A DNA stretch of 41,374 bases from a virus. The notes below the pieces were generated by a model. The model worked only from the letters and a program-made list of their open reading frames with translations. It made no database searches and was not told the origin of the DNA. Position 1 is the first letter of the stretch; every line of letters begins with the position of its first letter. The position numbers were made by a program, and so were the translations under genes. Of this stretch, positions 1 through 41,374 are shown in pieces. Location of the stretch: the IMG/VR virus record IMGVR_UViG_3300035670_000502, positions 1 through 41,374 of that record. One strand, 5' to 3'.

Positions 1-3000
1 TATTCTCAGGTATAGATTTACTTAAACCTTTAGAGTCTGTATTGATAGATGTTTGAACACCTCTAAGAGCTTCACCAATTTTCTTTAATTCTAAAAATCT
101 ATTTAGTGCTGCAAGTTGTAAAGCATTGTCAACCTCAACACTCTTAAGTTGTTGTTCTAATTGTAATGCAGATAGTATATCATTATTTTCTACATCTTTT
201 CTATAACCAAGTACATAATCTTTACCACCATATTTATTTAGTAGTTTATTTATAACTGCTTGTTCTTTATCACCATAAGAACTAATAACATTAGAGTTAG
301 CATTAGCCATCTCTTTACTATATTCTACAATAATAGGTTGAGATAAAAGTAAGAAAGGAATAGAGTTCTTAGATTCATTTTCACTCTTATCAAATCCTAA
401 GAATGCCATAGCTTTAGATGCATCAAGAGTAAATGAAGTAAGATTAACTCTACCCATTACTTGTTCTTTCTCATTATCTACTGCAATGTTTTGTAGTTCT
501 TCTAGTACTTCAGAGATAGTTCTTGAACCTTCTAATGTTTTAGATTCTCCTAGATTACCAGTACTTTCTTTTTCATTACCAAATCTTACTCTATACTTTT
601 CAGTTATATCTCTACCAGTAAGTGGGTCTTTACCTACTACAGCTCTAGCTTCAAGTTGAGTACCTTTAATCTTAGCTTGTTCAAATAAAGATTGTGAAGT
701 TACATCAAGAGAATAAGCACCAGTACCTACTTTACCACTAGCACCTAAGAACATTTTACTTTTTTGGTATTCAGAAGAAAGTGGTGTAAAATAAGTATTG
801 TCTTTTGTTTTATTAGTCCAGCTATCAATTAACTCTGCTTGTTCTTTAGCATAGTCAATAGATAAGATACCATTTATTTTTCTTTGTACTTCTTTAGATG
901 GATTACTAAATACTGCACTATATGTTTTAACAATCTTATTATGAAGAAGTTTTTCTTCATCACCTTCTTTCATTACTGTAATCTTACCATTCTCATCAGT
1001 TTCATGCCATAGTTGATAAGTATTTTCTTTATCTACGTCAAAGTCAAGACCTTTTTGTTTAGTAAAGTTTCTAGGTACAATCATTAAATCTCCTTGTTCT
1101 TGTGGTAAAAAACCTACAATTTCAATTTGAGATCCAGATTTATGTCCAGAAGTTGGAATCCTTAATGAAGTATTGTTTAATAATTCAGAATCAATCATGT
1201 CTTCTTTAAGTCTGAATCCTGTACTAGTCTTTGTTACATAAACATATTCTCCTTTTCTTTTTTCCAATAAGTCAATAAGAGTACCATCTTTTTTTCTAAA
1301 CTTAGATGGAGCTATTACCTGAGCAAATTTTAAATTACCATCTTTATCATATTTGGCTCCTTGTAAAGAATTGTTATTCCATTTAGAAGTCCATACTATT
1401 TTACTCTTGTCAATGTTTTTAAAGTTAGTTTGAACTTTAAATCCTTCTTCAGAACCTGCAATATAAGAGTTACCTGGAAGTTTTAGTTTAACTATTCTGT
1501 TATTGACAATAGCATTTAACAATGATTCAAATCTATCAGAGTTAGCAGTTAACCATATAGGCATTTTAAAACTGATATCATCTTCACCATTTATGTTTTT
1601 AACTTCAAGTTCAAGAGATTCAATAACTTGTCTAGAGTATCCTCTGTTTACAGCTTCAGTTTTTAAAATCTTTTGAAGTTTAGCAGCAGTTTCATAAACA
1701 TTTGTAGGTTTACCAGTTTTAATATCTATACCTAACTCATCATATAGTTGTTGTTTTTTAAGATTAGATAACTCTATAAATGACTTAGTAAATTCTTCTT
1801 CTAGTTCTGTACCAGTTAAAGATTTACCATCATACATAAATCCATCTAGTTCCATCATACCATTACCAAATAACAACTTCATTAACTGAGTTGTATTACT
1901 AATAGTATCTTCATCTCTTTTTAAAGATTTATAAGGTACATCTAACTGAATCTTAAAATCTTTTCTATTTAAAATTAATGAATGAGATTTAAGATCATCT
2001 ATAGATATTTCTTTAATAGAACCATCACCATTAAATATATCTAATCCTTTAGTTTTACTACCTACTTTGTTAGCAGTTTGATAAGAAGCTCTTACATATT
2101 TATATGGAGAAGGATTATCACCAGCACCTTCTTTTTGTAATTCTTCTAATGCCTTTGCTAACTTATCAAGTTCAGTACCTTCAGTTAATTGAGGAATAAG
2201 AGGGAATGAAGAAGACTTGATATACACCATTCTCATTACATCTTGCTTCTTATCAAATACTTGACCTGTATAAACTGGCTTAATAGGTTGTAATACTTTT
2301 TTAAGAATTTCCTTTTGAGCTTCAGTCAATTGAGATTTAGGAGTTCCACTAGCAAACATTTCTTTTGCTTGTCTTATTTCTTCAGGAGTAATATTTACTG
2401 CAACATCACTTAATCTACCTAACTTTTCAAGGATATGCATGTGCTCTTGCCATGTAGTATATTCTTGAGCATCAGTTCCTTCTATGTCAAAGTATCCATT
2501 TGAATTAGGATATTCAGCATAGAAAGCTTTCATGTCAGCTTCTCTTTTTAATTCAAACTCCTTAACAATTTTAGGATCTTCAGATGGAGATTTTCTATTC
2601 TTTATTTCATTGTATTTATTCCAATTGAATTTTTTATTATCTAAAAGCTCAGTAAGGAATTCAATATTTTCAGATAATGCAACTCTATCTGCCAATACTA
2701 TTTGAGTGTATTGTTCATTTTCAGAATCTGCTAATTTAGAACCTGGAGCAATCATTGCAGCTAATCTCTTACCTACATTTACAAAAGTTTCTTCAGATTT
2801 TTCTATAAATGACTTAGGTCCTTGAGATTCATCTACCTTATAATATAATGCAGGGTCACCAATGAATGTCATAAATGCATTGGCATTAGAAATCATTTGA
2901 TTAATTTCATAATCCATTGCAGCTAATTCTATTTTTTCTGTTTCATTAGTTGCCTGTATTTCATTTAAGTAAGCAGAGTTTAGTAACTTATTAGTTACAT

Positions 3001-6000
3001 TTCCACTTTCACTTACAGTATAGTAACCATTACTTTCCCATACTTTTAATTTTTCATCAGTTAGATAACGAACATAGTTTTGTAATTCTTTAAGAATTAA
3101 ATCTTTATGTTCTGCTAATACATTTTCTAACTCAGTTTCTTTATTTATAAGAACATCTCTTAATGTAATATCAATATTATCTTCAGTAGTTCCTACAACT
3201 AAGTTATTTAAATTAGGAAGTAATAAAAACATTTGAGCACCTTTATCATAATTCTTGATATCAGTTTTTCCTATGTTTTTAGTAAAGTTTAATATCCTTT
3301 CTAACTCAGGCATCACAAGTTGTTCAAATAATAAATTTGTAACACTTTCATTAGGTACTAACTTATTATCCTCATTAGTATCATATAATCTTTTTTCATT
3401 AAGCTTTAATGCCATTGTTTTAATTAAAGGCATTGTTGTCTTATCTGAATTTGTAGGAGTAAAGAATCTTGCAGTTCTTAAAGATATACTTTCATTACCT
3501 GTTACAAAAGGTTGTGTAAAGCTACCTTGTTTAACATCTTGGAACATTCCTACTTTAACTAATTCATGATCTATATCACCAAGAGAAGTTATACCATTAT
3601 CACCATAAATCTTTTTAGCATACTGCTTAATAGCATTAAGACTTAAATGACTTACATTAAATGTATCTCTAAATGACCAGTTTGGTAAATCTTTTCCATC
3701 TTCAAAGAATTGTAACCATAATGATTTCTTAGAGAAACTTAAATCTCTTAACTGATTTCTTAGTGCAGGATTAGTTTTTAAATCTTTAAATCTATCTGTA
3801 ATATATTTAGGTGCAGTAAATCCATAGATAGATTTTTTACCATCTCTAAATGAAGGAGTTACAACACCAGGAGAGAATCTAGACTGATGAACAGCAAGAG
3901 TATTCTCAATAGCACTTTGTAGTAAAGGATTATTGTCATCATCAAGCATCAATGGTTTATCTTCAGTTACAGAAACAGACTTAGTTGTTTCTAACCAATT
4001 AGCAAGTAATCCAATAGCTCCTCCTGTCTTATCAGATTTTTGGAAGAAGGTTCTAGGAGTAACTAATTTACCTTGATGATAAATACCATTTTTAAATATT
4101 GACTCAATAGCATCTTCAGTCATTTCAATACCAAATGCCCCTAACCAATTTTTAGTAATATCAAGTGCTTCTTGTTGTTCTTCTAAACTAAGTTGAGTAT
4201 AGTTTACAATAGCTGAAGACATTACATTTCTACCCATTGGAGTAATACTAATATTACCATCTTGAGTTAATGATACTCTATATGCAGTATTGTCAACTAC
4301 AAGTCTTCTATCTTTAGTTTTTAATGCAGCTACTAGTTTTTCAGTTTTTTCAGTAGGTGCAATTAAAAGTTTATTAGCTTTAACTGAAGGTGTAAGTAAT
4401 CTTGCATACTCTGATTTAATATCAGCAGGAGCATCTAACCATGATTTATATTGGTCATATAATTCATTGACTACATCTAATTGTATTTCTCCAAACTCAT
4501 TAACTAGTGGACTCTCAGCAGTAAGATTGTTTTTCCAATCTCTACTTATTTTATTTCCAATAGCAAATGAATTAGTGTTCATTACTTTTAACTTAACTCC
4601 TTGTGGACTAAAAGAGAACATCATAAACTCCATAGTCAAACCATGTTTACCCATTGTAGAGGTAAACTGATTCTTAACTTCATTACTTGAGTTTTCTAAC
4701 TTTTCAATAAATGCTGGAATCCATGGTTGCTTATCTTGATTCAACTTTAAGATATCTAACATTTGCTTATAATCTACAGGAGCATCAGCAAGAATACTCA
4801 TGATAGTATCAAATGCAGTATCAAAATCTACATACAATGGAGTACCCATTGCACCTGTTTTAGGTAATCCAGTTCTTACACTTACATCTGGAATATCTCT
4901 CATAAATCTTCTAAGAGTAGAAGTAACACTTGTCTTAGGGTTAACTTCTACTGAAGTTTTAGAATAGTTTTCAGTTCCAATGTATCCAGCTTCTTCTTCA
5001 GGAAACTCTGGTTCATCATCACCTTCTTGTTTATCTCCATCATTCTCATCAGAGTTATCTTTAATTTCTACTTTATTATCTACAATCTTACCATTTAAAT
5101 CTTTCAATGCTAATGCCAATGCTTGTTCATAAATAACATCAGCATTATCCATTACAAGATTTATCTTATCTAAAGCAACTTGATACTTGTTAATAAGAGT
5201 AGATACTTGTTGTATCTTATCTCCATTAGGTATTGCTTTAAGTTTAGCAAGATTATCTTCTAGTATTTGTTTATTGTTGCCTACTAAGGTATTAAGTTCT
5301 TCTACTACCTTATCTCTAATTTCTTTTTGATTTATTCTTTTAGTAGATAATACATCACCTAGTTTAATATTAACATAGTTAGCTAATTGAGTTTGATGTC
5401 TACTACTAAGACCATCAATTCTCATTAGGTTAATATTCATCTCTTTAACATCTTCATCTTCTATTTCTCTAGGTTGATAATTTACATCTTCAGAGTAATC
5501 ATTTTTAAAATACTCATTAACCCATTTAATTTGATTTTCAGATTGTTTTAAAAACTCAGTAAACTCTGCTATGTTATCTACTTCAGGTTCTGCTTCAAGA
5601 TAGTTTTCTACAATTTCTTTAGAATCATTATTCATTTCTTGAACAACCTGTTTAAGGTCTTCTACTTTTTCTTCTATTGTATTACCAAAAATTTCAATGC
5701 CATCTTGAATTAGTTCAGGAATTGCTTCTGCTAATTTTTCATCAGAGGTAGATTCAAGAACATTAGATATTTTTTGTTTATCTTGTTCAGTTACTTTATT
5801 GTCAGATACAGATTCTTGACCTTGATTTCTACTTATTGTACTTTTAGGTTCAAAGAAGATTGAAGGTTGTATTCTAGTAACATACTTAGGATTATTTTCA
5901 TTACCTATGTTTATTGATTTAATCTTAGTAGTTAAGTTATCTGCAAGATAGTCATGATAAGAATTAGCTACAGTAGTTAAACCAAAATTATTATTTACAT

Positions 6001-9000
6001 GAACTACAGGACCTGTCCATTGTTTAGATAAACTTAATTGAGATTTACTTAAAACTTGGTTAAGGTATTCTAGTTTAGCTTCAAGTTCAGGAGTTAAAAC
6101 TATTCTACCATTATCTAAACTCATCATGTCAGGGTGAAGTATGTTAGCTTTTTCTCCACTAATACCATAAACTAAATAACCATCTTGATAAAACATATAT
6201 GGTCTTCCTTTAGTCTGAGTATTTTGTATAGCAGTATAAGTTCTTTCTGCAGAAGCAAAATCTTTACTTGCTACTCTAGATTTTATATCTTCTTTAGCAG
6301 CACTTGAATATAGTTTTTTGTTATAGCTAAATATAATATAGTTAGAAAGTAATCTTTCAAATTGATTTCTATCTTTAATATCTAACTTAAGTCCATCTTC
6401 TTTATTAGGAATAGATTTAATTTGACTTTGTAAATTTAAAAATGTTCCTTTAGAAGTTTCTGGAATACTACTATTATTAAGAATAAGATTAGATAGAACT
6501 AAATTTGTAACAGTTTGAGCTTGTTCTTGATTAAGCTTTGGACTAATAGAGTACAATGCTTTATATGTAGGATTACCATCTTTGTCTGTACCCCATCTTC
6601 TTATATCTAATGCAATAATAGTTTTAGCATTTATATTTTGTTGTTGAGCACTAATAAATGGTTGAAGGTTAATTACATTAAGATTAACAGGTTTGTTATC
6701 TATATAAAGATTATATGCTCCATTACCATCTTGTCTAAGATATGCAACTTGTGCATCAGGATTAGCATTTCTTATTGTAACTGGATTAGAAGATTCTCTA
6801 GGGAATAATCCACCAGCATTATCAGATACTACAACTTTATATGTTTTACCTTTTTGATGAGCATCTTTAGCAGCTTTTCTAATTTCTCTAATATTAGATT
6901 GTGCTTGTTGGATATCTCCACCAAATGTAGTAGGATTATACCATTGTGGTTCATGAGCATAGGCTACATAATCTCCATTAGAATCTCTAACAAGCATAGG
7001 AATTCTATCCCAATACTCTTGAGAGTTTAAAAAGTTTTCACCTCTTGCTGCATACTCTTCTGTTTTACTATTTACCCAATCTGTAAACTTGATTGTTTTT
7101 CTTTTACCATTTTCATCAGTTTTTACAGCACCAAATAAAAGACTTGTAGTATCTTCTACTCTATCAGGTATAACTAAGAAGTCTAATATTTCTTGATCAG
7201 GTACTACTATTTCTAACTCAGTACCAGGTTGATAACTATCATAGTCTAATAACTTAGCAGACTTAACTAACTTAGTAAGTTTAAGTTCTGTAGGAAGTTC
7301 TTCAAATTCAGTAGTTACACTTACTCCTTCTACTTGTTCTTCGATAGTATATTTAATATTTGCCTGAGAAAAAGAATGCCCAAGCTTAGGTCTAGTATCT
7401 TGACCAATATCAGAAGTAGTTTCATAAACAGTTTTGTTTTCAGGGGTTACTGCTACAGGAACTTCTTTTACTTCTTTATTTTCATTATTAACTTGTTGAG
7501 TTAAATCTGTTGTTGATTCTTCAGTTGTACTAACTGTAATCTCTGATGATATTTCAGGAGCAAGATTCATTAAATCATTAATGATTTGTTTAGGGTCTTT
7601 AAACAACTTTGAAATAAGTGCATCATAGTTAGTTATAGTACCATAATTATTTAACTCCCAACCTTTACCTATTACTTTAATAAGTGCTTCTGCTTGTTTT
7701 CTACCTACATTCTTAATAAAGTTTTTCATCAATTCTTCAAAGGATGGAAAGTTACCAGACTCCATTTCCATTATCTCAACATAGTCAGATACAAGATCTT
7801 TTAATTCTTGTAACTTTTGTGCAGGTATATTCTCATTAAGTTCATTAGGTTGGTAATTAACATCTTCTTCAGGCTGTGCATTTATACCACTAGTAACAGG
7901 TTTAAATATTTTATAAATATTCTTGTTACCTATCTTTCCTTCTTCTACTCTCCAACCACTAAGTACATTATTTTTAATTCTATCTTTGATTACATCAACA
8001 GCATCTTTTATTTTCTTATTCTTTTCTTCATCTTTACTCTGTTGAACTATCAATTGATATTCATCACCAGCATAAGTAAACTCACTATTGATAAGATTAT
8101 CAGCAGCTATTTGAGCTTCTGTTCTATTGTCAGTAGTTATAGTTACAGTAACACTAGGTTCAAGTTTAACATAGTTATTTCCTTCTGACTTAATTGCACC
8201 TTTAGCAATAAGTGAATCTACAATAGTTTGAAAGTTAGTACCTAACTGTCTATGGAATAAAGGCTTTTGTATTTGATCACCTTTAATTTTATTTAATGCA
8301 GATTGCTCTTGAGGAGTTAAAATAACTTGTTTAGTTTCAGTAGCTTGCTTACCTTTTAATGCTGCTAGTTCTGCATCATATTTAGCATTGATTTTATTAG
8401 CGGCATTAACTTTGTTAAATCCAGCAGCTTTAGATTTTTCAATAGCTTGTTTAAGTTGTTCTACTGTATCAAATACTAATATAATAACTTTAGCAGCTTT
8501 AATCATTTTACCATCTTTATTTACTGCTGGTTCTACAATTCTGCTTACTGGATGAGGTATTTCATTTAAATCTACTTCTTCATTTCTTTTTTCAAGTTTA
8601 TCTAAATGTTTTTCAAGATTATTTACTTGTTCTTCTGATAAAATTTCATTATCATAAGGTATTGGTTGTGCACTTGCGTTTATTCCTTGAAAAAATGAAT
8701 TAAAAGTAATTATTTCATATCCATTTGTTTTTAATTGTTTTTTAGCATCTGTTAATTGTTGTTGTTGTTCATCATTTAACTGAGCACCTTGATCAACATT
8801 TTGCTCAATGCTTGTAATAATACTAGCTATCTCTTCAGGTTTTTTAGTTTCTGATAATTTTTCAAAAAGTAATTTAAATTGTTTTTGACCTAAACTATTT
8901 AATTCTTCTTGTCTTCTTCTTTCTATATCAGCTATTGCTTCTGCATCAGGAGTAGTTTCTCCAACTATTTTATCAACTTTACCTTCAGATAAAGGTTTAA

Positions 9001-11743
9001 CTGGGTTAGGATTAACTCCACTACTCTCAGCAACTAAATCTAAAATTTGATTACCTATTTTATTTGCTTCTGGATTTACTTCTTCAGTTTCAATTGTTTC
9101 TTGTACAGGAGCATTACCTTCTATTTCAGCTCTTCTTTTATCTACTTGAGCTGAGTTGTTAATATAAAATTCTTGTTCTGCTTTACTAAGAGTTTTCATT
9201 GTAGCACCACCTGCAAGTTTTCTTGCAACATTATCTAACATAGTTTGTTCAGCTACAGGTTCAGATGTTGGTGACTTACCTTCACTATTAGCAAGATCTT
9301 CATTACTCATAGTTTCAGATTGTTTAGTCTTATCTGAATACTTATCTCTAATATATTCTTGTTTAGTAATTTCTTGAGCAGCTATTTTTTTCTCATGGGC
9401 AAGTTGATAAAAATTTCTAATATCATTAAAATCTTTTTCATCAATTTTACCTTTATACTTTTCCATTATAGCATCTACTAAAGGCATATATTGATCAGTA
9501 CCTTTTAAAGATTCTAATTCAGCTTGTCCTGCTTTAAATACTTCACTTAATCTTTGTTCTTGTCTTAAAGATTTTTGATATTCTTTAGAAGTTATTCTAT
9601 TATATTCTTTTTCATTTTGATTTCTAATTTCTTTATTTGCTTTATATCTATTTTCTAATTCAACAAGTTCTCTAACTGCTTGTACATTTTGAGTTACATT
9701 ACTTCTAAATGCATCATATACAGTTCTTTCTTCAGTATCAGTATATGGATTTTCATCAAGTTTAGCAATATCAAAAGATAACTCTTTTCCTGGTATTTCT
9801 TTTTTTCCTACTACATTACCTTGTTCATCTAATATATCTTCTTTTTTACTAAGAGTTTTTAAAGTAGCTTCTCCAATTTCTAATGCTGTTTCTATTGCCT
9901 TACTAGCTTCAATTCTTTTTTGAACTATTTCATTTTGTAATTGATTTCCAGCTTTAGTTAAACTAAGGTCATTTACTCTATTACCAAATATTTGATCATC
10001 ATTAATAAATTTACCTTTTGTTTTTTCATATAGAGTTCCTAACTGTTGAATTTCTACAATAGCTTCTCTTGCTCTTGCTTGAACCTCAGGAGATGCTTTA
10101 GGATTATTACTTATCTTCTCATAGTTTTCAATAAGGTTACTAGTAGTGCCAGCATTAAAAGCTTCATAAGCTTGTATTGATAACATCTTAGATTTAATAG
10201 CATCAGCCTCTTCTTTATATCCTTGTTTTTCTAGCCTTGTAGCTTCTTTACCCATCATGTTTACTTGATCTAAAGTATTCATTAAGGTAGTAGTTTTTCT
10301 AATCATATCAGGTATTCCTGCTGATTCACCTATTTTATTTTCTTTTTGTATTTGAGCTTGTTGAGCTTCATATTTTTGTTTTCTACCTTCTTTTCCACCA
10401 TAACTAAGTATATCTTGACCAGCACCCATTATTCCACCACTTAGTGCACCTATTGCACCTTCATATAAGTTTGACCAATTAACACGATTTTTATCATAAT
10501 CCCAAACAATTTTAGATGCATCTCTAGCAGTATATTCTCCTTTAGTACCATAAGCTACACCTGCATATTCAGCATTTTTTTCAAGGATACCTTCTTCTAA
10601 AAATTCAGTACCTGCTTCTTCTAAAACTCTACCTTTTCCAATAAAAGATGGTTTACTTAATATATTTTTTGGACTATATAATGTTCTTGTAAATGCATTA
10701 GCTGTAATTAAGTTTAATGCAAAAATTGGAGCCATAGATTTTAAAGTTGCATCAGCACCATAACCTGCACTCTTAGTAGCTTGAGCACCAAGATCAGGGT
10801 GTTCTAAAGCAAAATCTTGTCTAGCTTTTTTAATAGCTTGCATTTGTGCCCATTCTGCATCTTTAATACTACCAGTTTCATTCATTACTTGTTCATAAGC
10901 TCTTTGTCCTGCTATACTTTCTATATCTTTTAATTCAGGAGCAAGACTATGTAATACTTCACCATATACTTTATCATGTACATCTTGAGCAATAGATAAA
11001 CCTGTAGATTCAGTCATTACAAATGCATTTAATAATGCATTTGCAGTTTTACCCATCTTTAATGCTTGACCTGCTTTTGCTACACCTGCACCTGGTATAA
11101 GCATACCTCCTACATTACCTACAATCATTGAAGATAAATTTGTTCCCCAATCAAACCAATCATTAGTAGTATTAACTTGAAAATAATGATTAGCATAATC
11201 TCTTGTTGCTTGAGCAGCTTTAGTCCAACCATTTCCTGTTACATCTCCATCACCTGCTATAGTATAATCATCTAATAGTTCAAAACCTTTATTAAATATT
11301 CCTGGAAGTTCAACCCAATCTGTATAGTCAGCTACATTTGTTTTATATCCAAGTAATCCAGCAGCTGCATCTATACTTCCCCCTATTGTTGGTAATCTCC
11401 AATCAGCAGGGTCAGTTACAAATCCTACTGTATCTAATACAAAAGCACCTGCAGTAGCTAATACATTAGCTGTCCATTTTGCAGTACCAGACCAAAAATT
11501 ATCATACTCTTCTTTGATTACATCTTGTTCAAGTTTTTTATTAATATCTTCAAGTTGTTGATCATATATTTTATTCTTCATAAAAGATTCATTCCCTAAT
11601 TGAGTTGAAGCAGTCCATGTAGGAGAACTCATTAATGAAGGATCTTTTTCTTGTATTTGTTTAACTATTTTACTAGCATCAACAGGTTCAGTATTTTGAT
11701 TTACACCTGGTTTAGGATTATTATTATCAAAGTTATTTGCCAT
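1..11743 (-). CDS. Giant virion protein: N-terminal ejection/cargo region fused to a crAss-type virion RNA polymerase (3' end outside window)
   Basis: I translated this frame codon by codon from the ATG at 11743 to the left edge and met no stop, giving 3914 codons with no end in sight. Residues about 60-420 are rich in Gly/Ala and hydrophobic helices, with an EEAGTEFLEEG motif at 375-385. Residues about 430-950 are charged and coiled-coil-like. An acidic linker lies at 2226-2254. After it come stretches of the crAss RNA polymerase type, then R3528-I-P-T-S-G-H and, 39 residues on, DFDVD at 3567-3571. That spacing resembles the NRxPTLH and NADFDGD elements of cellular RNA polymerase beta-prime, where the three Asp bind catalytic Mg. 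A single-chain virion polymerase with such a motif is known from the crAss-like phage phi14:2 (gp66). Inference: it is packaged, injected and transcribes early genes. The start lies 10 bases after the 824-residue gene. It may be proteolytically processed. The polymerase assignment is firm; roles of the N-terminal half are not. Confidence 0.88.
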   Translation of the reverse strand, partial: MANNFDNNNPKPGVNQNTEPVDASKIVKQIQEKDPSLMSSPTWTASTQLGNESFMKNKIYDQQLEDINKKLEQDVIKEEYDNFWSGTAKWTANVLATAGAFVLDTVGFVTDPADWRLPTIGGSIDAAAGLLGYKTNVADYTDWVELPGIFNKGFELLDDYTIAGDGDVTGNGWTKAAQATRDYANHYFQVNTTNDWFDWGTNLSSMIVGNVGGMLIPGAGVAKAGQALKMGKTANALLNAFVMTESTGLSIAQDVHDKVYGEVLHSLAPELKDIESIAGQRAYEQVMNETGSIKDAEWAQMQAIKKARQDFALEHPDLGAQATKSAGYGADATLKSMAPIFALNLITANAFTRTLYSPKNILSKPSFIGKGRVLEEAGTEFLEEGILEKNAEYAGVAYGTKGEYTARDASKIVWDYDKNRVNWSNLYEGAIGALSGGIMGAGQDILSYGGKEGRKQKYEAQQAQIQKENKIGESAGIPDMIRKTTTLMNTLDQVNMMGKEATRLEKQGYKEEADAIKSKMLSIQAYEAFNAGTTSNLIENYEKISNNPKASPEVQARAREAIVEIQQLGTLYEKTKGKFINDDQIFGNRVNDLSLTKAGNQLQNEIVQKRIEASKAIETALEIGEATLKTLSKKEDILDEQGNVVGKKEIPGKELSFDIAKLDENPYTDTEERTVYDAFRSNVTQNVQAVRELVELENRYKANKEIRNQNEKEYNRITSKEYQKSLRQEQRLSEVFKAGQAELESLKGTDQYMPLVDAIMEKYKGKIDEKDFNDIRNFYQLAHEKKIAAQEITKQEYIRDKYSDKTKQSETMSNEDLANSEGKSPTSEPVAEQTMLDNVARKLAGGATMKTLSKAEQEFYINNSAQVDKRRAEIEGNAPVQETIETEEVNPEANKIGNQILDLVAESSGVNPNPVKPLSEGKVDKIVGETTPDAEAIADIERRRQEELNSLGQKQFKLLFEKLSETKKPEEIASIITSIEQNVDQGAQLNDEQQQQLTDAKKQLKTNGYEIITFNSFFQGINASAQPIPYDNEILSEEQVNNLEKHLDKLEKRNEEVDLNEIPHPVSRIVEPAVNKDGKMIKAAKVIILVFDTVEQLKQAIEKSKAAGFNKVNAANKINAKYDAELAALKGKQATETKQVILTPQEQSALNKIKGDQIQKPLFHRQLGTNFQTIVDSLIAKGAIKSEGNNYVKLEPSVTVTITTDNRTEAQIAADNLINSEFTYAGDEYQLIVQQSKDEEKNKKIKDAVDVIKDRIKNNVLSGWRVEEGKIGNKNIYKIFKPVTSGINAQPEEDVNYQPNELNENIPAQKLQELKDLVSDYVEIMEMESGNFPSFEELMKNFIKNVGRKQAEALIKVIGKGWELNNYGTITNYDALISKLFKDPKQIINDLMNLAPEISSEITVSTTEESTTDLTQQVNNENKEVKEVPVAVTPENKTVYETTSDIGQDTRPKLGHSFSQANIKYTIEEQVEGVSVTTEFEELPTELKLTKLVKSAKLLDYDSYQPGTELEIVVPDQEILDFLVIPDRVEDTTSLLFGAVKTDENGKRKTIKFTDWVNSKTEEYAARGENFLNSQEYWDRIPMLVRDSNGDYVAYAHEPQWYNPTTFGGDIQQAQSNIREIRKAAKDAHQKGKTYKVVVSDNAGGLFPRESSNPVTIRNANPDAQVAYLRQDGNGAYNLYIDNKPVNLNVINLQPFISAQQQNINAKTIIALDIRRWGTDKDGNPTYKALYSISPKLNQEQAQTVTNLVLSNLILNNSSIPETSKGTFLNLQSQIKSIPNKEDGLKLDIKDRNQFERLLSNYIIFSYNKKLYSSAAKEDIKSRVASKDFASAERTYTAIQNTQTKGRPYMFYQDGYLVYGISGEKANILHPDMMSLDNGRIVLTPELEAKLEYLNQVLSKSQLSLSKQWTGPVVHVNNNFGLTTVANSYHDYLADNLTTKIKSINIGNENNPKYVTRIQPSIFFEPKSTISRNQGQESVSDNKVTEQDKQKISNVLESTSDEKLAEAIPELIQDGIEIFGNTIEEKVEDLKQVVQEMNNDSKEIVENYLEAEPEVDNIAEFTEFLKQSENQIKWVNEYFKNDYSEDVNYQPREIEDEDVKEMNINLMRIDGLSSRHQTQLANYVNIKLGDVLSTKRINQKEIRDKVVEELNTLVGNNKQILEDNLAKLKAIPNGDKIQQVSTLINKYQVALDKINLVMDNADVIYEQALALALKDLNGKIVDNKVEIKDNSDENDGDKQEGDDEPEFPEEEAGYIGTENYSKTSVEVNPKTSVTSTLRRFMRDIPDVSVRTGLPKTGAMGTPLYVDFDTAFDTIMSILADAPVDYKQMLDILKLNQDKQPWIPAFIEKLENSSNEVKNQFTSTMGKHGLTMEFMMFSFSPQGVKLKVMNTNSFAIGNKISRDWKNNLTAESPLVNEFGEIQLDVVNELYDQYKSWLDAPADIKSEYARLLTPSVKANKLLIAPTEKTEKLVAALKTKDRRLVVDNTAYRVSLTQDGNISITPMGRNVMSSAIVNYTQLSLEEQQEALDITKNWLGAFGIEMTEDAIESIFKNGIYHQGKLVTPRTFFQKSDKTGGAIGLLANWLETTKSVSVTEDKPLMLDDDNNPLLQSAIENTLAVHQSRFSPGVVTPSFRDGKKSIYGFTAPKYITDRFKDLKTNPALRNQLRDLSFSKKSLWLQFFEDGKDLPNWSFRDTFNVSHLSLNAIKQYAKKIYGDNGITSLGDIDHELVKVGMFQDVKQGSFTQPFVTGNESISLRTARFFTPTNSDKTTMPLIKTMALKLNEKRLYDTNEDNKLVPNESVTNLLFEQLVMPELERILNFTKNIGKTDIKNYDKGAQMFLLLPNLNNLVVGTTEDNIDITLRDVLINKETELENVLAEHKDLILKELQNYVRYLTDEKLKVWESNGYYTVSESGNVTNKLLNSAYLNEIQATNETEKIELAAMDYEINQMISNANAFMTFIGDPALYYKVDESQGPKSFIEKSEETFVNVGKRLAAMIAPGSKLADSENEQYTQIVLADRVALSENIEFLTELLDNKKFNWNKYNEIKNRKSPSEDPKIVKEFELKREADMKAFYAEYPNSNGYFDIEGTDAQEYTTWQEHMHILEKLGRLSDVAVNITPEEIRQAKEMFASGTPKSQLTEAQKEILKKVLQPIKPVYTGQVFDKKQDVMRMVYIKSSSFPLIPQLTEGTELDKLAKALEELQKEGAGDNPSPYKYVRASYQTANKVGSKTKGLDIFNGDGSIKEISIDDLKSHSLILNRKDFKIQLDVPYKSLKRDEDTISNTTQLMKLLFGNGMMELDGFMYDGKSLTGTELEEEFTKSFIELSNLKKQQLYDELGIDIKTGKPTNVYETAAKLQKILKTEAVNRGYSRQVIESLELEVKNINGEDDISFKMPIWLTANSDRFESLLNAIVNNRIVKLKLPGNSYIAGSEEGFKVQTNFKNIDKSKIVWTSKWNNNSLQGAKYDKDGNLKFAQVIAPSKFRKKDGTLIDLLEKRKGEYVYVTKTSTGFRLKEDMIDSELLNNTSLRIPTSGHKSGSQIEIVGFLPQEQGDLMIVPRNFTKQKGLDFDVDKENTYQLWHETDENGKITVMKEGDEEKLLHNKIVKTYSAVFSNPSKEVQRKINGILSIDYAKEQAELIDSWTNKTKDNTYFTPLSSEYQKSKMFLGASGKVGTGAYSLDVTSQSLFEQAKIKGTQLEARAVVGKDPLTGRDITEKYRVRFGNEKESTGNLGESKTLEGSRTISEVLEELQNIAVDNEKEQVMGRVNLTSFTLDASKAMAFLGFDKSENESKNSIPFLLLSQPIIVEYSKEMANANSNVISSYGDKEQAVINKLLNKYGGKDYVLGYRKDVENNDILSALQLEQQLKSVEVDNALQLAALNRFLELKKIGEALRGVQTSINTDSKGLSKSIPEN

Positions 11744-11753
11744 TACTATTTAG

Positions 11754-14228
11754 TTATTTAGTTAGAATATAGTTTTGCCATAATTGAATTCCATCTTGTC
11801 CATATCCTTCAATGATTTTTCCTTTATCATATATAATTACTTTACCTCTTGCTGTTCCTTGTAGTTCATTAGGATAATATATAACTCCATATTGATCTTC
11901 AATATAATTATTTTTTCCTTTTCCTAATCCTTCAAATTGACCTTGAGCATTATTAACTTGTTGTTGAACATAAGCTGATGCTTGAATCTTAGAATTATTA
12001 TTTACTACATTTTCAATTTTATTAATTTTAACATTATCTCTACTAGTTATAATATTTACATTTTCTGGTTGTGAGGTACCATCTGGTTTAATTGTAACTA
12101 ATTGTAAATTTGCATTAATAGGTAATAAACCAAGATCAATTTGTTCAGTTTTACCTTTACTTGTTTTAACTTGAAAGTTAGATACATCACCATCAATTAA
12201 ATCTACTTTATTTATTATAACTGCTAATTTATCTTTACTGTTAGGCATTTTATAAACTAATTTAACTACATCTTTATCTTCTGTTTGTTCTACTACTTGA
12301 TCAAGAGATATTTTTTTACTTGCTAATAAATCAACAAAGCTAGTATATGTTTGTACTACATTTCCTTTTGTATCAACTTTATTAACTACAGCATTTGTTG
12401 CACTAGATAAAGATGAAAGAAATTCAAAAGGATTCTTTTTAATATAATTAAGTCCTTCATTTAATTCTGCTACTTCATCTTTAGTAGCTATGTTATTTTT
12501 TGTCCATTCTGTACCTTGAACATTCTTAACTGTTTGAGTTACTTGATTTAATTTATTTGCAGCAGCATAATCATCTATATAAGTATCTAAATCTTTTTGC
12601 ATCATTTCATCTGCTAACTCTGGATTTATTAATCTTATTGCTGCATATTTAGTTTTTAAATATGTTTTTTGATCTTGATATTCTGGAGTATTCATGACTT
12701 TTGTCTTAATTGCACTAACTACTCTTTCATTATTACCAAGTGATCTCTGTGTTTCATTAAGAATTCTTGCTGCTTCCATTGTTCCTGGTAACTCAATACC
12801 TTTACCTTGTAAGAATTTTTCTAATCCTGCATAATCACCATTGTTTATATAATCATCTATTAATTCTTTATTTTGTTTTCTTTCAATTGCAGTAGCACCA
12901 AATTTTGATGGATTAGCATTTAAAGTATTTTGTATTTCATTAGCATAAGTACCTTTTAATTCATCTTTCATTAATTGTAATCCTTCATATGAAGCAGTAA
13001 GATTTTTAAATGCTTCACTAATTGTTGAACCAGATGTTTTTTGTGCAACTGTTTGACCTGTAGTATCTATTGTTACTATAGGATCTTCTATAGCTTTCTT
13101 AGCTTTAGCAACTGCAATTTCTTTATTCTTTTGTAATTCTATTTCTGCTGCTTCACTAAGATCTAAAGTTGTAGATCTAACTATTTGATTTATATCTTTT
13201 TTACCTGCAGCAGTTTGAGCAGCCATAAATAATTCACCAGGATTAACCATTCTCATTACAGGTACTTCTTCCTCTATTACTTTTCCATCTTTCATTTTTT
13301 TAACTTTTTGTGTCATAATCTTACCTTCAGCATCTTTTACTTCTTCCATTTTAAATTTACTAAAGGGATTACCTGGCTCTTCTCTTTCTCCAAATAATCT
13401 TGACCATTCTCTTTCATATCCTTTCTTTTCTCCACCTCCTTTTATTCTTGCTTTTTGAGTATTATAATTTATAGCTTTAGGATCATATAACATTGTATTA
13501 TAAATTCCCCAAGTTAATTCATCTGTTGGTAATAATCTATCTTTTTCTCTTGTAGTCACATAATAATTACCTACTAATTTTTCTGTAGTTACATCAGTAT
13601 CAGTACTTGGTTCCCAACCTTCAGCTATTTTTTCAAATTCTTTTTTACGATTATAAAAATCATAAAGTTTTTCAGTACCATAAGTTCTATACTTACCAGT
13701 AGTAGGGTCATAATTAACTCCACCTTTTTGTATAAGTTCTCCTGTAACTTCATCTCTTTTTTCAGCAGCATATCTTCTATCCCATTCTGCCATTGCTTCA
13801 GCTAAGTCTGCTTCATCTATAGTGCCATCTGCATTAGTAGCTCTTTTAGTTTCTTCTTCAAGATGCTTTTGTCTAATAGCATAATTACTATATTGTGCAG
13901 CTAGTTCTCCTCTAGTTACATCTTCATATATTCTATTACCTAATTGTCTAATTGCTTGTCTTTGTTTTAATGCTTCTAATGGACTAGTATCTCTTACTAA
14001 AGCATATTGTTTAATTTCATCCTCATATTGCTTAAGTAATTCTTGTTGTCTTGCTACATCAGGAGATAAGGCTTTATGCTGAAGTTGTTTTTGAAAATCA
14101 GTAATATATTGATCTTGTTTTTCAAGTTGAGCATCAGCACCTTTAATAGCACCTAATATAGCTTGTTCAGGTACTTGGTACATGAAATCAATCATATTAG
14201 GTTTTGCTGTTTTATAAAATCTTCCCAT
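11754..14228 (-). CDS. Internal virion (cargo) protein, 824 aa
   Basis: This protein begins MGRFYKTAKPN and has a highly charged, helical first 200 residues (many Glu, Lys, Gln and Arg, with heptad-like stretches such as QARQQELLKQYEDEIKQ-type sequence near residues 60-75), a middle part rich in Lys/Glu, and a more beta-prone C-terminus. I see no signal peptide, membrane segment or catalytic motif. Its N-terminal sequence and its place between the glycine-rich cargo protein and the virion polymerase fit the conserved cargo proteins that crAss-like phages package and eject. The family placement is from memory of crAss-like genomes, not a search. It stops 10 bases before the giant polymerase gene and starts 26 bases after the preceding gene, so the three are probably one transcript. 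A tail-lumen structural protein is the alternative. Confidence 0.65.
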   Translation of the reverse strand: MGRFYKTAKPNMIDFMYQVPEQAILGAIKGADAQLEKQDQYITDFQKQLQHKALSPDVARQQELLKQYEDEIKQYALVRDTSPLEALKQRQAIRQLGNRIYEDVTRGELAAQYSNYAIRQKHLEEETKRATNADGTIDEADLAEAMAEWDRRYAAEKRDEVTGELIQKGGVNYDPTTGKYRTYGTEKLYDFYNRKKEFEKIAEGWEPSTDTDVTTEKLVGNYYVTTREKDRLLPTDELTWGIYNTMLYDPKAINYNTQKARIKGGGEKKGYEREWSRLFGEREEPGNPFSKFKMEEVKDAEGKIMTQKVKKMKDGKVIEEEVPVMRMVNPGELFMAAQTAAGKKDINQIVRSTTLDLSEAAEIELQKNKEIAVAKAKKAIEDPIVTIDTTGQTVAQKTSGSTISEAFKNLTASYEGLQLMKDELKGTYANEIQNTLNANPSKFGATAIERKQNKELIDDYINNGDYAGLEKFLQGKGIELPGTMEAARILNETQRSLGNNERVVSAIKTKVMNTPEYQDQKTYLKTKYAAIRLINPELADEMMQKDLDTYIDDYAAANKLNQVTQTVKNVQGTEWTKNNIATKDEVAELNEGLNYIKKNPFEFLSSLSSATNAVVNKVDTKGNVVQTYTSFVDLLASKKISLDQVVEQTEDKDVVKLVYKMPNSKDKLAVIINKVDLIDGDVSNFQVKTSKGKTEQIDLGLLPINANLQLVTIKPDGTSQPENVNIITSRDNVKINKIENVVNNNSKIQASAYVQQQVNNAQGQFEGLGKGKNNYIEDQYGVIYYPNELQGTARGKVIIYDKGKIIEGYGQDGIQLWQNYILTK

Positions 14229-14254
14229 TATTATATAGATTCAATTAGTTTAAA

Positions 14255-17200
14255 TTATTTACTTTCAGTAGTAGTTGTAGTAGATGCAGTTGTACTTGCT
14301 GCTTTTTTAGCTTCCTCATCCATTTTCTTTTTCTTTTCTCTAGCTTCTTTTTCAGTTATTGTTTTACCAGTACTATTATCTTTTAAAACAAAATTACCAT
14401 TTTCATCAATATCTGCATATATACCATAAGCTGAATAATATTTAGATGCTTGTAAGATATGTTTATTACGCAATGCAGTATTCATATCTCTACCACGTTT
14501 TTGAAGACCTTCAGAAATTGTAGTTGTATCTGTAGCAAGACTTTCCATATATTTATCAAAATCTTGTCTATTAGCTAAATCTCTTTGGTATTCACCACCC
14601 ATTCTAGTTTGATCTATTTGTTGTTGTAATTGAGCTCTTTGACCTTTTAATCCTGCCATTGATTGTAAATAACCACTCATAATATCTCTAGCTCCTTCTT
14701 GTTCAGCTAATGCAGCAGCTAATTGTTGAGTTCTAATATCACCTACTCCTCTAGCACTATTAGCTAATTGTTTTCTTAATGCATTTGATCTCATAAGATT
14801 TTTTCTATAAGCTTCATCTTTAGCCATACCTGCAATACCTTCAGCTTCCATTTGAGTTCTTAATGCTTCTTGTCCAAATTCACTAAAGAAGTTTTTATTC
14901 TTAGGAGTTCCTAACCAGTTTAACATTGTTATAGCAGCAGGTCCAAATGTACCTATTGTATTACCCATCATACCCATTCTATCTCCTTCAGTATATTTTA
15001 CATTGTCACCAGTTGTAGATTTAGTAGTTCCTCCAGCTTTAGGAGTTTTTTCTTTTTTATTTTTTTTACCTCCGCCAAAAATACCAAAAATATCTGACAA
15101 ATCAAATCCTGACCTATCTCTTTTTTCAGAAGTATAATTTGATGGAAGACTTTCTTCTACATCACTTATTGTTGCATTTATTGGTCTTAAATTCATAGGA
15201 AAAGTTTCTTCTCCAGGAACAGGTACAGGAATATAATTTGATGGATTCTTTTCATCAACAACTCCCATTGTTGCATTTAACTTTGGTAATCTTTTTAATT
15301 TTGAACTTAAATAACTTTCAGTTGGAGGATTAACTTCATTATAAACAACTCTTATTGGATTTCCTTGTTCATCATATTCTACATCTTCCATAAGTTTATA
15401 TTCAACTCCATCTATAGTTTCAGTAGGAATTATATCAGTATAATCTGGAACATAAGGAGTAACTAAAGATTCTCCATAAGGAATTTTATATTTAGGATTA
15501 AATCCTAATTCAGGAAAATTTAAAAAGTTAGTAGTAGGAACTCCATCTTCAGGAGTACCATTATCATACTTTACTAAACCACCCATTGCTTTTTCTGCTG
15601 CTCTAATTTTCTTTTCTTGCTTTAACATTTCTTTAGTTGGTCTTTTACCTGAACCTTTGTTAGCTCTGATGTTATCCCATAGTCCTCTTTTACTATAAGA
15701 ACCATCAGCTCTTTTAATCATACCACCCATAGCCATCATACCTTGTTGGATATCTTGTTGTGCAGCACCCATTAACATTTCTTCCATAGCTTGCTCTTGC
15801 ATAGCTTGTTGTTGATTAGCTTGTTCTTGCATTTGCATATCTTGTTGCTCTTCTAAAGATGCAGTTTCTTGTTGTCTTTGAAGTGCTTCTTTTATAAACC
15901 TATCACTAGGATTTTTAGTAAGAAGCTTTTCTAATTTCTTAATGTTAGCTTCTCTTTTCTCTTTTCTTGCAGCCATAGTTTTACCATTAACTTTTAATCT
16001 GTCAGAATATATTTTAGTACCTTCAGGTAAAGCAATAGGTATTCCTCCATTTTCATGTTTAGGACCTTGAAACTCTCCTGTTTGTCCATCAGGTAATTCA
16101 TACATTTCTTCACCTTCTACTTCTACAGGAATGTTTTGAGGTACTTGTCCACCACCAGCATAAGAACCATACATCATTTGTTCCATATACATTGATGGAT
16201 CTATCATACCACCAAATGCCATTAAAGGATCCATCATAGGTTGAGACTGAGGTTGGGGTTGAGTTCTAGCTTTTTCAAGAACTCCAGGAACTCCTAACTC
16301 AACAGCTTCTTCACCAGTTAAAACTCCTGATTGTAAAAACTTTCTATATAAAGCTTCATCTCTATCTGCTTGTGCAGGATCACCTTCTTTTCTATATTTT
16401 TCAAAATACTTTTTAGCACTAGGTCTAAGATCAGATACAGGTACTACATTACTTCTTGGTGTAACATTAACAGCAGGTTGAGGTTTACCATATTTTTTTT
16501 CAACATATGCTTGTTCTTCAGGAGTTCTCATTGAATATGGTTTAACTGCAATTGGGTCATAGTTTAACATTATTGCAGCATCCTCAGCTTTAGGGTTAAG
16601 TGGGTTACTTAAAGTATATTTTGCAGCACCTTGAGGAGCTATTCTTTCATCTAATGTTTGATAAGGAAGATCTGTATTATATCCCATAGGAGAAAGTAGT
16701 TCAGCTACATTATACTTATAGTCATCAACTTTCTTATTAGAATAAAATTCTCCTACATCTTTAACTTGTTTATTAGGATATTTAGCTGCTGCAGTTCCAG
16801 TTAACTTAACTTGCTCTAATTTTTTATTAGGAGATTTAACTTTAAGTTTTCCATTAACTAATCCAAATTCATCAGTATTTACAAATTGATTAAAAGCATC
16901 AAATATGTTATAAGTATCTTGTTTCTTATAACCTAAATCTTCCATTTTCTTTCCAAATTCCATAGCTGAATGATATACATTTAAACTATCAGATGTAGTA
17001 GGTTTTAATGGTGGAAGTGTAGGATCACCAGGACCTCCAGTCATCCCTCCTAATGCCATAGCATCAAATGCATCCATATAACCACCTTCAACTAAACCTC
17101 CCATAGCCTTTTTCCACTTAGATGCATTTCTAGCAAAGTTAGCTTTCTTAACCATAGCAGGAGAATACTTATCTTTATTTGCTAATACTTGTCTAGCAAA

Positions 17201-17806
17201 TTCTTGAACACCTTTACCTCTCTTTGTTGCAGCTGCAGTAAATGTTCCTCTCTTAGATGGTTTAATATTTATCTTACCCCCATTAGCATAATGAGCTCCT
17301 ATGTTTTTAAAAGTAGGCCTCATTTCTTCTTCAGGTTCAAATGACTTAACCATATCAGTAATAGATTTCATTGTTGCATTAGCAAGAGGACCAAGGGGGC
17401 CTAATAATTTACTTGCCATTTGACTTGCAGAATTAAAACTATCAGAATTACTAGAAGTGTTAGAATTTTTTGAATTACTACTATTGTTATTAAAATACTT
17501 AGATATTTTATTTATATCATTAACCATTTCTCCAAACTTATTAGGAGTAACATCACTTCCTCCACCCATAACATTCATGTTTTGTAAGTTAGGATTATTT
17601 ACTTGTTGAAAAGCATTAAGGTAAGGATTTGAGTTTCCTGTACCCATAATATTCATACCTTGTAAATTAGAATTACTTACTTGTTGGAATGCATTAGGGT
17701 AATTACTTGTACTTGCAGGTATAGGAGTTGTAGTAAGAAAATTACCCCATATTGCTTTAGGTAAACCATTATCTATAGGTAAGTTTTTATTTTTTTTCTT
17801 TTTCAT
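14255..17806 (-). CDS. Large cargo/internal virion protein with MGG-rich motifs, 1183 aa
   Basis: I chose the ATG at 17806 (MKKKKNKNLP), which begins one base after the TAA of the tail hub gene. The frame is open to an ATG at 17842, which would overlap that gene by 35 bases. Visible parts: two 26-residue repeats built on NAFQQV..NLQ.MN.MG (about 36-84); a Ser/Asn-rich stretch; a basic motif IKPSKRGTFTAAATKRGKG with KKANFARNASKW (about 177-233); several AMGGLV/AMGGMI/AFGGMI boxes; a VEVEGEE...LPDG...GPKHENGG segment (about 560-590); a Gln/Met/Glu-rich helix (about 645-690); and a SKRGLWDNIRANKGSGKRPT motif (about 705-725). The C-terminus is charged and ends in a Thr/Ala run. These motifs recur in large virion proteins of many phages. 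Position before the 824-residue and polymerase genes suggests a cargo protein ejected with the DNA. The specific function is unknown. Confidence 0.68.
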   Translation of the reverse strand: MKKKKNKNLPIDNGLPKAIWGNFLTTTPIPASTSNYPNAFQQVSNSNLQGMNIMGTGNSNPYLNAFQQVNNPNLQNMNVMGGGSDVTPNKFGEMVNDINKISKYFNNNSSNSKNSNTSSNSDSFNSASQMASKLLGPLGPLANATMKSITDMVKSFEPEEEMRPTFKNIGAHYANGGKINIKPSKRGTFTAAATKRGKGVQEFARQVLANKDKYSPAMVKKANFARNASKWKKAMGGLVEGGYMDAFDAMALGGMTGGPGDPTLPPLKPTTSDSLNVYHSAMEFGKKMEDLGYKKQDTYNIFDAFNQFVNTDEFGLVNGKLKVKSPNKKLEQVKLTGTAAAKYPNKQVKDVGEFYSNKKVDDYKYNVAELLSPMGYNTDLPYQTLDERIAPQGAAKYTLSNPLNPKAEDAAIMLNYDPIAVKPYSMRTPEEQAYVEKKYGKPQPAVNVTPRSNVVPVSDLRPSAKKYFEKYRKEGDPAQADRDEALYRKFLQSGVLTGEEAVELGVPGVLEKARTQPQPQSQPMMDPLMAFGGMIDPSMYMEQMMYGSYAGGGQVPQNIPVEVEGEEMYELPDGQTGEFQGPKHENGGIPIALPEGTKIYSDRLKVNGKTMAARKEKREANIKKLEKLLTKNPSDRFIKEALQRQQETASLEEQQDMQMQEQANQQQAMQEQAMEEMLMGAAQQDIQQGMMAMGGMIKRADGSYSKRGLWDNIRANKGSGKRPTKEMLKQEKKIRAAEKAMGGLVKYDNGTPEDGVPTTNFLNFPELGFNPKYKIPYGESLVTPYVPDYTDIIPTETIDGVEYKLMEDVEYDEQGNPIRVVYNEVNPPTESYLSSKLKRLPKLNATMGVVDEKNPSNYIPVPVPGEETFPMNLRPINATISDVEESLPSNYTSEKRDRSGFDLSDIFGIFGGGKKNKKEKTPKAGGTTKSTTGDNVKYTEGDRMGMMGNTIGTFGPAAITMLNWLGTPKNKNFFSEFGQEALRTQMEAEGIAGMAKDEAYRKNLMRSNALRKQLANSARGVGDIRTQQLAAALAEQEGARDIMSGYLQSMAGLKGQRAQLQQQIDQTRMGGEYQRDLANRQDFDKYMESLATDTTTISEGLQKRGRDMNTALRNKHILQASKYYSAYGIYADIDENGNFVLKDNSTGKTITEKEAREKKKKMDEEAKKAASTTASTTTTTESK
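17555..17701 (-). repeat. Two tandem 26-residue repeats in the cargo gene
   Basis: Two adjacent copies of a 78-base unit encode Y(P/L)NAFQQV.N.NLQ.MN(I/V)MG.G. The first copy is at about 17624-17701 and the second at about 17555-17623. The DNA copies differ at several bases, so the duplication is not recent or is held at protein level. The function is unknown. Confidence 0.75.
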
Positions 17807-17807
17807 A

Positions 17808-20800
17808 TTATCTAAAGGATTGTTGTTCAGTTTCAATAACAAAGTTTGTAGTTAATTCTACTTCTTCAAAGTTAGCAAATCTGAGTCTTATAATTAAATA
17901 TTTATCTCTGAAACTTTCTTGATCATACCAGTCTTTATCTATATCAATAGCTGCAGGATTAATTACTTTATCAATAGGATACTCAGGTGCTAAAGCAGTC
18001 CAGTCTTTAGTAAACATAGGAATTGTATAATCAATTCTCATATCTCTAAAGTCATTTATATGCCAATCTCTTTCTTTTCTATCTATTACAATTGATGTAT
18101 TAGAGTTAGTAGTTTGTTGCTCATAATAATCTTGAGGATTAGTTTGAGTATCTTTAACAACCATATCTAATTCACCTGTAGTTTGTCTACTATTATATAA
18201 TGTAATATAGTTAAATGTTTTCCATCTTACATCATAGTAATCTTTATTAACAGCATCCCAAGTTCTTGCATAAGTTTCTAATGTAATATCTTCCCATAGT
18301 CTTGTAGTTAATGGATTAGATACAGATACTGTTTCAAGAATATATGGATAATCTGTTCCATAAAACTTTTGATGATTACCTATTATATTATGTTTATATA
18401 AGTTAGTAACACCAATAGAAGAATAAAAATTATGTTGGTCACTATAATAAAATAATGGTAAATAAGAATGGAATGATACCCATGTATTTGACAATAGTGA
18501 AAAACTAATTGTAAATGATTTGTTTTCAAAGTATTCTTTATTAGTAAAGAATATAGGGGTTGCTCCACCTACATTATTTCCAATAGCAAACAATTCTAAA
18601 AACTTAATATAATATATTTGACCTTCTACATATCCTGTAAATAATGGATCAGTTACAATAGTAATGCTTTCAGAATAAGGAGGTAAAAGTTTATAATCTC
18701 TTTTAGTTATAATTATTCTTTGATGTCTAGGGTCATATACACTATGAATACCTACAGCATTAGGATTATTAGGGTTATTTAAATATGGAAACTCTTCACC
18801 AGTTAATTGTAAAAACTGATTACCTAAATAAGATTCTACATTTTCAAAAAACCAATTATACATTCCTTGATTAGAAATTTTTTGTAACCCTTCACCTGCT
18901 GTAATGTAAACTGCTTTTTCTATTTCAGATACATACACTATACCTATTGGAGTTTTAACTACTGACCATTTATGTCTAGTACCTGCACTACCCATATCTG
19001 AATCTACTACCTTTCTAGGAGGTATAGAGAAATAACTACCAGTTCCCAAAAAGGTAACTATATCACTAACTACTGATTGTTGTACATTTTGTGGTAAGTA
19101 CCATAAACATTCTTCAGTAAGTATAAATAAGTTATTGTTCTTTCTAACTAAATCAGTTATAGAACCATGTTCAGCTTCTATATCTCTATAATTATTAGAA
19201 AGGATAACTCTAAAGTTATCTCCATTTTCTTCTGAAAAACTTTGTTCAGAATAATATACTCTTGTTGGAAAACTTTGTAAACATTCTGAACAACAATCAT
19301 AAGATCTAGGTAAAGAGAAGTATATTTTCTCTTTAGCCATTCTAGAAAAATCTATATTATAATGATAAGGTTCAGGACATGGGGCAGCTTTAGGAGTCCA
19401 CTTTTCATTGTCTTGATCATAATACATTATTTTAGATCTAAAATATTTTGCAGTCCAAATATCATTTTTAAAATATTCACCACAAGCATTTAATTCAGGT
19501 TGCCTTAATGCTACATTAATTTCTGATTCTACATATACTCCCATTAAATATTCATTAGCATAAAATACTGTAGTTCCAAGAACACTAGATAATCCATCTA
19601 AATCTGGATCTTGAACTAATTGATCTAAATCAGTTTCTTGCATAGCATCTACTATTGCAGAAATACCATTTGCAGTAATTCCTACTGCAAATAAAACTAC
19701 TATTCCAACTGCTGCAGGAATAGTTAAAGCAGATGCTGCACCTAAAGTTAAAACTGTTAAAACAGCTAATCCAAATAATGCAATGTAATTAAGAATTTGA
19801 GTTTCAGGTCCTTTAAAAAATTCTCTAAATAAAGTGTTAGTTAATTTAAATTGAGTTATATATACATCACCTCCAAATATTCTTGGTTGATTTACTACAC
19901 TTGAATCACCATTAATAACACAGTTATGCATTTTGTAATATTTAATTCCTTCAAGATTACAATGCACATCTCTTTCTACTCTATAAGTAATATAATTCAT
20001 ATCATCACCATTTCTTGGTAATCTATAATTTATATTTAATTCTCCAACTTGTATATTATTAGTTAAAGAAGTATTATATAATCTAGCACTTGGTGCAAAA
20101 CCTGAAACAAAACTATCATCAAAACTTGCCCCATATAAAGTCATAAATTTACTAGGAGTATGATTAGTTCCTGAGTTAGTAGCATTAGTACCACTATAAA
20201 ATTGTGTTCTATAATCTATTCCTGTATCAGTATCATTATAAGCATTACCAACTCCATCTTCAAATAAATATCCTAAATTAATTTGAGTATTTATAAACTC
20301 TAATTCTTGTTTTATGTATTGAGGCCTTAAGTTTTCTTTTTGATATAAAAATTTAGGAGTAAAAAAATAATGATATTTTGAATTACTATTTCTTTTAGTA
20401 AAATAAGCAAAACCTATATAAAAAAATGAATCTGTAGGTTTTTGTCTTAAAGATCTACCAATACCTGAATCTAATATTGTTCTATTAAATTCATCTCTTT
20501 CTGCTCTAACAAAATAATGACCTATAATATCAGGATGTGGATATTCAACATTGTCAAATTGAACACCTAACATATTTAATGTAGAATTATTAAATGTATT
20601 TTCATATGCAAATTCTACTGTGTATGTTACTTCAAAATCAGTAGGATATAAAGCACAAAGACTTAAAGGATCAATTGTACAATCAATATTAGTAATTAAT
20701 ATAGGATCATCAACTGAAACTGTAGCAACAGTAAATGTATATTCTAAAGTTGTAGGATCAAAATCAGTATCATTTACAACTGATGTAACAGGAGTTTGAG

Positions 20801-22556
20801 GAATAGCATCTACATCATAATTAGTTATTAGATTAAGAGGAGATCCAGGTGTTGGCCATGAAGTTAAAATTTTTATTTTAGCTTTTATATTATAAAATGT
20901 TTCTACTCCACCATTATTATCCACATGTGGTTCTAATGTTCTTGATGGAAACCTATGATGTCTAATTTTTTCCCCTTCTAAAGCATTACCACAAAAATCT
21001 ACTCCCCAATAATCTCCATCTACACAAGAATCTTTTTTTTCATAAATAGCATTAGGACATTCCCAATATGCCATATGTCCTTCTACTCCAGGATTAACAG
21101 CAATAGCAGTTTCATATACTCTCCATCTTCTTACAAATGGACTAAAATTATAAGCATTAATTGCAGGAATAGTGTCAGGAACAATATGTTCAATATCATA
21201 ATTCCAAGTAGATATAAGAGCATCATCTTCAGGTACACCATAAGTAGAAACAATATCTACACAAGTATTAGTATTCCAATCCCATCTTTGATTTTTAGGA
21301 GGACCAGGAATATGATATGCAGGAGATTCAAAACCATCTTTAAAAATATACACTATACCCATAGCATATACTTCACCACCCATAAATCCCATGTATTCAA
21401 ATGGAGTTAATGGATTTTTAGGATTACCATCAGCTAGTGCATTATTATCTTGTACATTTTTAATAATGTATCTTGATGCAATTTTAGAAGCATACTTTTG
21501 AAATCCACAAAAATTTACTTGCTTACCTTTAGTATTAGCTAATATTAATCTATTTTCTAATTGTTCTATATGGTCAGCATATTCTAAATCTAATCTACCT
21601 ACTGCTATTTCTGAAATAGTTATTTCTGTAAAGTCAGCAGTATCTCCATAGTAAACAAATGTATCTTGAGATATAGGTAATTCAGTAGATGTTGTAACTT
21701 TTGTAACTAATCCATTAAAAGATGTAGCTTGGATTACACCTATTCTATAATAAAAATAACGTTGATCTAAATTAGTCATTGTTATTTTGATAGCTTTATT
21801 AGTAGGAACTTGAGATCCACCTGTAGCATCACTTTCTATATTTGATGAACCTTCTACATATTGATAAGGACCATTTACATTACTCATGTAAATATTAATA
21901 GGTCTAGATATAGTAACCCAAGGAGTAGGGTTAAAATCTTCATCTAAATATTGTATAGCAAAATTATATGAACCTGATAATAATTCTCCACCATTTACAA
22001 TTTCAAGATTAGAAAAACAAGGTATTTCATAAGGAGGAATAATTGCAAATAAATCACAATTATATTTTTCTCCAACCCAAGGTCCTACAGGATTTTCTAA
22101 CCATGCTTTATAAGCAGCAGTATAATATAAATCTAATTTATCTAAGTTTATTTGTCTTACAGGATTATATCCATCAGTAAAATAAATTACTCTTTCACAA
22201 CCATTTCTAAGTCTATATATAGCATCTATCTGATATTGAACAGTAAAGTTAAAACATGAAGAGCTAACTATAGATTCATAGATACAATCTCTAACTATAC
22301 CTATTTCACTATCAATACCATCAGTAGAAAATATTACTACTTCATTATTTACAGTATATACTTGACCAATAGGTAAATACCCAGCAGGTAATGACCAGCA
22401 TAACTCATTACTCTTTTCATTAGATAATAAAGTTCTGTTACCATCACTAGTTTCATTGATTGCATTAAGTGCATATCTATAACTTTCTTTAGGTTGATCT
22501 ACAGGGTTGTTATCCTGTAGCATACCTTTATGTGGTCTATTTGTATTTTTATCCAT
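17808..22556 (-). CDS. Tail hub / muzzle protein (tail stabilization-like), 1582 aa
   Basis: The N-terminus (NRPHKGMLQDNNPVDQP, then a YRYALNAI segment) and the long beta-rich body match the large tail-tip protein of crAss-like phages, called muzzle in the phiCrAss001 virion structure and earlier annotated as P22 gp10-like stabilization protein. That protein forms the distal part of the short tail. Residues 921-972 are an exceptional run of about 50 uncharged hydrophobic, Gly and Ala residues able to form two membrane-spanning helices, followed by an acidic loop. Cysteines are frequent, including CCSEC near the middle of the C-terminal half. The start overlaps the stop of the preceding ring gene as TAATG, so the two are translationally coupled. 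A 7-bp inverted repeat lies at bases 37-58 of the gene. No catalytic motif is visible. Assignment to the tail is strong; the exact structural role is inferred from size and order. Confidence 0.82.
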   Translation of the reverse strand: MDKNTNRPHKGMLQDNNPVDQPKESYRYALNAINETSDGNRTLLSNEKSNELCWSLPAGYLPIGQVYTVNNEVVIFSTDGIDSEIGIVRDCIYESIVSSSCFNFTVQYQIDAIYRLRNGCERVIYFTDGYNPVRQINLDKLDLYYTAAYKAWLENPVGPWVGEKYNCDLFAIIPPYEIPCFSNLEIVNGGELLSGSYNFAIQYLDEDFNPTPWVTISRPINIYMSNVNGPYQYVEGSSNIESDATGGSQVPTNKAIKITMTNLDQRYFYYRIGVIQATSFNGLVTKVTTSTELPISQDTFVYYGDTADFTEITISEIAVGRLDLEYADHIEQLENRLILANTKGKQVNFCGFQKYASKIASRYIIKNVQDNNALADGNPKNPLTPFEYMGFMGGEVYAMGIVYIFKDGFESPAYHIPGPPKNQRWDWNTNTCVDIVSTYGVPEDDALISTWNYDIEHIVPDTIPAINAYNFSPFVRRWRVYETAIAVNPGVEGHMAYWECPNAIYEKKDSCVDGDYWGVDFCGNALEGEKIRHHRFPSRTLEPHVDNNGGVETFYNIKAKIKILTSWPTPGSPLNLITNYDVDAIPQTPVTSVVNDTDFDPTTLEYTFTVATVSVDDPILITNIDCTIDPLSLCALYPTDFEVTYTVEFAYENTFNNSTLNMLGVQFDNVEYPHPDIIGHYFVRAERDEFNRTILDSGIGRSLRQKPTDSFFYIGFAYFTKRNSNSKYHYFFTPKFLYQKENLRPQYIKQELEFINTQINLGYLFEDGVGNAYNDTDTGIDYRTQFYSGTNATNSGTNHTPSKFMTLYGASFDDSFVSGFAPSARLYNTSLTNNIQVGELNINYRLPRNGDDMNYITYRVERDVHCNLEGIKYYKMHNCVINGDSSVVNQPRIFGGDVYITQFKLTNTLFREFFKGPETQILNYIALFGLAVLTVLTLGAASALTIPAAVGIVVLFAVGITANGISAIVDAMQETDLDQLVQDPDLDGLSSVLGTTVFYANEYLMGVYVESEINVALRQPELNACGEYFKNDIWTAKYFRSKIMYYDQDNEKWTPKAAPCPEPYHYNIDFSRMAKEKIYFSLPRSYDCCSECLQSFPTRVYYSEQSFSEENGDNFRVILSNNYRDIEAEHGSITDLVRKNNNLFILTEECLWYLPQNVQQSVVSDIVTFLGTGSYFSIPPRKVVDSDMGSAGTRHKWSVVKTPIGIVYVSEIEKAVYITAGEGLQKISNQGMYNWFFENVESYLGNQFLQLTGEEFPYLNNPNNPNAVGIHSVYDPRHQRIIITKRDYKLLPPYSESITIVTDPLFTGYVEGQIYYIKFLELFAIGNNVGGATPIFFTNKEYFENKSFTISFSLLSNTWVSFHSYLPLFYYSDQHNFYSSIGVTNLYKHNIIGNHQKFYGTDYPYILETVSVSNPLTTRLWEDITLETYARTWDAVNKDYYDVRWKTFNYITLYNSRQTTGELDMVVKDTQTNPQDYYEQQTTNSNTSIVIDRKERDWHINDFRDMRIDYTIPMFTKDWTALAPEYPIDKVINPAAIDIDKDWYDQESFRDKYLIIRLRFANFEEVELTTNFVIETEQQSFR

Positions 22557-23560
22557 TATATATATCTGTTATAATAACCTCTGAAATAGTTTCTGAAATC
22601 TGGATCATCAAATTTACGAGATTCAGGTCTTGACATTTTACCAAAGTATCCATAGTATCTTGTATTTCTTGGTAATAAGTATTGTCTTTGTTCAAGAATG
22701 TTTTGCCATTGGTCAACACCTTTAGGCATCATAGCTCTATTTCTTGCTTGTTTACAATACCAATGCCAGTCTTGTTCTGCTTTTTGTAGTTTACCTACTG
22801 CTCCTTCTCTGTTAGCATAAAACTCTCTTTCCATCAATTTATATATGATGTATTTAGTTACTGCAGTAGTATAAGCATAATGATCAGGCATCATAGGATA
22901 ACCATCATCATCAACTTGTACTCTAACATAAGATACTGCTACTTGTCCTTTTTCAAAACTTAATCTTAAAGTATCTCCATTTATAATAGTGTATTCATTA
23001 AACATACCTGATCCTTCAGAATAAAGTTTTTCTCCTTCAGGATGTTGACATACCAATGAATTAAAAAAAGTATGGTTAGATAATCTTACTACTGAAAAAC
23101 AATTATTAAAAAGATAAGAGTTAGAGTAGTATCCTGTTTCATTTCTCATATCATAATAAGGTCTATAGTATGCTAACTCATAAGCATCTATAGGTTCACC
23201 ATCACAGTTAAGTGCAACAGGAATAGGAGTAGTATTTTGAGAAGTAGTTTGATTACTTTCAATAGCAGATTGAATTACATCTGAAGGACAAGCACCACAT
23301 TCTGAAACATCATCCCAACAAGTATTTCTAGCTATCTGAATAATAGCATGAAGTCCATTAGGTAACTCAGCTTGATGATTTCTAACTTCAATAAAAGCAA
23401 CAGCTTCCTCATAAAGAGTAATGGCACCAATAGCTTCTAAAGCTTCTGCTGCCCACTCTATCATATCAGATTCACTTATATTTTGTACAGTACCATAATC
23501 TCTTCTTAGTTTTCCTAAGATTCTATTTATGGATACATAAGGTGTAACTTCATTACTCAT
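22556..23560 (-). CDS. Tail connector / ring protein, 334 aa
   Basis: The first 60 residues (ISESDMIEWAAEALEAIGA) look like the helical N-terminus of phage head-tail connector and tail adaptor proteins, which bind under the portal and stack as rings. The remainder is beta-rich with many Tyr, Asn and Arg and a long C-terminal tail that could run along neighbouring subunits. In crAss-like phages a protein of this size and position precedes the muzzle gene and belongs to the tail barrel rings. Which ring it is I cannot say. The start overlaps the preceding IHF-like gene by ATGA and the stop overlaps the hub gene by TAATG. A 6-bp hairpin with a GAAAA loop occurs at bases 41-57 of the gene. Confidence 0.68.
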   Translation of the reverse strand: MSNEVTPYVSINRILGKLRRDYGTVQNISESDMIEWAAEALEAIGAITLYEEAVAFIEVRNHQAELPNGLHAIIQIARNTCWDDVSECGACPSDVIQSAIESNQTTSQNTTPIPVALNCDGEPIDAYELAYYRPYYDMRNETGYYSNSYLFNNCFSVVRLSNHTFFNSLVCQHPEGEKLYSEGSGMFNEYTIINGDTLRLSFEKGQVAVSYVRVQVDDDGYPMMPDHYAYTTAVTKYIIYKLMEREFYANREGAVGKLQKAEQDWHWYCKQARNRAMMPKGVDQWQNILEQRQYLLPRNTRYYGYFGKMSRPESRKFDDPDFRNYFRGYYNRYI

Positions 23561-24084
23561 ATCTCTGTATTTTTAATTTTATTTTTTGACTTAGTAAATG
23601 GAGCATATCTTCCCTCTAATAACTGATACTCTTTGCCTTCATTTACTTTTTCATGTAATTTATGTTTACTTTTTCTATTAGGAACATAAGTGTATAAATA
23701 CTTATTTGTCATTAACATAGCAGTCCTTGACCACATAAATCTATATCTTATTCCATCACTATGCTCATTAAAATAATATACTTTTTGTTGTTTATCTCTA
23801 CAAGGTTCACATGTTTTCCATAGTTTAACAGTAGCTCCCCAGTTTATACTTAATCCTTGTATTCCTTCATCAGTAACTTTAGGTTGTAGTTTTTTACCTA
23901 TAACTTGTATTACTCCTAACTTCTCTGGAAGATATACTGTTTCTGCATTCAATATACAATCCATTAAAAACTCAGCAAACCCATTAACTATTTCTAAGTA
24001 TTCTTTTCTTAATACTGCTTTATTATGTCTTCTATAATTCTTATATGCTGTAATAAATGTTTCTAATTTCTTTCCTTTACTCAT
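23557..24084 (-). CDS. IHF/HU-like virion ring protein, 175 aa
   Basis: Residues about 27-68 (YLEIVNGFAEFLMDCILNAE, then VYLPEKLGVIQVIGKK) follow the IHF/HU pattern: a helix, the turn before the first strand, and the position of the usual GFGtF beta turn. The DNA-binding arm sequence of true HU (GRNP) is absent. An 'IHF subunit' gene is a recognised conserved member of the crAss-like structural block, and I believe the fold serves as a tail ring in the virion rather than a nucleoid protein. A CEPC pair lies at 92-95, and the C-terminus is basic. The stop is TGA in an ATGA overlap with the next gene. An HU-like DNA-binding role inside the head cannot be excluded. Confidence 0.66.
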   Translation of the reverse strand: MSKGKKLETFITAYKNYRRHNKAVLRKEYLEIVNGFAEFLMDCILNAETVYLPEKLGVIQVIGKKLQPKVTDEGIQGLSINWGATVKLWKTCEPCRDKQQKVYYFNEHSDGIRYRFMWSRTAMLMTNKYLYTYVPNRKSKHKLHEKVNEGKEYQLLEGRYAPFTKSKNKIKNTEI

Positions 24085-24086
24085 AT

Positions 24087-24782
24087 CTATTTAGTTGTAT
24101 TCTCTGGATTATCTTTAGCATTATTAGATGAATCTTCTACACCTGAATTAAATGGTACTAATAATGATTGTATTGTAAGTTCAAGTAAAGCATCAATCAT
24201 AGAGTTATCTAAATTAAATTCTCTATCATATAATGAAGTACATTGTTCTTGTACTACAGGACAATAAGAAGGATACTGATAACCCTCTAAAGGATCATCT
24301 AATAATAACTCTATTCTTATAACTTCAGTTTCATTTTTAGCTGTTACATACAAATACTCATTAGAAATAAAATAGTCAGGTTTTGTAGCAGTATATTTAT
24401 CATACTGTTTATATTTTTTATCCTGCCATGTTATTTCTGAAAATACTATATTACCATCAAGAGATGTAACACTTCTAATAATGTGTCCATTAATTCCACT
24501 AATTGGAGTAGGAAGAGGATACTTAGTTTTATAAATACAACATCCTAAAGGTGGGATACAAGGACACTCAGATATTGGTGCTTTAACTAATTCTACACAA
24601 GGCAATACTTGGTAGTTTACACTTGATATATATTGTCTTTTGTTTATTTTTTCATATAGCAATCTAGACCTTACAGTTTTTAGTTTACTGTAAATATGTC
24701 TATTAGTTAATCTTCTATCATCAGCAGCAACACCTTTAGAATATAAAGATTGTATTCTTTGTATGGCTTCAATTACTTTCAT
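24087..24782 (-). CDS. Conserved crAss-like tail ring protein candidate, 231 aa
   Basis: The N-terminal 60 residues are helical and basic, with an SKGVAADDRRLTNRHIY motif that I remember as typical of a conserved structural gene beside the IHF-like gene in crAss-like genomes. A Cys-rich segment follows (CPCIPPLGCCIY, about 73-85), then a beta-rich region and an Asn/Ser-rich tail. No enzyme motif is visible. It ends with TAG two bases before the ATG of the IHF-like gene and begins inside the last codons of the nuclease gene (14-base overlap), so it is cotranscribed and probably coupled. The role as tail-barrel component is inferred from position. Confidence 0.58.
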   Translation of the reverse strand: MKVIEAIQRIQSLYSKGVAADDRRLTNRHIYSKLKTVRSRLLYEKINKRQYISSVNYQVLPCVELVKAPISECPCIPPLGCCIYKTKYPLPTPISGINGHIIRSVTSLDGNIVFSEITWQDKKYKQYDKYTATKPDYFISNEYLYVTAKNETEVIRIELLLDDPLEGYQYPSYCPVVQEQCTSLYDREFNLDNSMIDALLELTIQSLLVPFNSGVEDSSNNAKDNPENTTK

Positions 24783-25512
24783 CTAAATAGTTTTTAAGTA
24801 CATCAGTAAAATCATTACAATATCTTAATTCATATTCACCATTATGTTTTAACCATACTACATATCTTTCATCTACTTTTATTCCTGCTTCTTCTAACAT
24901 TATCTGATAATAACTCAACTGTATTTGATATTTATTTGATTGACTATCAGGTAAATAATTAAATGGTTCTAATAAATAATTATATTGTTTATCTAATTCA
25001 AAATTTGTTTTGTAATCTAATAAGATAACTTTGTCATTTATAGGATCATAAACCAATAAGTCACAAGTACCTGCATAGTTATATTTTTTAGAATACATTT
25101 GTAACTCAGTACAAACTAATTCATATTGTTTTTCTTCTGTTATATACTTTAGGAATTTTTCTAACCCTTGTTCTTGTATTGTTGTAGGAATTTTAGTTTT
25201 ATCTTCCCACCATCTTTCTGCAAATAAATGAACACTAGTTCCATTAGTTGTAGATTTAACTCTCTTATCTTCCCACTCTTTTAATACTTCTCCTACAGAA
25301 CATTTTCTTTTAGCAGCAACTTTGTTTGCCCAATATATTTCATCAAATGGTTCTACATGTTTTTTAATCATTGATGATACTGAAGGTAATGTTTTATTGC
25401 CTATTCTGTATATATGCCTTTCAGGTTCAAATTGTAATTTATTAAATGCTTCATCAATACTAACTAAAAGAACTTCTATTTTATTCATATAAAAAGATAT
25501 TTGTTTTTTCAT
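24769..25512 (-). CDS. PD-(D/E)XK nuclease, RecB/Cas4-type, 247 aa
   Basis: The motifs of RecB-family exonucleases are in order: GTSVH (H95), E136 in CTELQ, GTCDLLV (D151), LLDYKTN (D166-x-K168) and Q198-x-x-x-Y202. These form a metal-dependent DNA nuclease core. No Cys cluster for an iron-sulphur centre is obvious, so Cas4 proper is less likely. The enzyme sits among tail genes next to a phosphoesterase. It could process phage DNA ends, degrade host DNA or be carried in the virion. Start choice is uncertain: the ATG at 25512 lies in the loop of a 12-bp hairpin, while an ATG at 25488 (239 aa, MNKIEVLL) lies just after it. I give the longer form. It ends with TGA overlapping the next gene by 14 bases. 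Confidence 0.85.
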   Translation of the reverse strand: MKKQISFYMNKIEVLLVSIDEAFNKLQFEPERHIYRIGNKTLPSVSSMIKKHVEPFDEIYWANKVAAKRKCSVGEVLKEWEDKRVKSTTNGTSVHLFAERWWEDKTKIPTTIQEQGLEKFLKYITEEKQYELVCTELQMYSKKYNYAGTCDLLVYDPINDKVILLDYKTNFELDKQYNYLLEPFNYLPDSQSNKYQIQLSYYQIMLEEAGIKVDERYVVWLKHNGEYELRYCNDFTDVLKNYLDESN

Positions 25513-25524
25513 AACAAATATCTT
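25494..25524 (-). terminator. 12-bp perfect hairpin with U-rich tail, over the nuclease start
   Basis: Arms at 25494-25505 and 25513-25524 are perfectly complementary around a 7-base loop. On the minus strand the 3' arm runs into a short T tract, CTTTTTATAT. It could be a weak A/T-rich terminator for the phosphoesterase transcript. It also places the ATG at 25512 in the loop, so it may instead limit translation of the nuclease. Confidence 0.5.
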
Positions 25525-25554
25525 AAAAAATTATTACTTAATCAACAAATAGTT

Positions 25555-26412
25555 TTAATACATTTTACTATCTGCAAAAAATTTATCTTTCCATACATTT
25601 ACTTGTTCTACAAAGAACTCACCCTCATCATTTATATTTACAATAGCAAATCCATTTGCCCATGTTTCTCTTTGTAATCTAGGCATGTATGAAAATCCTT
25701 TACTCTTAATATCATATAATCCACCAATATTATAAGCAGCTTTATTTCCACTATGGAAACATTGTACTCTATGAGTGTGTCCAAACATTACTGAGTGTTG
25801 AGTTTTATCAAGATGTGTTTTTGCTGCATTAACACTAGTATATACTCCATGTATTACATCTAAATGTTTACCAAGAGTAAAATAATCTGATTGCCAATCA
25901 GTTTTAACTTCCCAATTTTTTTCATATAAGTATAATGCTTCAGTAGGATTTAATAATGCACCACCGTATTTGGCATTGTCCTTCTCTTTAATATGCCTGA
26001 AGTATCTATCCTCATGGTTACCAAACAAGAAATACTTTTTGGCATCTTTATGTAGTACTGAATTTAATTCATCAATACCTTGTAAACCATCTATATATTC
26101 ATCTTGTAAAGTAAGACCTGATAAATTAGCAAGAGATTCTGCATTATAACTGCCAAGTGTGTATAGATCAAGGTAATCACCAGCTAATATAACTCCATAT
26201 AGTGAACTACCTAAATCTGTAATCAATTGTAATACCTTAGACCATAATACTTGATTATGAAAAGGTCTATGTATATCAGATAACACTAACCATTTTTGCA
26301 TTTTAGTGTTAAGCTTATTTGATAATCGTTGTCTTATTTCATCTAATTCTTTTTGTATTTTTTCTTTTTCTGACTCTGATTTAATAGTAAACTGAGGTCT
26401 GAATATTTTCAT
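25555..26412 (-). CDS. Calcineurin-like metallophosphoesterase, 285 aa
   Basis: All five metal-binding blocks of the calcineurin-like phosphoesterase superfamily are present in order and spacing: D46-x-H48 (LVLSDIH), G78-D79 (LAGDYLD), G131-N-H-E-D (LFGNHED), H188-G189 and G211-H-T-H214. Such enzymes use a two-metal site to cleave phosphomonoesters or phosphodiesters. The substrate cannot be read from the sequence, and possibilities include nucleic acid ends, cyclic nucleotides or a cell-envelope compound. The first 40 residues form a charged helix not found in the minimal domain. It starts two bases after the 66-residue gene and is followed by a 42-base gap with a hairpin before the nuclease gene, suggesting a two-gene enzyme unit inside the tail operon. 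Confidence 0.9.
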   Translation of the reverse strand: MKIFRPQFTIKSESEKEKIQKELDEIRQRLSNKLNTKMQKWLVLSDIHRPFHNQVLWSKVLQLITDLGSSLYGVILAGDYLDLYTLGSYNAESLANLSGLTLQDEYIDGLQGIDELNSVLHKDAKKYFLFGNHEDRYFRHIKEKDNAKYGGALLNPTEALYLYEKNWEVKTDWQSDYFTLGKHLDVIHGVYTSVNAAKTHLDKTQHSVMFGHTHRVQCFHSGNKAAYNIGGLYDIKSKGFSYMPRLQRETWANGFAIVNINDEGEFFVEQVNVWKDKFFADSKMY

Positions 26413-26414
26413 TT

Positions 26415-26615
26415 TTAATTTTTGGGGATATATTCAATTAAAGGTAAATTCTTTACCCACATAAAATCAGGATTAATACATTGGTCAATTTCTTCTATAG
26501 AAATAACCCAGTCATCATTAAAATCTTGAATAGGATTAAAGTATGAATCAGGAGCATACCATTGCCCTGTTAATTCATCTTTTTGTGTTATTGTTAATAA
26601 ACCTACTTCTATCAT
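26415..26615 (-). CDS. Small protein with an EF-hand-like loop, 66 aa
   Basis: The short protein carries DFNDDWVISIEE (about 31-42), which fits the 12-residue EF-hand loop pattern except for Trp in place of the usual Gly at position 6. The segment after it, NPDFMWVKNLPLIEYIP, looks conserved; I recall similar small proteins in other Bacteroidota phages. There is no signal peptide or membrane segment. It lies 10 bases after the lectin-like gene and 2 bases before the phosphoesterase. A calcium-dependent virion or fibre-assembly role is possible, but the function is unknown. Confidence 0.6.
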   Translation of the reverse strand: MIEVGLLTITQKDELTGQWYAPDSYFNPIQDFNDDWVISIEEIDQCINPDFMWVKNLPLIEYIPKN

Positions 26616-26625
26616 AATAATATTT

Positions 26626-27417
26626 TTATCTTCCTAAAGCTGTTTGAAATGCCAATACCGCTGTATAAAAATTAGTTACATCAGTATCTATTAGTCCTAT
26701 TCCTACAGAAGCAAAACTATGATTCTTTGCTAAGTAAGCTCCCATTGTATTATTAAATGATTTTTGCCCTAATACTGGAATTGTTACAGGACTTAATGTA
26801 GTAGATGCATTTGTAGTAGAATTTAAAACAGAACCATTTTTATAAATTTTTCTACTATTACTTGCAGTTCTTGATAATACATAAAATCCACTACTGTCAG
26901 TTTGAGAACCAACAACACCTCCTGAATTATCATTAATACTATATATTAAATTATTACTTGTATTTCTTGTTACTACTCTTAATGAAGCATTTGTAGCTCC
27001 ATCTAAAATACCCATTTCACTATTTGCGTTTTGACTATTTGTTTTACTCCAAAATGAAATGTGAGTTGAATTTTGAATTAAATGACTTGATGGTTGAATA
27101 TAAGTTTCACCATATCCATTAGTACCATTACCTGTAATACCATTAGCGTTATGGGTAACACCACCTGCCCATAAAATTCTAAATGCTGCATTAGTATCTA
27201 AAGGATTAACTAAATTAAACTTATGAGTAGTAGCAGTACCCCCTACATATGGATAAATAGCAATACATTTAGTCCATATATTGTAAGCTTTTAAATCAAT
27301 TACTAACTGATTTACTGCATTTAATTGTGTTGGATTTGTAATTCCAGTTGCAGTAAAAAAAGCTTGAGCATCAGGATCATAACTAACACTACTAAATATA
27401 TATGGATTAATTATCAT
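26626..27417 (-). CDS. Lectin-like (LamG/ConA-type) virion surface protein, 263 aa
   Basis: The N-terminal third (YDPDAQAFFTATGITNPTQ) and the YPYVGGTATTHKFNLVNP segment match a family common in phages of Bacteroidota. The rest, with HISFWSKTN, ILDGATNAS and RKIYKNGSVLN, has the pattern of a concanavalin/LamG jelly roll that binds glycans or proteins. It probably sits on a head fibre or tail fibre and contacts host surface carbohydrate. The start overlaps the upstream fibre gene by ATGA, so both products are likely made in step. There is no signal peptide, as expected for a virion protein. Exact location in the particle is inferred. Confidence 0.65.
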   Translation of the reverse strand: MIINPYIFSSVSYDPDAQAFFTATGITNPTQLNAVNQLVIDLKAYNIWTKCIAIYPYVGGTATTHKFNLVNPLDTNAAFRILWAGGVTHNANGITGNGTNGYGETYIQPSSHLIQNSTHISFWSKTNSQNANSEMGILDGATNASLRVVTRNTSNNLIYSINDNSGGVVGSQTDSSGFYVLSRTASNSRKIYKNGSVLNSTTNASTTLSPVTIPVLGQKSFNNTMGAYLAKNHSFASVGIGLIDTDVTNFYTAVLAFQTALGR

Positions 27418-27818
27418 CTTGTACCTATTAAAGTTATTTTTAAACCTTTTGCAGTTCCATCTCCAATCTGATCAACATCAATTGTTATTTCTCCATCATC
27501 TGTCATTGATGTAGTAACTAATGTTGCAGGAGTTGTAGCACCCACACTTGTTTTTGACGTATTATCAATAGTTAATTTAGTACCTAAAACTGATACTCCA
27601 CCTAAGTTTATATCTACTGTAAATATACTACCACTTGTTTGAGCAGTAGTTAAAGATGCTCTTACTTCAGTTAAAGTAAAAGCACAAGGTAATCTAAAAG
27701 TTACTTTAGCAGTACCAGCAGTTATAGCTGTAGTTTCATCACTTGCAGCAACTTGTATTTCTACTAAACTATTATAGTAATCTAATTTACTAGTAATAGG
27801 ATTTAATTTGTATGACAT
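27414..27818 (-). CDS. Small fibre/decoration protein with N-terminal docking peptide, 134 aa
   Basis: The protein opens with MSYKLNPITSKLDYYN, nearly the same peptide as in the neighbouring 149-residue protein, followed by a beta-sandwich domain with IQVAASDETTAITAGTAKVT and ITIDVDQIGDGTAKGLKI. This domain recurs in small surface proteins of many phages. I read the opening peptide as an anchor to the particle and the rest as the exposed domain. It stops in an ATGA overlap with the lectin-like gene. It could be a head-fibre or tail-fibre part. Confidence 0.62.
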   Translation of the reverse strand: MSYKLNPITSKLDYYNSLVEIQVAASDETTAITAGTAKVTFRLPCAFTLTEVRASLTTAQTSGSIFTVDINLGGVSVLGTKLTIDNTSKTSVGATTPATLVTTSMTDDGEITIDVDQIGDGTAKGLKITLIGTR

Positions 27819-27822
27819 ATTA

Positions 27823-28272
27823 TTATATTTTTATATACATTCCTGAAATATGAAAGTTATCTGTCGTATCTAAAGTAATAGGAGCATTATGTTCAAAAGG
27901 TTCATCTCTTCCATTAGGGCCAATATAGTTTAATAATAATACTTTACTATTTGCATCTACATGTCCACCAATTGAATATTGTTTTGCAGTTGAAGTATCA
28001 TGTACACAACCATCTCTCATTTGTGTAGGATATCTAGATTCAAAAGGTAACTCTACAAAATACTGACCAGTACCAAAAGTTAATATATTATCAAAGTCAA
28101 CTTGAATATCAAAATATATTAAATCACCTGTTTGTATATAATTACCGTAAAACATTGGTGGACCACTAAATGTAGGTTGAGTACCAGTAGTACCACCTAA
28201 TACTGTAAAAGGTGTTACAGGACTTGGATTGTAATAATCAAGTTTGGTAGTATAGGGATTTATCTTATACAT
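27823..28272 (-). CDS. Small fibre protein with the same docking peptide, 149 aa
   Basis: This begins MYKINPYTTKLDYYN, shared with the next gene, and then has an unrelated beta-rich domain with GTGQYFVELPFESRY near the middle and an HISGMYIKI end. No enzyme motif or membrane segment is visible. Sharing an N-terminus but not a C-terminal domain suggests two alternative or co-assembled fibre pieces on one attachment site. The start overlaps the preceding small gene as TAATG. The function as a virion surface protein is inferred. Confidence 0.6.
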   Translation of the reverse strand: MYKINPYTTKLDYYNPSPVTPFTVLGGTTGTQPTFSGPPMFYGNYIQTGDLIYFDIQVDFDNILTFGTGQYFVELPFESRYPTQMRDGCVHDTSTAKQYSIGGHVDANSKVLLLNYIGPNGRDEPFEHNAPITLDTTDNFHISGMYIKI

Positions 28273-28526
28273 TATGTAGTAGTTATATTAGTACAATTGT
28301 TTCCAACATAAGTAAATGTTTGAGTAAATACAAGAGTAGCACCAGTATAGTATTCAGCAACAGTTACATTATTATTAGCATCATAAGTGTAATCAATTGA
28401 GTTACCTACAATAGTAGTCCAGTTAGCTCTAAGAGTTACTGTAGCCATTGTAGATAAATATGTATTATTATTACAAGCACATTCTAAAGCTTGTTTAATT
28501 TTATGGATATCATCTCTAGTTCCCAT
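28272..28526 (-). CDS. Small beta-rich protein of unknown function, 84 aa
   Basis: A short amphipathic helix (DDIHKIKQALECA, with CAC) is followed by a Thr/Tyr/Asn-rich beta segment resembling a small fibre domain. I do not recognise the family. It overlaps the upstream membrane-protein gene by 11 bases and the downstream fibre gene by TAATG, so it is translated as part of the fibre cluster. It may be a fibre tip, a chaperone or a decoration subunit. Confidence 0.55.
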   Translation of the reverse strand: MGTRDDIHKIKQALECACNNNTYLSTMATVTLRANWTTIVGNSIDYTYDANNNVTVAEYYTGATLVFTQTFTYVGNNCTNITTT

Positions 28527-28740
28527 TGTTATTTATATTTTTAGTTTTTTCAAATGATCTTGTTATAGTATAAATACCCATATCTATAAACATTGCTATA
28601 AGTATAGTTTCAATTACAAATCCATCAGGGCAAGGTTTTGAACCATATAAACAAGTTAGATAAGAAAGAGTAATTAATAAAGTCCAAAGAACAGTTCTTA
28701 TAGGTCTTTGATATTTCTTTAATATTTCTAAAGTTTGCAT
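28516..28740 (-). CDS. Small membrane protein with two predicted helices, 74 aa
   Basis: Residues about 15-33 (TVLWTLLITLSYLTCLYG) and about 40-59 (GFVIETILIAMFIDMGIY) are hydrophobic and flanked by Lys/Arg, giving a hairpin of two membrane segments joined by a short CPDG loop. Size and topology fit a holin or a small membrane-anchored injection factor. No endolysin lies in the window to support lysis. It ends in TAG, 11 bases inside the next gene, and starts one base after the 128-residue gene, which also has a membrane helix. Confidence 0.55.
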   Translation of the reverse strand: MQTLEILKKYQRPIRTVLWTLLITLSYLTCLYGSKPCPDGFVIETILIAMFIDMGIYTITRSFEKTKNINNNGN

Positions 28741-28741
28741 G

Positions 28742-29128
28742 TTATTTAAGTTTAGTTATTATTTGTTCATGAACAGAAACTTTTTCAGATAACTCACTAA
28801 GTTTTTTTTGAACATCACCCATATTAGTTATAATAGCTGATACATTAGTAATAATATGAGTTTCATTAGTTTCAAGCTTAGTTAGTTTTTGTTTTATTTC
28901 ATTAATATCTTTTAGTTCTCCTTTAACTTCACTCATATCAGATTTAATTACATCTATATCTTTTTTTATGCTTGTTCTATCTATAGCATCATTTTCTTGA
29001 TTATGAACTATAACATTTATTTTTGCAATAATAGATTTACCAACCCATGTTAAAACTCCTACAAGTGAAGCAAATAGAAAAGCTAAAATAGACATTATTG
29101 AATGGCCAATAAAAGGATCAGTAAACAT
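28742..29128 (-). CDS. Membrane-anchored coiled-coil protein, 128 aa
   Basis: One hydrophobic segment (about 12-30, SIMSILAFLFASLVGVLTWV) is followed by about 95 residues of Lys/Glu/Ile heptads (for example IKKDIDVIKSDMSEVKGEL), a typical long coiled coil. This resembles XhlA-like or spanin-like membrane proteins that work beside holins, and also injected membrane tethers. It directly precedes the 74-residue two-helix protein, suggesting they act together at the host membrane. No catalytic part is visible. Confidence 0.58.
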   Translation of the reverse strand: MFTDPFIGHSIMSILAFLFASLVGVLTWVGKSIIAKINVIVHNQENDAIDRTSIKKDIDVIKSDMSEVKGELKDINEIKQKLTKLETNETHIITNVSAIITNMGDVQKKLSELSEKVSVHEQIITKLK

Positions 29129-29156
29129 TTCATTATAATATTTTAAGTTAATTAAA

Positions 29157-30659
29157 TTATGGACATATACTTAATGATATAGGTACAGTTTGATCTACAG
29201 GAGTAAATGGAGTTTTACAAGGATCATAGTCTAAACTAAATAATCCTGTACCACATAAGTGACATATTAATCCATTAGGTAACACTACTGTAAAATCTAA
29301 ATCAACAGTTAAATTTAAATTAGGGCTTCCTGGAATAAAAGCTTTAAGTGTAGGTCCACAAGGGGATGTAGTATAACCTGCTTGCATATCTACTTGAGTA
29401 TTAGTAACTACATTTCCACTATATGTGTATGGATTGCTAATTGGTGCAAAAGAAGGTAACACAGTTAAACTACCTAAATTAGTAGTTGTATTATTTGTAA
29501 TAGTAGCTTGTACTACAGGAAAGTTAGCAGTAGTTAATGGAGAAGGAATTAAACTAATCCATTCAACTTGATAGTCTATAAAGTAACCACCACCTATTGC
29601 AAGTGCAGCATTAGTAATAGTTACTTGTGCAGCAAAAGAAGCATTATCTTTTAAGAAAGTAGCTAATGATTCACAATCATCAAATAAACCACCAGGAACT
29701 GTAGGAGGACAAGATATCTTTTCCATAAAGTATCCTTCACATCCATTAGCATCTACTACAAATATTTCAATGTCATCATCATGATTGTATATAGATCCAT
29801 TTACAAAAGGAATTGGGGTAGCACCATTAACTGATATTGTAATAGTATAAGGTGCAGTACCACCAAAAGGACTAGCAGTAACTGAAGCTTGACCTGTTGA
29901 ATTTCCTAATCTATCTACTAAACAATCTATAATTACATCAGGAATAATAGTAACACTACCACAATCAAAAGGACAAACTATAGTTCCTGAATTAATTGGA
30001 GTTACATTAGATTGAGAATCTATAGCATATACACTCCAAGGAGTTCCATTTAAAAGAGATTCACAATATGAACCTCCACTTGTAGTTATAATTTCTCCAC
30101 CACCTGGAGTTCCTACTAAAGTATAAGGAGGATATCCACCTACAACTGTAATACAGAAATCTCCTATATCACCTACCTTACATTTATAATCTGTAGTTAA
30201 AGCTAATTCAGTATAATATTCTACATTTTTAATAAAGTCTACAGCAGGACATTCTCTAGTGTCTAATCCTGTAACTGAAATAAAAGATCCACCTATAGGA
30301 TATGCTGGTTCTAATATCATTACATTTCCTGTAATACTTATTACATTCCATGCAAAAGGATTAAAATCCCAAGTATAAGTTACAACACCAACATTGCCAG
30401 TAGGAGTTGCAGTAAATACATATTGTTCATCTATTACTTCATAAGTAATATTTACAGTAAAACCACAAGGTATATAAGTTGTAGTTTCACATGGTTTGTT
30501 ATCACCATAACAAGATGTATCAACTATCTCACAGTCTAATCTATTTCTGTAAGATTCTAAGTATATTTCATTAGATAAATCATCAGTACAGAGTAATCCA
30601 AATTTTCTTCGGATTACTCTGTCATACATGTTTTTAACTATGTTACAGTTTGTTTTCAT
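29157..30659 (-). CDS. Cys-rich protein with SprB-like/PKD-like repeats, 500 aa
   Basis: I chose the ATG at 30659 because it overlaps the upstream TGA as ATGA. An ATG at 30677 in the same frame would overlap more. The N-terminal 60 residues hold basic and Cys-rich segments (MKTNC, LLCTDD, DCEIVDTSC). Then come about three repeats: one PKD/Ig-like (about 66-138, VVTYTWDFN, ISVTGLDTREC), one with GGYPPYTLVG (about 165-230) and one with GGTAPYTITI and VVDANGC (about 245-317). The last two fit the SprB repeat pattern of Bacteroidota adhesins. The C-terminal 180 residues are beta-rich and unrecognised. There is no secretion signal, so I read it as a virion surface or adhesion protein. A perfect 12-bp hairpin lies at bases 38-72 of the gene. 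Confidence 0.66.
   Translation of the reverse strand: MKTNCNIVKNMYDRVIRRKFGLLCTDDLSNEIYLESYRNRLDCEIVDTSCYGDNKPCETTTYIPCGFTVNITYEVIDEQYVFTATPTGNVGVVTYTWDFNPFAWNVISITGNVMILEPAYPIGGSFISVTGLDTRECPAVDFIKNVEYYTELALTTDYKCKVGDIGDFCITVVGGYPPYTLVGTPGGGEIITTSGGSYCESLLNGTPWSVYAIDSQSNVTPINSGTIVCPFDCGSVTIIPDVIIDCLVDRLGNSTGQASVTASPFGGTAPYTITISVNGATPIPFVNGSIYNHDDDIEIFVVDANGCEGYFMEKISCPPTVPGGLFDDCESLATFLKDNASFAAQVTITNAALAIGGGYFIDYQVEWISLIPSPLTTANFPVVQATITNNTTTNLGSLTVLPSFAPISNPYTYSGNVVTNTQVDMQAGYTTSPCGPTLKAFIPGSPNLNLTVDLDFTVVLPNGLICHLCGTGLFSLDYDPCKTPFTPVDQTVPISLSICP
30588..30622 (-). repeat. Perfect 12-bp inverted repeat inside the start of the SprB-like gene
   Basis: The arms 30588-30599 and 30611-30622 are exact reverse complements (acagagtaatcc and ggattactctgt) around an 11-base loop. 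The structure falls in the first 25 codons of the gene and has no T tract, so it is not an ordinary terminator. Confidence 0.7.
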
Positions 30660-31528
30660 ACACAACCACAAAGGCAAGAAGATGAATTTAAATTATTGCA
30701 CAATTTCGTAAATATTTCACAAAGTTCATCACAATTACAACCACAATTAGAACCTTCAGTTAGAGTGTAATGTAATAAAAAGATATTAGTAGCATTTTTT
30801 TCATTACTTGCTTCTTGTAATTCTTTTATCTTTGTAGATACTGTACAAGCAGTATTACAATCTAAAAAGAAACAATTAGTTTCAGTAATAATATTACCTT
30901 CTGTATTAATGTAATTCAATGTTATAGTATATACACTATCTTGAAAAGTAAGACCTTGAGCAAAAAACATAGGGTCTAATAATAATGCTGCTCCATCAAA
31001 GAAACCATTATTTATAGGTAAGAAACTAAAATAAGTATTAGTAACTATAGAACTAGTTTCTACTTCAAAATACTTAGGTTTAATTGAAGAAGGTAATCCT
31101 GAGATAGTATATATACATTCTCCAGTTACAGAATCATAAGTATAATCTTGAATAGGAACTATAGCAAAGTTATCTACAAAGTATTGTTCAACAATTGGAA
31201 ATAAAGCAGTAATAGTTCCTAAAGAACAACTATAATCTCCTACAAGTAATGGACTTGTCAATACATTAAAACTAGCATTAGTATAAATGTTTTCAAACCA
31301 AATACCATTAATATAAGAAGTAGTAGTGGTTGGAAATTTTATAGTCCATTCACTAAGATCTATTTGATCTCCAATTATAGTTTGAGTATAATTAGATTCA
31401 GTACAACAGTTAACTTTTCCAGTAACTGTAAAACTAGTGTAATTGGTAGGATTAGAAATAAAGTCCGATAAAATATCGGACTCTATTTTTATATAACTAC
31501 AATCTGTTGTTTTAGATAGTGTTAGCAT
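30656..31528 (-). CDS. Cys-rich virion-associated protein of unknown function, 290 aa
   Basis: Most of the protein is beta-rich with Thr, Tyr and Asn. The last 60 residues change to a helical, Cys-dense tail: CGCNCDELCEIFTKLC and then CLCGCV at the very end. Such clustered Cys could bind metal or form intermolecular disulphides. I do not recognise the family, although a CNCDELCE-type ending seems familiar from crAss-like structural genes. It starts three bases after the preceding gene and overlaps the SprB-like gene by ATGA, which argues that the two Cys-rich proteins are partners. A 9-bp hairpin occupies bases 47-67 of its coding sequence. Confidence 0.6.
   Translation of the reverse strand: MLTLSKTTDCSYIKIESDILSDFISNPTNYTSFTVTGKVNCCTESNYTQTIIGDQIDLSEWTIKFPTTTTSYINGIWFENIYTNASFNVLTSPLLVGDYSCSLGTITALFPIVEQYFVDNFAIVPIQDYTYDSVTGECIYTISGLPSSIKPKYFEVETSSIVTNTYFSFLPINNGFFDGAALLLDPMFFAQGLTFQDSVYTITLNYINTEGNIITETNCFFLDCNTACTVSTKIKELQEASNEKNATNIFLLHYTLTEGSNCGCNCDELCEIFTKLCNNLNSSSCLCGCV
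31462..31482 (-). repeat. Perfect 9-bp inverted repeat inside the start of the Cys-rich gene
   Basis: The arms agtccgata (31462-31470) and tatcggact (31474-31482) flank a 3-base loop. It is unusually G+C-rich for this DNA and lies in codons 16-23 of the gene. There is no T tract. Confidence 0.7.
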
Positions 31529-31531
31529 TTT

Positions 31532-32026
31532 TTATATTTTTGTGTATCTAACATAAACAAAAAGAGCATCTGCAGTATGAGCAGTAGTCCAAGTAACTTC
31601 TAAATCTCCATTACTTCTGACTACTAATGTTGCATCACAAACAGTATTAAGTGTGCCATTTAACCAATACTTATCTCCTGTGATGTCTTCAAAAAATACT
31701 ATATCAACTTCAAATAGTCTATCAACTAAAGTGTTAGCTAATGTAGCATTACCAGCAGTAGTAGTAAGAGGAACTTCAAATCTTTGTTCATAAACATCAT
31801 TTCCTACATATTGTCTTCCTGTAAGTATTTCAACACCTAACTCAGAATAATCTGCCATACCTACAACAGCTTGATCATTATTAGGGCCATCAAGAACAAA
31901 TGGTTCTTGGTTAGGTCTACTAATAAGAAATGTAGGACTATTAGGAGTAATAGCAGCTTGAATAGCTTCAGTACAACATTTAATTATAGATTTAATTTTT
32001 CCTTCTAAATATTTAGGGATTCCCAT
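31532..32026 (-). CDS. Conserved small virion protein candidate, 164 aa
   Basis: An N-terminal helix (about 1-26, with a KCC pair) precedes a compact beta-rich domain with YVGNDVYEQRFEVPL in the middle and an LFVYVRYTKI end. I see no enzymatic motif or membrane segment. It is the first gene after the strong terminator, with an A/T-only leader (AAATTTAAATAAAATG) and no Shine-Dalgarno sequence. It heads the surface-protein cluster, so a head-fibre or decoration base is plausible. The function is not established. Confidence 0.55.
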   Translation of the reverse strand: MGIPKYLEGKIKSIIKCCTEAIQAAITPNSPTFLISRPNQEPFVLDGPNNDQAVVGMADYSELGVEILTGRQYVGNDVYEQRFEVPLTTTAGNATLANTLVDRLFEVDIVFFEDITGDKYWLNGTLNTVCDATLVVRSNGDLEVTWTTAHTADALFVYVRYTKI

Positions 32027-32056
32027 TTTATTTAAATTTTAAAGAATGAAAAAAAT

Positions 32057-32087
32057 AAAAAAGAGAGAGAAATACTCTCTCTTTTTT
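32057..32087 (-). terminator. Intrinsic terminator after the abundant 394-aa protein
   Basis: A 13-bp perfect stem (32057-32069 with 32075-32087, gagagag core flanked by A and T runs) encloses a 5-base loop. Read on the minus strand, the stem is followed by a long T tract interrupted once by A. It lies 13 bases past the stop of the 394-residue gene and before the 164-residue gene. The flanking T tracts would let it act on both strands, but no plus-strand gene faces it. Confidence 0.9.
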
Positions 32088-32099
32088 TATAAATTTAGA

Positions 32100-33284
32100 T
32101 TATCCTAAACCATCAGCAGATACATCATCATAATCAGATGTAAAAGTAACTGTAGAACAATCACAATTAGCAAGAACAGAATCCATTGCTTCATATCCTT
32201 GAGTTAAGAAGAAAGCATCAAGAACAGGAAGTAATGCAGCAAATGTTTTATTAGCTACAGTACATTCAGCAGCTACAATAGTATTCATCTTGTTTTTGTA
32301 CTCATCCCATCCACCTACAATTTGAGGAGAATAGTGTAAGTTCAATTGATTGTATTTACCAGTAGAACTAGAGAATGTTTCAAAGTTGCCAATAGCTGTA
32401 CCAGCTAATTCACCAACTCTGTAAGGACCAGGCTTACCATTATATCCACCTGCTTCATACTCTAACCACTTAATATCTTTACCATCACCTTCACCAAAAG
32501 AAGGAAGTTGGAAAGTAGTAGTTTTAGCTTCACAGCTAAGGTCTTCAATAAGAGATACAATCATTAAGAATTGAGTCATCTTGTAATATCTCAAAGGAAC
32601 ATCACAATATTTGTAAACCTTAGAAGGAACATCTGTTAAACGAACTCCTAAACATAGACCAGCATTAGCAGGGTCTGCAATCCATGCAACAGGGTCAGTA
32701 ACTACAACAGGAGAACCTGGAGTTGTAGTATAGTCAAGGTATTGAGCAAATACAACACCATCTTTGTCAGCATTAACTGCATTAACAAATAGTTCTGCTA
32801 GCTTATTACAATCACCACTTGGGCAATCACAACCAGGACCACAACAAGGAGTTGTTACAGAGAATACTTTTGTAAACTGATTAAAACCATACATTTGATA
32901 TTGTTGAGAATTACCTCTAAACTCTATTTTAAAAGAGTAAGTAGTTTCACACTCAATTTTAGTAAAGTTTGTAATATCTACAATGTTAGGTTGTTGAGGG
33001 TTATAACATCTAAAGCTATAAGCATCAATGTCATTTCTTGGAATGTTTTGACCTGCAGAAGTATTAATTGTATCTACAAAACCATCTCCATCAGAGTCAA
33101 CACCTACTGCTAAAAAGATAGCTCTTTCATTAACAATAGTAGTGGCATCTTGAGATAGGCCAGTAGTAGCAGAGAATACACCAATTTGACCAGGAACTAA
33201 AGCAGTTACTGTAGAACCTGCTGTTAAAATATCTTGGTCATCTAGAGGTACAAGTACTTGAAAAACTGGATTATTTGCACTCAT
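32100..33284 (-). CDS. Abundant virion protein candidate, possible capsid auxiliary protein, 394 aa
   Basis: The beta-rich N-terminal half includes FQVLVPLDDQDILTAGSTV and a DSDGDGFVDT loop (about 63-72) that fits a calcium site. A Cys cluster CCGPGCDCPSGDC lies at about 147-159, and further Cys pairs occur later. I see no enzyme motif. The gene has its own strong terminator, as expected for a product needed in many copies, and lies downstream of the capsid gene as the auxiliary capsid protein does in crAss-like phages. That role is inference from position and expression signals, and a tail or fibre protein is the alternative. The leader is purely A/T (TTAAATTAATTTAAAAAAATG). Confidence 0.6.
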   Translation of the reverse strand: MSANNPVFQVLVPLDDQDILTAGSTVTALVPGQIGVFSATTGLSQDATTIVNERAIFLAVGVDSDGDGFVDTINTSAGQNIPRNDIDAYSFRCYNPQQPNIVDITNFTKIECETTYSFKIEFRGNSQQYQMYGFNQFTKVFSVTTPCCGPGCDCPSGDCNKLAELFVNAVNADKDGVVFAQYLDYTTTPGSPVVVTDPVAWIADPANAGLCLGVRLTDVPSKVYKYCDVPLRYYKMTQFLMIVSLIEDLSCEAKTTTFQLPSFGEGDGKDIKWLEYEAGGYNGKPGPYRVGELAGTAIGNFETFSSSTGKYNQLNLHYSPQIVGGWDEYKNKMNTIVAAECTVANKTFAALLPVLDAFFLTQGYEAMDSVLANCDCSTVTFTSDYDDVSADGLG

Positions 33285-33298
33285 TTTTTTAAATTAAT

Positions 33299-34015
33299 TT
33301 AATTGTTTAAAAGACTGATTTTTGCTTGTTTAATTTGGTAATCAGGAATCTGCATTTGTCCTGTAAGGATTAGTACAGCAATATCTACAATTTCTCTATG
33401 AGTATGTTCTGATAACTCACAATTTTGGAAACCTGTTAGTATAGTACCATCAGGTAATTTATAAGTTCCACCAACATAATCTTGAGCATTTTGTATATAT
33501 TTAGGTTTCCTAATGTAATTAAACTCACATATGGAATCGACAATAAAGGTTTCATCATTAAATACTCGTAGTCCATTTTCAAAAAATCTTATATTGACTT
33601 CTCCCCATTCAAATGAACTACAGTCAAAAGGACTTTCTTCATGTAAATCATCATGCTGCTTTAAATAAAGTCTAGCTTTAGTTTCACAATCTCCTTTTTT
33701 AATACAGGCATAGCCTGATAAGAAATACAAATAGTCTGTAGGTAATGTTACTGTATCAGACTTTGTATTAAATGGGATAGTAGGAAGAGGAGTTAGATTA
33801 TTCACAACAATAGTTCTAATATCATCTATACTCCTCTGATTCACTTCAAATCCATAACCGTTTTTGGTTCTTGGTTCAGCAATGTTTTTGATAAAAACTT
33901 CTTGTGCTTCATTAAGTGCCCAGTCAATTTCAGGAACTTTTAAGTTTCTGAATTGTTGAGAATCCACTTTATTAAGCTTAAATTTTAAATCATAATGCAT
34001 TGCTCTAGCATCCAT
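33299..34015 (-). CDS. Neck/tail ring protein candidate, 238 aa
   Basis: The sequence starts with a helical block (MHYDLKFKLNKVDSQQFRNL, then VPEIDWALNEAQEVFIKNI) followed by a motif R-SIDDIRTIVV and a beta-rich region. I remember this opening as one of the best conserved in crAss-like structural genes, where the product is a ring of the portal-tail connection. It lacks membrane segments and catalytic motifs. A C-terminal helix (HTHREIVDIAVLILTGQMQI) resembles connector proteins. It lies 14 bases before the 394-residue gene and 17 bases after the 269-residue gene. Confidence 0.62.
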   Translation of the reverse strand: MDARAMHYDLKFKLNKVDSQQFRNLKVPEIDWALNEAQEVFIKNIAEPRTKNGYGFEVNQRSIDDIRTIVVNNLTPLPTIPFNTKSDTVTLPTDYLYFLSGYACIKKGDCETKARLYLKQHDDLHEESPFDCSSFEWGEVNIRFFENGLRVFNDETFIVDSICEFNYIRKPKYIQNAQDYVGGTYKLPDGTILTGFQNCELSEHTHREIVDIAVLILTGQMQIPDYQIKQAKISLLNN

Positions 34016-34032
34016 GTCCCACTATTTATTTA

Positions 34033-34842
34033 TTAGTTTAACTTTTCTAATATTCTTGCTTTAATCTCTTGATTCTGAGGATTAGCAAAGTACTCTGTAA
34101 CATCTTCTATGCTATGTCCAAGTATATCACCCATGTAATAAATACCTGCACCTTCTTTAGTTAAAATATTCTTGTATAAAGCTTCAACCACCATACCCTT
34201 AATGTATAGTTGGTTTTTATCCATTTTAGAATATTTCAAAAATTCATTTATATATTCTCCTTCAATAATCTCAGCAAGTTTAACTTCAATGAATTCATTG
34301 GATTGTTTTCTTACTGAAATATCTAAGATAATTTGTATCAAAGAAACTTTTTGTTCTTTAGTAAGCTTATCAATAATCTTGTAAGCTTCTTTCTTTTTAT
34401 TCAATTTGTGAGCTTCAATTTCAACATGTTCTCCTTCATCATAAAGAATGTGTGTTGCTAAAGGCCATTTACCTTCTTGATATTCTTTTTCTGAATTAGC
34501 TACATATACAGAAGCTTTGTAGTTTTTAATCTTAATATAGTCTAAAGGTTTAGATGCATCAAGTATTAGTGTTCTATTAGGGAACTTTAACTGAGCTGCT
34601 TTAGTACCCCAAAACTCATGTGGTTTATTAGGATTAAAAGTATCAGTTAAATCTACTCCCATTAGCTTACCATATTTCTCTGCTTCTTCTTCTGTTAGAC
34701 CAGTTGCATATTTACCTGTTTGTGCATCATATAAAATCTGTGAAGATTGATCTTGACTAAAGTTATCTTTACCTAATTTACCATGCCACTTTGTTGTTTC
34801 TATAGGTCTTAACTCTACTAAATTTGGATTACGTTCTGACAT
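34033..34842 (-). CDS. Conserved crAss-like structural-block protein, 269 aa
   Basis: An N-terminal segment rich in charged and Asn residues (NPNLVELRPIETTKWHGK) is followed by a mixed domain with HEFWGTKAAQLKFPNRT and LDYIKIKNYKASVYVA, then a helical C-terminal half (about 150-269) with many Lys and Glu. It looks like a protein conserved immediately downstream of the capsid gene in this phage group, from memory only. No known enzyme motif is present. It is the first gene after the hairpin behind the capsid gene and shares a short spacing with the ring gene that follows. It may be a head-completion or assembly factor. Confidence 0.55.
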   Translation of the reverse strand: MSERNPNLVELRPIETTKWHGKLGKDNFSQDQSSQILYDAQTGKYATGLTEEEAEKYGKLMGVDLTDTFNPNKPHEFWGTKAAQLKFPNRTLILDASKPLDYIKIKNYKASVYVANSEKEYQEGKWPLATHILYDEGEHVEIEAHKLNKKKEAYKIIDKLTKEQKVSLIQIILDISVRKQSNEFIEVKLAEIIEGEYINEFLKYSKMDKNQLYIKGMVVEALYKNILTKEGAGIYYMGDILGHSIEDVTEYFANPQNQEIKARILEKLN

Positions 34843-34888
34843 AAAATTCTATTTAATTAAAAAATTGGATTGAAGTGAAATATAAGTA

Positions 34889-34912
34889 AGGAGAGGAGTT
34901 TCCCCCTCTCCT
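34889..34912 (-). terminator. GNRA-loop hairpin after the capsid gene
   Basis: On the minus strand, arms of 10 bases (nine Watson-Crick pairs and one G-U) close a GAAA tetraloop. It starts 11 bases past the capsid stop at 34923. The following tract (TTACTTATATTTC) is only moderately T-rich, so it may act as a weak terminator or as a 3' end stabilizer of the capsid mRNA that lets some transcription pass. Confidence 0.75.
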
Positions 34913-34922
34913 ATATTGGATT

Positions 34923-36377
34923 CTAGTTACGAGCAAGGATAAGTTCACCACAACGAGATACATCTTCAATATGGATACCACATTGGTCTTTAACATGCAT
35001 TTCATAGTAGTCACCAGAGTGGGAAGCAAGTTTGTTGTTTACAGGACCATAAGGAGTAATCAAACCAGCAGTATAGATCAAAGACATACCACCTTTTTTC
35101 TTAATACGCTTGATGTTAGATTCACCTTTCTCACCAGAGAAGTCAAGGAATGTAAACCTCATTGATTCTGTAGGATAACCTGTAACAGGATCAATTTCAA
35201 AGTTGATTTCACGATCATCATATAGAGGATTATGGATAAGCTCTAGTTCAGCACCATTGGCCATTCTATATTTCACAAACTGATAACCAGCAACTAAAGC
35301 TTGGTCATTGTAAGGAGATGTAGTTTTGTCAATGAACAATTGGTCTACAACTTGGATAAATCCTTTTTTCTCCATCCAATCTTGGATTGCACGATGGAAG
35401 ATAATCATACCATATTCACCAGTAAATGCTTTGATCTTTCTTTGTCCACCAGGCTTAACACGAGAGTAGAAAATGTCCATCAAGTACTCCTCAATTAGAG
35501 TAGCAGTTAGGTGAGTATAACGATGAATGTGAGAATCCTCAAGTTGCTCTTGGATACCAGGGCCAGAATAGATAGGTCTGCCATTAGCACCAAGTACAGA
35601 GTCTGTACTACGAGAATACCAGTAACCTCTTTCTAGTTCTTTGTACCATTGCATCCAGTATTCAACCTCAGCATATTTAATCCAAGTGTCATGCATTTTA
35701 CCATTAGGATCTGGAACTTTAACAGCCAAAACCTGATTGTGAGCATCACCTGTAATTTGGTATTTCTTTCTAAAACGAGAAAGTCTATTTCTCAATGTGA
35801 TAGGAAGAGAGTACTGAGTTGAACCTGATTGTTCTCCAGCTTCTTCATATTGAGAGAATAACTTTGCCCATTGAGTACCTGGAGAAAGGTAAGTAACAGG
35901 AAGGAAATCAGCACCATTGTCTGACATCAATCTTACTGTGTAAACCCAACCTTTACCATGTCTGTAAGGTTCTTCTTGAATTCTCACTTGATACTTCTTG
36001 TTAGTTGTACCTGGGTGGATAATATCACCTGGAACAAACCAGTTTTCATCAAGTTTGATTTTAAATGTTTGTTTAAGTTTACCAGGAGTTGTATTGCTGA
36101 TAGGCTCTACATTTTCAACTACTACCAAAGGTCTAGTTGAACCTGTTCTTAATCCCCATTCCCATTCATTGGAAGTAATTTCTTCTTCTTTTGCAGTAGA
36201 AGATAAAATGTAAGTCATTGGATTATCAGAATAACGTGTAGCTGTAAATAGCTTAGTCATTACTGATTCAAATACATGTGGCTTTGCAATTAGAGCAGCA
36301 CCCAAGTGATTTAGGTCTGTCATGTTTGCATGCCAAGGCATTTGCTTGGTTACTAACTTATTATTTAATTGTGCCAT
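34923..36377 (-). CDS. Major capsid protein, HK97-fold type, 484 aa
   Basis: Length, position after portal and scaffold genes, and sequence blocks such as MPWHANMTDLNHLGAALI near the start, WYKELERGYWYSR in the middle and the KKGGMSLIYTAGLITPYGP stretch near the end match the crAss-like major capsid protein, which adopts the HK97 fold and forms the icosahedral shell. I see no N-terminal signal or clear cleavage site, so a separate scaffold is expected. Codon choice differs from the neighbours: Arg is mostly CGT here, while AGA dominates elsewhere, a sign of selection for high expression. The gene closes with TAG and is followed by a stable hairpin. The leader (21 bases) is A/T-rich without Shine-Dalgarno sequence. 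Confidence 0.95.
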   Translation of the reverse strand: MAQLNNKLVTKQMPWHANMTDLNHLGAALIAKPHVFESVMTKLFTATRYSDNPMTYILSSTAKEEEITSNEWEWGLRTGSTRPLVVVENVEPISNTTPGKLKQTFKIKLDENWFVPGDIIHPGTTNKKYQVRIQEEPYRHGKGWVYTVRLMSDNGADFLPVTYLSPGTQWAKLFSQYEEAGEQSGSTQYSLPITLRNRLSRFRKKYQITGDAHNQVLAVKVPDPNGKMHDTWIKYAEVEYWMQWYKELERGYWYSRSTDSVLGANGRPIYSGPGIQEQLEDSHIHRYTHLTATLIEEYLMDIFYSRVKPGGQRKIKAFTGEYGMIIFHRAIQDWMEKKGFIQVVDQLFIDKTTSPYNDQALVAGYQFVKYRMANGAELELIHNPLYDDREINFEIDPVTGYPTESMRFTFLDFSGEKGESNIKRIKKKGGMSLIYTAGLITPYGPVNNKLASHSGDYYEMHVKDQCGIHIEDVSRCGELILARN

Positions 36378-36398
36378 TTTTAAAAAATTTGTTTAAAA

Positions 36399-37502
36399 TT
36401 AAAAGTAATCTGCTAACCCTTTATTGCGAGAACCTTTTGTGCTAATTGATGGATTTGCCTTTTGGTTATTTATTTTTTGTCTTGTTTCTCTGATGACTTC
36501 AGTTTTTGCTTTTTCTTTCAGGTCAGTAGCATCAAAGTCAGAACTAATAATCTTTGCCAAAAGAATCATTTTTTCTTTGTCTTTAAATACTCCTTGTAAG
36601 TCATTTTGAAACTGAGTAAGAAACTGATTTGGTCCTACTTTAACTGCTGGTTTTGTCATATACCCATGAAGTTCTTTTTTATCCTTCTGAGTTATATTCC
36701 AATCTTTTATTGCACCAGTAGTATCTATAGTATGTTTAAGATCTTTTACAAGTTGTTTTCTTTGCTCTTCTTGTTGAGCAGCTGTTCTCTTTTGTCTTTC
36801 TAAGACTTCAGCTTTCATTTGCTCTTCATCTTCTTGTAACTGATCATAAATCTTTTCAGCATACTTACCAAGTTTACCTGTTTCCTTTAACCATTGAATC
36901 TTATCATCAACATCATCTATATCTAGGTCTTCATAATTAGAATAATAGTATTCTAAAAATCTTTCCTGAGATCTCTCATCATCAATAGATAGTACAGGTA
37001 TTTCACTTAATTTGGAGTATATATCAAAGAACTGTTTTGTATCTCCGCCTTCTCTTTTAAACTTTAGAAATGCTTTTGCATCATCATCAAGTTCACTCAT
37101 GAAAGCTTGTATTGTTTCATCTAACCTAGCTTCAATTTCTTCTTCTTGAATTTCAATAAACTTATCAGCATCTATTTCTTCATCTTCTACTTCAATACTA
37201 ATAACACCTTTGCTTTTAAGTTCTTTATAAAGACTAGACCATTGTGAAGATTTTGATGAAGTTTCTTCCTCTGTTGTTTCTTCTGCATCAAAGAAATCTT
37301 CTTCAACTTCTTTTTCTTCTTTTTGTGGACCTAACTTTTCAGGTTCTTCTTCCTCTTGTACTTCATTTAATTTGGATGGTTTATTTTGTTCTTCTCCAAA
37401 AGAGGATTCTTCTTTTTTATCCTCTAATGTTGTAGTGCCAAAAAAATCATCTCCATTATCCCAATTAAAATCTGCTAAGCTTACTTCTTTTTCTGTACTC
37501 AT
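36399..37502 (-). CDS. Acidic scaffolding protein candidate, 367 aa
   Basis: The N-terminal 160 residues are extremely acidic and low in complexity (runs such as EEEEPEKLG, EEDFFDAEETTEEE). The middle is helical and the last 120 residues are basic and coiled-coil-like (EEQMKAEVLERQKRTAAQQE), ending GSRNKGLADYF. An elongated, helical, acidic protein with a basic C-terminus between portal and capsid genes is the usual pattern of phage scaffolds, whose basic tail binds the capsid protein. No protease triad is visible. It lies 21 bases before the capsid gene and 94 bases after the portal gene. The role is inferred from composition and order. Confidence 0.68.
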   Translation of the reverse strand: MSTEKEVSLADFNWDNGDDFFGTTTLEDKKEESSFGEEQNKPSKLNEVQEEEEPEKLGPQKEEKEVEEDFFDAEETTEEETSSKSSQWSSLYKELKSKGVISIEVEDEEIDADKFIEIQEEEIEARLDETIQAFMSELDDDAKAFLKFKREGGDTKQFFDIYSKLSEIPVLSIDDERSQERFLEYYYSNYEDLDIDDVDDKIQWLKETGKLGKYAEKIYDQLQEDEEQMKAEVLERQKRTAAQQEEQRKQLVKDLKHTIDTTGAIKDWNITQKDKKELHGYMTKPAVKVGPNQFLTQFQNDLQGVFKDKEKMILLAKIISSDFDATDLKEKAKTEVIRETRQKINNQKANPSISTKGSRNKGLADYF

Positions 37503-37596
37503 ACATTTTACAAATTTAAGTTTGAAAATTAAATATTTTTAAGTTTAAATCTTAAAAATTGGTTATACTAATTGATTGTTTCTAAATTACGTTTTA
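37503..37596. other. Longest intergenic gap (94 bases), no firm signal
   Basis: This A/T-rich gap separates the portal and scaffold genes. I find no strong hairpin. A TAAATTTG on the minus strand (37511-37518) fits the Bacteroidota -7 box TAnnTTTG, but it sits too close to the ATG and has no clear -33 element, so I do not call a promoter. Confidence 0.5.
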
Positions 37597-40032
37597 TTAT
37601 TTTTTGTTATTCTTCTTTTTATCTAAATCTACTTTTTCTTTATCTACTTCTTGCTGATGTTTAAATTTTTGCTCTTCTAAACTTTGTCTTCTTTGTTTAA
37701 TGTCTATATCAACTCCTTGTTTAGCTACTTCAAGAACATCTAATTTACCATCCTTATCAACATCTTTATCTTCAGAGAATCCCATTGAAAGAATAGTTTG
37801 TTTTTGTATTTCTCTCTTATTTTTAATCTCTTCTCTCATCAAATCTGTTTCTCTATCAAACATCTTCATTTCTTTCTCATGTTCAAAAGCTTGTTGTTGC
37901 ATTTCTTGTTGTTTTTGTAACTGCATCATTTGCTCTCTCTGCATATCTTCTCTCTTCTTAGATTCAGAAGCTAACAACATCTCTTCTGCTTCTTGTACTC
38001 CATCAGCTCTTACAATCTTAATAACATCAGATAGATCAATTTTTTGAGCTTGCATTGCAGCATGTGCTAATTGAGATACAAGTTCTTTAACTTCAAATGC
38101 TTTAGTAGAGTTAGAAACAAAAATACCATAAGTTGAATTTTCTAATAACTCTGCATCTACAGTAAGTAATTGCTTAGAAAAGTCATCTAAGAAATAGTTT
38201 ATCTTTAAGTTAGGATGATCTGTATATGCTATCTTAGCTGCTTCAATAAGTCTTTGAAGTACATTTCTTTTAACATGATTATGTAAGTCAAACACAGGTT
38301 CTAAGATGTGTGAACTTTGAATCATAGTTTGTTTGGTATTTGTTACAGAAGCATTTGGTCCTATTTGTCCTTCAGCTTCTGGTGGAATACCTACAGATAC
38401 ACCTGCTCTCCTTTCAATATATTCAGCCAGGTTGATATATTTTTGAATATCTGAAGCTAAAGACATGTCTATCTCTTTAACTGCATTAGGGATAGAATAA
38501 TCACCTTTATTACCCTCTTCATTAGGGTTAAGAAATCCTATCTTAGATGACTCAGCAAAGTATAACCATTTTTCTACATCTATACCTGCACTTTCAGGAA
38601 TCATACCAATATTCATCATTAATAGTTTACCTTTATCTGATGCCATTAAAAGTTCTATTCTATACATGATGATATCATAGTAATACTGATATGCTTTCAT
38701 TCTATCTACAAATGATGTAGGTAATGAGTTAGTAGTATCCATTACTGCACCAATGTAAGGTAATTTACAATCATAAAGATTATCTATATCTCTAAACTGT
38801 CCAGGTACAGGTCTTAAATAAACATATATATCTACACCTATCTTATATCCTTCATATACTTCAGGTATCCATTCCCACTTACAGGATATATCACCATGTT
38901 CTCTGTTTAATGTATAACCTTCATCTACTAATCTTTCTTGAACTTCACCATTAGCATCCATATAAGTTAGGAAACCTATCTTTCTTAATGCTTTCCATGT
39001 AGCATGTACTACCCTTACAGTCCAACCCTCATCTTCCTTGTTTACATTAAAAGTAAAGTTAGCATCTACAACATGGTTCATATTCTGAGTATAGTAAGAA
39101 TATATCTTATCTATTTCAGCATTAGTTAGTTCATCACCAAAGAATTGTACTACTTTAGATGGTGACATTCTATATACGCATACTGCCCATTCTCCTTCTT
39201 CAATAAACTCTACATCAGGAGATTTATCATAGTCAAAATAAAGAGGATTAATAACAGACATTGCAGGTTCATTATTAAGGATACCTACCCAAAATATCTC
39301 TTTAGCAGCAATACATAAATGTTTAAACCCTTGATTAAATTTAGTAGCTACATCTTCTTTTTGTACTAAGTATTCTAATAGTTGATGAGCAAGAGTTTCA
39401 GCAGGATCCTGATGTTCTCTTTCCATGTACTTCCTGATTTCTTCAGGAGTCATAGCCTTTAACTCTTCTTCTATCTGTTGTTGTATTTGTTGCTGTTGTT
39501 CTTGTGTAAGTTCTTGACCTTGAACTTCTTCCATCTTTCTTTTCTCAATATCCATTCTTATTGGCTTCATGATTTCAGAAATAACATATTCTTTCATCAT
39601 TCCAAATTGAGCCTGTTCTTTTCTTGTAGTAGCTTCTTCATTAACAGCCATTACTTTCCAAGAAAAAGGTCTTTTCATTTCCATACCCAATAGCATCTTT
39701 ATCTTAGGAGATATAATATCTCTATTAACAAAGTTAGCAGGTAGTTCACCAGCTTGAGCACCAAAGGGTTTAGTTACATATTCAAAGTCACGAATATTGA
39801 TAATATTATTAAATAAGTCATAATTCACTTTCATTCTTTTATACTCTGATACACCATTAGTATCAAAAGTATCCAATCCATATCCATTAAATCCTACTTG
39901 TGAAAATGATCTTTTATCTAAAAAGTCTAAGTTATTTTTATACCAATGTTTATTGTCAGCATTCTTTTGTGCTCTAGTTACCCTGTGTTTGGGCATAGCA
40001 ACACTAAAATTACCATCAGAATTAGTTATCAT
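37597..40032 (-). CDS. Portal protein, 811 aa
   Basis: Length and blocks such as WYKNNLDFLDKRSFSQ, PANFVNRDIISPKIKMLLG and the VINPLYFDYDKSPD segment match the crAss-like portal, the 12-fold ring at one capsid vertex through which DNA is packaged and ejected and on which the tail is built. A Gln/Glu-rich insertion (about 171-196) interrupts the N-terminal half. From about residue 670 the protein becomes a long charged helix (MQREQMMQLQKQQEMQQQ), as expected of an extended barrel. Near the C-terminus, D757-V-D-K-D-G-K-L-D-V-L-E768 is a canonical EF-hand loop. The gene starts four bases after the terminase stop, so the pair is probably coupled. No membrane segment is seen. Confidence 0.93.
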   Translation of the reverse strand: MITNSDGNFSVAMPKHRVTRAQKNADNKHWYKNNLDFLDKRSFSQVGFNGYGLDTFDTNGVSEYKRMKVNYDLFNNIINIRDFEYVTKPFGAQAGELPANFVNRDIISPKIKMLLGMEMKRPFSWKVMAVNEEATTRKEQAQFGMMKEYVISEIMKPIRMDIEKRKMEEVQGQELTQEQQQQIQQQIEEELKAMTPEEIRKYMEREHQDPAETLAHQLLEYLVQKEDVATKFNQGFKHLCIAAKEIFWVGILNNEPAMSVINPLYFDYDKSPDVEFIEEGEWAVCVYRMSPSKVVQFFGDELTNAEIDKIYSYYTQNMNHVVDANFTFNVNKEDEGWTVRVVHATWKALRKIGFLTYMDANGEVQERLVDEGYTLNREHGDISCKWEWIPEVYEGYKIGVDIYVYLRPVPGQFRDIDNLYDCKLPYIGAVMDTTNSLPTSFVDRMKAYQYYYDIIMYRIELLMASDKGKLLMMNIGMIPESAGIDVEKWLYFAESSKIGFLNPNEEGNKGDYSIPNAVKEIDMSLASDIQKYINLAEYIERRAGVSVGIPPEAEGQIGPNASVTNTKQTMIQSSHILEPVFDLHNHVKRNVLQRLIEAAKIAYTDHPNLKINYFLDDFSKQLLTVDAELLENSTYGIFVSNSTKAFEVKELVSQLAHAAMQAQKIDLSDVIKIVRADGVQEAEEMLLASESKKREDMQREQMMQLQKQQEMQQQAFEHEKEMKMFDRETDLMREEIKNKREIQKQTILSMGFSEDKDVDKDGKLDVLEVAKQGVDIDIKQRRQSLEEQKFKHQQEVDKEKVDLDKKKNNKK

Positions 40033-40036
40033 AGTT

Positions 40037-41374
40037 TTATTGTTTAGAATACCAGTTTTTATATGAATTAAGTAACGACTCTATAGTTTTGTTTTTTTGT
40101 GCAGCTTCACTATATTCCTTTTCTCCTTCCTCTTCTAACTGAAACATAATCATCATAAATGCCATTACTCGGTCAAAGTTTCCTTTTTTATTAAACAATA
40201 TCAGTTCTTCTAATAATCCAGGATCTGATATTAAATCCAAATTTAATACTTTATTTCCAAATTCATCTATATCTCTCTCTTTTAATAACCATTGCTTTAT
40301 ATATTTAGCACCAGCATCTTTAAGTTCACTATTCATATGAATACCATATATCCTAGCTACCTTAGAGTTCTTGATGGTTTTAGATATAACAGCATCAGGT
40401 TGAGCAGCTAATAAATGTAACTTTCTTTTCTTTTCAAAATATGACTTAACATCCCTAATCATATTTTCATGCATAATCTCTGCACTATATAACTCTGCCA
40501 ATAACTCTACTATCCTATGAGTATCATCAGCAGTTTTCATCCTACCTACATAAGCTGCTACAATCATATCTCTTGTATATGAGAATGTAGCATTACCCTT
40601 ATATACATATACAGCACCCAAAGAAGTTCCATAACTTTGATCCTGCTGATAAGGGTCATATCCTATCTTATATAATCCTTTTGGTGGATTAGCCATAGGA
40701 TACTCATATATTACAGGACATCCAGCTAAATCCAAAGTCTTTGGTTTATAATGCCATACTGCTTCCAACTCATTCTTTAAATCAGGTATAGCTCTAACCT
40801 TATTATCTTCTTTAACCAATGTTACAGGTTGTCCTTTCTTTTCATATAACTTTTCTCTTTCTACTATATTCAATCTATTTCTAAGTTCAGTAACAGGAAA
40901 GTCATTAGTAGATACAGTTAAGAATGCTTCACTAGGTTTAAGTGGGTATTCTTGTACCCTTCTTTGAATAACCCCAATACCATTAGAAGAATTCTTTAAT
41001 ATCTTTTCTCTTTCTTGCATTTCATGATTAGTAGCTTCCTCTATTTGTGAGTTACCTTGCTTATCATAAAAACCATCCATATTCCAAAATATAGGATGGA
41101 AGAATCCACAACTAGTATTTTCTGCATTATCATCCCATGTATTTATAAATGGCATTAGGTTATAAGTCAATGGATCATAAAACATCTCAGCAAAATCTAC
41201 TGTACCACCTTCCATATCACCACCTGTACCAAATATAATAATCTGTCCTGTTATATATTTACCTGCTTTCAATGTAGGTTCAATAGCCATATAAGAATCC
41301 TTTAAATTAGGAAACTTACCTGCTTCTTCTAATAGTACATATACAGCATCCTTACCCCTGGCAGCATCTGGGTT
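40037..41374 (-). CDS. terL: Terminase large subunit, C-terminal part (5' end outside window)
   Basis: The frame is open to the right edge, giving 445 codons plus stop, so the ATG at 41290 is internal. The first visible residues hold the Walker B element VYVLLEEAGKF (about 11-21), followed by the coupling motif IIFGTGG (about 46-52). The EYPLKPSEAF stretch leads into the RNase H-type nuclease, with catalytic Asp in YKIGYDPYQQD (visible residue 240) and the FDRVMAFMMIM block near the end typical of the third acidic position. The enzyme powers DNA packaging with ATP and cuts the concatemer. The Walker A part lies outside the window. It precedes the portal gene by four bases. Confidence 0.95.
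   Translation of the reverse strand, partial: NPDAARGKDAVYVLLEEAGKFPNLKDSYMAIEPTLKAGKYITGQIIIFGTGGDMEGGTVDFAEMFYDPLTYNLMPFINTWDDNAENTSCGFFHPIFWNMDGFYDKQGNSQIEEATNHEMQEREKILKNSSNGIGVIQRRVQEYPLKPSEAFLTVSTNDFPVTELRNRLNIVEREKLYEKKGQPVTLVKEDNKVRAIPDLKNELEAVWHYKPKTLDLAGCPVIYEYPMANPPKGLYKIGYDPYQQDQSYGTSLGAVYVYKGNATFSYTRDMIVAAYVGRMKTADDTHRIVELLAELYSAEIMHENMIRDVKSYFEKKRKLHLLAAQPDAVISKTIKNSKVARIYGIHMNSELKDAGAKYIKQWLLKERDIDEFGNKVLNLDLISDPGLLEELILFNKKGNFDRVMAFMMIMFQLEEEGEKEYSEAAQKNKTIESLLNSYKNWYSKQ

Follow-up and report, generated by a model that had tools for sequence, protein, structure and literature searches.

The window, by which we mean the whole 41,374-base stretch of DNA that was analysed, is an IMG/VR fragment whose record holds nothing beyond it. 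Its left part is taken up by a single reading frame on the minus strand that begins with an ATG at 11743, runs for 3914 codons without a stop and is still open at the left window edge. Upstream on the same strand lie genes of 824, 1195 and 1582 amino acids, followed by small virion genes and then by the genes for the major capsid protein, the portal and the terminase. The features discussed below are these:

2..11743, minus strand: giant open reading frame of at least 3914 aa, running off the left edge (match to PHROG 16227, E 2.6e-237)
2..5668, minus strand: RNA polymerase part, residues 2026-3914, homologue of phi14:2 gp66 residues 4-1754
2..3571, minus strand: modelled RNA polymerase core, residues 2725-3914 (AlphaFold2, pLDDT 88.3, pTM 0.86)
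1031..1045, minus strand: DFDVD catalytic metal-binding motif, residues 3567-3571 (D-x-D-x-D-K invariant in 58 sequences)
1142..1162, minus strand: RIPTSGH, residues 3528-3534 (R and P invariant in the 58-sequence alignment)
5669..11743, minus strand: N-terminal half, residues 1-2025, mostly helical, homologue of phi14:2 gp67, a separate virion protein
11081..11137, minus strand: hydrophobic segment, residues 203-221 (Kyte-Doolittle mean 1.37; weak)
11417..11473, minus strand: hydrophobic segment, residues 91-109, candidate membrane or amphipathic helix (Kyte-Doolittle 19-residue mean 1.44; weak)
11754..14228, minus strand: 824-aa gene directly upstream of the giant gene, similar at its N-terminus to the FpV4 gene in the same position (blastp 25% over 149 aa, E 3e-8)
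14255..17842, minus strand: 1195-aa gene, homologue of an FpV4 virion-block gene (PHROG 15413, E 1.5e-56; FpV4, E 3e-32)
17808..22556, minus strand: 1582-aa virion structural protein (PHROG 15100, E 2e-261; FpV4 1961-aa gene, E 4e-170)
34923..36377, minus strand: major capsid protein (PHROG 11589, E 1e-177)
37597..40032, minus strand: portal protein (PHROG 6547, E 1e-191; 51% identical to Flavobacterium Fipvunavirus phages)
40037..41374, minus strand: terminase large subunit, its 5' end cut by the window (PHROG 6681, E 3e-109)

This gene order is that of the usual crAss-like late block: the crAss-type portal, major capsid protein and terminase, by which membership of the crAss-like group is judged, are all present in their customary order, and 158 phage records, from crAss-like phages in many cases, contain a match to the portal protein. 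The 1195-aa gene product is also weakly similar to the crAss001 cargo protein gp45 (E 5e-5). Within the virion block, at 24769-26412, we observed an exonuclease-like gene (PHROG 298) and a metallophosphoesterase gene, as in other crAss-like phages.

The window has a GC content of about 29%, at which arithmetic gives stops for about 8% of random codons, so that 3914 open codons cannot be due to chance; the longest open reading frame on the opposite strand beneath the giant gene has 126 aa. An earlier note, made from the sequence by itself, had reported the stop-free frame, the DFDVD motif and an arginine, R3528, 39 residues before it, and all of these were found again. The PHROG 16227 profile that the frame matches is 4401 positions long and is labelled 'virion structural protein'. 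A search of the visible 3914 aa for curated Pfam domains found none; a Menorin match in the same search fell below the cut-off and was dismissed. A scan for close relatives with the whole 3914-aa protein gave no match, because its peptide patterns sat in unconserved parts. The window stops 350 aa past the DFDVD motif, and as the record is a fragment and an exact DNA scan of IMG/VR with the left end of the window found no continuing contig, the 3' end of the gene is not recoverable.

Residues 2026-3911 of the giant protein align with residues 4-1754 of gp66, the virion RNA polymerase of Cellulophaga phage phi14:2 (blastp against a small set, E 5e-39). A profile built only from the large clade to which the window belongs, omitting phi14:2-like rows, matched gp66 at E 2.7e-62 and crAss001 gp50 at E 9.6e-52, and was silent on shuffled and reversed controls and on gp65, gp67, gp47 and gp49. 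When phi14:2-like rows were included, 6VR4, the phi14:2 enzyme, was the only strong match in the PDB; a single-sequence phmmer search of the PDB with the giant protein returned noise only. In an alignment of 58 relatives, R3528, P3530, D3567, D3569, D3571 and K3572 are all invariant (alignment positions 804, 806, 843, 845, 847 and 848, to which 2724 is added to give residue numbers of the giant protein).

The structural model of residues 2725-3914 has 6VR4 as its top Foldseek match (E 7e-41) and superposes on that crystal structure with a Z score of 26.1 and a root mean square deviation of 3.0 Å over 965 residues (VIA-align). The next matches are the two-barrel polymerases QDE-1 and plant RDR2 (Z 10-17, QDE-1 at about 16-17) and phage RNA polymerases of the P23-45 type (Z 8.6-11), and residues 695-897 of the model align with largest-subunit RNA polymerase chains in the region of the DxDxD double-psi barrel. 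The superposition of the model as a whole supports the presence of both barrels in one chain with the overall fold of gp66. The earlier note had called this region a virion RNA polymerase and had staked that identity on such a fold around DFDVD; both are borne out by the profile and by the model, which confirms the C-terminal part as a two-barrel virion RNA polymerase of the phi14:2 gp66 type. From the conserved catalytic aspartates and lysine we predict that it synthesizes RNA. Its packaging and injection are likewise predicted, by analogy with homologues that are annotated from virion MS/MS.

The N-terminal half is weakly conserved: beyond the clade of the window, identity is 10-20%, and tblastn with this half alone retrieved no phage record at 1e-5. 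Its link to gp67 is clear from profiles only: a 35-sequence profile of the half matched the gp67 family with hhalign at a probability of 99.0 (E 4e-18, 635 columns), pairing window residues 73-990 with gp67 residues 66-733. For residues 1-1000, AlphaFold2 predicts a mostly helical structure with moderate confidence (mean pLDDT 65.9). This model had no match in the PDB, and its viral matches were of low TM score, the best being a crAss-like protein of cr108_1 and another a polyvalent-ART protein; for these reasons we claim no fold for this half. That the polymerase is fused behind a second giant cargo region, as the earlier note proposed, nevertheless holds, the N half being the homologue of a cargo-type virion protein; 'ejection-type' is a fair guess for it. 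The junction had been placed at about residues 2200-2260, which now fall inside the polymerase part, the gp67/gp66 boundary lying near residue 2026. Nor does anything point to a frameshift where the junction had been suspected: homology to four relatives is colinear across residues 2000-2500, and the second codon position changes least.

Two separate virion genes of phi14:2 are thus one frame in the window. In phi14:2, gp67 (1797 aa) and gp66 (2180 aa, with DFDID at 1361) are followed by gp65, and all three are annotated from virion MS/MS. A single fused frame is also present in the cultured Flavobacterium psychrophilum phages FpV4 (4287 aa) and FPSV-S29 (4419 aa), and in the Crassvirales genomes cr118_1 (Besingivirus, 4946 aa) and cr52_1 (4464 aa); with table 11 the last shows 37 stop codons in frame, and for alignment it was translated with table 15 (TAG=Q). 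Two overlapping IMG/VR scans (80 and 24 loci), together with references, yielded a tree of 77 polymerase cores, in which 56 rows are fused, 16 split and five undecided. Fusion thus accounts for 56 of the 72 decidable rows, and the fused/split pattern needs only three state changes. The window belongs to an all-fused clade of six rows (support 100), with L009 as its sister (support 98). Around it is a larger, 40-row clade, in which L016 alone is split.

The earlier note treated the fusion as a peculiarity, which it is not. A 2023 review gives the unusually large RNA polymerase gene, encoding up to about 6000 aa, as a hallmark of crAss-like phages (PMC10136315), and large multidomain proteins of their transcription block have been described (PMC7886860). 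With the fused frame found in most relatives and giant polymerases already in the literature, the window represents a known type: the gp67-gp66 fusion is the normal state in its phage group, to which it adds a well-supported member.

Several relatives showed further arrangements. L016 (2107-14917) carries the two parts as frames of 1473 and 2698 aa with a gap of about 290 bases, a candidate for a recent fission or an intron-like interruption. L083 (1322-18250) encodes a 5642-aa chain that has also taken in, at the C-terminal end, a part resembling crAss001 gp49, which brings three transcription-block genes into one frame. The isolate Chitinophaga sp. YR573 has a fused crAss-like RNA polymerase frame of 5485 aa on a contig of 4.8 Mb (L109, NZ_FOJF01000001.1, 1535-17992), probably in a prophage; crAss-like phages are, to our knowledge, generally regarded as non-integrating. 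Frames with a crAss-type GSDFDID were also seen on contigs labelled as archaeal MAG chromosomes (L105, 9158-13432, and L115; Aenigmatarchaeota and Woesearchaeota); they may represent integrated elements or chimeras, or may belong to another RNA polymerase family.

The nearest annotated phages are FpV4 and FPSV-S29 (Fipvunavirus), in which the product is called 'structural protein'. They share with the window the gene order and the single fused frame, and their polymerase part is 31-38% identical to that of the window; their chains are shorter than the likely length of the window product, however, carry a zincin-like HEVIH late in the chain and have no detected helicase tail. The phi14:2 proteins are homologous in polymerase fold, catalytic motif and N-terminal partner but are encoded by two genes. 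Bacteroides phage crAss001 gp50 contains DFDVD and is packaged cargo (PMC10172136); unlike in the window, the parts gp47, gp49 and gp50 are encoded apart and on both strands. Beyond the crAss-like phages, gp96 of Thermus phage P23-45 (5002 aa) is likewise a giant injected virion protein with a two-barrel RNA polymerase (PMC10770324), although there the polymerase is N-terminal, is fused to the tape measure and has a more distant fold (Z 8.6). Coliphage N4 gp50 is also a giant injected multidomain virion RNA polymerase, and an example of polyvalent injected proteins, but its polymerase is of the T7 type rather than two-barrel (PMC5512222).

The five closest relatives indicate what may lie beyond the left edge. 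Their chains measure 5042 (L009), 5146 (L012), at least 5556 (L010), 5877 (L091) and 6557 aa (L011), with 1698-2423 residues after the motif. By phylogenetic bracketing, the window chain would continue for 1300-2100 residues past the edge to a total of about 5,260-5,990 aa, so that the size of about 4300 residues given in the earlier note is too low. All five carry an SF1 helicase domain (Dda/RecD2/PIF1-like) on the C-terminal side, and by the same bracketing the window protein probably ends in a domain of this type. In the sister L009 (residues ~4640-4760), other residues stand in place of the Walker A threonine (GASGTGKQ) and of the Walker B acidic pair (NN), which suggests that this chain keeps an inactive helicase. 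On the tree of 77 rows, helicase tails occur in at least four places (four changes), a lower bound since the Pfam scan did not cover every tail; a helicase profile scan of all 77 rows recovered seven of the eight known tails and missed that of L035. Giant crAss-like chains on which we noted SF1-helicase tails are L011, L090, L091, L010, L009, L012, L035, L077 and cr118_1 (L004). The last, annotated 'DNA helicase', joins polymerase and C-terminal SF1 helicase in one chain like the closest relatives of the window, yet lies far from the window in the tree and apparently gained its helicase separately.

Other domains accompany the helicase. The tail of L011 contains NADAR (2.6e-16) and L010 contains ART-PolyVal (4.2e-8); elsewhere in the tree, L035 combines a cpYpsA/SLOG domain (1.2e-29) with a helicase-like ATPase. 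With cpYpsA/SLOG also in L067, the region behind the polymerase has the appearance of a variable slot for accessory domains. Polyvalent proteins (Iyer et al. 2017) are packaged chains that combine several unrelated enzymatic or effector domains; among the five closest relatives the helicase is present in all, NADAR in L011 and ART-PolyVal in L010, and the window ends before that region. These tails suggest that crAss-like virion RNA polymerases act as polyvalent injected proteins, a behaviour that we did not find stated in the literature searched, the domain drawings in Fig. 3 of Yutin 2021 lying outside its scope.

From these observations, we consider it very probable that the product of this gene is a polypeptide which a crAss-like podovirus of Bacteroidota packs into its virions, with residues ~1-2025 of the gp67 type and those from ~2026 onward forming a single-chain two-barrel RNA polymerase of the gp66 type, in one frame. 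More tentatively, and at slightly less than even odds, we hypothesize that the product is one chain of more than 5,200 residues that unites packaging/ejection cargo, virion RNA polymerase, a C-terminal SF1 helicase and a variable slot (NADAR, ADP-ribosyltransferase or SLOG-type in relatives), and that it is injected as a 'polyvalent' start-up machine transcribing the incoming genome and acting on host DNA or on NAD/ADP-ribose-based defences. To judge from phi14:2 and crAss001, the protein would be made late and packed in the head near the portal. On ejection it would pass the narrow tail in an at least partly unfolded state, probably N-terminus first, in which case the helical half leads, and in the host it would refold and transcribe early phage genes without the host RNA polymerase. 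RNA polymerase proteins have been described as cargo ejected with partial unfolding through constrictions of <50 Å (PMC10172136), and the phi14:2 enzyme transcribes early genes (PMC7886860; PMC10136315).

The chain might instead be translated whole and then processed by a protease, either while the virion matures or once ejection has taken place, to give gp67-like and gp66-like pieces and perhaps a tail piece, so that the mature proteins resemble those of phi14:2. This is a serious rival, since phages of the phi14:2 type encode the two parts as separate genes and separate chains can evidently work. In 33 of the 77 relatives, a zincin-like HExxH motif lies over 600 aa beyond DFDxD, and zincin-like domains occur in the N4 virion RNA polymerase and other polyvalent proteins (PMC5512222). 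The motif, late in the chain in FpV4-like relatives, is however mostly absent from the clade of the window: the window protein has no copy in the part that is seen, and of the five closest relatives L010 alone has one, located in its N half. Moreover, the N4 enzyme (PMC5512222) and P23-45 gp96 (PMC10770324) are intact in virions. We regard cleavage as less likely than not.

Considerably less probable is an internal start near residue 2026 that yields an extra, separate polymerase chain from the same mRNA; the polymerase part does stand as its own frame in L016, which belongs to the same large clade and has the two parts split, but every member of the window's clade has kept the fusion even though splitting can occur. 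An assembly error or frameshift joining two genes might be suspected in a metagenomic contig whose homologous parts are separate genes in phi14:2, and we reject it almost with certainty, as the same colinear frame recurs in independent contigs, in cultured phages and in one isolate bacterial chromosome. Finally, DFDVD might have arisen by chance in a helical virion protein unrelated to polymerases. D-rich motifs do turn up by chance in long proteins, and several reference-set proteins have other, clearly non-homologous DxDxD matches, but this reading is refuted to the same degree by the structural match to 6VR4, along with the invariant residues and the profile matches to gp66.

The same parts exist as separate genes in phi14:2, as a two-part fusion in most relatives and, in the clade of the window, as longer chains with a helicase and NAD/ADP-ribose-related domains. 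The further enzyme domains of the closest relatives, the DNA helicase among them, merit a closer look. The passage of a chain of more than 500 kDa through a narrow tail and the role of the extra domains on entry thus become testable in cultured phages, by setting phi14:2 against FpV4, and this comparison matters more than the additional family member that the window itself provides.
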